Shown one piece after another: positions 1 to 64,000 of a DNA stretch of 64,000 nt; the first letter of the stretch is position 1; the number at the start of each line of letters is the position of its first letter. A program made the position numbers and the translations under genes. The notes under the pieces were generated by a model. The model saw only the letters and a program-made list of their open reading frames with translations. It ran no database searches and was not told the origin of the DNA. This stretch comes from Acidobacteriota bacterium (GTDB taxonomy: Bacteria; Acidobacteriota; Vicinamibacteria; Vicinamibacterales; UBA2999): positions 1 to 64,000 of the forward strand of contig JAUYQQ010000004.1 of the NCBI GenBank assembly GCA_030697165.1. Direction: 5' to 3'.

Positions 1-597
1 AGAGCCCAGGTTCAGCGCCTGGCCCATGCCGCAGCCACATGCCTTGTAGCCCGTGGGTTTGGCCGAAGCCAGGTCCACGCCAGCCGCCGTCCACAAGCGC
101 AGTTCGGCGGCGTGGGTGCCGCTTTTGTCGCCGCGGCTGATGACCGGCTGGTTGCCACCGGCCAGTTTTTTCAGCGCGGCGGCGATGTTGTTGCCCCTCG
201 CACCGGCCGGGTCGGCCTTCGGGCCCACCAGCACAAAGTCGTTGGTCATGACGTTGCGGCGGGCGGTGGCAAAACCTTCGCTGACGAACTTCTGCTCGGC
301 GGCCAGGTCGTGCACGAAGACGACGTCGGCATCACCACGGCGGCCGGTGTCCAGCGCCTGACCCGTGCCCACGGCGACCACCCGCACGTCGATGCCGGTG
401 GCTTGTTTGAAGGCCGGCAGCAGTGCCTTGAACAGACCCGACTGTTCGGTGGATGTGGTGCTGGCCATCACGATGAAGGGGCTCTGCGCGGCCGCCAGCG
501 TGGGCACCAGCAGCGGGGCAGCCGGCGTGCACAGGGCCAGGGCGGCGAACAGGCGGCGCAGCAGGGCACGGTTGGCTTGGCTCGGCAAAGCTCGCAT
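1..597 (-). CDS. tupA: Tungstate ABC transporter substrate-binding protein (TupA-like), 3' end cut by window
   Basis: Reading the minus strand from an ATG at 597 gives 199 open codons that run off the window at base 1. A hydrophobic stretch ending in an Ala-rich region (about residues 10-38) is a Sec signal peptide, so the product is periplasmic. The mature start contains ASTTSTEQSGLF, followed by VVAVGTGQALDTGRRGDADV and later SRGDKSGTHAAELRLW and CGCGMGQAL. These are typical of the TupA/WtpA-like oxyanion receptors that deliver tungstate to TupBC. The permease and ATPase would lie beyond the window on the left. The gene is divergent from the SPFH gene. Tungstate rather than molybdate specificity is inferred from similarity to TupA only. 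Confidence 0.85.
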   Translation of the reverse strand, partial: MRALPSQANRALLRRLFAALALCTPAAPLLVPTLAAAQSPFIVMASTTSTEQSGLFKALLPAFKQATGIDVRVVAVGTGQALDTGRRGDADVVFVHDLAAEQKFVSEGFATARRNVMTNDFVLVGPKADPAGARGNNIAAALKKLAGGNQPVISRGDKSGTHAAELRLWTAAGVDLASAKPTGYKACGCGMGQALNLGS

Positions 598-754
598 GGT
601 CCAGACAGTGAACAAGTGGTGGGTGGACGATTGTTGGTGGTGGCCCGGCAGACGGCGATATGTCGCCGGCTGCATAGCCTGGCGGCGTGGCGGGCCCGTC
701 CTGCGTCGACACAGGCCCGCGAAAACCCCTGGACAGGAGAGACCCGTTTGCCCT

Positions 755-770
755 AAAGTGATATCACTTT
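755..770. promoter_or_regulatory. Perfect 16-bp palindrome, candidate operator
   Basis: AAAGTGATATCACTTT is a perfect inverted repeat 21 bases upstream of the SPFH start codon, in the divergent tupA/SPFH intergenic region. Its position suits a repressor or activator site. The ribbon-helix-helix protein encoded just downstream is one possible ligand, but that is inference. Confidence 0.55.
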
Positions 771-791
771 GATTTCCCTCGCGGAGCCCGC

Positions 792-1685
792 ATGCAGCCC
801 GACGACACCGTCACCAAAGAGATCCCGCGCCAGACCTCCAGCGGCTACGCGATGGCAGCCGTGGGGGCCTTGCTGATCCTGCTGCCGGTAGCCAGCTTTT
901 TTGCCGCGCCGGTGGCCGGCGGGCCGCTGGGCATGGGCCTGCGGGCGCTGATTGTTCCCGTGGGCTTGTTCGTGCTGATGGGCCTGTACATGCTGCAGCC
1001 CAACGAAGCGGCCATCCTCACGCTGTTCGGGCGTTATGCCGGCACCGACCGCAGCGCCGGGCTGCGCTGGGCCAACCCGCTGTACGTGAAGCGCCGCATC
1101 TCGCTGCGTGCGCGCAACCTGAATGCCAGCACGCTGAAGGTCAACGACAAACGCGGCAACCCGGTCGAGATCAGCGCCGTGGTCGTGTGGCGGGTGCAGG
1201 ACACGGCGCAGGCGGTGTTCGATGTCGACGACTACGAAAACTACGTCAAGGTGCAGGCTGAAGCCGCCATCCGCCACGTGGCCACGCAGTTTGCCTACGA
1301 CGAAGGCGAAGACATGGCATCTGGCGAAACCACGCTGCGCTCGGGGGACGCCGCCGCGGCCGCGCTGAAGGCCGAACTGCAGGCCCGGTTCATCAATGCC
1401 GGTGTGGCCGTGGAAGAAGCCAAGATCAGCCACCTGGCTTATGCACCCGAGATTGCACAGGTCATGCTGCGCCGGCAGCAGGCCGAAGCCATCATCAGCG
1501 CGCGCCGGAAGATCGTGCAGGGCGCGGTGAGCATGGTCGAGGCGGCGCTGATCGGTCTGTCGGAACGCAAGATCGTCGAACTCGACGACGAGCGCAAGGC
1601 CGCGATGGTCAGCAACCTGCTGGTGGTGCTGTGCGGCGACCGGAATACCCAGCCGGTCATCAACACCGGGACGATTTATCAGTAG
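792..1685 (+). CDS. SPFH/Band 7 domain membrane protein (slipin/prohibitin-like)
   Basis: This 297-residue protein has two hydrophobic segments at the N terminus (about residues 20-45 and 52-72). The SPFH core follows, including [17 protein letters not shown] and a long Val/Glu/Ala-rich helical part around residues 130-250. It ends in a conserved-looking tail with the Gln-Pro-Val-Ile-Asn-Thr-Gly motif seen in this SPFH subgroup. Such proteins form membrane-associated oligomers; no enzymatic role is evident. The Arc-type gene starts five bases after its stop, so the two are probably one transcript controlled by the palindrome upstream. The function of this SPFH-Arc pair is not established. Confidence 0.85.
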
Positions 1686-1690
1686 GTCCC

Positions 1691-1894
1691 GTGGCCGAGC
1701 GTAAACCGTTCCTGCTCCGCGTCGACCCCGCCCTGCTCGAGGCGCTTCAGCGCTGGGCGAACGACGATCTGCGCAGCCTCAACGGGCAGATCGAGTTCGT
1801 GCTGCGCAAGGCGGTCCAGCAGGCGGGCCGCACGAAGGAGGACCGGGGGCCTACTCCGGAGGCGCGCCGTCGATCGCCTTCCGAAGGGTCGTGA
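1691..1894 (+). CDS. Arc-type ribbon-helix-helix DNA-binding protein, possibly with an aberrant C terminus
   Basis: Starting at the GTG at 1691, five bases after the SPFH stop, the product has 67 residues. Residues 4-40 (KPFLLRVDPALLEALQRW and the following SLNGQIEFVLRKAV) match the ribbon-helix-helix domain of Arc-like proteins, so a DNA-binding role is likely. From about residue 52 on, the sequence is Arg/Ser/Pro-rich and is encoded antisense to the last codons of the neighbouring kinase. The natural C terminus may therefore have been replaced at a junction near 1845-1851. No toxin partner is visible, so a toxin-antitoxin role is not supported. Confidence 0.7.
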   Translation: MAERKPFLLRVDPALLEALQRWANDDLRSLNGQIEFVLRKAVQQAGRTKEDRGPTPEARRRSPSEGS

Positions 1895-4241
1895 GCAGCA
1901 CGCGGGCCGTGTAGGGCTTGGGCACGAACTCGGCGACGCCGGCGCCGAGTGCCCGGCTGATGCCGAGATGCGACGTCAACCCGCTCGAGCCGATGATCTT
2001 GACCGCGGGGTTGATCGCCCTGAGCGCCACGATCAGCGCCGGGCCGTCCATGATCGGCATGGCCATGTCGGTCAATACCACCGCGACGTCCGTGTGCTGG
2101 CGGGCATAGACGGCGACGGCCTCCGCGCCATTGGCGGCCAACACCACCCGGTAGCCATACCGCTCGAGCGTGCGCCGCGCGATCTCGCGCACGCCGTCTT
2201 CATCGTCCACCACCAGGACCAGCTCGCCGTGTCCGCGCGGCAGGCCACTCTGCACGACCGCGACATCTTCGGCCAGCTCCGCGGTCGTGTTGGCCGGGAG
2301 GTAGACCGTGAACCTCGTTCCCTTGCCCATTTCACTGTCGAGGCTGATGAACCCGCCGTGGCTTTTCACAATCGCCATGGTGGTCGACAGGCCGAGGCCG
2401 GTCCCCTTGCCGATCTCCTTGGTGGTGTAGAACGGCTCGAACACCCTGTCGCGGATCTCGGGCGGAATGCCGGTCCCGGTGTCGGCCACCTTGACCATGA
2501 CATAGGGCCCGGGATGCGCGTCCGGGTTCAGGGCGGTGTAGGTGTCATCGAGGACGACATTTTCCATCGCCAGCTGCAGGCGGCCGCCGTGGGGCATGGC
2601 GTCACGGGCGTTCACGCACAGGTTCATGACCACCTGGTGCAACTGGGTCGGATCGCCCAAGACGCTCCACAGGTCTGTCGCACTCTCCAGGTGGACGTCG
2701 ATGGATTTCGGAAACGTATCGCGCACCACGTTGAGCAGGTCCCGCATCAGGTGGGTCATCGTCACGGTGACGCGCTGGCCCTCGACCCCGCGGGCGAAGG
2801 ACAGCACCTGCTTCACCAGGTCAGCGCCCCGCTTGGCACTCGTTTCGAGCGTCGCCAGCATCGCCTGGGCTTCGCTGCCGGGGTTGTTCTCCTTCAACAG
2901 CTCGAGCCCCATCAGAATCGGCGCCAGCACGTTGTTGAGGTCGTGGGCAATCCCTCCGGAGAGGGTGCCAATGCTCTCCATGCGCTGGGTTCGGAGAAAC
3001 TGCTTCTCAAGCTTCTTCCGCTCGGTCAAGTCGGTGATGAATGCCACCCCCTGATCGGGCGCGTCATCGACCCTCGCCCCGGCAATCAGGATAGGGACTC
3101 TGCGGCCGTCCTTGCCGAGGAACTCTTTTTCATAGGGCGCGCAGAGCCCGTTGGCGGCCACTTCCGCGACCGCCCGAAAGTCGAGCTCGGCATACTCGGG
3201 TGGCGTGATGTCGACCCACGACAGCCCACCGGCATCGAGATCGGCGCGCGTGAACCCCAGCATGGCCAGCAGGGCGTCGTTGGCGTCGACGATGGCTCCG
3301 GAGGCGTGCCAGAACAAGACGCCCTGGGCGTTGGATTCGATCAGCCGTCGGAATCGGCTCTCGCTGGCCACCAGCTGCGCTTGTGCCCGCTTGGCCTCGG
3401 TAATGTCCCGGGCGATCGTGGACACGCCAATCACGTTTCCGTGCGAGTCCTTGATGGGCGACAGCGTGATGGAGACGTCGATCAACCGCCCGTCCTTGGT
3501 CAGGCGCTTGGTGTCAAGGTGATGGACCAGCTCGCCGCGTCGGATCCGGTCGAACGAAGCTACCTCTTCGTCGATGGCGGCAGCCGGAACCAGTGGGTCG
3601 ATGGACCGGCCGACCATTTCCGCCGCGGTGTAGCCGTAAATCCGCTCCGCGCCCCGGTTCCAGCTGGTGATGGTGCCGTGCAGGTCCCGTCCCAGGATCG
3701 CGTCGTCTGACGACTCGACGATCGCGGCGAGGCGCGCCAACGCCGCTTCGGCCTGCTTGCGCTCGCTGATCTCGATGGACACGCCGACAATGCCGGCCAG
3801 CTCGCCGTGGTCGTCAAAAATGTGGGTATTGGTGATCTCGACCGGGAACTCACGGCCGGCGCGGTTGCGGACCACGAACTCGCCGTGCCACGGCTGACCG
3901 CGCCGCAACTGCGACATGATGGCTTCGGCCTGCGCCTGCGTCGCTTGCGTGACGGTCACGTCCATGATCGACTTCCCCACCATCTCGCTGGGGGGCCAGC
4001 CATACAACTCACCGGCGTGGCGGTTTGCGAAAATGATGGTGCCGGCCAGGTCGGTCGTGATCACCGCTTGTGCGATCTGATCCAGCAGGTGCGCATGGAG
4101 TTGCCGCCGCGGGGCCCTTTGCCGCAAATCCGCCCCACCACCGGCGTCGGGCGGAGGGGGCGCCTGTGTCACAGCGACATGATGGGACCAGTGCCCCGAG
4201 ATATCAAGGGCCATCGGCGCCCGACCGCCGACTTTCTCCAT
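1851..4241 (-). CDS. Hybrid sensor histidine kinase, three PAS domains, HisKA, HATPase and receiver
   Basis: The reading frame extends upstream to 4349 into the previous kinase gene, but the ATG at 4241 avoids that overlap and gives 796 residues. There is no transmembrane segment, so it is cytoplasmic. Three PAS domains cover about residues 45-410. HisKA follows with GGIAHDLNNVLAPI (phospho-accepting His in the H-box), then the HATPase domain with DTGTGIP and GKGTGLGLST. The C-terminal receiver has VVDDEDGV, the phospho-Asp in LTDMAMPIMDG and a Lys in VPKPYTA. It is the last gene of the kaiC-kaiB-kinase-kinase operon and a close paralogue of the kinase before it. The expected role is output of, or input to, the Kai proteins. 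The signal sensed is unknown. Confidence 0.9.
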   Translation of the reverse strand: MEKVGGRAPMALDISGHWSHHVAVTQAPPPPDAGGGADLRQRAPRRQLHAHLLDQIAQAVITTDLAGTIIFANRHAGELYGWPPSEMVGKSIMDVTVTQATQAQAEAIMSQLRRGQPWHGEFVVRNRAGREFPVEITNTHIFDDHGELAGIVGVSIEISERKQAEAALARLAAIVESSDDAILGRDLHGTITSWNRGAERIYGYTAAEMVGRSIDPLVPAAAIDEEVASFDRIRRGELVHHLDTKRLTKDGRLIDVSITLSPIKDSHGNVIGVSTIARDITEAKRAQAQLVASESRFRRLIESNAQGVLFWHASGAIVDANDALLAMLGFTRADLDAGGLSWVDITPPEYAELDFRAVAEVAANGLCAPYEKEFLGKDGRRVPILIAGARVDDAPDQGVAFITDLTERKKLEKQFLRTQRMESIGTLSGGIAHDLNNVLAPILMGLELLKENNPGSEAQAMLATLETSAKRGADLVKQVLSFARGVEGQRVTVTMTHLMRDLLNVVRDTFPKSIDVHLESATDLWSVLGDPTQLHQVVMNLCVNARDAMPHGGRLQLAMENVVLDDTYTALNPDAHPGPYVMVKVADTGTGIPPEIRDRVFEPFYTTKEIGKGTGLGLSTTMAIVKSHGGFISLDSEMGKGTRFTVYLPANTTAELAEDVAVVQSGLPRGHGELVLVVDDEDGVREIARRTLERYGYRVVLAANGAEAVAVYARQHTDVAVVLTDMAMPIMDGPALIVALRAINPAVKIIGSSGLTSHLGISRALGAGVAEFVPKPYTARVLLTTLRKAIDGAPPE

Positions 4242-4299
4242 TGGTGGTCTTGATGGCTGTTCGCCCGGTATTCGCACGCCGTCCCGTGCCCGGCGTGCG

Positions 4300-7200
4300 T
4301 CAGTGCCGGTGCGGAGACTGCGCCGGCCCTTCGCCAGCGATGGCGGCACGCAGGGTGGTCAGCAGGACGCGGGCGGTGTAGGGCTTGGGCACGAACTGGG
4401 CGACGCCGGCGCCAAGGGCCCGCGCGATGCCGTGATTCGACGTCAACCCGCTCGAGCCGATGATGGTGACCGCGGGGTTCATCGCTCTGAGCGCCACGAT
4501 CAGCGCCGGGCCATCCATGATCGGCATGGCCATGTCGGTCAGTACCACCGCGATGTCGGCCCCGTGCTGGGCATAGATGGCGACGGCCTCCGCGCCATTG
4601 GCGGCCAGCGCCACGCGGTACCCATACCGCTCGAGCGTGCGCCGCGCAATCTCGCGCACACCGTCTTCATCGTCCACCACCAGCACCAGTTCGCCGTGTC
4701 CACGCGGCAGGCCACTCTGCGCGATCGCGACATTGTCGGCCAGCGCCGCGGTCGTGTTGGCCGGCAAGTAGACCTTGAACTTCGTGCCCTTGCCCATTTC
4801 GCTGTAGAGGTTGATGAACCCGCCGTGGCTCTTCACGATCGCCATGGTCGTCGACAGGCCGAGGCCGGTCCCCTTGCCGAGCTCCTTGGTCGTGAAGAAC
4901 GGCTCGAAGATCTGCTCGCGCAAGGCGGACGGGATACCGGTGCCCGAGTCGGCAACCGTCACCACGACGAAGGCACCGGCTTGCGCGTCGGGATTCAAGG
5001 CCGTGTAGATGTCGTCGAGAACGACGTTCTCCATGCTGAGCTGCAGGCGGCCCCCGTGCGGCATGGCATCGCGGGCGTTGACGCACAGGTTGAGGAACAC
5101 CTGGTGCAGTTGAGTGGGATCACCGGTCACGCTCCATAAATCGTGCGCGCTCTCCAGGTGCACGTCGATCGACTTCGGGAAGGTGTCGCGCATCACCTTC
5201 ACCAGGTCCCGCATCAGGTGCGAGAATGCGACCGAAACTCGGTCGCCGGTCACGCCACGCGCAAATGACAACACTTGCTTGACCAGGTCCGCGCCCCGGA
5301 CGGCGCTGATTTGCAGGGTATTGAGAATTTCGGTGTTCTCGGTGCTGGGGTTGATCTCCTTGAGCAGTTCCACCGACATCAGGATCGGCGCCAGCACATT
5401 ATTCAGGTCGTGGGCGATGCCACCGGCCAGCGTCCCGAGGCTTTCCATGCGCTGCGCGCGCATGAACTGCTGCTCCAGCTTCTTGCGCTCGGTCAGGTCA
5501 ACGACGAACGCGACGCCTTCGTCGGGCTGGTCCTCAAACCTCGCCGCACCGATCAGAACCGGCACACGGCTGCCGTCTCTTCGCATGTACTCCTTCTCGT
5601 ACGGCTTCACCACACCGTGGGCCGCCAACTCGCCCAGGGCCTGCTGGTCCAGTGGGCCGTACTGCGGCGGCGTCAGTTCCGTCCACTTGAGCGTACCGGC
5701 CGCCAACTCTTCGCGCGTGTAACCCAGCAACTGCAACAACGCATCGTTGGCGTCGGTAATGGCGCCCGAGAATGTAAAAAAGAGCACGCCCTGCGCGTTG
5801 GATTCAACCAGCCGCCTGAACCGCCGCTCGGTCGCCAGTCGCCGTGCTTCTTCGGCGTTGCGTTCGGTGATGTCGCGGGCAATCTTGGCCAGCCCGATCA
5901 CGGTCCCGGCCTCGTCCCTGATCGGCGACATCGTGATCGATACGTCGATCAACCGACCCTCCTTCGTCACGCGCCGGGTCTCGATGCGGCCGACGCTCTC
6001 GCCACGCAGAATCGGCTCGACCAGGGCGTCCTCGTCGTTGTCGGCGCCCTCGGGAATCAGGGGCTGAATCGACCGGCCCACCATCTCGGCTGCGGTGAAA
6101 CCGAAGACTCGCTCTGCGCCCCGATTCCAACTGGTGATCACACCGTCCAGGTCCTTGCCCATGATCGCGTCGTCTGATGATTCGACGATGGCGGCCAGGC
6201 GCGCCAGCGTCGCCTCGGCCTGCTTCCGCTCGCTGATGTCAATGGAGACGCCGATGATGCCGGCGGGCTGGCCGGTCTCGTCGAGAATGGGGGAAATGGT
6301 GCTCAGGACCGGGAACTCCCGGCCGTCTCGATGGCGGGCCATGAACTCGCCATGCCATGTTTGGCCGTGGCGCAACTGCTCCATGATGGCCTCAGCTGGC
6401 GACTTGCTTGCCTTAGGAATGGCCACGTCCATGATCGAACGTCCCAGCATTTCGCTTGGCGTCCAACCGTTCAGCTCACCGGAATAGCGGTTTGCGAAAG
6501 TGATGGTGCCCTGCATGTCGGTAGTGATCACCGCCTGGCCGATCTGGTCCAGCATGTGGGCCTGGATGTGGAGAGCCTTCGAGGCCTGGCGGTGCTCGGT
6601 CTGGTCCAACACCTGTGAGATGAAGTGCACCGGCTCGCCGGCGTCATTGCGAACCAGCGACACACTGAGCAGCACCCAAACGTGTTCGCCGTCCTTCCGA
6701 ATGTAGCGCTTCTCTATCTGGTAGGCGTTGGTGACGCCGTCCATCAAGCGCTGCTCGTTGGCCTGGTCGGCCGCCAAATCCTCGGGGTGGGTAATCTCCT
6801 CGAAGCTCTTCCCGAGCAACTCGGCCGCGGCATAGCCCACAATGCCGCAGAACGCCCGGTTGGCGGCAAAGTAGCGGCCGTCGAGCGACACCAGCGCCAC
6901 GCCAATCGGTGCGAACTGAAAGGCCTTGGCGAACTGCTGCTCGCTCGCTCGGAGCGCCAACTCGGCAAGTTTCCGGGCCGTGATATCGACGTGCATGATG
7001 ACGGCGCCGCCCCCTGCGCCCGCGCGCAGGGGCGAGATCATGAGCCGGAACCAGCGCTGCTCCGTCGGCGAATGGCAGGGATATTCGAGGGTGAACATCG
7101 GCGCCTGGCCCGTCAACACACGCCGGATGCCCGCGGCCGCCTCCCGGGATTCCTCAGCACAATCGCCGCTGGCGTGCTCGCAGATGGCCAGGTAGTTCTG

Positions 7201-7536
7201 GCCCACGGCAAACTCGGGCGATTGCAACAGGTTGGCGGCGGCGAACCGGCGCCACGATTCGTTGACCGTGAGAATGACGCCGTTGGCATCGACGAGCGCC
7301 ACGTGCGCCGGCAGGGCATCCAGGATCGCGGTTTGGCTCGCGGCCAGTTGGCGCTGGGCCGCCTCGGTGGCGCGCAGTCGCTGCTGGGCCTCCTGCAGCA
7401 GGTACGCATCGTCACCACCACCCACCACGGCATCGAGCTGTCCGCCTGTAAGCGCCTGCAGTTCCTGCTCGGCCGCCCTGAGGGTTCGAACCAGCTCCGC
7501 GATGCGGGCGTCGGGGGCCGAAGGCCGGCGCGTCAT
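4300..7536 (-). CDS. Hybrid sensor histidine kinase, five PAS domains, HisKA, HATPase and receiver, KaiBC-linked
   Basis: The ATG at 7536 overlaps the kaiB stop as ATGA, which indicates translational coupling; an in-frame GTG at 7557 is a weaker alternative. The 1078-residue product starts with a short helical segment containing GGQLDAVVGG, a motif I associate with kinases encoded beside kaiBC genes. Five PAS domains follow (roughly 70-190, 195-315, 325-445, 445-570 and 575-695). HisKA (GGIAHDLNNVLAPI), HATPase (GTGIP, GKGTGLGLST) and a complete receiver (LTDMAMPIMDG) complete the protein. From the fourth PAS domain on it is very similar to the next kinase, even at DNA level. It is soluble and probably acts in a phosphorelay with the Kai proteins. 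Confidence 0.9.
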   Translation of the reverse strand: MTRRPSAPDARIAELVRTLRAAEQELQALTGGQLDAVVGGGDDAYLLQEAQQRLRATEAAQRQLAASQTAILDALPAHVALVDANGVILTVNESWRRFAAANLLQSPEFAVGQNYLAICEHASGDCAEESREAAAGIRRVLTGQAPMFTLEYPCHSPTEQRWFRLMISPLRAGAGGGAVIMHVDITARKLAELALRASEQQFAKAFQFAPIGVALVSLDGRYFAANRAFCGIVGYAAAELLGKSFEEITHPEDLAADQANEQRLMDGVTNAYQIEKRYIRKDGEHVWVLLSVSLVRNDAGEPVHFISQVLDQTEHRQASKALHIQAHMLDQIGQAVITTDMQGTITFANRYSGELNGWTPSEMLGRSIMDVAIPKASKSPAEAIMEQLRHGQTWHGEFMARHRDGREFPVLSTISPILDETGQPAGIIGVSIDISERKQAEATLARLAAIVESSDDAIMGKDLDGVITSWNRGAERVFGFTAAEMVGRSIQPLIPEGADNDEDALVEPILRGESVGRIETRRVTKEGRLIDVSITMSPIRDEAGTVIGLAKIARDITERNAEEARRLATERRFRRLVESNAQGVLFFTFSGAITDANDALLQLLGYTREELAAGTLKWTELTPPQYGPLDQQALGELAAHGVVKPYEKEYMRRDGSRVPVLIGAARFEDQPDEGVAFVVDLTERKKLEQQFMRAQRMESLGTLAGGIAHDLNNVLAPILMSVELLKEINPSTENTEILNTLQISAVRGADLVKQVLSFARGVTGDRVSVAFSHLMRDLVKVMRDTFPKSIDVHLESAHDLWSVTGDPTQLHQVFLNLCVNARDAMPHGGRLQLSMENVVLDDIYTALNPDAQAGAFVVVTVADSGTGIPSALREQIFEPFFTTKELGKGTGLGLSTTMAIVKSHGGFINLYSEMGKGTKFKVYLPANTTAALADNVAIAQSGLPRGHGELVLVVDDEDGVREIARRTLERYGYRVALAANGAEAVAIYAQHGADIAVVLTDMAMPIMDGPALIVALRAMNPAVTIIGSSGLTSNHGIARALGAGVAQFVPKPYTARVLLTTLRAAIAGEGPAQSPHRH

Positions 7537-7820
7537 CGGGACACGGTCAGTCCGCACGCCTGCAGCACTGTCGCCTCCTGGCTCAAATTACCAATCACCC
7601 GGCGGACCGGCCGGGGCGACAGCTTGACCAGCGTCGGCGTCAGCATCACCTGGTCCTCGAGTGCCCGGTCCGGATGGAGAAGCAGGTCGATGATCTCAAT
7701 CTGGTGACGCTTGGCGAGATGGGCCTGGCACAGAGCCTTCAAATTGGCCACCGCCAGAGACGAATTGGGGCCGTCACCGGTCACGTAGAGACGGAACCGG
7801 ACGATCGGCGCCGCCTTCAC
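7533..7820 (-). CDS. kaiB: KaiB-family circadian clock-like protein
   Basis: The 95-residue thioredoxin-like protein starts at a GTG that overlaps the kaiC stop (GTGA). KaiB hallmarks are present: RFRLYVTGDGPNS at the first strand, IEIIDLLLHP, MLTPTLVKL with the conserved TPTL turn, and the RRVIGNLS segment. In cyanobacteria KaiB binds the KaiC CI ring after a fold switch and recruits output kinases. Here it sits between kaiC and two hybrid kinases, with no kaiA, the usual arrangement in non-cyanobacterial Kai systems. Whether it fold-switches cannot be told from sequence alone. Confidence 0.92.
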   Translation of the reverse strand: MKAAPIVRFRLYVTGDGPNSSLAVANLKALCQAHLAKRHQIEIIDLLLHPDRALEDQVMLTPTLVKLSPRPVRRVIGNLSQEATVLQACGLTVSR

Positions 7821-9535
7821 GATCGCGCCTTCTTTTTTCGAGCGGGAGTCGCGTCAGCCCGGCGCAGGTTCCGCAACGAGGCTTTGCCGGAGCGCCTGAC
7901 GGTCTCGAGGTCCGCCGTCACCTCGCCCAAGGAGGCACGCTCGCCACGCGTCGCATCGAGCGCCTGCTCCAGCGCGTCTTTCTGCGCCGACAGTCGCGCG
8001 GTACGCTTGTCGAGCTCCGACAGGCGACGGCGCGATTCGGCCGCCTGCCGTTGCCGGTCGGCCATCGCAGCCTGCTCCTTTTCCCAACGTAGGGCGCCCA
8101 TCAGGACGGCGCCGCCCTCCGTGTAGACGTCGGTCAGCGTGAGACCTGCGCCGCTCAGCACCAGTTCGCGCACCTGGTTGGAATGCGCCGTGCCCCGCGA
8201 CTTGACGATCGTCAGCGCGCGATTGCGCTCGCCGCCGTGAACCAGGTAATTCAGATGGATCCAGGTGTCGGCGATGGTTGAAATCTGGATTGGACTCCGC
8301 TCGGCATCGGGGAGCAGGCCGTCCAGCAGGCTGCTGCACAGCAGCGTAATGCCCTCGTGCTTGGCCCAGTCGGTCAACCGTTCGATCACCCCGTTCGCCG
8401 TCAGCTGGTTGCCCTGTCTTGACACCGCCGACAACGGGTCGATCACGAGGCAGCGGGCGCGCTGCTCGAGCGCCATCTGCTTGATGTGACTGAAGTGCAC
8501 CTCGGCACTGCTGGCGCCGGCCCGGGCCGACGTCAGGCGCAGCAGCCCCCGCCGCCGATAGCGCTCCAGGCGGATGTTGACCGACGTCAGGTTGCGAACG
8601 ATCTCACCGGTGTCCGAGTCGAAGCTGACGAACAACGCGCGCTCGCCCCGCTGGCACGCCGCCTCCACGAAGGCACCGCACAGGGTGGTCTTCGCCGTCC
8701 CCGGCGCGCCGGTGATCAGGATGCTGGCGCCGCGGTAATAGCCGCCCCCGAGCATGGTGTCGAGGCGCGCGACCCCCGACGACACCCGCTCGGTGACCAC
8801 GGGCAGGTAGCCGTCGGCCAGCCGGCGCAGGCCGGCCACCTCCACGCCGTGCGAGGTAATGACCAACGGCGAGCGGTTCTCCGCAAACTCCGACCCGCGA
8901 TACTTGAGAATGCGCAGTCCACGCTGCGACACGCCCTCGACCTCGTGGTGGGACAGGGCGATTGCGCAGTCGACCATGAACTGCAGCTGACTGCCCGGCG
9001 CGGGCGCCCCGCCGACGACGGCCTTCGCCGTGATGATGGCGGTCAGGCCCCGGTCCAACAGCCATTCGTGGAGGCGGTAGATTTCGCGGCGCTCGGCCTC
9101 GGGATCGTTGAGCAGCGTCAGGACGACGTCGAGGGCATCGAACACGATCCGCTTCGCGCGAATCTGCCGGGCCTTGGCGTCGATCGCCGCCAGCATGCCG
9201 CCGAGATCGAAGGCGCCGGCCTGCACCAGGTCGGGCGTGGGCTTGGCGTCGAGAAAGAACAACTTCTTGCGTTGCAGGGAATCGAGGTTCCACCCGAAGG
9301 TGGCGGCGTTGGCCTTGATCCGCGACGCGCTCTCCTCGAACGCCACGAAGATGCCGGGCTCGTCGTACTGCTGGGCGCCATTGACCAGCGACTGCAGGGC
9401 CAGCAACGTCTTGCCGGCGCCCGGCCCGCCTTCGACCAGGGTGACGCGCCCGGTTGGTAACCCGCCACCGGTCATCGAATCGAGCCCGCCAATGCCGGTC
9501 AGAGACTTCGCCAACGAACGGGCGCCTAAGCTCAT
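7817..9535 (-). CDS. kaiC: KaiC-family double-domain ATPase with C-terminal coiled coil
   Basis: The 572-residue product has two RecA-like domains. CI (about 10-240) has Walker A GGPGAGKT (36-43), the catalytic pair E67-E68 in FVAFEESAS and Walker B Asp133. CII (about 248-475) has Walker A GAPGTAKT (276-283) and Walker B Asp366, but at the catalytic Glu position it reads SFDSD (D306-S307). The phosphorylation segment SPIQISTIADT keeps the adjacent Ser419-Thr420, equivalent to S431/T432 of Synechococcus KaiC, with Ser414 at the T426 position. Residues about 482-550 are a charged predicted coiled coil, longer than in cyanobacterial KaiC. It is first in the operon. It should hydrolyse ATP at CI and bind KaiB; rhythmicity is not implied. 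Confidence 0.93.
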   Translation of the reverse strand: MSLGARSLAKSLTGIGGLDSMTGGGLPTGRVTLVEGGPGAGKTLLALQSLVNGAQQYDEPGIFVAFEESASRIKANAATFGWNLDSLQRKKLFFLDAKPTPDLVQAGAFDLGGMLAAIDAKARQIRAKRIVFDALDVVLTLLNDPEAERREIYRLHEWLLDRGLTAIITAKAVVGGAPAPGSQLQFMVDCAIALSHHEVEGVSQRGLRILKYRGSEFAENRSPLVITSHGVEVAGLRRLADGYLPVVTERVSSGVARLDTMLGGGYYRGASILITGAPGTAKTTLCGAFVEAACQRGERALFVSFDSDTGEIVRNLTSVNIRLERYRRRGLLRLTSARAGASSAEVHFSHIKQMALEQRARCLVIDPLSAVSRQGNQLTANGVIERLTDWAKHEGITLLCSSLLDGLLPDAERSPIQISTIADTWIHLNYLVHGGERNRALTIVKSRGTAHSNQVRELVLSGAGLTLTDVYTEGGAVLMGALRWEKEQAAMADRQRQAAESRRRLSELDKRTARLSAQKDALEQALDATRGERASLGEVTADLETVRRSGKASLRNLRRADATPARKKKARS

Positions 9536-9752
9536 GTGGCATCATTATGGTTCTATCCGTAAGCTGCAAGAGTCCGCACGCAATCATTCGGTGAGCCAAT
9601 CCCGCCAGTAGATCCGTGTTTACCGCCGCTCGCCTGCCGACGTCGAACTGGTCGCCTGCCAGACGACGTCATAGGTAATGTCAAGTGACGAAGACATTGA
9701 TCTTCGCCTTTTGTTCGCATACCATGGCTGGTTTCCAGGGGAATCTGATCCT

Positions 9753-10973
9753 GTGACTGATTCAATCAACGACCTGTCCGCCCTCCGCATTGAGCGCGAG
9801 CCGCTGAACACCAGCGGCGGCCGCTCGGTGAAGTGGGTGATCCTGCTGCTGGTACTGGGCGGCGCCGGTGGCGGCGCCTGGTACTGGCTGGATCGCGAGC
9901 GCCCGATCGAAGTCGAGGTCGTGGCGGTCACCGAACGTGCCGCCGGCACCCAGGCCTCGGTGCTGAACGCTTCTGGCTACGTCACGGCGCGACGCCGGGC
10001 CACCGTCTCGTCCAAGGTCACCGGCAAAGTGATCGAGGTGAACGTCGAGGAGGGCATGGCCGTGCGCGAAGGCCAGGTGCTGGCGCGACTGGACGACTCG
10101 TCTCTGCAGGCGGGCATGGTCCTGGCCCGCGCGCAGTTGGAGGCCGCCCGGCAGGCCATCCCCGAAAGCGAGGTCCGCCTGACAGAAGCGCGCCTCAACC
10201 TGCAGCGGCAACAGCGGCTGATGAAGGACGGCCTGACCACGCCGTCGGCGATTGATCAGGCCGAGGCCGAGGTCAACTCGCTCGTCGCGCGCATCAGTTC
10301 GTTGCGCGAGCAGATTAACGTGGCGCAGAGCCAGGTGGCGCTGCAGCAGACGGCCATCGACGACATGGTGATTCGCGCGCCGTTTAGCGGCGTGGCGCTC
10401 TCCAAGGACGCGCAGCCCGGAGAAATGGTGTCGCCGGTCTCGGCCGGCGGCGGCTTCACCCGCACCGGCATCAGCACCATCGTGGACATGCGTTCGCTCG
10501 AGATCGAGGTGGACGTGAACGAAAGCTACATCAACCGCGTCAGTGCCGGCCAACCGGTCACGGCGGTGCTCGACGCGTATCCCGACTTCCAGATTCCGGC
10601 CAAGGTGATTGCGGTGGTGCCGACGGCGGATCGGCAGAAGGCCACGGTGCTGGTGCGCATCGGGTTCAACCAGCTCGACCCGCGGATCCTGCCCGACATG
10701 GGCGTGAAGGTCACGTTCCTGCGCGAGGCCGATGCCGCCGCGCCGGTGGCGCAGCAGGCGGTGACGCTGGTGCCCAAGGGCGCGGTGAAGTCCGACGGCG
10801 CCAATAGCTACGTGTTCCTCGTCACCGAAGACACCGTCGAGCGCCGCGCGATCAAGACCGGCGGCACCGACGGCGACCGGCTCGAAGTGACGGCCGGCTT
10901 GAAGGGCGGCGACCGCGTGGTCGTCGCGCCGCCCCCCGAACTCGCCGCGGGCGTGAAGATCATCGTCAAATGA
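9753..10973 (+). CDS. HlyD/MacA-type periplasmic adaptor (membrane fusion protein)
   Basis: The GTG at 9753 is preferred because AGGGGAA lies nine bases upstream; a longer frame begins at 9678. The 406-residue protein has one N-terminal membrane anchor (about residues 24-42) and a lipoyl/barrel-sandwich half (SGYVTARRRATVSSKVTG). An alpha-helical hairpin of about 100 residues rich in Ala, Glu and Gln follows, then the returning lipoyl half with IRAPFSGVALSKDAQPGE and a beta-barrel/membrane-proximal region. It should link an inner-membrane ABC transporter to the outer membrane in a MacAB-like efflux or lipid-export complex. The ATPase and two permeases follow on the same strand. Confidence 0.88.
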   Translation: MTDSINDLSALRIEREPLNTSGGRSVKWVILLLVLGGAGGGAWYWLDRERPIEVEVVAVTERAAGTQASVLNASGYVTARRRATVSSKVTGKVIEVNVEEGMAVREGQVLARLDDSSLQAGMVLARAQLEAARQAIPESEVRLTEARLNLQRQQRLMKDGLTTPSAIDQAEAEVNSLVARISSLREQINVAQSQVALQQTAIDDMVIRAPFSGVALSKDAQPGEMVSPVSAGGGFTRTGISTIVDMRSLEIEVDVNESYINRVSAGQPVTAVLDAYPDFQIPAKVIAVVPTADRQKATVLVRIGFNQLDPRILPDMGVKVTFLREADAAAPVAQQAVTLVPKGAVKSDGANSYVFLVTEDTVERRAIKTGGTDGDRLEVTAGLKGGDRVVVAPPPELAAGVKIIVK

Positions 10974-10992
10974 TGCCGGAAGGCGTGCCAGA

Positions 10993-11014
10993 GGCCGGCA
11001 CTTTAGTGCCGGCC
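10993..11014. repeat. REP-like perfect hairpin (10-bp arms, TT loop)
   Basis: Arms GGCCGGCACT and AGTGCCGGCC enclose TT. The hairpin lies in the gap between the adaptor gene and the ABC ATPase gene and shares its CT-NN-AG centre with the hairpins at 14061, 14099, 52589 and 56541. It may stabilise or attenuate the mRNA between the two genes. Confidence 0.7.
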
Positions 11015-11031
11015 GGCAATAGGAGTCAGAC

Positions 11032-11718
11032 ATGGAAGCACTCGTCAAAGTCAACGGCGTCCACAAGTACTTCACCCGCGGCAGCGAGCGCATCGACGTG
11101 CTCCAGGGCGTGAATCTCGAGATCCCCCGGGGCGACTTCCTCGCGCTGATGGGACCGTCCGGGTCGGGCAAGACGTCGTTGCTCAACCTGATGGGCGGGC
11201 TCGACCAGCCGTCGGCCGGCACCATTGAAGTCGGCGGCACGAACATCGCCGCGCTCTCGGGCGGAATGCTCTCGAAGTGGCGGGCCAACAACATCGGCTT
11301 CGTCTTCCAGCTCTACAACCTGCTGCCGGTGTTGACCGCCGAGCGCAACGTTGACCTGCCGTTGCTCTTGACCAAGCTGTCGAAGGCCGAGCGCAAGAAG
11401 CGCGTCGAGATTGCGCTGAAGGTGGTCGGCCTGGCCGATCGCGCCAAGCACTACCCGCGCCAGTTGTCGGGCGGCCAGGAGCAGCGCGTCGGCATTGCCC
11501 GCGCGATTGTGACCGACCCGACGCTGCTGCTGGCCGACGAGCCGACCGGCGACCTCGATCGCAAGGCCGGCGATGAAATTCTCGACCTGCTGCAGGCCCT
11601 CAACCGCGACCACGGCAAGACCATCGTCATGGTGACGCACGATCCGCGCGCGGCCGAGCGCGCCAAGCGCACGCTGCACCTCGAGAAGGGCGTGCTGCTG
11701 GAGGGAGTGCACGCATGA
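11032..11718 (+). CDS. ABC transporter ATP-binding protein (MacB/LolD type)
   Basis: This 228-residue ATPase has Walker A GPSGSGKTS, a Q-loop region NIGFVFQLYNLLP, the signature LSGGQEQR and Walker B LLADEPTGDLD, followed by the switch His in MVTHDP. The GQEQR signature replaces the more common GQQQR. An AGGAG ribosome-binding site precedes the ATG. Its stop overlaps the next start as ATGA. It should energise the two FtsX-like permeases that follow and work with the upstream adaptor in export across the envelope. The substrate (macrolide, lipid, lipoprotein or peptide) is not predictable. Confidence 0.92.
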   Translation: MEALVKVNGVHKYFTRGSERIDVLQGVNLEIPRGDFLALMGPSGSGKTSLLNLMGGLDQPSAGTIEVGGTNIAALSGGMLSKWRANNIGFVFQLYNLLPVLTAERNVDLPLLLTKLSKAERKKRVEIALKVVGLADRAKHYPRQLSGGQEQRVGIARAIVTDPTLLLADEPTGDLDRKAGDEILDLLQALNRDHGKTIVMVTHDPRAAERAKRTLHLEKGVLLEGVHA

Positions 11719-12863
11719 AGTTCCTCCCCTTGCTCTGGAGCAGCCTGTGGCGCAAGAAGATCCGCACCATCTTCACGCTGCTCTCGGTGTTCGTCGCGTT
11801 CCTGCTGTTCGGGCTGCTGATGACCATTCGCGGCGCCTTCTCGTTCGGCATCGACATTGCCGGCCTCGACCGGTTGATCCTGATCCACAAGGTCAGCCTG
11901 ATCATGCCGCTGCCGGTGTCGTACTTGCCGCGCCTGAACAGCACCGAAGGCGTCGCGCTGGCCACGCACAACACGTGGTTTGGCGGCGTCTACCAGGATC
12001 CGTCGAACTTCTTCGCGCAGATCGCGGTGGAGCCGGAGCCGTTCATGAAGCTGTATCCGGAGTACCAGGTATCGCCGGAACACATGCAGGCGTGGCTGGC
12101 CGACCGCCAGGGCGTGATGGTGGGCGTTGACCTGGCTAACCGCTTCGGGTGGAAGGTCGGCGACCGCATCCCGATTGTCGGCACCATCTGGCAGCCCAAG
12201 CAGGGCCAGGTGTGGGAGTTCAACATCGCCGGCCTCTACGACGGCGAGCCGGGCATCGACAAGACCCAGTTCTTCTTCCGCTACGACTATCTCGACGAGA
12301 ACCGCGCCGGTGGCGCGGGCGCGGTCGGCTGGTACATCGTCAAGATCAACGATGCCGGCGCGGCCCAGCAGATGAGCGCGAAGTTCGACGAGATGTTCGC
12401 CAACTCGTCGGCCGAAACCAAGACCACCACCGAGAAGGGGTTCGTCGAGGGCTTCGCCAAGCAGATGGGCGACATCGGCGCCATCATGATCGCCATCACC
12501 ATCGCGGTGCTGTTCACGATGATCCTGGTCGCCGCCAACACCATGGCGCAGTCGGTGCGCGAACGCACCAGCGAGGTCGGCGTGCTGAAGACACTGGGGT
12601 TCTCCAACCTCTCGATTCTCGCGCTGGTGTTGAGTGAATCGGTGCTGATCGCGGTGATCGGCGGCGGCCTGGGCCTCGCCGCGGCGTGGGCGTTCGTGCA
12701 GCAGGGTGATCCCACCGGCGGCATGCTGCCCATCTTCGTGCTGCCGACACGCGACGTCGCGCTCGGCGGCGCGTTGGTTCTCGGCCTCGGCCTGCTTGCC
12801 GGGATGCTGCCGGCCCTGAACGCGATGAACCTGAACATTACCGATGCCCTGAGGAGAGCCTAA
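11715..12863 (+). CDS. ABC transporter permease, FtsX/MacB-like (first of two)
   Basis: This 382-residue membrane protein begins in an ATGA overlap with the ATPase gene. It has one N-terminal transmembrane segment (about 15-38), a periplasmic domain of about 220 residues, and three C-terminal segments including AIMIAITIAVLFTMILVAAN and the FtsX motif region RERTSEVGVLKTLGFSN. The coupling-helix motif with Glu-Val-Gly-Val-Leu-Lys-Thr-Leu-Gly is clear. With the following paralogue it probably forms a heterodimeric permease, whereas MacB itself is a homodimer with fused ATPase. Confidence 0.9.
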   Translation: MKFLPLLWSSLWRKKIRTIFTLLSVFVAFLLFGLLMTIRGAFSFGIDIAGLDRLILIHKVSLIMPLPVSYLPRLNSTEGVALATHNTWFGGVYQDPSNFFAQIAVEPEPFMKLYPEYQVSPEHMQAWLADRQGVMVGVDLANRFGWKVGDRIPIVGTIWQPKQGQVWEFNIAGLYDGEPGIDKTQFFFRYDYLDENRAGGAGAVGWYIVKINDAGAAQQMSAKFDEMFANSSAETKTTTEKGFVEGFAKQMGDIGAIMIAITIAVLFTMILVAANTMAQSVRERTSEVGVLKTLGFSNLSILALVLSESVLIAVIGGGLGLAAAWAFVQQGDPTGGMLPIFVLPTRDVALGGALVLGLGLLAGMLPALNAMNLNITDALRRA

Positions 12864-14054
12864 GTGTTCAACTGGATCGGACAGACCCTTGCGGTCACCG
12901 CGCTCAACCTCCGCACCATTCCCCAGCGCCTGGGCTCGTCGGGCGTCGCCATTGTCGGCATTGCCGGCGTGGTGATAGTACTGGTGTCGGTGCTCTCCAT
13001 TGCCGCCGGCTTCTCGGCGGCCATGCAAGGCTCCGGGTCGCCGTCGCGCGCCCTCGTGATGCGCAGCGGCGCCGACAGCGAGATGACCAGCGGCCTCGGC
13101 GGCGCCGAGGTCGACGTCATCAAGCAGGCGCCCGGCCTGCGCCGCGACGGCCAGACCGCGGTCGCCTCGGCCGAGCTCTACGTAATCATCGACATCCCCA
13201 AGATCTCCACGAATACCTCGGCCAACGTGCCCATGCGCGGGGTGCAGGAGATGGCGCTGGCGGTGCGTAACGAAGCCTCGATCGTCGAGGGGCGGATGTT
13301 CCAGTTCGGCACCAACGAGATCGTCGTCGGCCGTGGCGCGAGCGGGCAGTTTGCCGGCCTCACCGTCGGCAACGAGTTCAAGTCGGGCCAGGACACCTGG
13401 AAGGTCGTCGGCATTTTCGAGGCCGACGGCGGCGTCAGCGAAACCGAGATCTGGTGCGATGCCCGCGTGCTGCAGGGCGCCTACCGCCGCGGCAACAGCT
13501 ACCAGTCGCTGCTGGCGCAACTGGACTCGAGCGACAGCTTCGACACGTTTCGCGACTGGCTGACCGCCAACCCGCAGGTCAACGTGCAGGTGCGACGCGA
13601 GGCCGATTACTACGCGCAGCAGTCACGGGCGCTCAGCGGCCTGATCCAGGGCGTCGGCTTCGCCATTGCTGCGCTGATGGGCATTGGCGCGGTGTTCGGC
13701 GCCATCCTGACGATGTACACGGCGGTGTCGACGCGGTCGCGTGAGATCGCGACGCTGCGCGCGCTTGGCTTCAACACCACGTCGGTGGTGGTGTCGGTGC
13801 TGGCCGAATCGCTGGCGCTCGCCGCCATTGGCGGCGTGATCGGCGGCATCACGGCGTACCTGGCGTTCAACGGCTACCAGACCTCGACCATGAACTTCTC
13901 CACCTTCAGCCAGGTGGCGTTCGCGTTCCAGGTCACGCCGCAGTTGCTGGTGATGGGGTTGATCTACGCGCTGGTGATGGGACTGGTCGGCGGGCTGTTC
14001 CCGGCGGTGCGGGCGGCACGGTTGCCGATTCCGACGGCGCTGCGCGAGTTGTGA
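12864..14054 (+). CDS. ABC transporter permease, FtsX/MacB-like (second of two)
   Basis: The GTG at 12864 directly follows the TAA of the previous gene, with GAGGAGAG as ribosome-binding site. The product has 396 residues. It has an N-terminal membrane segment (IVGIAGVVIVLVSVLSIAAG), a MacB-type periplasmic domain, and three C-terminal segments with the motif RSREIATLRALGFN. It pairs with the upstream permease and completes the four-gene export operon. A row of hairpins ends the operon at 14061-14118. Confidence 0.9.
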   Translation: MFNWIGQTLAVTALNLRTIPQRLGSSGVAIVGIAGVVIVLVSVLSIAAGFSAAMQGSGSPSRALVMRSGADSEMTSGLGGAEVDVIKQAPGLRRDGQTAVASAELYVIIDIPKISTNTSANVPMRGVQEMALAVRNEASIVEGRMFQFGTNEIVVGRGASGQFAGLTVGNEFKSGQDTWKVVGIFEADGGVSETEIWCDARVLQGAYRRGNSYQSLLAQLDSSDSFDTFRDWLTANPQVNVQVRREADYYAQQSRALSGLIQGVGFAIAALMGIGAVFGAILTMYTAVSTRSREIATLRALGFNTTSVVVSVLAESLALAAIGGVIGGITAYLAFNGYQTSTMNFSTFSQVAFAFQVTPQLLVMGLIYALVMGLVGGLFPAVRAARLPIPTALREL

Positions 14055-14060
14055 GCGTCA

Positions 14061-14118
14061 GCGACGGCTGAAGCCGTCGCTCTCCGGTCGTCCGGAGGGC
14101 GATGGCTTCAGCCATCGC
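14061..14118. terminator. Three consecutive hairpins between convergent genes
   Basis: GCGACGGCT-GA-AGCCGTCGC (14061-14080), CTCCGG-TCGT-CCGGAG (14082-14097) and GCGATGGCT-TC-AGCCATCGC (14099-14118) follow each other directly. The last overlaps the stop codon of the convergent kinase gene. They lack a U-run, so they look like REP-type elements serving as a bidirectional transcription end rather than a classical intrinsic terminator. Confidence 0.6.
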
Positions 14119-16009
14119 CGATTCCTCCCGCGTCAAGCACCTCGCGGATTTTCTTCCTGAGACCCGCGACCGTGTACGGCTTGGCGATGAAGTTCCGGGC
14201 GCGCGCGAGCGCCACCTGACCCATCGTCGCGTCATCGGTGTAGCCCGAGGCGAACAACACCTTGATGCCGGGACGGGCGGCGGCGATGGCCGTGACGAGG
14301 TCAACGCCGCTCATGTCCGGCATGACGACGTCCGTGAACACCAGGTGCACCTGGTCCTGGGGGCTTTCCAGCAGGGCCAGCGCCTGCTTCGCGCCGTTCG
14401 CGGCAATCACCGTAAAGCCGGCGCCTCTCAACATCCGCGTGACGACCTGCCGGAGACCGTCTTCGTCTTCCACCACCAGGATGGTTTCGGTGCCGCGGGC
14501 CGGCTGTGGCACCGCCGGCGCGACGTCAGGGGCGCCGTGAGCCGCGGTCGGCAGGAAGACCCGGAACGAGGCGCCCTTACCTGGTTCGCTTTCGACCACG
14601 ATCCAGCCGCCGGCCTGCTTCACGATGCCATCAACCGTGGCGAGGCCGAGGCCCGTGCCGCGGCCGAGTTCCTTGGTCGTAAAGAACGGGTCGAACATCT
14701 GCCGGCGGACCTCGGCGGTCATGCCGACACCGGTGTCGGTGACGCTGACCATCACGTGCGCACCAGCCACCGCAGGAGGGTGCGCGGCCGCAAACCCGGC
14801 GTCCACGTTGACATTGCTGGTTTCGACAGTGAGCACGCCGCCTTGCGGCATGGCATCACGGGCATTCACCGCGAGATTGAGCAGCACCTGCTCGAACTGG
14901 CCGGGATCGATGAGGACCGGGTCCACCTTCGCCGGTCCAACCACGGTCAGCTCGATGTCCTCGCCAATGAGCCGGCGCAGCATGCCCGCCATGTGATTGA
15001 CGTTGTCGCTGAGGTTCACGACGACCGGGTTGACGATTTGCTTGCGGCTGAACGACAGCAGTTGCCGCGTGAGCCGGGCGGCCAGGTCGCCCGCGTCTTT
15101 GATGTGCGCAAACTCCTGGCGCAGCGGGTGGTCGTCGGGCAGGTCCATGAGCGCGAGGTCGGCCGTGCCGTTGATCACGGTCAGCAGGTTGTTGAAGTCG
15201 TGCGCCACGCCGCCGGCCAGCCGCCCGACCACTTCCATTTTCTGCGCGTGGAGGAACTGCGCCTGCAAGCGCCTCCGCTCGGTCAGGTCACGCTTGATCG
15301 CAATGAAGTTCGTGATCTCGCCGGCACCGTTTTTGACCGGTGTGATGGTCTGTCCTTCGACATACTGGGTGCCGTCCTTGCGGCGGTTCGTCAGCTCCCC
15401 CTCCCAGGCCTTCCCCGCGAGGAGCGTCAGCCACATGTGCTGGTAGAACTCGCGCGGGTGCACACCCGACCGCAGCAGGTCGCGTGGGTTCTTGCCGATC
15501 GCTTCACTCGCGCTGTACCCGGACATCTGCAAGAACGCGGGATTCACCCACTGAAGGACGCCGTTCCGATCGGTGATGACGATGGCATTGGCGGCGGCGT
15601 CGAGCGCGGCGCTCTGCAGCCGGACCTGGCTCGCCAGGCCATGGTTGTACATCGCGATCTCGATGGTGGTGCGGAGGGCGACGGGCTCGAACGGCTTGAC
15701 CAGATAGCCGGCCGGCTCCGCGAGCGCGGCGCGGGCGATGACGTCCTCGGTGGTGTAGGCGGTGAGAAAGATGATCGGGATGATGGTGCGGGCCCTCATG
15801 GCCAGCGCCGCCTCAATCCCGTCCATCCCGGCTGACAAGTGGATGTCCATCAGGACCAGCTGCGGCTGCAGCGCCGCGGCGAGCGCCACGGCTTCCTCGC
15901 CCGAGGTGGCCATGCCAACCGGCCGATGACCAAGCGCGACCAGTTGCCGCTCGATGTCCCTGGCAATGATCAGCTCGTCTTCGACGATCAGGGTTTCAAT
16001 TCCCGTCAT
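14108..16009 (-). CDS. Receiver-PAS-histidine kinase-receiver hybrid protein
   Basis: This 633-residue soluble protein starts with a receiver (IVEDELIIARDI, phospho-Asp in LVLMDIHLSAGMDG, Lys in LVKPFEP). One PAS domain follows (about 135-250; ITDRNGVLQWVNPAF), then HisKA with LAGGVAHDFNNLLTV, HATPase (DTGVGM, GRGTGLGLAT) and a second receiver (VVEDEDGL, TDVVMPDMSG, FIAKPYT). Receivers at both ends fit an intermediate in a phosphorelay. The ATG overlaps the stop of the upstream membrane kinase as ATGA. It is the last gene of a three-gene signalling operon. Confidence 0.92.
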   Translation of the reverse strand: MTGIETLIVEDELIIARDIERQLVALGHRPVGMATSGEEAVALAAALQPQLVLMDIHLSAGMDGIEAALAMRARTIIPIIFLTAYTTEDVIARAALAEPAGYLVKPFEPVALRTTIEIAMYNHGLASQVRLQSAALDAAANAIVITDRNGVLQWVNPAFLQMSGYSASEAIGKNPRDLLRSGVHPREFYQHMWLTLLAGKAWEGELTNRRKDGTQYVEGQTITPVKNGAGEITNFIAIKRDLTERRRLQAQFLHAQKMEVVGRLAGGVAHDFNNLLTVINGTADLALMDLPDDHPLRQEFAHIKDAGDLAARLTRQLLSFSRKQIVNPVVVNLSDNVNHMAGMLRRLIGEDIELTVVGPAKVDPVLIDPGQFEQVLLNLAVNARDAMPQGGVLTVETSNVNVDAGFAAAHPPAVAGAHVMVSVTDTGVGMTAEVRRQMFDPFFTTKELGRGTGLGLATVDGIVKQAGGWIVVESEPGKGASFRVFLPTAAHGAPDVAPAVPQPARGTETILVVEDEDGLRQVVTRMLRGAGFTVIAANGAKQALALLESPQDQVHLVFTDVVMPDMSGVDLVTAIAAARPGIKVLFASGYTDDATMGQVALARARNFIAKPYTVAGLRKKIREVLDAGGIGDG

Positions 16010-18762
16010 GCGCTCTTCGCAGCCAGTTCGGCACTATTAGCCAAGACCGGTATAAATGCGAGGGAAAATGCCGCTCCGGGGCCGGCGTCAACTTCGAGAA
16101 CGCCGTTCAACTGCCGAGCTAGATCGGCGACGAGTTGCAACCCCAGTGAGCCGTTCCGGCGGCTGTCAAAGTCGGCGGGCAGACCCACGCCGCTGTCGCT
16201 GACCGCGAGCTGAAGGGTGCCATCGTCGGCAGCGTGAAGTTCGACACGAATCTCTCCGGTTCGGCCGTCCGGAAAGCCGTGCTTCAAGCTGTTGGACACC
16301 AGCTCGTTCACCAGCAAACCGCAGGGAATGGCCTGGTGAAGCTCGAGGTAGACCGGTTCGAGATCGAAGAGCAGCCGGACCGCGCTCGGCGCAATCGACG
16401 CGGACTGGAACAACTGGGTGCAAACCCGCCGGATGTAGTCCGACAGATCCACGCGATCGAGTTGGTCCGACCGGTATAGCGACTCGTGCAGGCTGGCCAT
16501 GGCGAAGATTCGCCCTTGCATCTCGCGGAGCACCTGGATGGTCGTCGGTTGGCCAGCCCGCTCGGCTTCCAGGCGGAGCAGGCTCATGATGACTTGCAAG
16601 TTGTTCTTGACCCGGTGGTGGACCTCGCGCAGCAACGCCTCTTTCTCAAACACCAGCGACCGCAGCTGGTTGTTGGCGACCCATCGGGCGGTGACGTCGT
16701 AGTTGACGCCCAGCATCCGGGCCGCTCGCCCGTGGTCATCGGTCGTGACGTGACCGACCGCAGCAATTCTCCGTCTAGTTCCGTCGGGCCATACCACGCG
16801 GAACTCTGAGACGTAGGACGTAAGACCCGACAGCGCCCGGCGGACGTCGCCGTCGACGCGCTCACGGTCGTCGGGATGCACGCACGCCATCCACCTTTCG
16901 TAGTCAACGTCGATCGAATCCGAAGGCAAGCCATAGAGCTCGAACATGCGGCTGTCCCAGATGATTCCTTTGGTGGCGACATCCCAGTCCCAAATGCCTA
17001 TGCTCGCCGCGCCGGTGGCCAGTTCGAGCCGTTCTTTGACGGCCGCGGTGGCGTCGGCAGCGCTTTCGATCGAGCGTCGGTAGCGCTCTTCGTTCTGCCG
17101 CAGATCGTTCGCCAGGTTTGCCTGGCTGCGGTAGAACCGCGCACGCTGGTCCCGCCACACCAGACCCAGGCCTGCGGCCGTCGCGAACAAGACGACGGTG
17201 GCGAACGTGGCGACCAGCCAGAAGCGGCGCCACAAGGCGGCGCGGAACTCGGCCGTGTCCTTGCGGGCAATCAGGAACCACGGGGATTCGGGAATCGCGC
17301 GGACGACACTAATCACCGGCTCGCCGCGATAGTCCAGCCCCTCAACCAGACCGGTCTGTCCGAGGACGGCCTTCACCGCCAGCAAGCGTCCTTCGTCCAG
17401 GCTGATGCGCTTGCGCAACGGCGAAACGGGATCGAACATCAACGGGCTGAGAAACTGAACAGAGTCGCCGTCGCGGCGCACCAGCAGCGTTTCGGCCGTC
17501 GTGCTGCGGCCAACCGACTGGGCGATGAACGGATAGAGGAATCGCTGCGGCTCGAGGCGGATCATCAGGACGCCGATGAGGCGGCCCGCGGGGCCCGCGT
17601 CCTTGATGGGCACGATCGTCGCCAGAGAGGCGCGCTGGTCGCGTTCGTCCAGATAGAAATCCAGCAGGCTCACTTCGCCCGTGCGCCGCGCGGCGGCGAC
17701 CACCTCAGGCGGCGACATCGCAACCGACGGCATAGAGAAAACTGCCAAGCCATGCGCGTCGGTCAGGGCGAACGCGTCTGAATGGAGGTGTGCCTGATTA
17801 TCGCGCCACCAGGCCTCGAACTCACGGCGGACGGGTCCGTCGTCCGGCTGATTGATCAGGCGCCGGGCAAGCCCTGAAACCAGCGGGTTGGAGTAGATCA
17901 GGCCGGCGTCGGCCAACCGCTCTTGCCGCCATTCCCGTAGTTGGCTCACCTTCAGTTGCGAAATCATGTCGAGTTCGTGCTCGGTCTCCCCGCGAATCTC
18001 CCGCTCTTCCGTCCGGTAAAAGGCGTAACCTGCCGCCACGGCCAACACGGCGGCGGCAGCGAAAATGGACGTGTAGACTGCCCTCCCCCGCCAGATGGTT
18101 GCCGGATTGGCGCATGGCTCGACTGCGGGACCGACTACGACGACTAACAAGCCCAGCCCCATGATCAACAGCACGACACTGGTGTTCACCGCTACGGGCA
18201 CGATCCCCGCACTGCTCAGAAGCGGAGGGCCGAACAGGCCTACGAGGAGGAGGACGAAGCCCGCGACCGCCACCGCACCACCCACCGCGTGCCGCACCCA
18301 GCTGTCGACGTTTCGCCGCCTGCCCGGTGCCGCCAGCAGCAGCGTCGCATTCACCAGCAGAAATCCAGCCGCGGTAATCGGGGAGACGAAGCCGGCGGTG
18401 GGATCGAGGGCGGCTGGTCCGCTGAGCCGAAGGCCCAGAAGCTCCGCGGGCCAATAGGTCCCGGATACCCGCAGCAGCAAGAACAGCGAGCTTGCCGCGA
18501 TGCCGGCCGAGGCGAGCGCGGTGGCCAGCTTCAGGGACCGACGGCCGCCCTCGCCGCGAGCGCTGAACCAGAGGGCCGCACCGACCAGCATGGACAAGAC
18601 GGCGGTGGCCGGTGCCATCGGAAACGCTCCGGGGATCCAGGTGGCTAGTGCCGGCGCGTCCAGGACCCAGCCAAGCAGCGCCACCACACCGACCGCGGCT
18701 ATTGACGCCGCGGCCAGAGCGAGCGTCGTCGCTCGAAGTGAACGAAGGCGGCGCGGCGTCAC
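16006..18762 (-). CDS. Membrane-bound PAS sensor histidine kinase, HisKA_2 type
   Basis: The GTG at 18762 overlaps the preceding stop as GTGA. The 918-residue product has about seven hydrophobic segments in residues 1-255 (MASE-like integral sensor). An extracytoplasmic Cache-like region (about 260-510) flanked by another membrane segment (about 515-540) follows, then a PAS domain (about 575-690; IWDWDVATKGIIWDS). The HisKA_2 motif LLREVHHRVKNNLQVIMSLL and an HATPase domain with LVNELVSNSLKHGF and DSGVGLP complete it. HisKA_2 kinases usually pass phosphate to stand-alone or hybrid receivers; two such genes flank it in the operon. The ligand is unknown. Confidence 0.9.
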   Translation of the reverse strand: MTPRRLRSLRATTLALAAASIAAVGVVALLGWVLDAPALATWIPGAFPMAPATAVLSMLVGAALWFSARGEGGRRSLKLATALASAGIAASSLFLLLRVSGTYWPAELLGLRLSGPAALDPTAGFVSPITAAGFLLVNATLLLAAPGRRRNVDSWVRHAVGGAVAVAGFVLLLVGLFGPPLLSSAGIVPVAVNTSVVLLIMGLGLLVVVVGPAVEPCANPATIWRGRAVYTSIFAAAAVLAVAAGYAFYRTEEREIRGETEHELDMISQLKVSQLREWRQERLADAGLIYSNPLVSGLARRLINQPDDGPVRREFEAWWRDNQAHLHSDAFALTDAHGLAVFSMPSVAMSPPEVVAAARRTGEVSLLDFYLDERDQRASLATIVPIKDAGPAGRLIGVLMIRLEPQRFLYPFIAQSVGRSTTAETLLVRRDGDSVQFLSPLMFDPVSPLRKRISLDEGRLLAVKAVLGQTGLVEGLDYRGEPVISVVRAIPESPWFLIARKDTAEFRAALWRRFWLVATFATVVLFATAAGLGLVWRDQRARFYRSQANLANDLRQNEERYRRSIESAADATAAVKERLELATGAASIGIWDWDVATKGIIWDSRMFELYGLPSDSIDVDYERWMACVHPDDRERVDGDVRRALSGLTSYVSEFRVVWPDGTRRRIAAVGHVTTDDHGRAARMLGVNYDVTARWVANNQLRSLVFEKEALLREVHHRVKNNLQVIMSLLRLEAERAGQPTTIQVLREMQGRIFAMASLHESLYRSDQLDRVDLSDYIRRVCTQLFQSASIAPSAVRLLFDLEPVYLELHQAIPCGLLVNELVSNSLKHGFPDGRTGEIRVELHAADDGTLQLAVSDSGVGLPADFDSRRNGSLGLQLVADLARQLNGVLEVDAGPGAAFSLAFIPVLANSAELAAKSA

Positions 18763-19811
18763 GGCGTACTCGCTGGCTCACTTTGCGAGAAGGTTCGAGG
18801 CGTAAACACCAGGCTGACAGATTCGCCGGGGCCCGGTCCCGCTTCAAGGCTGCCGCCCAGTTGATGAGCGAGGTCGGCCACCAGTTGCAGCCCTACCGTC
18901 TGGGCACGCGGAGTGGCGAGGCCTGCTACCAAGCCAACCCCGTCGTCGCTCACCACCAGGCGGACCTGCGGTCCCTCGGGCTGCAGGGAGACACGCAATT
19001 CCCCGCTACGCTGACCTGGAAAGGCGTGCTTCAGGGCGTTGGTCACCAGTTCGTTTACCAGCAGGCCACAGGTGATGGCCTGCTGGGTGCTGACGACGAC
19101 GCTGGCCACATCAAGGCGCAACCGCACGCCGGCGTCGGCGACGGACAGCGAGCGGAACAGGTACTCGGCCACCTGCGAGAGGTGCGCCCCAAGGTCAACG
19201 TCGGTGACCCGGTTCGACTGGTAGAGCATCTCGTGCAACTGCGCGAGCAGGTGAATGCGGTTCTCCATGTCTTGGAGCACGGCGCGGGCCGCGACGTGAT
19301 CCACTTGATGGGCCTCGAGGCGCAACAGGCTGGTGATCAGCATCAGGTTGTTCTTGGCGCGGTGGTGGACTTCCCTCACCAGCGCATCTTTTTCGCGAAG
19401 GGCGGCGCGCAAGCTCTCTTGGGTGATTCGCAGGCGGAGCAAGGCATCAACGCGGGCCAGCAGTTCGGGCCCAGTCACCGGCCGGACGATATAACCGTCG
19501 GCCCGTCCTTCATCCAGGCCAATGACCTGGTCTTCCGGGGTGGTCTTCTGACCCGATGCCATCACCACCAGGACGCTCTCGAGGTCGGCATCGGCTTTGA
19601 TTTGCCTGGCGACCTCGACTCCGTTTCCGTCGGGGAGGTTGACGTCGAGCAGCAGCAGGGCGGGCCGATGCAGCCGGGTCAACCGCAGGGCCTCGGCCGC
19701 GCTGTGCCCCAGCATCACCGTGAATCCGGCACCGCGCAGGACCAAGGCGGTCGCGTCGGCCAGGTCGGGGTCGTCGTCTATGACGAGAATGGTCGTGTCC
19801 GAACGCGGCAT
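18759..19811 (-). CDS. Receiver domain fused to HisKA_2 histidine kinase
   Basis: This 350-residue protein has an N-terminal receiver (VIDDDPDL acidic pocket, phospho-Asp in LLLDVNLPDGNG). A short linker leads directly into HisKA_2 (LVREVHHRAKNNLMLITSLL) and HATPase (LVNELVTNALKHAF, DDGVGLV). The receiver-output arrangement, without PAS or membrane segments, suggests that the kinase activity itself is the regulated output. The kinase half resembles that of the next gene. It is first in the operon, so the divergent region 19812-20110 should hold its promoter. Confidence 0.9.
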   Translation of the reverse strand: MPRSDTTILVIDDDPDLADATALVLRGAGFTVMLGHSAAEALRLTRLHRPALLLLDVNLPDGNGVEVARQIKADADLESVLVVMASGQKTTPEDQVIGLDEGRADGYIVRPVTGPELLARVDALLRLRITQESLRAALREKDALVREVHHRAKNNLMLITSLLRLEAHQVDHVAARAVLQDMENRIHLLAQLHEMLYQSNRVTDVDLGAHLSQVAEYLFRSLSVADAGVRLRLDVASVVVSTQQAITCGLLVNELVTNALKHAFPGQRSGELRVSLQPEGPQVRLVVSDDGVGLVAGLATPRAQTVGLQLVADLAHQLGGSLEAGPGPGESVSLVFTPRTFSQSEPASTP

Positions 19812-20110
19812 GGTGCCTCATCTAATCTGGCGGTGGGCCGAACGCGAACGGCTCCCGACGATTGAGGCTAAGGCAACATCGGTGCCACGGCGATCGGGCC
19901 GAAACCGGCGGGATCGCACGGTCACGCTGCGCAAAAGTTCGTGGACAGTGCGGGATCGTTCCGCTGCTGGTTCGGTAGCAGGGGGTCGCCACCCGGGGTG
20001 TGCGGTAGCGGAGCGCTCAGTGTGCGCACACCCAATTCGAGTCACGCCGGCAGGAACTGCGCGGTTTCTCCACATAAGACGCTGGCGAACCAATTGCAGC
20101 AGCGCCCATC
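19812..20110. other. Divergent intergenic region between two kinase transcripts
   Basis: These 299 bases separate the receiver-kinase gene (minus) from the Cys-rich PAS kinase gene (plus). The clearest element is the perfect 12-bp palindrome GTGTGCGCACAC at 20020-20031, a candidate operator. No convincing -35/-10 pair and no open reading frame with coding character was seen. Confidence 0.4.
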
Positions 20111-21271
20111 ATGGCGTCCCCCGCACACCTCGCGCCTCCGCTGCTCACCTACTTCGATCGTCCCGGTCGCAGTTCTTTTGAAGACGTTCACACCGAGGCT
20201 GCGCACGTGCGCGGCGCAGGCTGGGTCGATGCGGTGCTGAGCGGCCTACCCGGGCCGACGGTCCTGCTGAACGACGACCGGCAGATCGTGGTCTGCAACC
20301 AGGCGGCCTCGACGCTGCTGCAGCTTGGCGGACACACTGATCCCGAGGGCCTGCGGATTGGCGAGGCGCTCGGCTGCGTGTTCGTGAAACACGGGCCCGA
20401 TGGCTGTGGCACTGCCCCGCAATGCCGGCAGTGCGGACTCGGCAAGGCGAATCGCGCGTTTGGCCTCAAGCCCGGTCACTACGATGGCGAAATCCGGTTG
20501 CGGGCCGGGGAGGGCGCTGCCGAACAGGCCTTGACGCTGTCGGTGCACCTCAGCCCGCTCAACGTCAACGGCAGGCCCCTGCGCCTCTGCTCGTTGGCTG
20601 ACCTGACCGCCACCCGCCGGCGTGAATCGCTCGAGAACATCTTCTTTCACGATGTGCTGAACACCGCCCAGGCCGTGCAAGGCGCCGCCGAGTTGATCCC
20701 GTTCATGGAGGACCAGGCCGAGCAGAACGCATTGGCTGACGTCGTCAGCGAAAATGCCAAGACCCTGGTCGGAGAAATCCAGACGCAGCGCGACCTGCTG
20801 GCGGCCGAGGACGGGAGCCTCGAGGTGCCCCGTCAGCCGGAGCATCCGTCGCTCATCGCAGCCCGCGTGGCCGACCTCTATCGCCGCAGCCGGTTCGGAG
20901 ACGGGCGCACGATCGAGGTCGAGGCCGCGGGCGACGACGAGGTCTTCACGTCTGCGGTTCACTTGTCGCGTTCGGTGGGCAACCTGCTGAAGAACGCGCT
21001 CGAAGCAGCCAGGCCGGGCGAGACCGTTCGCATTCGGGTCACGGCCTCAGCCGGCGCGGTGGCTATCGCGGTGCACAACGACGCGGTCATGCCGGCGCCG
21101 GTTCAAGACCAGGTCTTTCAGCGCTCGTTCAGTACCAAGGCACGCACCGGCCGTGGGCTGGGCACCTACAGCGCGCACCTTCTGGTCAGCCGCTATCTGG
21201 GAGGCACCGTCTCGTTCGTGTCGGCGCCCGGAGAAGGCACCACGTTTACGATCCGGCTGCCGCGGGGCTAG
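20111..21271 (+). CDS. Soluble histidine kinase with Cys-rich PAS domain
   Basis: This 386-residue protein has a PAS domain (about 36-165) with four closely placed cysteines, C89, C99, C105 and C108 (pattern C-x9-C-x5-C-x2-C, within GCGTAPQCRQCGLG). A dimerisation region follows with the H-box IFFHDVLNTAQAV (His179), then an HATPase domain with LLKNALEAARPGE and GRGLGTYSAHLLVSRYLGG. The Cys arrangement resembles PAS domains in several deltaproteobacterial kinases and could bind a metal or an iron-sulfur cluster for redox or gas sensing; that is inference. It is transcribed away from the three-gene kinase operon and is the only one of the four with no receiver partner attached. Confidence 0.85.
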   Translation: MASPAHLAPPLLTYFDRPGRSSFEDVHTEAAHVRGAGWVDAVLSGLPGPTVLLNDDRQIVVCNQAASTLLQLGGHTDPEGLRIGEALGCVFVKHGPDGCGTAPQCRQCGLGKANRAFGLKPGHYDGEIRLRAGEGAAEQALTLSVHLSPLNVNGRPLRLCSLADLTATRRRESLENIFFHDVLNTAQAVQGAAELIPFMEDQAEQNALADVVSENAKTLVGEIQTQRDLLAAEDGSLEVPRQPEHPSLIAARVADLYRRSRFGDGRTIEVEAAGDDEVFTSAVHLSRSVGNLLKNALEAARPGETVRIRVTASAGAVAIAVHNDAVMPAPVQDQVFQRSFSTKARTGRGLGTYSAHLLVSRYLGGTVSFVSAPGEGTTFTIRLPRG

Positions 21272-21492
21272 TTCTCTTCTTCGAATTCTTCTTCGCCCGG
21301 AGGGCCCAGGCGGGTCGAGGGGCGCAAGGCCTCACGGTAGTCGTACAGCGGCAAGCCCGACACGTGCCGTGGGTTCACGCAGCCGGTGGACTTGGTCTCG
21401 AGCATGACCAGGACGGGGCTTCCCGACAACCCGTCTCGAAACCCGAGCCGGCACCCGCAAGCGAGACGAGCGTGCGCGAATCCCTTCAGCAT
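21268..21492 (-). CDS. Small Cys-containing conserved-looking protein of unknown function
   Basis: The 74-residue product begins MLKGFAHARLACGCRLGFRD, contains three Cys (12, 14 and 38) and ends in an acidic tail (GEEEFEEEN). The stop shares bases with the convergent kinase stop. Codon use looks like real coding sequence, and the gene lies 31 bases upstream of the TlpA-like gene's 3' end on the same strand. I do not recognise a named family; a small metal- or zinc-binding protein is possible. Confidence 0.55.
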   Translation of the reverse strand: MLKGFAHARLACGCRLGFRDGLSGSPVLVMLETKSTGCVNPRHVSGLPLYDYREALRPSTRLGPPGEEEFEEEN

Positions 21493-21523
21493 GATGGGTT
21501 GATCATACTACCGACCCGCACCG

Positions 21524-22177
21524 CTAAAGCAACGCGACGATTTCTTTTTCGAAGACCGATTTGGGCGCAATGCCCAGGTGCTTGCGGCAGACCCGGCCGT
21601 CCCTGCTGATCAGGAACGACGCCGGAATGCCCCAGATCGGGCCGTAGGCGTCCTGCACGTCTTCGCGGCCTTCGCCGAGCAGGATCGGGTAGTTCATGTT
21701 GTATTCGGCGGCAAACGCCTTGGCCTTGTCGGCGGTATCGTCAACCGAGAAGCCGACAATGACGAGGTCGTCCTTGTACTTCTCCTGCAGTTCCACGAAG
21801 CCGGGGATCTCGGCCTTGCACGGGCCGCACCAGGTGGCCCAGAAGTTCAGCAGCACGACCTTGCCCTTGTACGAGGAGAGCGCCACCTCCCGGCCGTCGA
21901 GGTCCTTGATGGTGAAGTCGAAGTTCGCCGGCTTCGCGTTGGCCATGCACGCGCTGGTTTCCTCTGACGCCGCGGTGCTGTCGTGCGAAGCAGCCGGGGT
22001 CACGTCACCGGCGAGCGCCGCCGACGGACCGGACTCCGCGTGCGGTTGCCACACGAAGGGAATGCTGATGGCGAGCAGCGCGATGGCCGTGGCGATCACG
22101 GCGACCAGCCGCATCTTCGAACTCTGGGGCTGAGGCGGCGCGGAAGTCGAGTCCAGGGGACCGTCGTGCTGTTCCAT
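21524..22177 (-). CDS. TlpA/ResA-like membrane-anchored thioredoxin
   Basis: From the ATG at 22177, four bases after the anti-sigma stop, the product has 217 residues. A single membrane anchor (about 22-42) is followed by a Ser/Ala-rich linker and a thioredoxin fold with the redox motif FWATWCGPCKAEIPG and the cis-Pro region IWGIPASF. Such proteins reduce disulfides outside the cytoplasmic membrane, for example during cytochrome c maturation. Two extra Cys lie near the domain edges (SACMAN and RVCRK). It is the third gene of an ECF sigma/anti-sigma/thioredoxin operon, suggesting an envelope redox stress response. Confidence 0.88.
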   Translation of the reverse strand: MEQHDGPLDSTSAPPQPQSSKMRLVAVIATAIALLAISIPFVWQPHAESGPSAALAGDVTPAASHDSTAASEETSACMANAKPANFDFTIKDLDGREVALSSYKGKVVLLNFWATWCGPCKAEIPGFVELQEKYKDDLVIVGFSVDDTADKAKAFAAEYNMNYPILLGEGREDVQDAYGPIWGIPASFLISRDGRVCRKHLGIAPKSVFEKEIVALL

Positions 22178-22181
22178 GAGG

Positions 22182-22949
22182 CTATTTTGCCTCATTTCGA
22201 AGGTCAGACGCCATGCGCGCCAACCCATCCGTGGCCCCGGCCCTGGCGACGAGCATGAACGTGCGGTCGCCCTCGGTCCACACGATCTGTTCGTGATCCA
22301 GCACGTCGAGCGAGGCGTCGGGACGCTGCAGGCCCGGCATGATGAACAGCGACACCGCTGCGCCGTTGGCGCGATACAACAGGTGTGCCGCGAGTCCGTC
22401 GCCGTACAGGCAGCGCCGCACCGCCACGAGCGTCAGGCCCTCGGCTGCCGCCGCGTCGGGCACGCTGATCGTCCATCCGTACTCGCGCTTGATGGTGGCC
22501 TCGGCCTCGGCCTTGCTGATCGGCTCGCCGTGGACGTGGCCGTCGATGCCGAAGCACTTGATGTGATCGAGCGCCAGTTGCGCCGCCAGCAACACCGTCG
22601 AGCGCGAGGTCATCACCGGCAGCAACGCCCCGCCGAGCACCAGGAACAGTACCGCAGCGGCCGAGAACGCCGACAGCCGTCCGCCCCAACTGAGAATGCC
22701 GGCCGGGGCCGCCTGCTCGGCGCGCGAGGTGGCCAGGATGCGCGTGCGCAGGCCCGGCGGCGCGGTCACCGCCAACTGCGGCGCGCGCGCGCGCAGCACC
22801 GCACGGGCGGCGGCCTGCGCCTGCAGCCGCTGCCGGCACGATTCGCACGACGCGACGTGCCGCGTCACCTGCTCGGCGTCATCCGCCGACGCGCCACCGT
22901 CGGCCACCGCGGCCAGGCTCGCTTCAATCTGCGTGCAGTCCATGTTCAT
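22182..22949 (-). CDS. Zinc-finger anti-sigma factor with one transmembrane segment
   Basis: The ATG at 22949, four bases after the sigma-factor stop, is chosen over a frame extension into that gene; it gives 255 residues. The N-terminal ZAS domain has the signature HVASCESCRQR (His-x3-Cys-x2-Cys) with a further Cys near the start (MNMDC). A membrane segment lies at about 110-130 (AFSAAAVLFLVLGGALLPV), and the rest is an extracytoplasmic sensor domain. ZAS proteins hold their partner ECF sigma factor inactive and release it on signal. The adjacent ECF gene is its obvious partner. Confidence 0.88.
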   Translation of the reverse strand: MNMDCTQIEASLAAVADGGASADDAEQVTRHVASCESCRQRLQAQAAARAVLRARAPQLAVTAPPGLRTRILATSRAEQAAPAGILSWGGRLSAFSAAAVLFLVLGGALLPVMTSRSTVLLAAQLALDHIKCFGIDGHVHGEPISKAEAEATIKREYGWTISVPDAAAAEGLTLVAVRRCLYGDGLAAHLLYRANGAAVSLFIMPGLQRPDASLDVLDHEQIVWTEGDRTFMLVARAGATDGLARMASDLRNEAK

Positions 22950-22953
22950 TCTG

Positions 22954-23535
22954 TTAGACGCTGCCGTTACGTTCACGTTGCATCGACAGCCGGTCGTACA
23001 GCTGCTTGCGGCCCCGCGACAGGCGCGACATGACCGTGCCAACGGGCGCGTCCACCACGTCGGCAATCTCCTGGTACGACAGCTCATCGACGTCGCGCAG
23101 CCACACCACTTCACGAAACATGTCGGGCATGGCGTCGAGGGCCGCCTGCAGGTCGGGGTCGATGGTCGCCCGCAGCAGCAGGGTCTCGGGGCTGTCCACC
23201 GGCCCGGCCGGGCCCAGGCTGGCGCCCTCGGCCGCCTCCTCCACCGCGTCCGAATCGAAATCGACCCGCGACCGCGCCCGGTCGCGCACCCGGTTTCTCC
23301 AGGTGTTATGGAGAATCGTGTAGAGCCAGGCCTTCAGGTTCGACCCCGGCACGAACCGGGCCCGGGCCCGAATCGCCTTCAGGTACGTGTCCTGGACCAG
23401 GTCCTGGGCCCTGTCCGCGTTTCGCGTCAGTCGCAACGCGGCGCCGTACAGCTGATCCAGGAAATCGAGCGCCGCCACCGAGAAGTCATCCTCGTCGTGA
23501 CCGTCCCGACTGGCCGAATGTCGCCCGGAAAACAT
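22954..23535 (-). CDS. ECF-family RNA polymerase sigma factor
   Basis: The 193-residue protein has sigma region 2 (LYGAALRLTRNADRAQDLVQ, then KAIRARARF and LKAWLYTILHNTWRNR). A short variable linker rich in Ala/Glu leads to region 4 (FREVVWLRDVDELSYQEIAD and GTVMSRLSRGRKQLYD). The lack of regions 1 and 3 and the length fit the ECF group. It heads the operon with its anti-sigma factor and a thioredoxin, and it is divergent from the giant protease/barrel gene at 23742. That gene could be a target, but no ECF-type promoter was identified with confidence. Confidence 0.92.
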   Translation of the reverse strand: MFSGRHSASRDGHDEDDFSVAALDFLDQLYGAALRLTRNADRAQDLVQDTYLKAIRARARFVPGSNLKAWLYTILHNTWRNRVRDRARSRVDFDSDAVEEAAEGASLGPAGPVDSPETLLLRATIDPDLQAALDAMPDMFREVVWLRDVDELSYQEIADVVDAPVGTVMSRLSRGRKQLYDRLSMQRERNGSV

Positions 23536-23741
23536 GCGGAAACAGGGCTGACTATTACATGAACCCCCGGGGACGCCCGTTTATTCCCGGTGGGGACGGG
23601 CCGGGACGTGAATCCATCCAGCAGGCGCCGCGTCCCAAGTATAGGACGAAGATCGACGGATCGAATCTTGCTCCGCGAGCCGCAAGGCCTGCGGTTTGCG
23701 GCCATCGTCAGAGGATCGGTAAGATGCAGCAAGGAGAGACT

Positions 23742-26700
23742 ATGCGCACCCCGCAGCGGAACGCCCTGACCCCCTTGGCCTGGGCCCTCGGTTCACTATT
23801 GGCGATTGCCGCCCTGGCCCCGGCCGTCGCGGAGGCGCAGACCGGTTACGTTCCGTACTTCGGGAAAAACCAGATCCGCTACGACAATTTCGATTGGCAC
23901 ACCTACCAGACCGAGCATTTCGAGATCTACTACTACCCCGAGATTGAGCCGCACCTCGAGCGCATTGCCGGCTATGCCGAAAGCGCCTACCAGCACGTCA
24001 GCTCCGAGTTGAAGCACGACCTGTCGATGAAGCTGCCGCTGATCCTGTTCTCGACCGCGAGCGAGTTCTGGCAGCAGAACGTGATTCCGGGCGCGGCCCA
24101 GGAAGGCGTCGGCGCCTTCGCCGAACCCGGCCGCTACCGCATGGTGATGCCGATCGACGAACCGCCCGATCTGCTCTACCGCCTGATCGTGCACGAGCTC
24201 ACCCACCAGTTCCAGTTCGACATCATCCCGACCGGCCTGATCCGCCGCAACATGCCGCTCTGGACCATGGAGGGCATGTCCGACTACATGACCGGCTACT
24301 GGCGGCCGCTCGACATGATGACCGTGCGCGACGCCGCGGTCTCGGACATCGTTCCGAAGATGAGCGAGATGCAGGACTACGGCGGCTTCAGCAACCCGCG
24401 CCTGATCTACAACCTGGGCCACGCCGCGTTCGAGTTCATCGAGTCGAAGTGGGGCAAGGAAGGCGTGCGCGCCTACGTGTTCGCGCTGCGCCGCTCGGTG
24501 ATCGGCGGCAGCGACGATGCCTACATGGAAGCGTTCCAGATTGGTCCCGATGAATGGGACCAGCAGTTCGACCGGTACTTGAAGGAGCGTTTCAAGCCGT
24601 TCCGCGACAAGGAGCGTCCGGCCGACTACGGCCGCGACCTGTCGCCGGATCCCCGCAAGGGCCCCTTCTCGAACATGCTGTCGATTGAACCATCGCCCTC
24701 GGGCGACCTGATTGCCGGCATCACCGGCAACAGCCGCGACCGCGAGTACGACATCGTCCTGATCTCGGCCAAGGACGGCTCGGTGGTGCGCAACCTCACC
24801 CGCGGCTTCGACCAGGGCATGGGCTTCGAGTACGTGGCCACGCCCGGCGGCCGCTGGAACTCGGTGCCGTGGCTGTCGTGGTCGCCGACCGGCGATCGCA
24901 TTGCCTACTTCGTCCGCACCGAGAAAGACCGTTCGCTGATCGTGCAGAACGTGGTGTCGCGGAAGATTGAGGTCCGGATCCAGCTGAACACGGTCGACGC
25001 GCCAGAGTCACCCGACTTCTCGCCCGACGGCAAGCTGGTTGCCTTCTCGGCGATGCGCGACAGCCAGGCGGACATCTTCACCGTCAACCTCGAGACCAAG
25101 GAGGTCGTCAACCTCACCAAGGACAGCTTCTCGAACTACGCGCCGACCTGGGCGCCCGACGGTAAGTCGCTGGTCTACCTGGTGCGCGTCAGCGGCAACG
25201 AGAAGATCTTCCGGATGGACGCCGATGGCGGCAACCCGACGCAGCTCACCTTCGGCACCCACGACGAGGGCGGCGCCCAGTTCCTCGATGCCAACACGCT
25301 GGTCTTCTCCTCGACCGCCGTCAACCCGGCCGAGCCGATCGATCCGGAGGTCGCCAAGAACGGGCAGATTTACAACCTCTGGACCCTCGACCTCAAGACC
25401 GCCGAGCTGAAACAGTTCACCGACGCGCTGTCGGGCAACCTGTCGCCGGTGGTGCTGCGCGACGGTGCCAACACCCGCCTTGCGTTTGTCACCTACTTCA
25501 AGGGCGAGTACGGGCTGCACACCCTCGACCGCCGCGACGAGCTGACCAAGGTCGCCAGTGCCGACTTCGGCTCGCCCGGCCCGATTGTCGACTTCCAGGC
25601 GCCGATCAGCCACCAGCTGGTCGCCGACAACAAGAAGAAGAAGGGCCGCTTCGAGAAGATGTTCCTCGAGGGCCGGCCGCCGGTGGCGCTGGGCGTGACG
25701 AGCGGCGGCGACGTGTTCGGCGGCACCCAGATCGTGTTCACCGACGTGCTCGGCGACCAGCAGTTCAACATGTTCATCTCGTCGGTATCGCAGTACCGCA
25801 CCATGCAGTTCTCGTGGATCAACATGGAGCGGCGGCTGCAGTGGGCGATGCAGGCCTACAACAGCACCCAGTTCTTCTACGGGCAGCTCGACAGCATCTT
25901 CTACGACCCGGCCTACAACGGCCTGATCGATCGCGACCTGGCCACCGCCACCCGCACCATGCAGGGCGGCACCATGTTCGGCATCTATCCGTTCAACCGC
26001 TACCGCCGGATCGAGGTGTTCGGCGGCTTCACCCGCTACCAGGAGCGCTACGAAGATCCGAACGTCGCGTTCGTGGCCGACCAGTATCAGCAGCAGCAGT
26101 TCGGGCAGTCGCTGTTCAACAACGGCAACATGGTGCCGGTCGGCGCCGCGTTCGTGCAGGAGACCACCATCTTCCGCGAGTTCGGACCGCTGTCGGGCAG
26201 CACCATGCGACTCGCCTACTCCGTGGCGCCGAAGATCGGCAACTCCCTGACCCGTCAGACGCTCGATCTCGATGCCCGCAAGTACTTCCGCATCGGGTCA
26301 ACCGGCCTGCTGGCGCTGCGCGGGCGCGGCTTCAACAGCTGGGGCAACAATCCCGACTTCACCTACTTCGGCGGCAACGCCGAGTTGCGCGGCTACGAGT
26401 ACCTGCAGTTCGTCGGCCAGAAGGCCTTCTTCACCAACGCCGAACTGCGCTTCCCGCTGATCGACGCCATGGCGACGCCCATCGGGGTGCTCGGCGGCGT
26501 CCGAGCGACGCTCTTTGCTGGCCTGGGCGGCGCCCATTTCGGTAACACGCCCTTCAACATCTTCACCAGCGGCGACAGCATCGAGCGGCCCATCCTCAAC
26601 TACGACCTCAGCGGCAATCCGATCTACGGCGCCCCGGTGCTCGTCTCGGGCCGACGGTTTGTGGATGCCCGCGCGTCCTACGGCATTGGGCTCTCGACCA

Positions 26701-26846
26701 TGGCCCTCGGCTTCCCGCTCCACTTCGACTGGTCGTGGAAGACGCTGATGAACCAGGGATGGGAAGACGTCGTCTTCGCCCAGTCGGGCGGCAGCGAGGC
26801 GTTCCGCAAGGTCAAGTTCGCGATGTGGATTGGTTACGATTGGTAG
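23742..26846 (+). CDS. Secreted metalloprotease-like/beta-propeller/outer-membrane barrel fusion protein
   Basis: AAGGAGAG just upstream sets the start at the ATG at 23742; the frame is open from 23559 but without a better site. The 1034-residue protein has a signal peptide (about 1-33, ending EAQ). A peptidase MA-like domain carries HELTH (151-155) and a downstream Glu in TMEGMSDY. TolB/PD40-type propeller repeats cover about 275-560 (LSWSPTGDRIAYFV, SPDFSPDGKLVAFSA, YAPTWAPDGKSLVY). The C terminus of about 400 residues is rich in aromatic strands, resembles the Omp85/surface-antigen barrel and ends in Tyr-Asp-Trp. It is probably outer-membrane. Substrate and function are unknown. Confidence 0.85.
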   Translation: MRTPQRNALTPLAWALGSLLAIAALAPAVAEAQTGYVPYFGKNQIRYDNFDWHTYQTEHFEIYYYPEIEPHLERIAGYAESAYQHVSSELKHDLSMKLPLILFSTASEFWQQNVIPGAAQEGVGAFAEPGRYRMVMPIDEPPDLLYRLIVHELTHQFQFDIIPTGLIRRNMPLWTMEGMSDYMTGYWRPLDMMTVRDAAVSDIVPKMSEMQDYGGFSNPRLIYNLGHAAFEFIESKWGKEGVRAYVFALRRSVIGGSDDAYMEAFQIGPDEWDQQFDRYLKERFKPFRDKERPADYGRDLSPDPRKGPFSNMLSIEPSPSGDLIAGITGNSRDREYDIVLISAKDGSVVRNLTRGFDQGMGFEYVATPGGRWNSVPWLSWSPTGDRIAYFVRTEKDRSLIVQNVVSRKIEVRIQLNTVDAPESPDFSPDGKLVAFSAMRDSQADIFTVNLETKEVVNLTKDSFSNYAPTWAPDGKSLVYLVRVSGNEKIFRMDADGGNPTQLTFGTHDEGGAQFLDANTLVFSSTAVNPAEPIDPEVAKNGQIYNLWTLDLKTAELKQFTDALSGNLSPVVLRDGANTRLAFVTYFKGEYGLHTLDRRDELTKVASADFGSPGPIVDFQAPISHQLVADNKKKKGRFEKMFLEGRPPVALGVTSGGDVFGGTQIVFTDVLGDQQFNMFISSVSQYRTMQFSWINMERRLQWAMQAYNSTQFFYGQLDSIFYDPAYNGLIDRDLATATRTMQGGTMFGIYPFNRYRRIEVFGGFTRYQERYEDPNVAFVADQYQQQQFGQSLFNNGNMVPVGAAFVQETTIFREFGPLSGSTMRLAYSVAPKIGNSLTRQTLDLDARKYFRIGSTGLLALRGRGFNSWGNNPDFTYFGGNAELRGYEYLQFVGQKAFFTNAELRFPLIDAMATPIGVLGGVRATLFAGLGGAHFGNTPFNIFTSGDSIERPILNYDLSGNPIYGAPVLVSGRRFVDARASYGIGLSTMALGFPLHFDWSWKTLMNQGWEDVVFAQSGGSEAFRKVKFAMWIGYDW

Positions 26847-26850
26847 GACA

Positions 26851-26909
26851 GGGATCAGGGATCAGGGATCAGGGATCAGGGATCAGGGATCAGGGACCGG
26901 GGACCGGGG
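26851..26909. repeat. Heptamer array: six GGGATCA units plus two GGGACCG
   Basis: The array starts four bases after the barrel gene's stop. An inverted counterpart of the same heptamer lies on the other side of the thioesterase gene at 27392-27432, so the transcript could fold back over that gene. Confidence 0.9.
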
Positions 26910-26917
26910 CTTGAGCG

Positions 26918-27388
26918 TCAGGCCCCGGTTTTCCTTTTCAGGCGGTCAGCTCTACGCACGGCCGCGTCGCGGCACAGCTGTTCATCTTCCGGTGTTTCAA
27001 TCGACAGGGGCGGCACTCTCGAGGGCTTGCCATTCTTGTCAAGCGCCACGAACGTCAGAAACGCCTTGCTCGTCAGCTTGCGTTCGCCGGTCTGAATCTC
27101 TTCCGAAAACACTTCGACCGCAACTTCCAGCGACGTGCTGAACACGCACGTCACACGCGATTTGAGGATGATCAGGTCGCCGACCTTGATCGGATGAATG
27201 AAATCGAGTGAATCAACGCCAGCAGTCAACGCCAGCATGTTGGTGTGACGATGGCAGGCGATGGCGCCGGTGATGTCAATCAGGTGCATCACCGTGCCGC
27301 CAAGAATGAATCCCAGCGGGTTCGAGTCGTTCGGTAGCACGACTTGTACGGTTTCAGAGGCAGAGTCCTGCCAACGTTTCACGTTCAC
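26918..27388 (-). CDS. Hotdog-fold acyl-CoA thioesterase
   Basis: From the GTG at 27388 (a TTG lies one codon upstream) the product has 156 residues. It resembles the YciA/BFIT-type acyl-CoA thioesterases: NPLGFILGGTVMHLIDITGA contains the Gly-Gly and Asp typical of the hotdog active site, and SLDFIHPIKVGDLIILKSRV follows. These enzymes hydrolyse fatty acyl-CoA to free acid and CoA in the cytoplasm. The gene is flanked by inverted heptamer arrays that directly abut its 5' end and lie close to its 3' end; no ordinary ribosome-binding site is visible apart from the G-rich array. Confidence 0.87.
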   Translation of the reverse strand: MNVKRWQDSASETVQVVLPNDSNPLGFILGGTVMHLIDITGAIACHRHTNMLALTAGVDSLDFIHPIKVGDLIILKSRVTCVFSTSLEVAVEVFSEEIQTGERKLTSKAFLTFVALDKNGKPSRVPPLSIETPEDEQLCRDAAVRRADRLKRKTGA

Positions 27389-27391
27389 CAA

Positions 27392-27432
27392 CCCCGATCC
27401 CCGATCCCTGATCCCTGATCCCTGATCCCTGA
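27392..27432. repeat. Heptamer array (TGATCCC/CGATCCC), inverted copy of 26851-26909
   Basis: About five to six 7-bp units lie between the thioesterase start and the stop codon of the aspartyl-protease-like gene. They are the reverse complement of the GGGATCA units on the far side of the thioesterase gene. Confidence 0.9.
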
Positions 27433-28947
27433 CTAGTTCGTCGCCTTGGTCATCCGTAGTTCGCTGCGATCGAGATCGAGCGACACGCGGTACGGGCTCA
27501 GGAACTTGTGGCCGACAATGCCGCCGACCTGGAAGCCCAGCAGCACGCTCGGCGCCTGCAGGTTCAACACCACCACCGCGAAATTATCGAAGGCGATGTC
27601 CTGGAACCTCAGGTTGAGGCCCGGCATCAGGAACGCGTCGCGGTCCCAGCCCGACGTGCCGTAGACGCGCAACGCAATCTTGCGGGGCAGGTCGTGGTCC
27701 AAGTCACCCGCGGTCGCGGTGCTGATCGAAATCACTTCACCGCCGGTATCGACCACGAAATACGTCGGGCGGGTCTGGTTGATCATGCCGCGCACCATCG
27801 ACAGACGGTGATGGCGCATGGGCATGGTGAACTCGGCCGGCTCCTCGGGCAAGTGGCGCCCCATGGTCAGCTTGCGCGTCGCGTAGTCGATAGTCATCGA
27901 CAGCCCGAGGCCGAGCGGCGAGAAGCTCTCGGTTTCGCGCTTGGGGATGCCGCGCAGCGCCGGCGCCTTGATCAAGGCCGGCACGTGATTCAGCTTCATG
28001 GTGCCGATCTCGAGCGAGTCGAGCCGGCCCAGTTGCAGGCCGCGCAAGCCGACTTCGCCGACCCCGGCGCTGAGCGTGTAAGTGATGGGGCGCACCGCAC
28101 CGCTCGACGCGGTCTGCCGCGAGATGGTGGTCATCTCCGAGCCGGTGTCGAGCACGAAGTCCTGCAGGCGGCCGCCGTTGACCTTGGCCTTGACGATGAC
28201 CTTGTCGTCGACGACGCGGAAGTCGACGGTGTGCAGGCCCGCGGCGGCTTCTTCGGTCATCGCGATCGGTTCGCGCTCGCCGAACGAGCGCAAGAAACGA
28301 ATCTGCGATCGCGACCACGAGGCCTTCTCGCTGCGATCCTTGTTGGGCAGGAGGTTGACGTAATTGCCGTACGCCACCGCGGCCTGTTCGTAGCGGCGCA
28401 TCCGCTCGAAGATCGAGCCGACCGTGTGGTGCATTTCTTCGTCGCGCGGCGACAGCTTGAGCGCGGCCTGCGCTGAGTTGAGCGCGTCAGCCAATTTGTT
28501 CTGGGAGGCCAGCGCGCGCGCCAGGCCGTGGTGCCCGCGCGACAGGCCGGGCTCGAGCGCCAGCGCGTCCTGAAACTCGGCGTGCGCCTCGTCGAACAGG
28601 CCGGCGGCCCAGAGCGCGTCGGCATGGACGGACCGGACTTCGGCGCTGCGGGGTTCCTGCGCCTTGAGCGTCTCGGCTTCTTTCTGGGCTTCCAGGAACT
28701 CGCCGAGCCGCAGGGCCGACTTGACGACGCCAATGCGGGCCTGGACGACCATCGACTTGGTGTCGGCCTTCAGCGCCTTTCTGAAGGCCTCGAGCGCCTC
28801 GCGATACCGGGACTCTTCGAACAGCAAGGTGCCCAGTTGCAACTGCAACGCGGCATCGTCGTCGCCAGCGACGCGCCCCTGAACACCTGAAACCAGCGCC
28901 GCGAGCAGGGCCGCAGCCACCAACGCCATGCGGGGTCGAAACGACAT
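27433..28947 (-). CDS. TPR protein with two retropepsin-like aspartyl protease motifs
   Basis: The ATG at 28947 has GAGAGG just upstream and gives 504 residues; a GTG at 28959 is possible. A signal peptide (about 1-25) is followed by TPR-like helical repeats (about 30-205), so the protein is probably periplasmic or envelope-located. Two aspartyl-protease-like halves follow, each with an active-site triplet: FVLDTGSE (Asp about 267) and FVVDTGGE (Asp about 400). Pepsin-like enzymes need two such motifs, which may be supplied here by one chain. The protein lacks other recognisable domains; its substrate is unknown. Confidence 0.82.
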   Translation of the reverse strand: MSFRPRMALVAAALLAALVSGVQGRVAGDDDAALQLQLGTLLFEESRYREALEAFRKALKADTKSMVVQARIGVVKSALRLGEFLEAQKEAETLKAQEPRSAEVRSVHADALWAAGLFDEAHAEFQDALALEPGLSRGHHGLARALASQNKLADALNSAQAALKLSPRDEEMHHTVGSIFERMRRYEQAAVAYGNYVNLLPNKDRSEKASWSRSQIRFLRSFGEREPIAMTEEAAAGLHTVDFRVVDDKVIVKAKVNGGRLQDFVLDTGSEMTTISRQTASSGAVRPITYTLSAGVGEVGLRGLQLGRLDSLEIGTMKLNHVPALIKAPALRGIPKRETESFSPLGLGLSMTIDYATRKLTMGRHLPEEPAEFTMPMRHHRLSMVRGMINQTRPTYFVVDTGGEVISISTATAGDLDHDLPRKIALRVYGTSGWDRDAFLMPGLNLRFQDIAFDNFAVVVLNLQAPSVLLGFQVGGIVGHKFLSPYRVSLDLDRSELRMTKATN

Positions 28948-29025
28948 AGGACCTCTCACCAGAAGTAAAGCGAACCTTACCCGGGGGGCGCAGTCCCGGG
29001 AGTCATGGGCCGATTCTACTCCAAT

Positions 29026-29036
29026 GGGTCCGACCC
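29026..29036. repeat. GGGTC-GACCC palindrome, common intergenic repeat type
   Basis: GGGTCCGACCC lies between the ferredoxin stop and the aspartyl-protease gene's start region. It is the core of a GGGGTC-N-GACCCC repeat that I have seen in many uncultured-bacterium genomes. Its function here is unknown. Confidence 0.4.
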
Positions 29037-29046
29037 CTGTCGCCCC

Positions 29047-29307
29047 CTATTTCTGGAAGTGCTTGGCGTTGATGTCGATGTAGTTCTTCCACTTCTCCGG
29101 CACCTCATCCAAGGCGAAGATCGCCTCGACCGGGCAGGCCGGGACACACGCGCCGCAGTCGATGCACTCGTCAGGATGAATGTAGAGCTGGGTGGCCGCC
29201 TCGAAGTCGCCTTCGTCCTTGCGCGGGTGGATGCAGTCAACCGGGCACACGTCGACGCACGCCGAGTCCTTGGTGCCGATGCAGGGTTCCGTGATGATGT
29301 AGGCCAT
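29047..29307 (-). CDS. 7Fe-type ferredoxin, [3Fe-4S]/[4Fe-4S]
   Basis: The 86-residue protein has two Cys clusters: C9, C17, C21 and C25 (pattern C-x7-C-x3-C-P) and C48, C51, C54 and C58 (DECIDCGACVPACP). The widened first cluster is typical of 7Fe or 8Fe ferredoxins such as FdxA. AAGGATCG precedes the ATG at good spacing. It is a soluble electron carrier. The IclR gene ends upstream on the same strand, separated by a repeat array; no redox partner enzyme is encoded beside it. Confidence 0.9.
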   Translation of the reverse strand: MAYIITEPCIGTKDSACVDVCPVDCIHPRKDEGDFEAATQLYIHPDECIDCGACVPACPVEAIFALDEVPEKWKNYIDINAKHFQK

Positions 29308-29323
29308 TTACGCGATCCTTGTC

Positions 29324-29390
29324 AGTTGAAAGTTCAAGAGTTGAAAGTTGGTAGTTGTAGTTGCAAGTTTCAGTTTCAGTTTCAGTTTCA
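29324..29390. repeat. Short tandem repeats, four GTTTCA units with inverted GTTGAAA units
   Basis: GTTTCA is repeated four times at 29367-29390, immediately before the IclR gene's stop codon on the far strand. GTTGAAA-type units stand at 29325 and around 29340, so the region can fold back on itself. It fills the gap between the ferredoxin start and the IclR stop. Confidence 0.75.
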
Positions 29391-29391
29391 G

Positions 29392-30153
29392 TTACGCGGT
29401 GCTCTCGAGGGCGCTGGCCGGAACGTGGCCGAGGCGCATCGAGATGCGGCGCGCCAGGTCCCAGGCGCCGCGGTGGTGTTCGGTCAGGATCGGGGCGTCG
29501 TCGGCGCCGTGGCCGAAGACCCCTACCCGGGCCACTTCATGGCCGGTGTAATCGCGGACCGGCGCGCAGGTGCAGAACAACCGCTGCAGGGCGTCTGGCT
29601 CCATGGGCGGCGGCCCCATGCGCACCACCGTGGCCTCAGGCCGGGCCAGCTCGCCGGCGGTGGCCAGACGCAGGCAGCTCAAGCGGCGCGTCGCCTGCTT
29701 GGGAGAGAAGTAGATCGCGCAGTGGCCGGGCATTTCCTTGCCGTAGACCGTGCGCATGGCCACTTCGTCCGGGCCGGTGCTCCAGACATAGGTCACTTCG
29801 CCGGTCGCCGGAATCGCGATGAAACCCCGGTACGGCGTCCGCAACACGTACTCACGCATGATCGGGTAGGCGTGCAGCCGCAGTTCCGACTGGCCCAGCG
29901 AGCGGAAGCTGAGGTCGAGCATCTTCAAGGTCAGGCCGTAGCGCTGCGACTCGTCGTCTTGACGCACGTAGCCGCGACGTTTCAGGACGCCGAGCAGGCG
30001 GTGGACCGTCGAGGCCGGTTGGCGCAGGGCGCGGGCGAGGTCCGACAGGGTCATGCCGCGCGGCACGCCGCTCAGCACTTCGCACACCTCGAGCGCCTTG
30101 TCGATGGACGTGACGGCGGAATTCGAATGAGGTGAGGGCTGAGGAGATTCCAC
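29392..30153 (-). CDS. IclR-family transcriptional regulator
   Basis: The 253-residue protein has a winged helix-turn-helix (about 14-75; SIDKALEVCEVLSG, then LARALRQPASTVHRLLGVLK). An IclR ligand-binding domain follows (about 90-245) with GHCAIYFSP and the Cys-containing FCTCAPVRDYTG segment. IclR proteins bind small organic acids and often control catabolic genes. It is divergent from the Ser/Thr kinase and may repress its own promoter, which has good consensus elements and a matching inverted repeat. The GTG start lacks a clear ribosome-binding site. Confidence 0.88.
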   Translation of the reverse strand: MESPQPSPHSNSAVTSIDKALEVCEVLSGVPRGMTLSDLARALRQPASTVHRLLGVLKRRGYVRQDDESQRYGLTLKMLDLSFRSLGQSELRLHAYPIMREYVLRTPYRGFIAIPATGEVTYVWSTGPDEVAMRTVYGKEMPGHCAIYFSPKQATRRLSCLRLATAGELARPEATVVRMGPPPMEPDALQRLFCTCAPVRDYTGHEVARVGVFGHGADDAPILTEHHRGAWDLARRISMRLGHVPASALESTA

Positions 30154-30158
30154 TATAC

Positions 30159-30171
30159 GGAACGACGTTTC
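30159..30171. promoter_or_regulatory. Imperfect palindrome, candidate IclR operator
   Basis: GGAACGACGTTTC is an imperfect 13-bp inverted repeat placed just downstream of the predicted iclR -10 box, where a bound regulator would block transcription. Resemblance to IclR-type sites and the position are the only evidence. Confidence 0.35.
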
Positions 30172-30180
30172 AGAATACTG

Positions 30181-30209
30181 ACTCTACCGTTAGGCCCCTT
30201 CCCTGTCAA
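30181..30209 (-). promoter_or_regulatory. Sigma70-type promoter for the IclR gene
   Basis: On the minus strand TTGACA (30209-30204) and TAGAGT (30186-30181) are separated by exactly 17 bases. This is the best -35/-10 match seen in the window, and it is correctly placed 28 bases before the iclR start. Confidence 0.6.
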
Positions 30210-30226
30210 GGCGTTACAGGAATAGG

Positions 30227-32383
30227 ATGAACGTCCGCATCGTGGCGAATTCACTAATTGGCCAGACTCTGGGGCACTACCGCATCGTCGACCAGCTGGG
30301 CGCTGGCGGGATGGGGGTCGTGTACCGCGCACAGGACCTCAAGCTCGGCCGCCAGGTGGCGCTCAAGGTGCTGCCGGCCGCCAGCAGCGACAACGACGAG
30401 GCGATCGAACGCTTCAAACGTGAAGCGCGCACGGCGTCGGCGCTGAACCACCCGAACATCTGCACGATCTACGGCTTCGACGAGCACGAGGGCCAGCTCT
30501 ATCTCGCGATGGAACTGCTCGACGGCGAACCACTCGATCGCAAGCTGTCGGGCAAGCCGCTCGACTTGCGGCTCCTGCTCGACATTGCCGCGCAAGTCGC
30601 CGACGCGCTCGACGCGGCCCATACCGAAGGCATCCTGCATCGCGACGTGAAGCCGGCGAACATCTTCATCACGCGGCGCGGCCCGGTGAAGGTGCTCGAC
30701 TTCGGTCTCGCCAAGCTGTCACCCGAGTACCGGCGCTCGGCCCGGCAGCTCGACACCAGGAACGAAACGCGGGTCCCCGAGCACTTCACGAGCGTGGCGG
30801 GCACCACGGTGGGCACCATCGCCTACATGTCGCCGGAGCAGGCGCGCGGCGACGAGGTCGATCCGCGCACTGACCTGTTCTCGTTCGGGGTGGTGCTGTA
30901 CGAGATGGCCACGGGCCGGCAAAGCTTTCCCGGCCAAACGACCGCCGTCGTGTTTGACGGGATCCTGAATCGCGAGCCGGCGGCGCCAAGCAGCCTGAAT
31001 CAGTCGGTGCCCGGCGAACTGGACCGCATTGTGTCGAAGGCGCTCGAGAAGGATCGCTCGATGCGCTACCAGACGGCCGCCGACATCGGCGCCGATCTGA
31101 AGCGGCTCAGGCGCGATTCCGGTTCGCGCCAGATCAACGTCGCCCTCATGTCCAGCAATCCCGATGCGCCGACGGTGGTGCTGCCCTCGGGCAGCACCGA
31201 GGTCGCCAAGGGATCGGGCGCGCCGCCGGCCATGCCACCGCCCGTCGCACCCGGCTCGCAGGGACCGGCGGTGCCGCCGGCAGTGTTGCAGTCGGGCGTC
31301 ACCAAGCCCTGGGCATTAGGCGTCGGCGCGGGCGTCGTGCTGGTTGCCGCCCTCGCCGCCGGATTGGGAGCGTACTTTGCCAGTCGAGGCGCCGCCCCGG
31401 CCGCGACCGACCCGGCGGAACAGACGGCGATGGCTTCCGAGCCGCCTCCTGAGGCGCCAGCGACGGCGACGAACGCGAGCACGGCGTCACCGATTCCTCC
31501 GCCTGCGGGTGCACCGGCTTCGACCACCAAGCCAGTACTGCCACCGAATACCGCGGTGGCCAAACCCGCCGGCAGCGCGCCGGCGACACCCCGCCCCGGG
31601 TCCAAGCCGGCTGCCCCGGCCGCCGCGCCCGCCGCCGTGTCGGGCGAGGCCGAGGCCACGCAGCGCCTCGAAGTTGCGCGCGCCAAGGTGGCGAACAACC
31701 TGAACGACCAGGCGTTGGTGGACCTGCGGCAGATTGTTGTGGACTACCCCGGCTCGCGCGCCGGCGCCGAGGCCTCGCTGCTCATGGCCGACCTTCACGA
31801 ACGCGCCGGCCGGACCGACGAGTCGATGGCGGCGTTGGTCGAATTCGAAAGCCGGTATGCCGGCGATCGACGGACCGCCGACAGCAAGCTCCGCCGGGCG
31901 ATGATGCTGGGCCGCGCGCGGCAGCCGCGCGCGCAGATCCAGTCGCGCGAACTGCTGGGCGAGGTGGCGCGCGAGTTTCCCGGAACGCCGCAAGCGGCAG
32001 CCGCGCTCAACACGAAGCTGAAGGTCGAGAACGACCGCAAGGACCTGCGCGAGCTCGACCCGGTAATGCAGATCGAAGTGCCGGCGGCCATGGTCACGCT
32101 GCGGACGATAATTGAACAGTTCCCCGACGCGCCGCAGTCGATGCCGGCGCGCAATCGGCTGGCCGCCATGCTGACCGGCATGAACCGGCACCAGGAGGCG
32201 GCGCAAGCGCTCGAAGAACTGGGTGCGCGCTACCCCGACAACCCGATGGACGTGTGGTTCCGGCTTGGCGAGATCTACGACCGCCGGTTAAACGATCAGG
32301 TGAAGGCCAAGGAGGCGTACGCGAAAGTCCCGCAGAGCTCCTCGCGCTATGCGGAGGCCCAGCGCCGGATGAACCGGCGCTAA
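30227..32383 (+). CDS. Membrane-anchored Ser/Thr protein kinase with C-terminal repeat domain
   Basis: The 718-residue protein has a Hanks-type kinase domain (about 10-300) with the glycine loop [10 protein letters not shown], Lys47, [10 protein letters not shown] (Asp140) and DFGLAKL. An Ala/Pro-rich region contains one membrane segment (about 360-385), and a second Pro/Ala linker leads to a helical C-terminal domain (about 470-718) resembling TPR repeats, presumably periplasmic. AGGAATAGG precedes the ATG. Such kinases are abundant in Acidobacteriota. The extracytoplasmic helical domain could sense or assemble envelope partners; targets are unknown. Confidence 0.9.
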
Positions 32384-32450
32384 GCCCGTTCAATCTCGAG
32401 CCACGCGGGCATTATACTTTCCGGGTGCTGAGGTGCGGCGCCGGGTCCTG

Positions 32451-34190
32451 ATGCGCGTCCTAGGTTCGATCACCAATCGCATCTTCCTGGCGAGTGCGCT
32501 GCTCGCCATGCTCTCGATTGGGGCCGCGGTGTTCCTGATCAGTGGTCGCATGACCAGGGAAACCGAAGCCGAGTTGCAGAGCGACCTGACCGAGGCCGCC
32601 ACGCTTGTCAGCGAACAGCGCCGCACGCAGTTCGACAACATCGCCCGCATCGCGCTGCTGATTGCCGACTTGCCCAAGTTCAAGGCGGTCGTCGAGTTGG
32701 CCGACCCGCCCACCCTCGCGCCGATCGCGGCCGATTACCAGGTGCAGGCCGGCGCCGATCTCTTGATGGTGACCGACAGCCTCGGCACCTTGCTGGCTCG
32801 CGCCGGGGAGCCCGCCACGCCGTCGGACGCCGACGTCAGCGCGGCCCTTCAGTCCACCCTTGCCGGACGCGTCGTGCCGGCGTTCTGGCCGCACCCGCGC
32901 GGCATCATGGAAGTGGTCAGTGTCCGGGTCCTGGTGGGACTCGAGCGTCCGCATGTCCTCGGGGTGTTGAGCGTCGGCTACCTGCTCGACGACCGCCGTG
33001 CCGCGCAGTTCAAGGCGCTCACCGGCGCCGACATTGCCTTTGCCATGGGCGGCGCCGCGCGCGCCTCGACGCTGCCCGGGCCGCGCGCCGCCCTCGCGCC
33101 GCTGCTGACGGCGACTGCGCCGACCCCCGTGATGATCGGCAGTGAAGAGTACATCGCGCTCACCCAGCCGCTCGGGCCGGGCACGACCGCGGCCGATCCG
33201 GTGGCAATCGTGCTGCGCTCGCGCAGCGAGCGGTTGCGCTCGCTCGGCGACATCCAGGCGGCGCTCGGCGGCATCGCGCTTGGCGCGACCCTGCTCGCCA
33301 TCGTCGTGAGCTACGGCGTGGCGCGAACCATCTCGCGCCCGCTCGCCACCATCACCGATCACATGCGGCAGATCGCCGCCACCGGCGACCTCACGCGCAA
33401 GATCCCGATCCAGCGCCAGGGCGGGTGGGACGATGACGATGCCCATATGCTCGCGACCACGTTTAACCTGCTGACCGACTCGATCGTGAGGTTCCAGCGT
33501 GAAGCCGGCCAACGCGAGCGGCTGTCGTCGCTCGGGCGGCTCTCGACGGTGATCGCCCACGAGGTCCGCAACCCGCTGATGATCATCAAGGGATCGCTGC
33601 GCACCCTCGCCCGCGACGGCGCCACCGCCGCGGATGTCCGCGATGCGGCGAAGGACATCGACGAGGAGATCGATCGGCTGAACCGGCTGGTCAACGACGT
33701 GCTCGACGTCGCCCGGCCGATCCGGTTCGATCCCGAGCCGACCGACATCAATCGCGTGTGCACCGATGCCGCGGCGGCGGCCGCCACCGGGGCCGAATGT
33801 CCGGTGACGCTCGCACTCGCGCCCAGCTCGCCGGTGCTGGTCACCGACGCCGAACGGCTGCGCACCGTCCTCGTCAACCTGCTGACCAACGCCCAGCATG
33901 CGGTGGCCGGACGGCCCGGCGCCGGGGTCCGTCTGCAGACCACCGCGCTCGGCGGCCCCCGCGTCGCCATTGTCGTCAGTGATGGCGGCGCCGGGATCGC
34001 AGACGACGACCTGGCGCGCATCTTCGATCCCTACTTCACCACCCGCCGCGCCGGCACCGGCCTTGGCCTCGCCATTGCAAAGAACATCATCGAAGGGCTC
34101 GGCGGCGCCATTACGGTGGCGACGCGGCCGGGCGTGGGCACCGATTTTCGAATCGAGCTGGGCGACGCGCCGGGGCGGGCCGAGGGATAG
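32451..34190 (+). CDS. Membrane sensor histidine kinase, NtrB-like, with HAMP domain
   Basis: The ATG at 32451 gives 579 residues; a GTG at 32433 would add six. An N-terminal membrane segment (about 8-32), a periplasmic sensor region of about 220 residues (Cache-like) and a second segment (about 265-285) precede a HAMP linker (RTISRPLATITDHMRQIA). HisKA with VIAHEVRNPLMIIKGSL and HATPase with LLTNAQHAV, DGGAGI and GTGLGLAIAKNIIEGLGG complete it. It has the layout of kinases paired with NtrC-type activators, and the next gene, 24 bases on, is one. The ligand is unknown, but the downstream genes suggest copper, redox or respiratory state. Confidence 0.92.
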   Translation: MRVLGSITNRIFLASALLAMLSIGAAVFLISGRMTRETEAELQSDLTEAATLVSEQRRTQFDNIARIALLIADLPKFKAVVELADPPTLAPIAADYQVQAGADLLMVTDSLGTLLARAGEPATPSDADVSAALQSTLAGRVVPAFWPHPRGIMEVVSVRVLVGLERPHVLGVLSVGYLLDDRRAAQFKALTGADIAFAMGGAARASTLPGPRAALAPLLTATAPTPVMIGSEEYIALTQPLGPGTTAADPVAIVLRSRSERLRSLGDIQAALGGIALGATLLAIVVSYGVARTISRPLATITDHMRQIAATGDLTRKIPIQRQGGWDDDDAHMLATTFNLLTDSIVRFQREAGQRERLSSLGRLSTVIAHEVRNPLMIIKGSLRTLARDGATAADVRDAAKDIDEEIDRLNRLVNDVLDVARPIRFDPEPTDINRVCTDAAAAAATGAECPVTLALAPSSPVLVTDAERLRTVLVNLLTNAQHAVAGRPGAGVRLQTTALGGPRVAIVVSDGGAGIADDDLARIFDPYFTTRRAGTGLGLAIAKNIIEGLGGAITVATRPGVGTDFRIELGDAPGRAEG

Positions 34191-34214
34191 GCCCAGGCAG
34201 TAGGCTAAAGGCAC

Positions 34215-35579
<1,365 letters not shown>

Positions 35580-35609
35580 CCGCCGGGCGCCTCTCGTCGC
35601 GCGAGTGCC

Positions 35610-35636
35610 GCTTACGCACAGCGTAAGCGCTTACGC
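35610..35636. promoter_or_regulatory. Cluster of three inverted half-sites, candidate enhancer (UAS)
   Basis: GCTTACGC (35610-35617), GCGTAAGC (35621-35628) and GCTTACGC (35629-35636) form overlapping inverted repeats, the last two a perfect 16-bp palindrome. The centre lies about 115 bases upstream of the predicted sigma54 start point, a normal enhancer distance. A hairpin role at the end of the regulator gene is the alternative. Confidence 0.45.
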
Positions 35637-35711
35637 CGCGCGAAGGAACCGGGCGAGCGCCGGCGGCCGGCCCGGCCCCTGCGCGAGTGCCGGAATGCCG
35701 CGGCACCAGTT

Positions 35712-35727
35712 GGGCATCACCCTTGCT
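35712..35727 (+). promoter_or_regulatory. Sigma54 (-24/-12) promoter-like element
   Basis: GGGCATCACCCTTGCT matches the consensus TGGCAC-N5-TTGCW, with GG and GC at the required 12-base spacing. It lies between the NtrC-type regulator and the cupredoxin gene. The predicted start point, near 35738, is only three bases before the preferred GTG start, so a leaderless transcript or a later start must be considered. Confidence 0.45.
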
Positions 35728-35740
35728 TAGGTCCTGCCAG

Positions 35741-36214
35741 GTGACGTCGATCCTGTCCTCTTTAGCTGATGCAGTTGCCGCGGCGGGGACGGCGCTCCTG
35801 CTGGGGGTGGCAGCAATGTCTTCCCAGCAGGACCCCGCCGCGGCTTCTGCGCCCTTCGACTCGCCTGCGAGCGGCTCCGCCGCTCACAGGCTCGCTCAGG
35901 GCAGGCCCTCTGACTCTGTTACCGAGCCACGCGTGATTGAGGTGGTGGCCAAGCGATTCGCCTTCGAGCCCGCCCGCATCGAGGTAACCGAAGGCGAGCA
36001 CGTCCGTCTCGTGGTAACGTCCGCGGACGGTGTTCACGGCGTCGGCATCAAGAAGTTTCGCGTCGAGAAGACCGTGCCGCGCGGCGGCACGCCGGTGACC
36101 ATCGATTTCGTCGCGTCGGCGGCAGGCGAGTTCCCCATCCTCTGTTCCGAGTATTGCGGCAATGGCCACGACGAGATGAAGGGCCTGCTGGTCGTGGCCG
36201 CGCGGAAACAGTAG
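35741..36214 (+). CDS. Secreted cupredoxin with CuA/COX2-type copper motif
   Basis: The frame is open from 35687, but the GTG at 35741 gives a normal signal peptide (about 1-26, with AGTALLLGVAAMSS) and 157 residues. The cupredoxin domain (about 60-155) has a His in GVHGVGIKKF and the motif CSEYCGNGHDEM, which equals the Cys-x3-Cys-x3-His-x2-Met copper motif of the CuA site in cytochrome oxidase subunit II. There is no oxidase subunit nearby, so this is a stand-alone copper electron carrier or chaperone. The linker (about residues 37-58) is encoded by an intergenic-type repeat (35851-35902) lying in frame. It is probably cotranscribed with the next two genes. Confidence 0.82.
   Translation: MTSILSSLADAVAAAGTALLLGVAAMSSQQDPAAASAPFDSPASGSAAHRLAQGRPSDSVTEPRVIEVVAKRFAFEPARIEVTEGEHVRLVVTSADGVHGVGIKKFRVEKTVPRGGTPVTIDFVASAAGEFPILCSEYCGNGHDEMKGLLVVAARKQ
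35851..35902. repeat. Intergenic-type inverted repeat lying in frame inside the cupredoxin gene
   Basis: The 52-base stretch begins GCCCTTCGACTCGCCTGCGA and ends CTCGCTCAGGGC, with arms GCCCT/AGGGC and GAGCGGC/GCCGCTC able to pair. I have seen this type of repeat often between genes in other GC-rich bacteria. Here it encodes a Ser/Ala-rich linker after the signal peptide. Confidence 0.6.
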
Positions 36215-36235
36215 CTGCAGGAGAACCCGTTGTTG

Positions 36236-37054
36236 ATGATGCCTTCGCTCCGCTTCCTGCTGCCGGCCCTGCTGGTGGCGTGTGCCGCCGTCCCGGCGGC
36301 CGCCCAGGCTCCGGCCGACGACCCGGATCTCGATCAGAACCATGCGCAGCCCGACTACTACGTGGCGACGATGCCCACGAACCTGCGACTGCCCAAGGGA
36401 AAGTTTGCCTTCCGGCTGACGCACCGCTTCCTGCAGCCGATGGGCGACGGCGACTTCAGCGACCTGGCGGCGCGCCTGTTCGGGTTCGACAGCAGCGCGC
36501 AGATCGGGCTCGACCTGAAGTACGGCCTGTTCCGCGGCACGAGCGTCGGCATCTACCGCACCTCCGATCGCACCGTCCAGTTCTCGGGGCAGTTCGACGT
36601 CGTGTCGCAGAAGGACGCGCCGGTCGGCCTCGGCCTCAACGTCAACGTCGATGGCACCGGCAACTTCACCGACGACTTCTCGCCCGGCGTGGCGCTGGTG
36701 CTGTCGCGCGAACTTGGCCAGCGGGGCGCCTTTTACTTCGAGCCGTCGTACGTGTCTAACGTCAATATCGGCGTGGCGCCCTCGGACGAGGACTACACGG
36801 TCATGACCGGCATCGGCGCCCGGCTGCGTGCGGCCCGGAACACCTACCTGTTCCTCGAACTCTCGCCCAGGGTGGCCGGTTACAAACCTGGCGTGACACT
36901 GATCAGTTTTGGTTTCGAGCAGCGCGCCGGCGGGCACCTGTTCCAGCTCAATTTCTCGAACGGCCACGGCACCACCTTGGCCCAGGTGGCACGCGGCGGC
37001 ACGGCGTACGACGACTGGTACCTTGGTTTCAACCTGGCGCGGAAGTTCTTCTGA
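36236..37054 (+). CDS. DUF5777-type outer-membrane beta-barrel protein
   Basis: From the ATG at 36236 the product has 272 residues; TTG codons at 36230 and 36233 are alternative starts, and CAGGAGAAC provides the ribosome-binding site. A signal peptide (about 1-25, ending AAAQA) is followed by alternating aromatic/hydrophobic strands (FAFRLTHRFLQPMG, IGLDLKYGLFRGTSVGIYRT) and a C-terminal Phe, as in outer-membrane barrels. It matches what I recall of the DUF5777 family, which is found near respiratory or copper genes. It sits between two cupredoxin genes with short gaps, so it may form a pore or scaffold for them. Confidence 0.78.
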   Translation: MMPSLRFLLPALLVACAAVPAAAQAPADDPDLDQNHAQPDYYVATMPTNLRLPKGKFAFRLTHRFLQPMGDGDFSDLAARLFGFDSSAQIGLDLKYGLFRGTSVGIYRTSDRTVQFSGQFDVVSQKDAPVGLGLNVNVDGTGNFTDDFSPGVALVLSRELGQRGAFYFEPSYVSNVNIGVAPSDEDYTVMTGIGARLRAARNTYLFLELSPRVAGYKPGVTLISFGFEQRAGGHLFQLNFSNGHGTTLAQVARGGTAYDDWYLGFNLARKFF

Positions 37055-37063
37055 GGGATACTG

Positions 37064-37495
37064 ATGGTGATGAACCGAACGATTGGAATGGGCTTGGCGG
37101 CAGCCATTATCGTGGCCATGACGGCGGCGGCCTGCGGCGGTGGCAGCAGCGGCGGGTCAACCCCGACCACCCCGACTCCGACGCCGCCGGCCGGCGGCAC
37201 GCCGAGCAGCACTGCGACGATCACCATCGGTGCGAATGGCGCGGTCAGCCCGTCGAGCGTCACCATCGCCCGTGGCGGACGGGTCACCATGATCAACAAC
37301 GACAGCCGGTCGCACGACATGGCGTCGGATCCGCACCCCGAGCACACGCAGTGCACCGAGATCAACCAGATCGGGTTCCTGACGGCGGGTCAGCAGCGCA
37401 CCTCGGGCAACTTCAACACCGCCCGCACCTGCAGCTTTCACGATCACAACCTGCCCGACAATGCCGGCCTGAAGGGCACGATCATCATTCAGTAG
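37064..37495 (+). CDS. Plastocyanin-like lipoprotein
   Basis: The 143-residue protein has a lipoprotein-type leader (MTAAACGGG, with a lipobox-like AAAC around residue 24), a Thr/Pro-rich spacer (about 30-48) and a cupredoxin fold (about 50-143). A His occurs in SRSHDMASD and the Cys/His group TCSFHDHNLP near the C terminus resembles a type 1 copper site (Cys-x2-His-x-His). A Met ligand at the end is not evident. Nine bases separate it from the barrel gene, so the three genes at 35741-37495 are likely one transcript encoding an envelope copper module. Confidence 0.8.
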   Translation: MVMNRTIGMGLAAAIIVAMTAAACGGGSSGGSTPTTPTPTPPAGGTPSSTATITIGANGAVSPSSVTIARGGRVTMINNDSRSHDMASDPHPEHTQCTEINQIGFLTAGQQRTSGNFNTARTCSFHDHNLPDNAGLKGTIIIQ

Positions 37496-37516
37496 TCGTG
37501 AACGGCCGCGATCGTC

Positions 37517-38320
37517 TTAGCGGCCCGTGAAGTCAGGCTGGCGCTTCTCGAGATTGGCGGCGATGCCCTCGCGCGCGTCCTCGCTCTCGAACAACCGCTG
37601 CTGGAGCTCGCGCTCGAGCGCCAGGCCTTCGTGGAAGCCCACCTCGAGCCCCGACTGCACCGCGCGCTTGATGTGCCCCACCGCCTTGCTGGCCTTGTTC
37701 GGCGGCGTGAACTGCTTCGCGTAGTCGTGGACCGCGTCGGCAAAGGACCGGCCCGCCAGCTCGGCCTCGCCCCACACGTGGTTGACGAGCCCCATGTCGC
37801 GCGCCTCTTCGAAGCTGAAGAGCGAACCGAGCGCCATGGTCTCAATCGCCTTGGCCTTGCCGACAATGCGCGCGAAGCGCTGGGTGCCGCCGGTCCCTGG
37901 CAACACGCCCAGGGCCACTTCGGGCATGCCAATCTTGCCGCCGCCCTGCCGGGCAATGCGAATGTCGGCTGCCATCACCACTTCGAGTCCTCCGCCGACG
38001 GCGTGGCCGTTGAGCGCAGCGATCACCAGCTTCGGCGTCTGCTCCAGCCGATTGAGCGTCTCGTTGGCGTGCAGGCAGAAGTAGTACTTGAAGGTGGGAT
38101 CGGCGTCCTTGAGCATGCCGATGTTGGCGCCGGCGCAGAAGAACTTCTCCCCCGCGCCCGTGATCACGATCACGTGGACCGCAGCGTCCATGCGGGCCGT
38201 CAGCACGGCGGCGTCCAGCTCCTGCATCATCTCGTAGGAGTACGTGTTCGCCGGCGGGTCAACCAGCGTAATGGTGGCGACACCGTCGGCGACGGCATAC
38301 TGAATCTTGTTGTGGGTCAT
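37517..38320 (-). CDS. Enoyl-CoA hydratase/isomerase family protein (crotonase)
   Basis: The frame extends through a repeat array to 38401, but the ATG at 38320 gives 267 residues, the normal family length. Crotonase features include FFCAGANIGML (oxyanion hole), ALNGHAVGGGLEV and the catalytic-region Glu in IGMPEVALGVLPGTGGTQR. It should hydrate or isomerise enoyl-CoA esters in beta-oxidation-type steps. It is the third gene after boxC and boxB on the same strand, so a role after ring opening of benzoyl-CoA is plausible. No ribosome-binding site is visible; the heptamer array ends two bases before the ATG. Confidence 0.88.
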   Translation of the reverse strand: MTHNKIQYAVADGVATITLVDPPANTYSYEMMQELDAAVLTARMDAAVHVIVITGAGEKFFCAGANIGMLKDADPTFKYYFCLHANETLNRLEQTPKLVIAALNGHAVGGGLEVVMAADIRIARQGGGKIGMPEVALGVLPGTGGTQRFARIVGKAKAIETMALGSLFSFEEARDMGLVNHVWGEAELAGRSFADAVHDYAKQFTPPNKASKAVGHIKRAVQSGLEVGFHEGLALERELQQRLFESEDAREGIAANLEKRQPDFTGR

Positions 38321-38322
38321 AT

Positions 38323-38398
38323 CGGGAGTCGGGAGTCGGGAGTCGGGAGTCGGGAGTCGGGGTCTCTCGACTCCCGGTTCCCGGTTCCCGACTCCCGG
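38323..38398. repeat. Inverted heptamer arrays between boxB and the crotonase gene
   Basis: Five CGGGAGT units (38323-38357) face GACTCCC, GGTTCCC, GGTTCCC and GACTCCC units (38369-38396). Together they can form a long stem and fill the whole gap between boxB and the crotonase gene. Confidence 0.88.
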
Positions 38399-38400
38399 CA

Positions 38401-39828
38401 TTATTGTTCGGTCCTGACGTACTCGAAATCGATCGGTTGGCGGTTGATGCCGCGCTGGGGCGGCGCGATGTAGTTGGCGAACTGCCCCGGCTGGTAGACC
38501 GGCGTGGCCTGGATGCTGTGCAGGTAGCGCTTGTCATCGGGCGACGGCAGCCACTCGTACTTGCGGCGTTCCCAGTCCTCGGTGCTCAGCTGGTTGCCGT
38601 ACGGGTCGAAGTGCTTGGCGGCGTAGACGCCAACCTTGCGGTTGAACTTGCGCGACGGCAGCGTGATGCGCTCGGACATGCCGTGCGCTTCGAGCACGCG
38701 CTTGTTCCAGCGATCGACGCCGGCCTGGCAGTCGCCGACGTACCAGTCGCGCAGGACCTCGTTGAGGGCGTTCCTCATGGGCACTTCCTCGCGAATGATC
38801 AGGCCGCTGTCGTCCATCAGGTCGAGCACGTACATGTTGCCCGCCAGGATGTGGTCATCGTCAAACTTGTCTTCTTCGGCGCGGCCTTTCAGGCCATTCG
38901 AGAAGTACGCCGCGGCGTTGCTCGACACTTCGCTGCCGTGCAGGTCCAGGCTCTGGCTGAACCAGAAATTGACGAACTTCTGGATCAGCGGCAAGTCGAT
39001 GCCGCCGTGCTTGCGGACATCGCCCGAGAACCCGGTCTCGCGCAGCAACTGGCAGGTGCGCTCGAGAATGCGGGCAATGCCGGTCTCGCCCACGAACATG
39101 TGATGGGCTTCCTCGGTCAACATGAACTTGGTCGTCCGGGCCAGCGGATCGAGCGAGCTCTCCGACAGCGACAGCAACTGCGACTTGCCGTCACGGTCGG
39201 TGAACATGGTGAAGGCGAAGAAGTCGAGCCAGGTGTCGATCGGCTCGTTGAACGCCTCGAGCATGCGGGGCGTGTCGTCGTTGCCGCTGCGGCGCTCGAG
39301 CAGCGCCTCGGCCTCTTCGCGGCCGTCGCGGCCGAAGTACGAGTGCAGCAGGTAGACCATCGCCCACAAGTGGCGGCCTTCCTCGACGTTGACCTGGAAC
39401 AGGTTGCGCAGGTCATACAGGCTCGGGCAGTGCGCGCCGAGCGAGCGCTGCTGCTCGACGCTGGCGGGTTCGGTGTCGCCTTGAATGACGATCAGGCGGC
39501 GCAGCTGGTTGCGGAATTCGCCCGGCACCTCCTGCCATACCGGCTGGCCCTTGAAGTCGCCGAAGCCGATGCGACGATCGGGAACCGGCTCGGCCAGGAA
39601 GATGCCCCAGCGGTACTCGGGCAGCTTCACGAAATCGAAGTGCGCCCAGCCGGCGGCATCCACGCTGATGGCCGTCCGCAGGTAGACCTGGTGGCTGTCC
39701 TGGAACCCGGGCGGGCCCATGTCGCGCCACCAATCGAGGTAGGCGGGCTGCCAGTGCTCGAGCGCCCGCTGCAGGCGCTTGTTGCCGGCCAGGTCAACGT
39801 TGTTCGGGATCTTCTCCGCTGAAATCAT
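38401..39828 (-). CDS. boxB: Benzoyl-CoA 2,3-epoxidase subunit B (BoxB)
   Basis: The 475-residue protein matches BoxB, the di-iron oxygenase component that epoxidises benzoyl-CoA with O2. Di-iron ligand motifs EEGRHLWAMVYLLHSYFG and EEAHHMFVGETG (Glu-x2-His pairs) are intact, as are the long conserved C-terminal segments around IPFEYV-like ends. GAGGGGAC precedes the ATG. BoxB needs the reductase BoxA and a benzoate-CoA ligase, neither of which is in this window. boxC lies directly upstream, 12 bases away. Confidence 0.94.
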   Translation of the reverse strand: MISAEKIPNNVDLAGNKRLQRALEHWQPAYLDWWRDMGPPGFQDSHQVYLRTAISVDAAGWAHFDFVKLPEYRWGIFLAEPVPDRRIGFGDFKGQPVWQEVPGEFRNQLRRLIVIQGDTEPASVEQQRSLGAHCPSLYDLRNLFQVNVEEGRHLWAMVYLLHSYFGRDGREEAEALLERRSGNDDTPRMLEAFNEPIDTWLDFFAFTMFTDRDGKSQLLSLSESSLDPLARTTKFMLTEEAHHMFVGETGIARILERTCQLLRETGFSGDVRKHGGIDLPLIQKFVNFWFSQSLDLHGSEVSSNAAAYFSNGLKGRAEEDKFDDDHILAGNMYVLDLMDDSGLIIREEVPMRNALNEVLRDWYVGDCQAGVDRWNKRVLEAHGMSERITLPSRKFNRKVGVYAAKHFDPYGNQLSTEDWERRKYEWLPSPDDKRYLHSIQATPVYQPGQFANYIAPPQRGINRQPIDFEYVRTEQ

Positions 39829-39840
39829 GAGCGTCCCCTC

Positions 39841-41499
39841 TTAAGTGCGCTTGAAATCGAAGGTCGGGCGGCCTTCGCGGCCATAGGTCATGAGCGCGCC
39901 ACGTTCGCCCACGGCGTTGGGCCGCTGGAAGATCCAGTTCTGCCACGCCGTCAGGCGGCCGAAGATCTTGGTCTCCATGGTCTCCGGTCCGGCGAAGCGC
40001 AGGTTGGCTTCCATGCCGGTGAGCGCATCGGGCGAAAACGCCGCGCGCGCCTCGAGCGCCATGCGCACTTCATCGTCCCAATCGATATCGTCGGGCGCCG
40101 AGAACACGAGGCCGGCGGCCAGCGCCTGTGGCGCGTCCATCGGCCCGCCGTGCGAAAGCGCCTTGTCGACCGATTCGGGCTCGCCGAGGAACCGCACCTG
40201 CAGCCGCGACAGGCCGTTGCTCATCGGGTAGGCGCCGCCGTTCATCACCGACAACTGGATGGTGTTGGGCTCGTCCGGGTGATCGAGCATGTAGACGCGA
40301 TCGGCGGCGAGGGCCAGCTCGAACAGGGTACCCGCAAACGCGTTGCCGGGTTCGATCAGCGCAAAGAAGCTGCGCGAGGTGAGGTCCACGCGCTTCAGCG
40401 TGCGGCGGATGAAGCTGATGATCTCGCGCACGAGCCAGTTGGCCTGGTTGGCGTCAAGCGACGCGTCAACCGCGAGCACCGCCGCCGGGTCGCCGGTCGC
40501 GCGCAGGACCACGGTACCAATCTCCGGCTCGTTGAGGCGCAGGCGCAGCAGCGTGTCGTCCAGTTCGCGGAACGCGCGAATCGCCCACGACTGGTCGCCC
40601 GCCTTCTGGAACTCGTCGGCGGTCACCGGCTGCGGCGAATCCGGGGCGCTGATCGTCAACTCGCACACGCGCTTGGCGCGATCGATCGTCCCCTTCACAT
40701 ACTTGTAGGCAATGGTGTCGCCATCAATCGTGGGCGACAGGGGGCCGAGCGTGATGCCGGGGCCGGCCTTCGGACGGTCCGACAGGGCCGCCAGCTCCTG
40801 CGCGCGCTTGGCCACGGCCTCCTGGAACTTGCTGGTGGGATACACGGCATCAACGAAGCGGCCGTCGACGGCGCGCTTGCCGCGCACACCTTCCGTCAGG
40901 GTGCTGAAATCGTCGGCCAGGTCGCGGCGCACCTTGCGCTTGTCAACCACGCGGGTCAGGCCGCCGGTGCCGGGCAGCACGCCGAGGAGCGGGGTCTCGG
41001 GCAAGCCGACCGAGGCGCTGCCATCATCGACCAGCAGGATCTCGTCGCAGGCCAGCGCCAGCTCGTAGCCGCCGCCGGCGCAAATGCCGTTCACCGCCGC
41101 CATGAACTTGATGCCGCTGTGCGCGCTCATGTCTTCCATGCCGAGCCGCGTTTCGTTGGTGAACTTGCAGAAGTTCACCTTGAAGGCATGGCTCGACGAC
41201 CCGAGCATGAAGATGTTGGCACCGGCGCAGAAGATGCGCGGCTTGAGGCTGCTGAGCACCACCGCGTGGACCTCGGGGTGCTCGAAGCGCAGGCGCTGCA
41301 GCACGTCGGCCAACTCGATGTCAACGCCCAGGTCGTACGAGTTGAGCTTCAACTTGTAGTCGTTCGGCCGAAGGCCGGCGTCTTCGCGCACGTCCATCGC
41401 CAGCGTCGCGACGTTGCCCTCGACGGAGAGCTTCCAGTGCTTGTACTGCTCGGGGGATGTTTCGAAAGTCACCGACGGGGCCGTTACGGTTTGTTCCAC
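39841..41499 (-). CDS. boxC: 2,3-epoxybenzoyl-CoA dihydrolase (BoxC)
   Basis: The 552-residue product has two crotonase-like halves. The first (about 30-250) has PRIFCAGANIFMLG and GICAGGGYELALACDEILL; the second (about 300-520) is more divergent. BoxC opens the ring of 2,3-epoxybenzoyl-CoA to give 3,4-dehydroadipyl-CoA semialdehyde and formate, and the length fits. The GTG start lies 21 bases from an operator-like palindrome shared with the divergent TetR gene, so the box genes are probably repressed by that TetR protein. Confidence 0.93.
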   Translation of the reverse strand: MEQTVTAPSVTFETSPEQYKHWKLSVEGNVATLAMDVREDAGLRPNDYKLKLNSYDLGVDIELADVLQRLRFEHPEVHAVVLSSLKPRIFCAGANIFMLGSSSHAFKVNFCKFTNETRLGMEDMSAHSGIKFMAAVNGICAGGGYELALACDEILLVDDGSASVGLPETPLLGVLPGTGGLTRVVDKRKVRRDLADDFSTLTEGVRGKRAVDGRFVDAVYPTSKFQEAVAKRAQELAALSDRPKAGPGITLGPLSPTIDGDTIAYKYVKGTIDRAKRVCELTISAPDSPQPVTADEFQKAGDQSWAIRAFRELDDTLLRLRLNEPEIGTVVLRATGDPAAVLAVDASLDANQANWLVREIISFIRRTLKRVDLTSRSFFALIEPGNAFAGTLFELALAADRVYMLDHPDEPNTIQLSVMNGGAYPMSNGLSRLQVRFLGEPESVDKALSHGGPMDAPQALAAGLVFSAPDDIDWDDEVRMALEARAAFSPDALTGMEANLRFAGPETMETKIFGRLTAWQNWIFQRPNAVGERGALMTYGREGRPTFDFKRT

Positions 41500-41519
41500 G
41501 CAGGGAGTTTACTACGTTC

Positions 41520-41535
41520 TTAAACGCTCGTTCAA
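41520..41535. promoter_or_regulatory. Imperfect 16-bp palindrome, candidate TetR operator
   Basis: TTAAACGCTCGTTCAA is an imperfect inverted repeat with AACG/CGTT half-sites, like sites of acyl-CoA-responsive TetR regulators such as FadR or PaaR. It lies in the boxC/tetR divergent gap, upstream of a TATAAA box (41544-41549) facing tetR. Confidence 0.5.
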
Positions 41536-41550
41536 ATGTATGCTATAAAA

Positions 41551-41598
41551 GACGCCGGGTTGAATTTCCTCTTGTCCTTGGAATTTCAACCCGGCGTC
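41551..41598. repeat. 19-bp inverted repeat upstream of the TetR gene
   Basis: Arms 41551-41569 (GACGCCGGGTTGAATTTCC) and 41580-41598 match at 18 of 19 positions around a 10-base loop. The hairpin would lie in the tetR leader and end seven bases before its ATG, where no ribosome-binding site is visible. Confidence 0.8.
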
Positions 41599-41605
41599 AT
41601 TCCAT

Positions 41606-42190
41606 ATGGCCAAACCCGCCGCCGCGTCCGACCGCCGAACCGAGATCCTGAAGAGCGCTGCGGCCGCTTTTCGCCGCCGCGGTTATTACGGCGCCAGCGT
41701 CGATGAGATTGCCTCGGCCCTGGAGATGACCAAGGGCAACCTCTACTACTACTTCAAGAACAAGGAAGAGATTCTCTTCGCCTGCCACGAGTATTCGCTC
41801 GACCTGCTGCTGGCACTGATGACCGACGTGCTGGCTGACACCGCGAGCCCCGAGGCGAAGCTGCGCCGGCTGGTGCTGGCATTCGTGCACCTGATTCTCG
41901 ACGAACTGCACGGCACCGCGCTGACGCTCGATCCTGAAGCGTTGTCGCCGGTTTTGCTGACGCGCGTGATCGAAAAACGCGACCAGTTCGACCAGGGCGT
42001 CCGCGCGATCATCCAGCAGGGCATCGACGAGGGCCAGTTCAAGGCCGGTGACCCGAAGCTGATCGAATTTGCCATGATGGGCGCAATCAACTGGATCCCC
42101 AAGTGGTTCGCCCCGGAAGGCCCCGCCACCTCCGACCAGATCGGCGACGCGTTTGCCGACTACCTGGTCGGTGGCCTCCTCAAAAATTAG
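41606..42190 (+). CDS. TetR-family transcriptional regulator
   Basis: The 194-residue protein has an N-terminal helix-turn-helix (RREILKSAAAAF-type start, then YGASVDEIASALEMTKGNLYYYFKNKEEIL) and an all-helical ligand domain of the TetR_C type. The Tyr-Tyr-Tyr-Phe-Lys recognition helix is canonical. It is divergent from boxC and likely controls the box genes and itself through 41520-41535, with an acyl-CoA such as benzoyl-CoA as effector; that is inference from context. Confidence 0.9.
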   Translation: MAKPAAASDRRTEILKSAAAAFRRRGYYGASVDEIASALEMTKGNLYYYFKNKEEILFACHEYSLDLLLALMTDVLADTASPEAKLRRLVLAFVHLILDELHGTALTLDPEALSPVLLTRVIEKRDQFDQGVRAIIQQGIDEGQFKAGDPKLIEFAMMGAINWIPKWFAPEGPATSDQIGDAFADYLVGGLLKN

Positions 42191-42289
42191 CAATCGGTTG
42201 CACTAATTTCGTACTCTCGCGGCCCGAACGTCACACGCCGGATCAATAATTCACCAGCGCAGACTTTCCCCCTTCAGCCACGAGGCCTC

Positions 42290-45200
42290 ATGAAGCTGTT
42301 CCGAACCTGCTCGATCCTTGCGCTGTTCCTCTATGCCGCGGTAACGCCGTACGCCGCGGGCCAGGCCAGCCTCTCGGCCCTCGATGTGCCGTACACCCAA
42401 GACTTCAACACCCTGGCGTCCTCGGACACCTCGAATACCACGCCGGCCGGGTGGGAGTTTGTCGAGACTGGGACGTCAGGGGCTGTTAACGGCTTGTATA
42501 CCGCCGGCAACGGCGCCGGTACCGCTGGCGACACCTACAGTTTCGGAACGAACTTCAGCTCGGAACGAGCCTTTGGCGGGCTGCAGAGCAATACCCACAT
42601 GCCCACCATCGGCGCCGTGTTCGTCAATAACACGGGCCAGCCGATTACGAGCCTCGATGTCAGCTACGTCGGCGAACAGTGGCGCCTGGGCGCCGCCGGC
42701 CGCCTCGACCGGCTCGACTTCCAGTACAGTCTCGACGCCGCTAGCCTCAACACCGGCACGTGGACCGATGTCGACGCGCTCGACTTCGTCGCGCCGGTCA
42801 CCACCGGCCCCACCGGCGCGCTCGACGGCAACGCCGCCCCGAACCGCACGCTAATCAGCGGATCGATTGCACTGAGCATCGCGCCTGGCGGCAGGCTCCG
42901 GATCCGCTGGACCGACTTCAATCCCACCGGTTCCGATGACGGCCTGGCCGTGGACGATTTCAGCATCACGCCGCGCGGCGACGGCCCGGTGCTGCCCTCG
43001 CTGACGATCAACGACGTTGCGGTGATGGAGGGCGACAGCGGCACCCAGACCGCCACCTTCACGGTGACGGCCTCGACCGTGCTCCACACCGGCATCTCGT
43101 TCGACATCGCCACCGCCGATGGCACAGGCATCGCGCCCGCCCAGGTCGCTGATTTCGACTACGTCGCTCGCGCCGAAGTGGACCAGTTGATCGCGGCAGG
43201 CAACACCACCTATACGTTCCACGTCACCATCAACGGCGACACCACGGTCGAAGCCCACGAAATCTTCTTCGTCAATCTCTCGGGCGTCACCGGCGCGACG
43301 ATTGCCGACGGCCAGGGTCTCGGCACCATCACGAACGACGATGTGGCGCCGCCGGTGGTGTCGGACGTCGTGATCAGCCAGGTCTACGGCGGTGGCGGCA
43401 ATTCGGGTGCGCCGCTCGGCCGCGACTTCATCGAGCTGTTCAACGCCGGCACCTCCGTGGTCAGCCTGGCAGACTGGTCGGTCCAGTACGCCAGCGCGAC
43501 GGGCACGACTTGGTCCGTCACGAACTTGACCGGCACCATTGCCCCTGGCGGGTACTACCTGGTCCAGCAGGCGGTCAATCCCGGCAACCCGAGCGCCCCG
43601 GCGCTGCCAATAACACCCGATGCGATCGGCACCATCGGCATGGCGACCGGCGCCGGCAAGGTGGCCCTCGTGTCCTCGACGACGGCCATTGCCGGCGCGT
43701 GTCCGGTCAGCGGTGTCGTGGATTTGGTCGGCTACGGTACTACCGCCAACTGCTTTGAAGGCACGGCGGCGGCGGCGGCGCCGAGCAATACCACTGCGGG
43801 CTTCCGCAAGCGCGGCGGCTGCTACGACTCCGATCACAACAACGTCGACTTCGCGATCAACCAACCGGGCCCGCGCAACAGCGCCTCGCCCGCGCGCAGC
43901 TGCACGCCCATCACCGTGGCGATCCACGACCTCCAGGGCAACGGCCTGACCACGCCGTTCTTCGATCAGGACGTGCTCACGACCGGCATCGTCACCGGCA
44001 AGAAGAGCAACGGCTTCTTCATGCAGTCGCCGCCGGCCGGATACGACGCCGACCCGATGACGTCGGAAGCGTTGTTCGTGTTCACCGGCGCGACGCCCGC
44101 GGTCGTGGCCGGTGACGAGGTGACCGCCCGCGGCACCGCCACCGAGTACTTCTCGCTGACCCAGGTCGAAGCCTCGCTGCCCGGCGACCTCACGATCGTG
44201 TCGACAGGGAACGCGCTGCCGGCCCCGATCACGCTGACGGCGGCCATGCTCGATCCAGCCGGTGCGCCGCAGCAGCTCGAGCCCTACGAGGGCATGCGCA
44301 TCGCCGCGGCCGCGCTCGTCTCGGTGGCGCCAACCGACGGCTTCGGCGAGATCGCCGCCGTGCTTCCCGGTGTGCCACGGCCCATGCGGGAGCCCGGCAT
44401 TCCGCTGTCGGATCCGGTGCCGCCGGATCCGACCTCCGGCGTGCCCGATTGCTGCATTCCGCGGTTTGATGGGAATCCGGAACGCATCTTCATCGACACC
44501 GAAGGTCTCGCCGGCATGTCGGTGACCTCGGTGACGTCGAACGTCACGCTGGGGAATGTCCTGGGCCCGCTGGACTTCTCTTTCGGCGCCTACAAGATCC
44601 TGCCGGAGGTCGCGCCCACCGTCAGCGCCAACATGACTGGCGTGCCAGTGCCGACGCCGTTGGCTGGCGAGTTCACGGTGGCCGGCTTCAACATCGAGAA
44701 CTTCGGCGGCGACGCGACTCGCCTGCAGAAGGCGTCGCGCGCGATTCGCGAGTTGATGCGCTCGCCCGACGTCATCGGCCACATCGAGATCCTCAACGAG
44801 GCGGCACTGCAGGCGCTGGCCGACCAGGTGAACCACGACGCGATCGCCGCGGGTGAGCCCGATCCCAACTATCAGGCGCGACTGGTCCTCGGCCCGCCCA
44901 TCAATGGCCAGCCGTCAGTGCAGAACCTTGGCTTCCTCGTCAAGACCTCGCGCGTGCGCATCGACTCGGTGAGCCAGGAGCCGGCTGGCTCGTACACGCC
45001 TCCCGGCAGCACGTCGTCGGCGGTCTTGTATGACCGCCCGCCATTGGTGCTGCGGGCAACGGCTGACGCCGAGGGCGTCAACCCCCGTCCCATGATCGTG
45101 GTCGTCAATCACTTGCGCTCGTTCATCAGCATCGCGGTGGTGGGTATCGAAGGCGATCGGGTGCGAGCTAAGCGCACGGCGCAGGCTGAGGCCACGGCGC

Positions 45201-46270
45201 AGTTGCTGCAGGACCTGCAAACCGACAACCCGGGAGTGGCGGTGATCTCGGTGGGCGACTACAACGCCTACGAGTTCAACGACGGCTACACCGACCCGAT
45301 GTCGATCATCACGGGCTCACCCACTCCCGACGACCAGATCGTCGTCGATGCCAGCCCCGACCTGGTCGATCCCAACTACATCAACCTGACCGGCGGGCTC
45401 CCGGCCGGCGAGCGCTACAGCTTCATCTTCGAGGGGACGCCGCAGGCGCTGGATCACGTCCTGGTCAATACCGTCGCGAACGGCTACCTGCAGGGTTACG
45501 CGATCGCACGCGGCAACGCGGACTTCCCGGCCAGCGCCGCGTTCACTGCCGACCCGACGCGGCCAGAGAGATCCTCGGATCACGACATGCCGGTCGCCTA
45601 CTTCCGCTTCCCGCCGCCCTCTGCCGACCTGGCGGTCAGCATCGTCGCCGACGCGGCCACGGCTGCCGCGGGCGGCTCGGTCACCTACACGGTGACCGTG
45701 ACCAATAACGGCGGCTCGCCCGCGCAGAACGTGGTCGTGAGCGCGAACGCCACGACCACCACCTACGCATCGATGGCGGCGGGCGCCGTGGAAACGTTCA
45801 CCTTCAGCGCGTTGGTCGGCTGCGATGCACCGAACGCCACGCTGTTCACCGCCACGGCGTCAGTCGTCTCCGATACGGCCGACCCGGGGCCGGCTAACAA
45901 CAGCGCCGCCGCTTCGGTGGTGGTCACCAATGCCCCGCCCACGTTGAGCGGAATCACGACCAGCACGTCGGTGCTCTGGCCGGCCAATCACCAGATGGTC
46001 GATGTCATCATCCGCTACACCGCCGCCGATCAGTGTGGGCTGGTGGTGACCGGGTTGTCGGTGACGAGCAACGAGCCGATCAACGGCGCCGGTGACGGCA
46101 ACACCGCTCCGGATTGGGAAGTCATCGACGCCAACCTGATCCGGTTGCGGGCGGAACGCGCCGGCGGCGGCGCGGGGCGCATCTACACCGTGGCGATCAC
46201 GGCCACCGATGCGGCGGGCCAGGCCACCCAGTCGTCGGTGGCCATCACGGTGCCGCACAGCCGCAAGTAG
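42290..46270 (+). CDS. Large secreted nuclease-type protein: Calx-beta, lamin-tail and endonuclease/exonuclease domains
   Basis: The 1326-residue protein has a signal peptide (about 1-25). An N-terminal beta-rich domain (about 28-235) is followed by a Calx-beta domain (about 240-355; GTITNDD end), a lamin-tail domain (about 362-460; ISQVYGGGGNSGAP, FIELFN) and an OB-like region (about 545-720). An endonuclease/exonuclease/phosphatase domain spans about 790-1108, with FTVAGFNIENFGGD, ISVGDYNAYE and SSDHDMPVAYF giving the Asn, Glu, Asp and His metal/catalytic residues. CARDB- and HYR-like beta domains end it. This layout is like ExeM/NucH-type extracellular DNases. It probably degrades extracellular DNA or phosphate esters. 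Confidence 0.88.
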   Translation: MKLFRTCSILALFLYAAVTPYAAGQASLSALDVPYTQDFNTLASSDTSNTTPAGWEFVETGTSGAVNGLYTAGNGAGTAGDTYSFGTNFSSERAFGGLQSNTHMPTIGAVFVNNTGQPITSLDVSYVGEQWRLGAAGRLDRLDFQYSLDAASLNTGTWTDVDALDFVAPVTTGPTGALDGNAAPNRTLISGSIALSIAPGGRLRIRWTDFNPTGSDDGLAVDDFSITPRGDGPVLPSLTINDVAVMEGDSGTQTATFTVTASTVLHTGISFDIATADGTGIAPAQVADFDYVARAEVDQLIAAGNTTYTFHVTINGDTTVEAHEIFFVNLSGVTGATIADGQGLGTITNDDVAPPVVSDVVISQVYGGGGNSGAPLGRDFIELFNAGTSVVSLADWSVQYASATGTTWSVTNLTGTIAPGGYYLVQQAVNPGNPSAPALPITPDAIGTIGMATGAGKVALVSSTTAIAGACPVSGVVDLVGYGTTANCFEGTAAAAAPSNTTAGFRKRGGCYDSDHNNVDFAINQPGPRNSASPARSCTPITVAIHDLQGNGLTTPFFDQDVLTTGIVTGKKSNGFFMQSPPAGYDADPMTSEALFVFTGATPAVVAGDEVTARGTATEYFSLTQVEASLPGDLTIVSTGNALPAPITLTAAMLDPAGAPQQLEPYEGMRIAAAALVSVAPTDGFGEIAAVLPGVPRPMREPGIPLSDPVPPDPTSGVPDCCIPRFDGNPERIFIDTEGLAGMSVTSVTSNVTLGNVLGPLDFSFGAYKILPEVAPTVSANMTGVPVPTPLAGEFTVAGFNIENFGGDATRLQKASRAIRELMRSPDVIGHIEILNEAALQALADQVNHDAIAAGEPDPNYQARLVLGPPINGQPSVQNLGFLVKTSRVRIDSVSQEPAGSYTPPGSTSSAVLYDRPPLVLRATADAEGVNPRPMIVVVNHLRSFISIAVVGIEGDRVRAKRTAQAEATAQLLQDLQTDNPGVAVISVGDYNAYEFNDGYTDPMSIITGSPTPDDQIVVDASPDLVDPNYINLTGGLPAGERYSFIFEGTPQALDHVLVNTVANGYLQGYAIARGNADFPASAAFTADPTRPERSSDHDMPVAYFRFPPPSADLAVSIVADAATAAAGGSVTYTVTVTNNGGSPAQNVVVSANATTTTYASMAAGAVETFTFSALVGCDAPNATLFTATASVVSDTADPGPANNSAAASVVVTNAPPTLSGITTSTSVLWPANHQMVDVIIRYTAADQCGLVVTGLSVTSNEPINGAGDGNTAPDWEVIDANLIRLRAERAGGGAGRIYTVAITATDAAGQATQSSVAITVPHSRK

Positions 46271-46318
46271 CGAACACGACCGCGACGGTCACCAGGGGCC
46301 GGAGGGTTTCCTCCGGCC

Positions 46319-47686
46319 TCAGGGGTTGAGCCGGACCCGCCGAATCGTCCACACGGTGTCTTCGCCGGCGGCTTCGCCCTGCATGAAACCCAGGGTGTCG
46401 CCGCACACGGCCATGGGCATGGGCGCCGCGCCAACCGGCAGCGTCACGTCGATTGCGCGCAGGCGCGTCACCGCCCGGCCGTTCGCATCGAGAGTCAGCC
46501 GGACGAGGCGGCGGACACCGTCCGCGGTGGTCTGCAGTCCCACGAACCCGGTGCCATGACGGCGCAGCCGATCGAACCCGGCCAGCGCGATCGTCTTCGG
46601 GGCCGTCACGGGGCTCACCGCCCGCGTGCGCAGATCGATGGCCAGCAAGCCGTCGCGATGCGAGACGTAGGCCACGTTGTCGCGGCGGCCCAGGGTGAGG
46701 CTGAGCGGCACGACGTCGCCCAGGCTGGCCAACACCGTCAACTGAGTAGCGGCTGGCCTCAGTACCAGGACGCGGCGCTGCGCGGTGTCGAGCACCAGTA
46801 CGGCCCCAGACCCCGCCATCGCCACATCGACCGGCTGCGCGGGCACGAGCGACTCGGGAACCGCGAAGCTTGCCAGCGGCCGGCCGGAGATGAGCTGCAC
46901 CCGATGCAGGGTGGCGCCGCGGCCATCGCCTTCCGCGGTGGCGACCCAGAGGCTGCCGTTGGTCGTGTCGATGTCGAGGGCCGTGACGTCCAGGAAGCCG
47001 GCCACCTCGGCGCGCGTCAAGTCGGTGGCGTGATCGCTGCCTTCGGCCACGATCTGCAACTTGCGGCCGGGCCGGTCGCCGAACACGAAGCGCTTCGACA
47101 CCGCATCGCACACCAGGCCCCCGGGCGCGAACGCGGCGCTGGTAAATCGCCCGGCCTCTTCGATGGCCAAAGGTGCCAGGGGTGCCAAAGGGGCCTCAGG
47201 GGCCTTGGGTGCCAGGGGTGCCACGGGTGCCAGGGGCTTGTCCCGCCGTAGCTCGGCTGGCTCGCTGCGAGCGGAGGCGGATGCCAGAGGTGCTGTGGAC
47301 CCGCCTTCGCGGATCACTGCCTCTACGGCTGGCCATCCAGGCAGGTCGCGCGTGCGTGCGAACTCCTCTCCACTCGCATCAACAGTCGCGCCCAGTTCCA
47401 CTAACCGTCGAATCATCACCAGCGCATCGTCGGGACGATTGCTGAGCGCCTGCGTTCGCGCCAGCAGCAACATCAACGATCGGTCGTTACGCGGGCCTTG
47501 TTGGACGGTGCGCCAGGCCAGGTCGTGGGCGCGCTCGAATTCTCCGTGAGCGATGGCCGCCTCAGTTTGCGCACGACACTCGGCGACACCGGAGCAGGCC
47601 ACGGGCGTGGCTTGCTTCGCCGACCCGGGAGCGGCAGGGGCGGCGAGAGCCAGGGCAAGGCAGGAGGCAGTCGTCCAACGAACCAC
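46319..47686 (-). CDS. Secreted beta-propeller-like protein with Ala-Pro linker
   Basis: The GTG at 47686 gives 455 residues with a signal peptide (about 1-24). A helical TPR-like part (about 30-125) leads to an Ala/Pro/Leu linker (about 150-175) with KAPEAPLAPLAPL-type repeats, then a propeller-like domain (about 178-455) with strands such as RFVFGDRPGRKLQIVAEG and GSLWVATAEGDGRG. No enzymatic residues were recognised. An intergenic-type repeat (47242-47285) lies in frame within the linker. It may be a cell-surface or periplasmic binding protein; no function is proposed. Confidence 0.72.
   Translation of the reverse strand: MVRWTTASCLALALAAPAAPGSAKQATPVACSGVAECRAQTEAAIAHGEFERAHDLAWRTVQQGPRNDRSLMLLLARTQALSNRPDDALVMIRRLVELGATVDASGEEFARTRDLPGWPAVEAVIREGGSTAPLASASARSEPAELRRDKPLAPVAPLAPKAPEAPLAPLAPLAIEEAGRFTSAAFAPGGLVCDAVSKRFVFGDRPGRKLQIVAEGSDHATDLTRAEVAGFLDVTALDIDTTNGSLWVATAEGDGRGATLHRVQLISGRPLASFAVPESLVPAQPVDVAMAGSGAVLVLDTAQRRVLVLRPAATQLTVLASLGDVVPLSLTLGRRDNVAYVSHRDGLLAIDLRTRAVSPVTAPKTIALAGFDRLRRHGTGFVGLQTTADGVRRLVRLTLDANGRAVTRLRAIDVTLPVGAAPMPMAVCGDTLGFMQGEAAGEDTVWTIRRVRLNP
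47242..47285. repeat. Intergenic-type repeat (CGCCGTAGCTC...GAGCGGAGGCGG) in frame inside the propeller gene
   Basis: CGCCGTAGCTC and GAGCGGAGGCGG are shared with 55109-55150 on the opposite strand, where the spacer is shorter. Here it encodes part of the Ser/Arg/Glu-rich linker between the TPR-like part and the propeller. Confidence 0.6.
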
Positions 47687-47767
47687 GAGAGCGACAAGAT
47701 TACCTTGACCGCAGGCTTCGGCGTGTCACTGACAAGAATCAGACCGGGGTGTCCTGCCGAGCGCGAT

Positions 47768-47796
47768 TTCGCTCTCGGGTCCTCCGTCCATATAAT
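47768..47796 (+). promoter_or_regulatory. Sigma70-like promoter for the receiver-type gene
   Basis: TTCGCT (47768-47773) and a perfect TATAAT (47791-47796) are 17 bases apart, upstream of the ATG at 47842. The -35 box is weak. Confidence 0.4.
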
Positions 47797-47841
47797 CAGA
47801 AGGTCGGCAAGGCCGGTGCGGCCGATGACCGAGCCCTACAC

Positions 47842-49107
47842 ATGTACACGCATACGCTGTTGATCGTCGACGACAGCATCACGGTTGAGCAAGAGATTCG
47901 GGCGGCGCTTGCCGACGAGCCGATCCAGGTGAGCGTGGCGGCCAACGGCCATCGGGCGCTGGACCAAATCGAAGCGACTCGCCCGGACGTCGTCCTGGCG
48001 AGCACGGCCGCGCAGGGCGTGAACGGGTATGGCCTGGCGCACTATGTCTCGCAACGGCCGTATCTAAGCAAGGTGGCGGTGTTGTTGGTGACGGCAACCG
48101 TCAGTCCCGCCGACACCCACCGGATGAAACAATCTGGTGCCAGGGGATTCATTTGCCATCCGATCGAGCCGGGTATCGTCATCGCGAGGGTGAAGGAAGT
48201 GTTGATGCTCTCGGCGCCCGACCTCGGCCAACCCGACGTGCTCGGGCAGCTGGTCACGGCCTTCGACGCCATCGATGCGTCCATGACCAGCCAGGTGTTC
48301 GGCGGAAAGGCGAACCCCAACGAACTCGCCATCACGCCAGAAGCGCTGGCGCGAATCGTCAACGACGCTGTCACACAGGCCATTGCGGCGTACGAAAAAG
48401 AACGCAACCTGGCAGCGGCGCCCGGTCGCGATGAGGCGATCGGGCGCGGCCAGGCGCCGCGCGTTGCGCCGCCGACGCCAGGGCGATTGGCACGAGAGCA
48501 GTTACAACGCGACATGGGCCTGGATGACATCGGGTTCGAGCCGGCGCCGCCTGCCGAGACGGTCGATTACGCTGCCCTGACGGCGGAAATGGGCGTGGAC
48601 GATTTCGCGTTCGAGGAACACGACAGCACGCGCCCAGTCGAGGCCGGCGAGCCCCGCAAAGTGGTTCAGAACCCATTCGCGGCGCCGCGCTTAGTGCTGC
48701 CCGACCCGGGCCCACCCGCCGAGGTGTCGGACGCAAGCGGAACGAGCGTACTGGAGCCGTTGCGGGATGCGGTCGTGTTGCTGGGGACGGCCTTGGCTGA
48801 TCAGGCGAACCGTTTGCGATCGGCCCTCGCCGAGCGCGGACGCCGCGGCCCAGATGAACGCGTCGCAGCCGTCCCGGCGAGGCAGCCGACGCCTCCGCCG
48901 GTCCAGGCGCCCGCGCCCGTGGCGCCGGTTCCCGTGCCGGCAGAGCCGGTTCCCGCGCAGCCGCCTCCCCCGCATCAGCCGCCGCGCCCGTCATTGGAAC
49001 GGTTGGCGGCCATGACGCCAGAAGAGGCCGCGAAGTCGGTCTTCTTCACCTTCGATCCGATCCCGCCCGTCCCGCCACCGATTCCCCGCGAGCCGCACGA
49101 ACCCTGA
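47842..49107 (+). CDS. Degenerate receiver protein with Pro-rich C terminus
   Basis: The ATG at 47842 starts a receiver-like domain (about 1-125) of a 421-residue protein; the frame is open from 47749, but this start keeps the canonical MYTHTLLIVDDS. Acidic Asp10-Asp11 and Thr84 are kept, but the phospho-acceptor position in PDVVLASTAAQGVNG is Ser54 and the conserved Lys is His106 (FICHPIEP). It should therefore not be phosphorylated normally. A short helical segment (about 130-205), two similar segments RDMGLDDIGFEP and AEMGVDDFAFEE, and a Pro-rich tail (about 345-421) ending in a possible hydrophobic motif follow. It may act as a scaffold. The next gene, convergent, lies four bases away. 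Confidence 0.82.
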   Translation: MYTHTLLIVDDSITVEQEIRAALADEPIQVSVAANGHRALDQIEATRPDVVLASTAAQGVNGYGLAHYVSQRPYLSKVAVLLVTATVSPADTHRMKQSGARGFICHPIEPGIVIARVKEVLMLSAPDLGQPDVLGQLVTAFDAIDASMTSQVFGGKANPNELAITPEALARIVNDAVTQAIAAYEKERNLAAAPGRDEAIGRGQAPRVAPPTPGRLAREQLQRDMGLDDIGFEPAPPAETVDYAALTAEMGVDDFAFEEHDSTRPVEAGEPRKVVQNPFAAPRLVLPDPGPPAEVSDASGTSVLEPLRDAVVLLGTALADQANRLRSALAERGRRGPDERVAAVPARQPTPPPVQAPAPVAPVPVPAEPVPAQPPPPHQPPRPSLERLAAMTPEEAAKSVFFTFDPIPPVPPPIPREPHEP

Positions 49108-49111
49108 ACGG

Positions 49112-49807
49112 TTACTGGGCGGTCTCGCCGGGCTTCAGCTTCAGCACTTCAATCCCCGAACCGGCCAGGTGCTGCTCGAGCTGTTCCGGCGTCCCGCTCA
49201 GCATCGGAAACGTGCCGCAGTGCATAGGCACCACCTGCTTCACGCCCAGCCACTTGGCCGCGATCGCGGCGGTGTCGGGGCCCATCGTGAAACGATCGCC
49301 AATGGGCAGGAACGCAATGTCCGGCTTGTACAGCTCGGCGATCAGCTTCATGTCGCCGAACAGCGCGGTATCCCCGGCGAAGTAAATCGTCTGGCCGTTC
49401 TCGAGCTTCACCACGAACCCCGTGGCTTCGCCCAGGTAGTGCACGCCGTTGTCCTCGAAGCTGCTGCTGTGGCGGGCATCGGTCATGGTGATGCGCAGGC
49501 CCTGCACGGTGATCGTGCCGCCCTTGTTCATGGGTTCGAAATTCTTCAGGCCCTTGGCTTCGAGGTGGCGGTAGATCTCCCAATTGGCGACGACCGGCGC
49601 GCCGGTCAACTTGGCCATGGCCGCGACATCGGTGAAGTGGTCGAAGTGGCCATGCGAGACCAGGATCAGGTCGGCCTTGGTCGGCCGCGCCGACTCGGGA
49701 AAGACCGGGTTGCCGGTGTACCAGGGATCGAAGAGCAGCTCTTTTCCGCCCGGCGTCCGGACACGAAACGAGGAGTGACCCAACCAGGTAATTGCCAGAT
49801 TCTGCAT
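49112..49807 (-). CDS. Metal-dependent hydrolase, metallo-beta-lactamase fold (UPF0173 type)
   Basis: The frame continues to 49924, but the ATG at 49807, preceded by GAGGAC, gives 231 residues as expected for the UPF0173 group. The metal-binding motif SHGHFDHFTDV (His-x-His-x-Asp-His) is intact, followed by TMTDARHSSSF and FAGDTALFGDM with the bridging Asp; a late His is in VVPMHCGTF. The start MQNLAITWLGHSSF is characteristic. It is a cytoplasmic hydrolase of unknown substrate. The upstream gap to lipA holds inverted 9-mer repeats. Confidence 0.9.
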   Translation of the reverse strand: MQNLAITWLGHSSFRVRTPGGKELLFDPWYTGNPVFPESARPTKADLILVSHGHFDHFTDVAAMAKLTGAPVVANWEIYRHLEAKGLKNFEPMNKGGTITVQGLRITMTDARHSSSFEDNGVHYLGEATGFVVKLENGQTIYFAGDTALFGDMKLIAELYKPDIAFLPIGDRFTMGPDTAAIAAKWLGVKQVVPMHCGTFPMLSGTPEQLEQHLAGSGIEVLKLKPGETAQ

Positions 49808-49832
49808 ACGTTGTCCTCGGTTCGGAAGCATC

Positions 49833-49917
49833 ACACAGAACCACGGAAACACGGAACCACCCTTTGCTAACGAGACCAAACGCAATTCTGTGTTTCGGGG
49901 CTTCTGTGCTTCCGTGG
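49833..49917. repeat. Inverted short repeats (CACGGAA-type units)
   Basis: Units such as CCACGGAAACACGGAACCAC at 49841-49860 face TTCTGTGTTTCGG and TTCTGTGCTTCCGTGG at 49885-49917. The region can fold into a stem in the divergent gap between the hydrolase gene and lipA. A similar pair is at 58009-58084. Confidence 0.65.
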
Positions 49918-49962
49918 CGGGCATTTAGGGCCCTCTGCCAATTCAGCTACACTTGAGGGAGC

Positions 49963-50865
49963 ATGGTGGAAGCGCCGTTACATTTCGTGAAACCCCGCGA
50001 GCCCAAGCCGGAGTGGCTCAAGGTCCGCGCCCCGGGGTCTGAGAACTACCTGCGCCTGCGCGGCATCATGCGCGATCTCAAGCTGAACACCGTTTGCGAG
50101 GACGCGCACTGCCCCAACATCGGCGAGTGCTGGCATCACGGCACGGCGACCTTCATGATCCTGGGCGACGTCTGCACGCGCGCCTGCACCTACTGCGCGG
50201 TGGCGCACGGCCGGCCCGCGACGCTCGACATTGATGAACCGCGGCGGGTCGGTGAAGCGGTTGAGAAGATGGCGCTGAAATACGCCGTCATCACCTCCGT
50301 CGATCGCGACGATCAGCCTGATGGCGGCGCCGGCATCTTCGCTGAGACCATTCGCGAGATCAAGGCGCGCCTGCCCGAGTGCCGCGTCGAAGTGCTGATC
50401 CCCGACTTCAAGGGCGACGCCGGTCCGCTGGAGACCGTGCTGGACGCGAAGCCTGACGTGCTGAACCACAACACGGAAACGGTGCCGCGGCTGTATCGCG
50501 CCGTCCGCTCAGGCGGCAAGTACGCGCGCACGCTGGAACTGCTCGCCCGCGCGCGTAACTACGCGCCGGGGATCCCGACCAAGACCGGCATGATGATGGG
50601 GCTCGGCGAGGAGCAGGACGAAGTCGTGCAGGTGTTCAAGGACTTGCGCGACGTGGGCGTGTCGATCCTGACGCTGGGCCAGTACCTGCGCCCGTCAACC
50701 GAACACGCGGTGATGACGCGCTATTACACCCCCGACGAGTTCCGCGAGTTGAAGCGCATGGCCATGGACCTTGGCTTCGCCCACGTCGAAGCCGGCCCGT
50801 TGGTGCGCAGTTCCTACCACGCACACGAACAGGCAGATGCGGCTACGGCGGCTCTCGCCCGCTAG
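49963..50865 (+). CDS. lipA: Lipoyl synthase
   Basis: The 300-residue radical SAM protein has the N-terminal auxiliary cluster motif CEDAHCPNIGEC (Cys-x4-Cys-x5-Cys), the radical SAM cluster motif CTRACTYC, and the C-terminal RSSYHA with the Ser that binds the auxiliary cluster. GAGGGAG precedes the ATG. LipA inserts two sulfur atoms into protein-bound octanoyl groups to make lipoyl cofactors, which AceF, encoded at 58100, needs. No lipB gene is adjacent. Confidence 0.96.
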   Translation: MVEAPLHFVKPREPKPEWLKVRAPGSENYLRLRGIMRDLKLNTVCEDAHCPNIGECWHHGTATFMILGDVCTRACTYCAVAHGRPATLDIDEPRRVGEAVEKMALKYAVITSVDRDDQPDGGAGIFAETIREIKARLPECRVEVLIPDFKGDAGPLETVLDAKPDVLNHNTETVPRLYRAVRSGGKYARTLELLARARNYAPGIPTKTGMMMGLGEEQDEVVQVFKDLRDVGVSILTLGQYLRPSTEHAVMTRYYTPDEFRELKRMAMDLGFAHVEAGPLVRSSYHAHEQADAATAALAR

Positions 50866-50898
50866 CTAAGTCGCCCGTGACGGTCCCGTCAAGGATTG

Positions 50899-50970
50899 CG
50901 CTCCCGACGGGAAGTTCCCTCCCGACAAGATGTGCCCTCCCGACAAGAGGTGCCCTCCCGTCAGGCTCCT
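50899..50970. repeat. 18-bp tandem repeat, about four units
   Basis: Units start at 50899, 50917, 50935 and 50953 and are variants of GCCCTCCCGACAAGAGGT. The central two match best. They lie between the lipA and ankyrin-gene stop codons and reach the latter. Confidence 0.75.
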
Positions 50971-52633
50971 AGCAAGTAACGCATTTGTGATTATTGACGG
51001 CACCTAAGCTCTCGAGGAGCTTGATGGTGTCTGGATACGGCTGCGTGCGCTGCACCGGACCGTTCGCGACATCAATGGTCGTCTGGCCGGCGCGATTGTG
51101 GCGCTTCACGTCCGCGCCCTTTGACGCCAGGTAGCGCACCATCTCGGTGTCGCCGCGCGCGGCGGCGTTGTGGACGACGGTGTTGCCGGCCTGGTCAACG
51201 TCGTTCACGTCAAACGCCAGGTCCTCCACGAGATACTTCACCGCCGGCAGCATGCCGCCCGGCGCGGTGTGGTGGGAGTTGCCCGCGAAGCCGGTCGAGT
51301 AGCCGGGGCCGGCAGCCGCCAGCAGCGCCGAGGCGCCGGGAGCGCCAATCGGCAGCACGGGCAAGCCCGACTTGTCGGTGCCCGCGGCCGGGTCTTCCGG
51401 TCCGCGCCGCGAGAACAGCTTGATGGTGGGGATGAACGGATCGGCGCCGTGCGCGACCAGCAGCTTCATGGCCGCCACGTCGGCGGCGTAAGCAGCGCGC
51501 CAGAACGGGGTCGCGCCGGCTTCATCGACACCTGACTGGTCGAAGTTGTAGCCCGAGTACCACACCTTGCGGCGCACGCGCGCATTCGGGTCGGCGCCCT
51601 TGTCGAGCAACAACTTCATCACGTCGAGATACGACCGCGACTGCTGGAGGTGCGCCCGCGGTTGCGGGTACGCGGCAATCGGCGCCCACTGCACGTTCAG
51701 CGTGGCGTAGAGCGGCGACACGCCGGCATCGCTCGGAAGGTTTGGGTCGGCGCCCTTATCAACGAGCGACGCGGCGATATCGAAGTGACCATTGATCAGC
51801 GCCACCAGGAGCGGTGTGGCCTGGTCGCCGGGGCTGGGGGTGTTGAGGTCGACGCCGCCTTCCACGAGTGCCCGAACCGCGTTGGCGCTCCCCTGCCGAA
51901 CGGCGAAGTGCAGTGCTGTGAGGCCACCTTGGGCACCGATCAGTTCGTTGTATCGATAGCCACGGGTCACGCCGGGCACATCAACCCGTCCCGCCACCGC
52001 CGCCGGGCCACGGCCCTCGCCCTCGGCCGGCGCGGTCAGCGCCTTCAGGTCCGCCACTTTCGACGCCGTCTTCCAGTCAGCGCCCCTCGCCAGCAGCAGC
52101 CGGACGACGTCCGCGCGATCGAGGCCGGCGGCAACCATGAGCGCGGTCTGGCCGTAGGTGTTCTCTTTGGCGTTGATGTCGGCGCCCACCTCGACCAGCC
52201 GCGTGGCCGTTTCGGTGTTGCCGGATCGGGCGGCCAGCATCAGCGGCGTGGCGCCGGTGGCGGTGGCCAAGTTGGCGTCGGCGCCGGCGGCAATCAGGGC
52301 CGCGGCCACCTGCGCCTGGCCGCCCTGCGTGGCCAGGTGCAGCGCGGTGATGCCGCCAAGCCGGGTGGTCGCGCGCACGTTGGCGCCGGCCGACAGCAGC
52401 ATCTGGGTCATGGCCGCGTCGCCGTTGGTGGCGGCCCAGTGCAGCGCCGTCATGCCGTCGCCTTGCGCGGCGTTGACGTCCACGCCGGCTTTGAGAAGGG
52501 CTTTGACGGCGGCGGCGTCGCCGGATTTGGCCGCCTCCGCAACCGTGCTGTCGCCGCTGGCCATTACCGTCACTGCGAGCATCGCCGTGGCGGCGGCTAA
52601 AGCCGCCGCCCTCCGCACGGTCACGAGAGTCAC
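50969..52633 (-). CDS. Secreted ankyrin-repeat protein
   Basis: The GTG at 52633 overlaps the DUF1552 stop as GTGA and gives 554 residues; the open frame extends further upstream but inside that gene. A signal peptide (about 1-27) is encoded partly by a perfect hairpin repeat. About nine ankyrin repeats follow (for example DGMTALHWAATNGDAAMTQM and TGATPLMLAARSGNTETATR), with insertions between later ones. The protein ends NNHKCVTC, with a Cys pair near the C terminus. It is the last gene of the DUF1592-DUF1552-ankyrin operon and probably a periplasmic protein-binding scaffold. Confidence 0.88.
   Translation of the reverse strand: MTLVTVRRAAALAAATAMLAVTVMASGDSTVAEAAKSGDAAAVKALLKAGVDVNAAQGDGMTALHWAATNGDAAMTQMLLSAGANVRATTRLGGITALHLATQGGQAQVAAALIAAGADANLATATGATPLMLAARSGNTETATRLVEVGADINAKENTYGQTALMVAAGLDRADVVRLLLARGADWKTASKVADLKALTAPAEGEGRGPAAVAGRVDVPGVTRGYRYNELIGAQGGLTALHFAVRQGSANAVRALVEGGVDLNTPSPGDQATPLLVALINGHFDIAASLVDKGADPNLPSDAGVSPLYATLNVQWAPIAAYPQPRAHLQQSRSYLDVMKLLLDKGADPNARVRRKVWYSGYNFDQSGVDEAGATPFWRAAYAADVAAMKLLVAHGADPFIPTIKLFSRRGPEDPAAGTDKSGLPVLPIGAPGASALLAAAGPGYSTGFAGNSHHTAPGGMLPAVKYLVEDLAFDVNDVDQAGNTVVHNAAARGDTEMVRYLASKGADVKRHNRAGQTTIDVANGPVQRTQPYPDTIKLLESLGAVNNHKCVTC
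52589..52610. repeat. REP-like perfect hairpin inside the ankyrin signal-peptide region
   Basis: Arms GGCGGCGGCT and AGCCGCCGCC enclose AA. It is 22 bases like the hairpins at 10993 and 56541, but here it lies in coding sequence, about 20 bases after the GTG start. Confidence 0.7.
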
Positions 52634-54015
52634 GATTGCACCGCGTTCAAGTCGAGGGCGCCGGTGCTGTCGCCGAATTGCCTGACGTCCACACCAATGG
52701 CCTGCAGCGCCGTGAGCATGGCGTTGGCCATCGGCGTGCCGTCCTCGGCGCGGATGTGACGGTTGCCCTTCAGCGCGCCGCCGGCGTGGCCGGCGAAGAA
52801 CAGCGGGCAACGCTTGTGGTTGTGCAGGTTCGAGTTGCCCATCGCCGAGCCGTAGATGATGAGCGAGTTGTCGAGCGCGTTGCCGTCCTGGTCGGGAATC
52901 GCCTTCAGCTTCGCGAGCAGGTACGGCACCAGTCCGACGTGATAGGTGTTGATCTTCTGGAAGTCGGCGATCCGCTCGTCGCGATCGAGGTGGTGCGAGC
53001 CGGTGTGGAAGGCGGCGTTCGAGCCACTGCCCGGGAACACGCGGTTCGAAACGTCGCGGCTGAACTTGAACGAGAAGATCCGCGTGGTGTCGGCGGCGAA
53101 GGCCACCGCCTGCAGGTCAAACATCAGCTTGACGTGCTCTTCGAACGAGTCGGGCACGCCGACGGGTGCGCCGGGCAGTTCGCGTGGTTCGCCGCTCTGG
53201 TTCGACGCCTCCACCTTCTGGATGCGGCGCTCGATCTCGCGCACGTCCTCCAGGTAGTCGGACAACCGCGCGCGATCGGCGGGTCCGAGCCGCTTGCTCA
53301 GGTCGGCCACCGATTCAGACACCCAATCCAGAATGCTCTGATCGTCCTTACGCCGGGCGCGCCGCGCTTCCGGAGTGGCGCCAACGCCGAACAGCTGATC
53401 GAACACCGCGCGTGGGTCGCGAATCATCGGCAGCGGATCGGTCGGCGAGGCCCAGCTGATGGTGTCGGTGTAGACGCACGAGTAGTTGTAGGAGCAGCCA
53501 CCGGCCTGGTCCACGTTCTCGATGCACAACTGCATGGACGGAATCGGCGTCGCCTGACCGCTGGTCTGCGCGTAAATCTGGTCGAACGAAGTACCCGCGA
53601 ACACGTCGGAGCCCTGCGTTTGCTTGGGCTTCGCCTGCGTCAGGAACACGGCCGCGGTGCGGAAGTGGTCGGCGCCAATCTCCGGCGCGGAAAACGCCTC
53701 GGCGTTGCGGGCGTCGGTATTGCTGACAATCGTCAGGTAGTCCCGGTACGGCTCGAGCGACTTCATGGCCGTCGGGCTCAAATCGAAGGCGCTCCCCACC
53801 TGCGCCGGCGCCCACATGTTCTGCTTGATGCCGTAGGTGGTGCTGCCGGCGGCGCCGTGCACCATCTCCATGGCGATCAGGCGGACCGGACGCTTAGCCG
53901 CCTGCGCGAACAGCGTGCCGGCCGGGGTCATCGCATCCAGGAACGGAAGCGCGACGGTGACGCCCATCCCCTTGAGGACGGCGCGGCGAGAGAGATGCTG
54001 ACGGGTAATAAACAT
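52630..54015 (-). CDS. DUF1552 domain protein, Tat-exported
   Basis: The 461-residue protein begins with a twin-arginine signal (LSRRAVLKGMGVTVALPFLD) and continues as the DUF1552 family (LIAMEMVHGAAGSTTYGI, LTIVSNTDARNAEAF and later FFAGHAGGALKGNRHI). It should fold in the cytoplasm, possibly with a cofactor, before export. AGGA lies upstream of the ATG. It lies three bases after the DUF1592 gene and is translationally coupled to the ankyrin gene. DUF1552 proteins recur beside DUF1592-type cytochromes in Planctomycetes and Acidobacteriota; the reaction is unknown. Confidence 0.92.
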   Translation of the reverse strand: MFITRQHLSRRAVLKGMGVTVALPFLDAMTPAGTLFAQAAKRPVRLIAMEMVHGAAGSTTYGIKQNMWAPAQVGSAFDLSPTAMKSLEPYRDYLTIVSNTDARNAEAFSAPEIGADHFRTAAVFLTQAKPKQTQGSDVFAGTSFDQIYAQTSGQATPIPSMQLCIENVDQAGGCSYNYSCVYTDTISWASPTDPLPMIRDPRAVFDQLFGVGATPEARRARRKDDQSILDWVSESVADLSKRLGPADRARLSDYLEDVREIERRIQKVEASNQSGEPRELPGAPVGVPDSFEEHVKLMFDLQAVAFAADTTRIFSFKFSRDVSNRVFPGSGSNAAFHTGSHHLDRDERIADFQKINTYHVGLVPYLLAKLKAIPDQDGNALDNSLIIYGSAMGNSNLHNHKRCPLFFAGHAGGALKGNRHIRAEDGTPMANAMLTALQAIGVDVRQFGDSTGALDLNAVQS

Positions 54016-54018
54016 GGG

Positions 54019-56496
54019 TTAGTCCTGGCGGCCCGATGCCGGCGCCATCGTCGTGGTTGAAGTCTCGGCAGCTGGCGTGCGCGCCATCTGGAACGCGCTC
54101 GACTGGATCACGCCGTTGATGAAGGCACTCATCTTGTAGTTCTGCGCCTCGGCGGCGCGGATGATCCTGCGCACGGCCGGCATGTCACCCGGTTCGACCC
54201 GGCGGCCGAGGGCATAGGTCATCAGGCTGCGCGTGAAGCTCAGGAGGACCGCGTCCTGGTGACGCAGCAAGGCGGCGCGAAGCCCGGCGGGACCGTTGAT
54301 CGAGGTGCCGTCGTAGAGCACGCCCGAGGGATCCACTGCAGTGCCGCCATCCTTCACCCGCCACTTGCCGGTCGCATCGAACGGCTCCAGCGCCAGGCCC
54401 AGCGGATCGATCACCTTGTGGCACGAGGTGCAGGCCGGGTTGCTGCGGTGCTGCTCCATGCGTTCGCGCACGGAGAGGACGCGGCCGGTATCGGCCGTGC
54501 CCTTGGTTTCTTCGAGGGCCGGCACGTTGGGCGGCGGTGGCGGCGGCGGTGAACCGAGCAGCACCTCCATCACCCACTTGCCGCGCATCACCGGTGAGGT
54601 GCGGTCGGCGATCGAGGTCAGCGTCAGCACGCTGCCATGGCCGAGGATGCCTCGGCGCTCGTCGGGCACCGTCACGCGGCGGAAGGCCGGGCCAGTCACG
54701 TTCGGGATGCCGTAGTGACGCGCGACCCGCTCGTTGACGAAGGTGTAGTCGGCCGTCAGCAACTCCAGCAGGCTGCGATCCTCGCGGACCAGGCTGTCGA
54801 AGAAGAGCTCGGTCTCCTTCTTGAGCGCCAGCGAGAGTGTCTGGTCGGAATACGGGTAGAGGATGGGATCGGGGATCACGCGCTCGAGATCCTGCAGCCG
54901 CAGCCACTGCGACGCGAACCGGGTCGCCAGCGCATCGGCCCGCGGCGACGCCAGCATCCGCTTCGTCTGCCTGGTCATGCCGCCGGGCACGCTCAGTCCG
55001 CCACGGCCGGCGACCTTCAACAGCTCGGCGTCGGGCCCGGTGCCCCAGAGGAAGAACGACAGCCGCGAGGCCAGTTCGTAATCCGCAAGGCGGTAGCTGG
55101 CAGCCGTCCCGCCTTCGCTCGTTGAGCTACGGCGAGGCAGGCTGGCGGGCTGCTCTTCGACGCGCAGCAGGAACTGCGGGCTGGCGAGAATGGCCTCGAG
55201 CGCCTTGGTGACGCCGAACTCGAAGTTCTTGTCCTTGCGGCCGCGGGCGTAGAACGACATCAGCCGCGCCAGGTCCTTCTCGGCCACCGGCCGCCGGAAT
55301 GCCTGGGTCGCCAGGTTGCGGACCACCTGCGTCGCACACACGTCTTCGTCCGCCGCCGACGTGGGCCGGCACGTGAACACCGCGCGGCGGCTGGGCGTGT
55401 CGGACACCCCCGTCACCGTGTGCGGCCCGACGATGCTGAGGCTGCGCAGGTGCGGCAAGGTGGTGATGCCGAACGCGATGCCGATCTCGGTGTCGGCCAT
55501 GGTGTGATCGATCGGCGCGATCAGGTCGTTGATCAGGCCCTCGTGGCGCTGGATGAAGGCGGCGGTGACACGACGGGGACCGGCCTTGACGCTGATCGGC
55601 GCGCTCTTGATGGTCAGCCCGGTCTTCTCTTCGCTCATCCGCGGGTTGATGTCGAACACCGCGGCGCGGGCGCCGTCGACCGACACCTCGATCTGCTCGC
55701 CGGGGGCGGTGTTGCCGAACAGGAACCCGAGCGGCTCGGCGAAGAAGTCCATGCTGAACACGTACTCGCCGTCGGCCGGGAAGACGTGCTCCACCGAGAG
55801 GCCACCGCGCGTGCCCGGCGGCGCGCCCTCGACGCGCTCCATCTGGGACGCGGTCTTGGGCAGCTTGAACGTGGCCTGCGTCGCGGTGCTTTCCGGATCG
55901 CCGATCGCGAGCATGGCAATGCGACTGGCCGCGCGCAGGTAGCCTTCCATCAACGTTGGCGAGAACGTCTGCACGTCGGCGACGTTGTCGAAGCCGTCGC
56001 TGATCGTGTCGGCCGGCAGGAACGCGGTGACGTCGACGTCGAGGCCGAGCAGGAACTTGATCTCGCGCGCATACTCGGCGCGGTTCAGCCGCTGAAATGG
56101 GCGCCAGCCGGGATTGGGATCCGCCGCGGCGAGCGCATCCATGCGCGACTCGAGCGCGCCGACAAACTGCGTCATCACCGCGGGGGCGGGTCGCTTCGCG
56201 CCGGCCGGCGGCATCATGCCAGCGCGCAGCTTGTGGATCATCTTCTCGGTAACGTCACGCTCGACGGCGGCCTGCTTCGTGTCCCACCCGGCCAGCGACA
56301 ATCCGCCAGCCTTGCCACGTTCGCTGTGACAGGTGGCGCAGTACTGCGACACGAATTCGGCCTGCGCGACCGGGCCGATGGCCTGGCTGTGGGACGCCAC
56401 GGGCGCAATGGCCGGCGTCGGAGGAGCCTGCGCCTGGGCCGAAAGGGGCAATGCAACAAGGCAGACGAGTACCGGGACCGTAAGAACGCGTTTCAC
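54019..56496 (-). CDS. Secreted DUF1592-type cytochrome c-like protein
   Basis: The GTG at 56496 gives 825 residues with a signal peptide (about 1-23). Two heme-binding motifs are present: CATCHS (about 53-57) near the N terminus (PSCyt-type) and CTSCHK near residue 690. Between them are DUF1587-, DUF1595-, DUF1592- and DUF1588-like segments (RLNRAEYAREIKFLLGLDVD; YRLADYELASRLSFFLWGTG; VIDPLGLALEPFDATGKWR). A Pro-rich stretch SPPPPPPPNVPAL is typical of the group. It heads the operon with DUF1552 and ankyrin genes and is a probable periplasmic c-type heme oxidoreductase. An intergenic-type repeat (55109-55150) lies in frame. Confidence 0.92.
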   Translation of the reverse strand: MKRVLTVPVLVCLVALPLSAQAQAPPTPAIAPVASHSQAIGPVAQAEFVSQYCATCHSERGKAGGLSLAGWDTKQAAVERDVTEKMIHKLRAGMMPPAGAKRPAPAVMTQFVGALESRMDALAAADPNPGWRPFQRLNRAEYAREIKFLLGLDVDVTAFLPADTISDGFDNVADVQTFSPTLMEGYLRAASRIAMLAIGDPESTATQATFKLPKTASQMERVEGAPPGTRGGLSVEHVFPADGEYVFSMDFFAEPLGFLFGNTAPGEQIEVSVDGARAAVFDINPRMSEEKTGLTIKSAPISVKAGPRRVTAAFIQRHEGLINDLIAPIDHTMADTEIGIAFGITTLPHLRSLSIVGPHTVTGVSDTPSRRAVFTCRPTSAADEDVCATQVVRNLATQAFRRPVAEKDLARLMSFYARGRKDKNFEFGVTKALEAILASPQFLLRVEEQPASLPRRSSTSEGGTAASYRLADYELASRLSFFLWGTGPDAELLKVAGRGGLSVPGGMTRQTKRMLASPRADALATRFASQWLRLQDLERVIPDPILYPYSDQTLSLALKKETELFFDSLVREDRSLLELLTADYTFVNERVARHYGIPNVTGPAFRRVTVPDERRGILGHGSVLTLTSIADRTSPVMRGKWVMEVLLGSPPPPPPPNVPALEETKGTADTGRVLSVRERMEQHRSNPACTSCHKVIDPLGLALEPFDATGKWRVKDGGTAVDPSGVLYDGTSINGPAGLRAALLRHQDAVLLSFTRSLMTYALGRRVEPGDMPAVRRIIRAAEAQNYKMSAFINGVIQSSAFQMARTPAAETSTTTMAPASGRQD
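55109..55150. repeat. Intergenic-type repeat in frame inside the DUF1592 gene
   Basis: The sequence holds CCGCCTTCGCTC and GAGCTACGGCG, the reverse complement of the element at 47242-47285. It encodes a Ser/Arg/Gly-rich insertion in a surface-loop-like position. Confidence 0.6.
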
Positions 56497-56520
56497 TGCG
56501 CAGAAGTATAAGACGTTTGG

Positions 56521-56562
56521 GGTGCCTAAGGCACCAATACGGGGCGCACTAAAGTGCGCCCC
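56521..56562. terminator. Two adjacent hairpins at the end of the lpdA gene
   Basis: GGTGCC-TAA-GGCACC (56521-56535) and a 22-base perfect hairpin with arms GGGGCGCACT and AGTGCGCCCC around AA (56541-56562) overlap or adjoin the lpdA stop. They also lie just upstream of the DUF1592 start. No U-run follows, so they are REP-like rather than a classical terminator. Confidence 0.6.
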
Positions 56563-57971
56563 TACTTTCGCTTGGGTTTGTAAACGTGCGTCGCCTGGCC
56601 GAAGAACATCTCGGCCGCTTCCATGACCGTTTCCGACAGCGTCGGATGCGCGTGGATGGTGAGCTTCACGTCCGACGCGGTCGCGCCCATTTCGATCGCC
56701 AGCACCCCTTCAGCAATCAGCTCGCCGGCGCCTGAGCCGACAATGCCGACGCCGAGAATGCGTTCGGTGGCGGGATCGATCAGGAGCTTGGTCAGGCCGT
56801 CGGTGCGATCGATGGCAATCGCGCGCCCCGAAGCCGGCCACGGGAACTTGGCGACGTCCACCTTGATGCCCTGCTTTTCGGCCTCGGCTTCGGTCAGGCC
56901 CGCCCACGCAATTTCCGGATCCGTGAACACCACGGCGGGAATCGCGGCCGGCTCAAAGACCGCCTTGTGGCCTTCGATCGCTTCCACGGCAACCCGCGCT
57001 TCGTGCGACGCCTTGTGCGCCAGCATCGGCTCGCCCGCCACGTCGCCGATCGCGAAAATCGTCGGTTCCGCGGTGCGGCGCTGGCCGTCGGTCTCGATGA
57101 AGCCCTTGGCGTCAACCTTGACCTTGGTCTTGTCGAGGCCGGCGATGGTGGCGTTGGGACGCCGGCCGATCGCGAACAACACGTAGTCGTAGGTCGCTTC
57201 CTGCGGCGCACCTTCGCCCTCGAAGGTCACGGTCACCGCGTCCTTCGCGGCCTTTAGCGAGGTGACCTTGGTCGAGAGCATCACCTTGTCGTAGATCTTC
57301 TCGATGCGCTGCGCCAGGATCTTCACCAGGTCGCGGTCGGCGCCGGGCAGCAGGCCCGGGGTCATCTCGACCACTGACACCTTGGTCCCAAGCGCTGCGT
57401 ACACCGACCCCAGTTCGAGGCCAATATAGCCACCGCCGACGACCAGCATGGTCTTCGGGATCTCTGGCAGGTCGAGCGCGGTAGTCGAATCAAGCACGCG
57501 CGGCGAGTCGATCGACAGCGACGGAATCTTGGTGGGCGTCGAGCCGGTCGCCACGATCATGTAGTCAACGCTGACGGTCTCTTCCCCGCCGTCGGCCTTC
57601 TTCACCTTGATCGTCTTGGGATCGACGATCGAGGCCCAGCCCTGGATGTAGTTGACCTTACGGAACTTGGCCACCTGGCCGGTGCCGCTGGTCAGCTTCT
57701 CGACCACGCGGTTCTTGTAGTCGCGAACCTTGTTGATGTCGATCGTGGGCGCGGCGAACTCGATGCCCCAGTCTTTGGCATGCTTCGCTTCGTCCAACAC
57801 CTTGGCGACGTGCAGCAAGGCCTTGGACGGAATGCAGCCACGGTACAGGCACACGCCACCCGGGTTCTTCTCGTTGTCGATCAGGGTGACCTTCAGGCCG
57901 AGGTCAGCGGCATAGAACGCCGCCGCGTACCCGCCAGGGCCCGCTCCAATTACCGCAATATGTTTTGACAT
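56562..57971 (-). CDS. lpdA: Dihydrolipoyl dehydrogenase (E3)
   Basis: The 469-residue flavoprotein has the FAD-binding GAGPGGYAAAFYAADLG, the redox disulfide in GGVCLYRGCIPSKALL (Cys-x4-Cys), the NAD-binding GGGYIGLELGSVYAALG, and the C-terminal HAHPTLSETVMEAAEMF with the catalytic His-Glu pair. The usual Asn-Val before Gly-Cys is Tyr-Arg here. It reoxidises lipoyl groups of AceF with NAD+. It is third in the aceE-aceF-lpdA operon. Confidence 0.95.
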   Translation of the reverse strand: MSKHIAVIGAGPGGYAAAFYAADLGLKVTLIDNEKNPGGVCLYRGCIPSKALLHVAKVLDEAKHAKDWGIEFAAPTIDINKVRDYKNRVVEKLTSGTGQVAKFRKVNYIQGWASIVDPKTIKVKKADGGEETVSVDYMIVATGSTPTKIPSLSIDSPRVLDSTTALDLPEIPKTMLVVGGGYIGLELGSVYAALGTKVSVVEMTPGLLPGADRDLVKILAQRIEKIYDKVMLSTKVTSLKAAKDAVTVTFEGEGAPQEATYDYVLFAIGRRPNATIAGLDKTKVKVDAKGFIETDGQRRTAEPTIFAIGDVAGEPMLAHKASHEARVAVEAIEGHKAVFEPAAIPAVVFTDPEIAWAGLTEAEAEKQGIKVDVAKFPWPASGRAIAIDRTDGLTKLLIDPATERILGVGIVGSGAGELIAEGVLAIEMGATASDVKLTIHAHPTLSETVMEAAEMFFGQATHVYKPKRK

Positions 57972-58008
57972 GGTGGTTTCGGGCTCTTCATGCGGTCACG
58001 CGATGCAT

Positions 58009-58084
58009 CACAGGGAACCACAGAATCACGGAACCACAGCGTGAAGGTAAAGCGTGGTTTCAGTGGTTCAGTGATTCCGTGTGT
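58009..58084. repeat. Inverted short repeats (CACGGAA-type units) between aceF and lpdA
   Basis: Units with GAACCACAGAATCACGGAA at about 58015-58033 face GTGGTTTCAGTGGTTCAGTG and GATTCCGTG at about 58055-58082. They fill the 128-base gap between aceF and lpdA and resemble the pair at 49833-49917. Confidence 0.65.
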
Positions 58085-58099
58085 GCATTCACAGCAGCG

Positions 58100-59461
58100 T
58101 TATCCTCGCAACGCGAGCGTAAAGGGGTTCTCGAGTGCTTCCACGACCCAGCGCAGGAAGCGGATCGCGTCCGCGCCGTCAATCAGCCGGTGATCGTAGC
58201 TGAGCGACAACGGCAGCATCTGCCGCGGTTCGAACGACGTGCCATTCCACACCGGCTCGTAGGCGCCGCGCGAAATGCCGAGAATGGCGACCTCGGGCCA
58301 GTTGACGATCGGCGTGAACGAGGTGCCGCCAATGCCGCCCAGGTTCGAGATCGACATCGACCCGCCCGACATCTCGTCGAGCGTCAGCTTGCGCGCCTTG
58401 GCCTTCTCGGCCAGGACGTTGATTTCGACCGACAACTGGATCAGGTTCTTCTGATCGGCGTTGCGGATCACCGGTACCAGCAGGCCGTTGTCGGTATCCA
58501 CCGCAATGCCGACGTTGATGTACTTCTTGTAGACGATCGCCTCGCCCGCCGCGTCCACCGACGCGTTGAACTGGGGGAACGCCTTGAGGGCGGTGGCGAT
58601 CACCTTCGCGGCCACGGCGGTCACGGTCAGGTTGCCGCCGGCCTTCTCGGCCTCGCCGCGATACTTCTTGCGCATCGCCTCGAGGTTGGTGATGTCGGCC
58701 TTGTCGAACTGCGTGACATGCGGGATGGTGTTCCACGCGTTGCCCAGGTGCTCGGCCGTCTTGCGGCGAATGCCCGACATGGCCTTGCGCTCGACCTCGC
58801 CCCACTTCGAGAAATCCGGAAGCACGGGACCACTGCCGGCCGGACGCGACGCCGCGGCGGCCTGGCCGCCGCTGCCGAAGCTGGCCATCACCCGCTTCGC
58901 GAATTCCTTCACGTCATCCTGCGTGATGCGTCCGCCGGGGCCGGTGCCGGTGACCTGGCTGACGTCCACGCCAATTTCGCGCGCGAGCCGGCGCACGGAA
59001 GGTGCGGCGGGTGCCGCGGTGACGACCGAGGCCGCCGCCGGTGCTGGTGCCGCCGCGGGAGCCGGAGCCGGACGCCCGGCCGCGATATCAACGACTGACG
59101 CTCTCGGCCGCTCCGCGGCCGCCGCTTGGGCCTTGGGTGCCTCAGGTGCCTTGGGTGCGGCTGCTTCCGCCTTCGGCGCGTCATCCTTCGGCGCCTCAGC
59201 CGTCTGACCAGCCCCACCCGCCTGACCCGCCCCTTCCAACACGAGAACCACCTGGCCGGGCTTCAGCTTGTCGCCGGCCTTGGCCTTGACTTCCTTGACC
59301 GTGCCGGCCACGTCGGACGGCACTTCGATGGTCGCCTTGTCGGTTTCCAGTTCGACGATCGGCTGGTCCACCTTGACCACGTCGCCGACCTTCACCAACA
59401 CCTTGAGGACGTCGCCCTGGGCGACGCCATCACCGAGATTCGGGAGAATGAAATCGGCCAC
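58100..59461 (-). CDS. aceF: Dihydrolipoamide acetyltransferase (pyruvate dehydrogenase E2)
   Basis: The 453-residue protein has one lipoyl domain (about 1-78) with VELETDKATIEVPSD holding the lipoylated Lys. An Ala/Pro/Lys-rich linker (about 80-150), a peripheral-subunit-binding domain (VRRLAREIGVDVSQVTGTGP, about 158-195) and a catalytic domain (about 225-453) ending in SYDHRLIDGADAIRF with the DHRxxDG motif follow. The GTG start lies three bases after the aceE stop. The single lipoyl domain differs from the three of the E. coli enzyme. It forms the core of the complex and uses the lipoyl group made by LipA. Confidence 0.95.
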   Translation of the reverse strand: MADFILPNLGDGVAQGDVLKVLVKVGDVVKVDQPIVELETDKATIEVPSDVAGTVKEVKAKAGDKLKPGQVVLVLEGAGQAGGAGQTAEAPKDDAPKAEAAAPKAPEAPKAQAAAAERPRASVVDIAAGRPAPAPAAAPAPAAASVVTAAPAAPSVRRLAREIGVDVSQVTGTGPGGRITQDDVKEFAKRVMASFGSGGQAAAASRPAGSGPVLPDFSKWGEVERKAMSGIRRKTAEHLGNAWNTIPHVTQFDKADITNLEAMRKKYRGEAEKAGGNLTVTAVAAKVIATALKAFPQFNASVDAAGEAIVYKKYINVGIAVDTDNGLLVPVIRNADQKNLIQLSVEINVLAEKAKARKLTLDEMSGGSMSISNLGGIGGTSFTPIVNWPEVAILGISRGAYEPVWNGTSFEPRQMLPLSLSYDHRLIDGADAIRFLRWVVEALENPFTLALRG

Positions 59462-59463
59462 GT

Positions 59464-62142
<2,679 letters not shown>

Positions 62143-62275
62143 GGCCGACTATTACCTTCCTGATAGGAGCGAACTTCTCGTCGTTTGGACAACCGGACCA
62201 TTTTACCGGGCTTGGGGGGCAAATGAAAGCGGCGGACCGGGGCGAACGGCTTGTAACATGTTGCAACGCCTACAC

Positions 62276-63004
62276 ATGAGCCCTTCTCGCGCTAATCGTC
62301 CCCTTGTTCTCTCGGCCGTTCAGACCGCCATCGTTAGCTGCAACCGTTGCCCCCGCCTGCGCGACTACTGCCAGGAGGTGGGCCGGGTAAAACGGGCCGC
62401 CTATCGCCAGGACCATTATTGGGCCCGGCCCGTGCCGGGGTTCGGCGACCCTGACGCCCGGGTCCTCTTTCTGGGCCTGGCGCCAGCCGCCCACGGCGCC
62501 AACCGCACCGGCCGGGTCTTTACCGGCGACGGCACCGGCGGCTCCGGCGACTTCCTGATGGCCGCCCTCAAGCGCGCCGGCTTCGCCAACCGCGCCACGT
62601 CCCAGCGCGCCGACGATGGGCTCGAGTTGAGGGATGCCTACATCGCGGCGGCCGTCCGCTGCGCGCCGCCCGCGAACAAGCCGCTGCCCGAGGAGGTCGA
62701 TCGCTGCCTCGTGCATCTCGTGAACGAGGTGGCCGCCCTGCCGCGCCTGCAACTCGTCGTGGCCCTCGGCAAGATCGCCTGGGATGCGTGGTTGAAGGTG
62801 TTGGTCCAGCAGAGCGTCACACTCCCCCGCCCGCGTCCGGTCTTCTCGCACGGCGCGATCGCGCACGTCAGCACCCGAGCACCTCAGCACCCAAGCACTC
62901 TGGTTGGGATGTACCACCCGTCTCGACAAAACACGAACACGGGGACGGTAACGCCGGCGATGTACGACGCGGTGCTGCGGCGGGTCAAGGGCGCGCTCCG
63001 GTAG
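62276..63004 (+). CDS. Uracil-DNA glycosylase, family 5 (UdgB-like)
   Basis: The ATG at 62276 (62258 is possible) gives 242 residues. The iron-sulfur Cys pair CNRCPRL, the glycosylase motif GLAPAAHGANRTGRVFTGDG, AAVRCAPPANKP with a further Cys, and the late GMYHPSRQNTNTG (His in the second motif) mark the family-4/5 UDG group. Such enzymes remove uracil and other damaged bases from DNA. A long frame upstream to 61814 lies opposite aceE and is not part of it. The gene is divergent from aceE. Confidence 0.9.
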   Translation: MSPSRANRPLVLSAVQTAIVSCNRCPRLRDYCQEVGRVKRAAYRQDHYWARPVPGFGDPDARVLFLGLAPAAHGANRTGRVFTGDGTGGSGDFLMAALKRAGFANRATSQRADDGLELRDAYIAAAVRCAPPANKPLPEEVDRCLVHLVNEVAALPRLQLVVALGKIAWDAWLKVLVQQSVTLPRPRPVFSHGAIAHVSTRAPQHPSTLVGMYHPSRQNTNTGTVTPAMYDAVLRRVKGALR

Positions 63005-63035
63005 AATTCTCCGCGTGATCACCCAGGGCGAGCCG

Positions 63036-64000
63036 TTAGCGCGGCGGTGCCGTCGGCGGGCGGTGACCCTCGAAGCCGGTGAGCGACATGGCCACGAGGT
63101 TGGCCAGCGCGACGGCGAACGTCTGCTCGTCGTGAGACCAGCGACGCACGCGGCCGGTGTGCTCGCAGCACAGCACGCCCACGACCCCGCCGCCCACCCG
63201 GATCACGGAATCCATCATCGAAGTCACGCCGAGGTGCGTCAGGTAGCCTTCCGCGAACTGCCGGGTCCGCGGATCACGGTGGGCATCGTCGGCCGCCAGC
63301 ACGTCGGCCTCGAGCAGCGCCTGGAAGTACGGCGGGTTGTCGGCGGCGGAAATCTCGCTGCCGGACGAGTGACGATCTTCAGTCCGCTCGTACAAGTCGA
63401 GGCACCGAATGCCGGTGCGCTGGTCGTTGTAGCGCCAGATGCTGACGCGCTCCACTTCGAGCGTGCGCACGGCGACCTCGGTGATGCGATGGAACGCCTC
63501 GGCCAGCGACTCGTCGTCGTTGGGCAGCGCGTTGCTGGCCAGCTGAATCAGGGCATTGCGCTGGCGCTGGTAGCGCTGATCTTCGGCCAGGCGGTTCGCT
63601 TCCACGGCCCGGGCGCCGCTGATGTCCTGGATGATGCCGACCATGCGCTGCGGCTTGCCGCTCGGCGCGTAGTCAATGCGAGCGCGGCTGTGCACCCAGC
63701 GCTCTGACTTGTCGGGGTGGACGATCCGGTACTGATGCTCGAAGTGGCCGCGCGTGGCCACCGCGCGCTCGAAAGCGGCGTCGAGTTCGTCACGGTCGGA
63801 CGGGTGGACTACCTCGCGCCACCCGGCGCCGGTCCGCGGGTGATCTGGGCCAATACCGAGCACACGATCGAGATTCACCGAGCTCGTGAATGTGTCACCC
63901 GGGATATCGAAGACGAAGCTGCCCAGTTGCCCCACTGCTTCGGCCTCGCTCAGCAACTGTTCGTTCTCGCGCATCGACTCGTAGAGCCCCTTGAACTGGG
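63036..64000 (-). CDS. PAS-GAF sensor protein, 5' end beyond window
   Basis: Codons continue in frame past the ATG at 63974 to the window end (QFKGLYESMRENEQLL), so the true start lies to the right. A PAS domain with PAC motif (about 15-125 from that ATG; HPSDRDELDAAFERAVATRG, IIQDISGAR) is followed by a GAF domain (about 135-300; RVSIWRYNDQRTGIRCLDLY, GGVVGVLCCEHTG). The protein ends after GAF with a short Pro/Arg tail and has no kinase, GGDEF or EAL domain in the visible part. An output domain could lie at the unseen N terminus. Confidence 0.85.
   Translation of the reverse strand, partial: QFKGLYESMRENEQLLSEAEAVGQLGSFVFDIPGDTFTSSVNLDRVLGIGPDHPRTGAGWREVVHPSDRDELDAAFERAVATRGHFEHQYRIVHPDKSERWVHSRARIDYAPSGKPQRMVGIIQDISGARAVEANRLAEDQRYQRQRNALIQLASNALPNDDESLAEAFHRITEVAVRTLEVERVSIWRYNDQRTGIRCLDLYERTEDRHSSGSEISAADNPPYFQALLEADVLAADDAHRDPRTRQFAEGYLTHLGVTSMMDSVIRVGGGVVGVLCCEHTGRVRRWSHDEQTFAVALANLVAMSLTGFEGHRPPTAPPR

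Follow-up and report, generated by a model that had tools for sequence, protein, structure and literature searches.

Gene Layout of the Locus

The window, by which we mean the whole stretch of 64,000 nucleotides analyzed here from an Acidobacteriota genome, carries a minus-strand run of four genes: kaiC (7817-9535), encoding a double-domain KaiC of 572 aa; kaiB (7533-7820), encoding 95 aa from a GTG start at 7820; and the genes of two hybrid kinases, named here HK1 (4300-7536), a hybrid histidine kinase of 1078 aa from an ATG at 7536, and HK2 (1851-4241). The kaiC stop and the kaiB start overlap as GTGA, the kaiB stop and the ATG of HK1 overlap as ATGA, and HK2 starts at an ATG 58 bases past the HK1 stop, its frame having an alternative GTG start at 4349, within HK1. 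Since the genes overlap, the run is presumably co-transcribed; a promoter scan 5' of kaiC found none. On inspection, none of the window's ORFs stood out as KaiA.

Both kinases share the order PAS, HisKA, HATPase_c, and REC with CckA-type hybrid kinases, and each of these domains was matched by Pfam in both proteins. Their best NCBIfam match is the CckA model, with 388 bits for HK1 and 387 for HK2, below its cut-off of 1000. HK2 has three PAS domains, all recognized by Pfam. HK1 begins with an N-terminal element of about 58 residues with a predicted helix-hairpin-helix fold (7339-7512, minus strand), followed by five PAS domains: four stretches were assigned as PAS by Pfam, and the fifth, first in order, is a PAS_7 at ORF residues 81-199 (34.9 bits for the whole protein, cut-off 27), the predicted model of which resembles solved PAS domains. 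Positions, overlaps, and Pfam domains agree with an earlier sequence-only reading of this DNA, which had described kaiC, kaiB, a five-PAS HK1, and a three-PAS HK2 in one minus-strand run.

HK2 as a Tandem Copy of HK1

Residues 323-1078 of the HK1 ORF align without gaps to residues 76-831 of the HK2 ORF, at 72% amino acid and 77.6% DNA identity, so that HK2 is a tandem copy of the last 756 residues of HK1. The two kinase cores are 79% identical and are mutually nearest in a kinase-core tree (98, starred; a quick tree with a long-branch warning), and the values of dS 0.73 and dN 0.19 indicate that the copy is old and still constrained. A profile search did not find the N-terminal element in HK2, and none of four close relatives (L082, L083, L095, and L034) has a tandem copy of the HK2 type. 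The sequence-only reading had KaiBC wired to both hybrid kinases and asked whether the four-gene order is conserved. Because HK2 is a tandem copy that lacks the element and is absent in the four relatives, the wiring holds, on sequence evidence, for HK1 only, which belongs to a conserved module and carries the element; conservation of the exact four-gene order is rejected, the second kinase being the tandem copy, and the order found in relatives is that of kaiC, kaiB, and an element-bearing gene.

Other arrangements are seen further downstream at some loci: at L230 (Hydrogenophilales, in the genome that also contains L113), kaiB is followed by two consecutive element-bearing genes, L088 and L093 have a kinase gene directly 3' of the element gene, and at L034 a receiver gene is followed, farther along, by another hybrid kinase.

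The Gene after kaiB in Relatives

The best 80 of the 315 relatives found for the window KaiC were surveyed as named loci. In 78 of the 80, kaiB follows kaiC, and in the remaining two kaiC runs up to the end of its contig. A downstream ORF after kaiB is present in 74 loci, leaving four without one by the criteria used, three of them near a contig end and one, L116, not. The element was found in 73 of these 74 ORFs, mostly at about residues 13-71, the sole exception being L125, where a different ORF comes next. Given these two counts, the first three genes of the run form a conserved module, and functional coupling of KaiBC with HK1 is likely from gene context.

The element-bearing third genes comprise 44 of the GGDEF/EAL type, 24 kinases, and 5 that are cut before classification, where the GGDEF/EAL label denotes a match to either domain (L113 and L151 match EAL and the kinase seed, with no GGDEF). 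Pfam found GGDEF and EAL domains in 18 of 19 scanned proteins, the remaining one, L090, being a hybrid kinase. As 30 of these elements had gone into the element profile A2, a cross-type test was run, in which a profile built from 15 kinase rows finds all 44 GGDEF/EAL-type proteins, and one built from the other 16 rows (13 of the GGDEF/EAL type, 2 cut, and the kinase L090) finds 24 of 26 kinases, L090 included, missing L160 and the window HK2 at E<1e-5. On the KaiC tree, the output changes between kinase and GGDEF/EAL at least eight times, three of them forced by starred branches; the label is nevertheless strongly clustered, with 8 changes versus 21.8 in shuffles (quick tree, long-branch warning). 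The kinase core of L034, a relative from the same family, groups with paralogues from the window's own genome and not with other Kai-linked cores.

These outputs also bear on the direction of signaling. The kinases might act as inputs, their PAS domains sensing the environment and setting KaiC while the output of KaiC-KaiB lies elsewhere, which would accord with a suggestion cited in PMC5520375, namely that KaiBC receives a redox signal from the kinase of the Rhodobacter operon. However, of the 68 loci with a classifiable third gene, 44 have a GGDEF or EAL match in it, and second-messenger enzymes have the shape of an output, so we consider this reading unlikely. The same count qualifies the earlier view of the kinases as the partners of KaiBC: it stands for HK1, but the module is not specific to kinases.

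A kaiC-kaiB pair followed by a kinase or a GGDEF/EAL protein is a context known from work of 2011 and 2016. The source PMC3164672, used below, is presumably De Luca et al. 2011.

Definition and Predicted Fold of the Element

An AlphaFold2 model of the 205 residues from the HK1 N-terminus (68 rows; pLDDT 94.7) places the element in a helix (residues 2-25), a hairpin (31-33/39-41), and a second helix (43-69) leading into PAS1. Residues conserved within the element include L, G, and D. Among the 50 Foldseek matches to the PDB listed for the HK1 N-terminus, most are PAS or sensor-kinase structures by title, and none carries a Kai label. Searches of PDB sequences with the element profiles gave nothing below E 0.05.

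Profile A2 was built from 30 of 72 extracted elements, picked for diversity, plus that of the window, with L149 (mis-cut) unused. A second profile, A3, represents another KaiBC type and holds 11 of the 13 elements found, L034 and L040 being left out, and A4 holds 68 of 71 possible rows, without L115, L126, and L140. A2 and A3 are related (hhalign probability 94). The E-values of the element searches refer to small sequence files, and the profiles are most sensitive to kaiBC operons, because the element was discovered by inspecting these operons.

Distribution of the Element across Genomes

All 84 candidates of the window's own genome were scored, and they contain one strong element match, HK1 (E 2.8e-20), the next being at E 0.026; 71 stretches in this genome match the kinase core, and only HK1 carries the element. 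It was also found in 20 of 20 genomes that contain named loci (19 of them with every candidate scored), with 22 matches at E<=2.7e-18, one each in 18 genomes and two each in G317 and G319. Since each of the 20 genomes holds its kaiB-linked gene, 20 of the 22 matches are taken as kaiB-linked. The second match in G317 belongs to a different kaiC-kaiB locus (L229), and that in G319 is the gene right after the kaiB-linked one (L230). A weaker match on contig C75 of G317 (E 1.4e-8) has no kaiB in the 10 kb of its locus that were compared.

Broader searches covered the phylum of the window and the order of G306 (Massilia), which we take to be Burkholderiales. The three phylum searches agreed in their genomes and totals and were treated as one draw, and likewise those of the order, with the best 21 or 25 first-look candidates per genome at most being scored. 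In the phylum, kaiB is present in 23 of 297 genomes, and the element (E<=1e-5, A2 or A3) in 18, all of them among the 23 (Fisher p 1e-24). With A2, four genomes were matched, all four directly after kaiB. A3 gave 25 matches, 17 at E<=2.7e-20 and 8 weaker. Fifteen of the strong ones lie directly after kaiB, one (L224) has a KaiC fragment nearby, where the contig ends, and one (L223) stands alone; among the weaker ones, two follow kaiB (G293 and G098), a third lies at a different place in G293, and the remaining five, at E 7e-5 to 1e-3, come from kaiB-negative genomes. In Massilia's order, kaiB is present in 12 of 250 genomes and the element in 10, all kaiB-positive (p 3e-16), with 10 of 10 strong matches directly downstream of kaiB; A2 contributed three strong matches and one weak one, the latter in a kaiB-negative genome, and A3 seven.

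Several kaiB-positive genomes are without a strong element match. Four of them, in the phylum and of the same taxonomic order as the window's genome (G116, G229, G245, and G261), have kaiC-kaiB-kaiB loci followed by a Crp/FNR-like gene instead, cNMP_binding being confirmed by Pfam for one; the others are G224 in the phylum and, in Massilia's order, G507 and G449, the last with a local match only (E 6.5e-4). Two kaiB genes after kaiC were seen at 16 of the 25 kaiB loci compared in the phylum.

Outside these draws, the element stands on the HWE kinase encoded in the Cereibacter sphaeroides kaiC-kaiB operon (52.8 bits; E 1.7e-17 against 12 sequences), and plasmid operons of Pararhizobium, Falsirhodobacter, and Sinorhizobium carry it too. 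Seven of 17 plasmid records with kaiB were compared. No element was seen at the loci of Aquisphaera (kaiB before kaiC) and Hymenobacter (no kaiC annotated), nor at that of Rhizobium sp. 11515TR (kaiB before kaiC), for which this covers the genes other than the one after kaiC. Searching plasmids by tblastn with single elements gave no match for one element and a single match for the other, in Pararhizobium, beside kaiB.

It could be argued that the element is a mere dimerization or signaling helix of PAS proteins, unrelated to Kai and inherited along with the operon. It is mostly helical in the AlphaFold2 model, with its long helix running into PAS1, and two element proteins, L223 and L225, have no kaiB nearby. 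Against this, the element is common to kinases and GGDEF/EAL proteins after kaiB, is confined to HK1 among the kinase-core stretches of the window's genome, and was not found at E<=1e-5 among the best 21 or 25 candidates, at most, scored in each of 274 and 238 kaiB-negative genomes. We therefore regard such an origin as improbable.

KaiB or KaiC as the Possible Docking Partner

The element is missing from five KaiC-kinase pairs that have no kaiB: those on contigs C9 of the window's genome and C22 of G167, and the upstream pairs of L117, L122, and L143, where the element-free pair stands beside a kaiC-kaiB-element set in the same locus. The second operon of the window's genome, kaiB-kaiC-hybrid kinase on contig C15, is also without the element.

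A SasA-like alternative is that the element docks on KaiC instead of KaiB and that KaiB competes with it, everything else being as in our preferred explanation. Docking through an N-terminal domain has its precedent in SasA (also PMC3164672), and kaiC is present at nearly every element locus with enough DNA, the exceptions being L223 and L225. The five element-free pairs speak against it, but their KaiCs are distant (23-32% identity), which weakens this evidence. Docking on KaiC is thus less probable in our view than docking on KaiB or on KaiB-KaiC, but it keeps some plausibility.

The KaiC and KaiB Proteins

The window KaiC scores 291 bits against Pfam KaiC and 474 bits against PRK09302, over its cut-off of 408, and stays under that of the circadian KaiC equivalog TIGR02655 (292.8 bits, cut-off 546.25). 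It has two RecA-like domains with Walker A lysines. The closest solved chain is 8dba (E 7.6e-100), the KaiA-less KaiC of Rhodobacter (Cereibacter) sphaeroides, which PMC10076222 describes as a dodecamer that a C-terminal coiled coil keeps together. The model of the window KaiC has a long C-terminal helix at residues 473-559, with moderate confidence (pLDDT 73, pTM 0.46). The window KaiB reaches 76.4 bits against Pfam KaiB (cut-off 27) and is under the cut-off of both NCBIfam KaiB equivalogs.

The catalytic EE of CI is present, but that of CII is absent: in the place of the Synechococcus KaiC pair E318-E319, the window KaiC has D306-S307 (codons at 8615-8620, minus strand). An S/T phosphosite pair, S419-T420 (codons at 8276-8281, minus strand), occupies the place of S431-T432. 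The clade of the window KaiC comprises 82 sequences, namely the window, L034, L040, and 79 of the 80 named loci. The first CII position is D in 81 of the 82 and S in one, and the second is S in 73, T in 5, E in 3, and A in 1. The CI EE is found in 82 of 82 and the first phosphosite is S in all, whereas the second is T in 60, A in 11, K in 5, S in 3, M in 2, and E in 1. Relatives had been found with the patterns [GS][IV]FVAFEE and T[IL][AV]DTWIH, so that the counts of the CI EE and of T at the second phosphosite are biased upward, both sites sitting in the search patterns, and that of the CII site, present in neither, is unbiased. A separate clade of 19 KaiCs of the phylum, clade B (98, starred), has the CII EE and S-S phosphosites in 19 of 19, the latter being the pattern given for cyanobacterial KaiC2 in PMC5520375. 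The C15 KaiC of the window's own genome also keeps the CII EE.

In Synechococcus KaiC, E318 is described as the catalytic base for phosphorylation and E319 as helping to hold Mg, and both E318A and E318D are arrhythmic, the lack of phosphoryl transfer being stated for E318A (PMC2777353). A circadian oscillator that sustains itself through KaiC phosphorylation would find its support in the S-T pair of the window KaiC, but it has against it the D-S at the CII pair, the arrhythmia of E318D, and the 19 of 82 clade members with A, K, M, or E at the second phosphosite, and we hold it to be very improbable. With Asp in place of the CII Glu in 81 of the 82, a replacement that makes Synechococcus arrhythmic, an ATP-state switch is by analogy the likelier of the two.

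Origin of the Operon

In the KaiC tree, the window KaiC groups with L082, from a Verrucomicrobiaceae MAG (99, starred; 68% identity over the compared part; quick tree), and the nearest Kai-linked kinase cores belong to MAGs labelled Bacteroidetes, Verrucomicrobiaceae, and Opitutaceae. Among nine genomes of the genus, the window's own included, only G167 besides the own genome matched the window KaiC along most of its length, at 27-29% identity, and none of the four other genomes of the genus within the 297-genome draw has kaiB. Horizontal transfer of the operon is likely, judging from these comparisons.

Comparison with Known Kai Systems

Operons in which kaiC and kaiB are followed by a kinase or a GGDEF/EAL protein are already known (PMC3164672, as kaiC context one; PMC4794148). 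Those of Rhodopseudomonas palustris and C. sphaeroides have the same order, kaiC-kaiB-PAS/HK (PMC4794148, PMC10076222), and their KaiCs have a long C-terminal extension as the window KaiC does, but they keep the CII EE and S-S phosphosites where the window KaiC has D-S and S-T. The C. sphaeroides kinase carries a related element, like HK1, yet it belongs to the HWE type and gave no receiver match at E<=1e-10, whereas HK1 is of the HisKA type with a REC; it is also the single kinase after kaiB, in contrast to HK1 followed by HK2. The structure of the C. sphaeroides KaiC-KaiB complex has been solved (PMC10076222).

In cyanobacteria, the kinase SasA is joined to the Kai ring by its N-terminal part, as we propose for HK1. 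SasA does so with an N-terminal KaiB-like domain, but a SasA-like KaiB-fold domain on HK1 or HK2 is rejected, as neither has a KaiB domain by Pfam at E<=0.001; the passage of PMC5520375 on SasA homologues outside cyanobacteria likewise gives them without one. The KaiC section of PMC3164672 reserves its N-terminal module, RtaNt, for kaiC-kinase pairs that lack kaiB and, unlike the present work, describes no shared element for kaiB-linked proteins. We found no description of such an element, nor of the clade-wide CII substitution, in the body text of the literature searched; as far as this search reached, these two are what is new here.

Proposed Mechanism

Our preferred explanation, to which we give a probability of roughly 60%, is that the operon encodes a putatively KaiA-less KaiC-KaiB switch with a dedicated output protein, the element of HK1 docking on KaiB or on KaiB-KaiC. 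By analogy with Cereibacter KaiBC, KaiC would hydrolyze ATP, and its nucleotide or phosphorylation state would decide the recruitment of KaiB to the CI ring. The element of HK1 would then dock on KaiB or the KaiB-KaiC complex and, through the continuous helix that links it to PAS1, docking would shift the kinase/phosphatase balance of HK1, the signal probably running from Kai to the kinase. HK1 would hand its phosphate via its own receiver to a partner elsewhere, and HK2 may either pair with HK1 or feed the same pathway without Kai control.

The element is read as a KaiB (or KaiB-KaiC) docking adaptor, a role suggested by its sequence context, because it is kept while the output switches between kinase and GGDEF/EAL, because it tracks kaiB and not kaiC, as seen in the five KaiC-kinase pairs, and because it occurs on the HWE kinase that the kaiC-kaiB operon of C. 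sphaeroides encodes. In a wider form, for which we see slightly less than an even chance, this unnamed helix-hairpin-helix module would be a general output adaptor of non-cyanobacterial KaiBC systems that reads KaiB-bound KaiC and can sit on either histidine kinases or c-di-GMP enzymes. In the clade of the window, it would read a KaiC whose CII Glu is replaced, and the replacement of these catalytic glutamates implies that the signal may rely more on nucleotide state and the binding of KaiB than on a cycle of phosphorylation.

Concluding Remarks

The clade-wide CII substitution provides natural KaiCs for separating ATPase-driven from phosphorylation-driven switching. According to a passage of PMC5520375, central output factors are missing in KaiBC systems outside cyanobacteria. 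Since it is carried, in several phyla, by the gene that directly follows kaiB, and is shared by output enzymes of two kinds, the element is a direct candidate for this missing output link, and it offers a testable and possibly general mechanism for how non-cyanobacterial KaiBC may signal.

Genes flanking the Kai operon

Divergent from kaiC, on the + strand (9678-14054), lie genes for a membrane-fusion-like protein, an ABC ATPase and two permease-like ORFs, as judged from their translations, which together have the look of a putative MacAB-type exporter. Beyond them, a further signalling cluster on the - strand (14108-19811) includes a 918-aa ORF flanked by two ORFs, each with receiver-like sequence at its start, the first of which (14108-16009) also contains a kinase core. 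On the other side of the operon, an SPFH/band-7-like protein with weak HflK/HflC matches is encoded on the + strand (792-1685), followed by a small ORF (1631-1894) for which no NCBIfam match was found.

Kai modules in other arrangements

The same genome harbours a second Kai operon (locus L033, C15:442400-462300; operon at 9569-17504 of the locus), comprising kaiB, KaiC and hybrid kinase genes. Here, kaiB is part of a 216-aa ORF, KaiC has the catalytic glutamate pair of the CII domain plus HISTITD, and the hybrid kinase, of 1914 aa, opens with a receiver-like domain. This kinase is devoid of the element, the predicted helix-hairpin-helix N-terminus typical of the first protein after kaiB.

The element is found in large PAS hybrid kinases of two other loci, L223 (6518-11770) and L225 (6443-9352), near which neither kaiB nor kaiC was matched in the 16 and 10 kb fetched, respectively; both genomes have kaiBC at other sites. 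In L057, a divergent kaiC-kaiB locus of the same phylum (genome G224), the start of the next gene looks element-like by eye, and a match to the element profile was not obtained.

In three relatives (L117, L122 and L143), the kaiC-kaiB-element set has a distantly related kaiC-kinase pair, itself lacking kaiB, either immediately upstream or a few kb away on that side, so that two Kai modules neighbour each other. The kaiB gene is also found on plasmids, with 17 records in PLSDB, nine of them from Cereibacter and others from Rhizobiaceae, Hymenobacter, Aquisphaera and Falsirhodobacter; kaiC adjoins it in six of the seven plasmid loci inspected (L286-L292).

Finally, four relatives from the same taxonomic order (L041, L045, L046 and L050) have the gene succession kaiC-kaiB-kaiB and encode next a Crp/FNR-like protein rather than a kinase, the cNMP_binding domain having been checked in L050 only. 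This gene may represent a direct transcriptional output of KaiBC.
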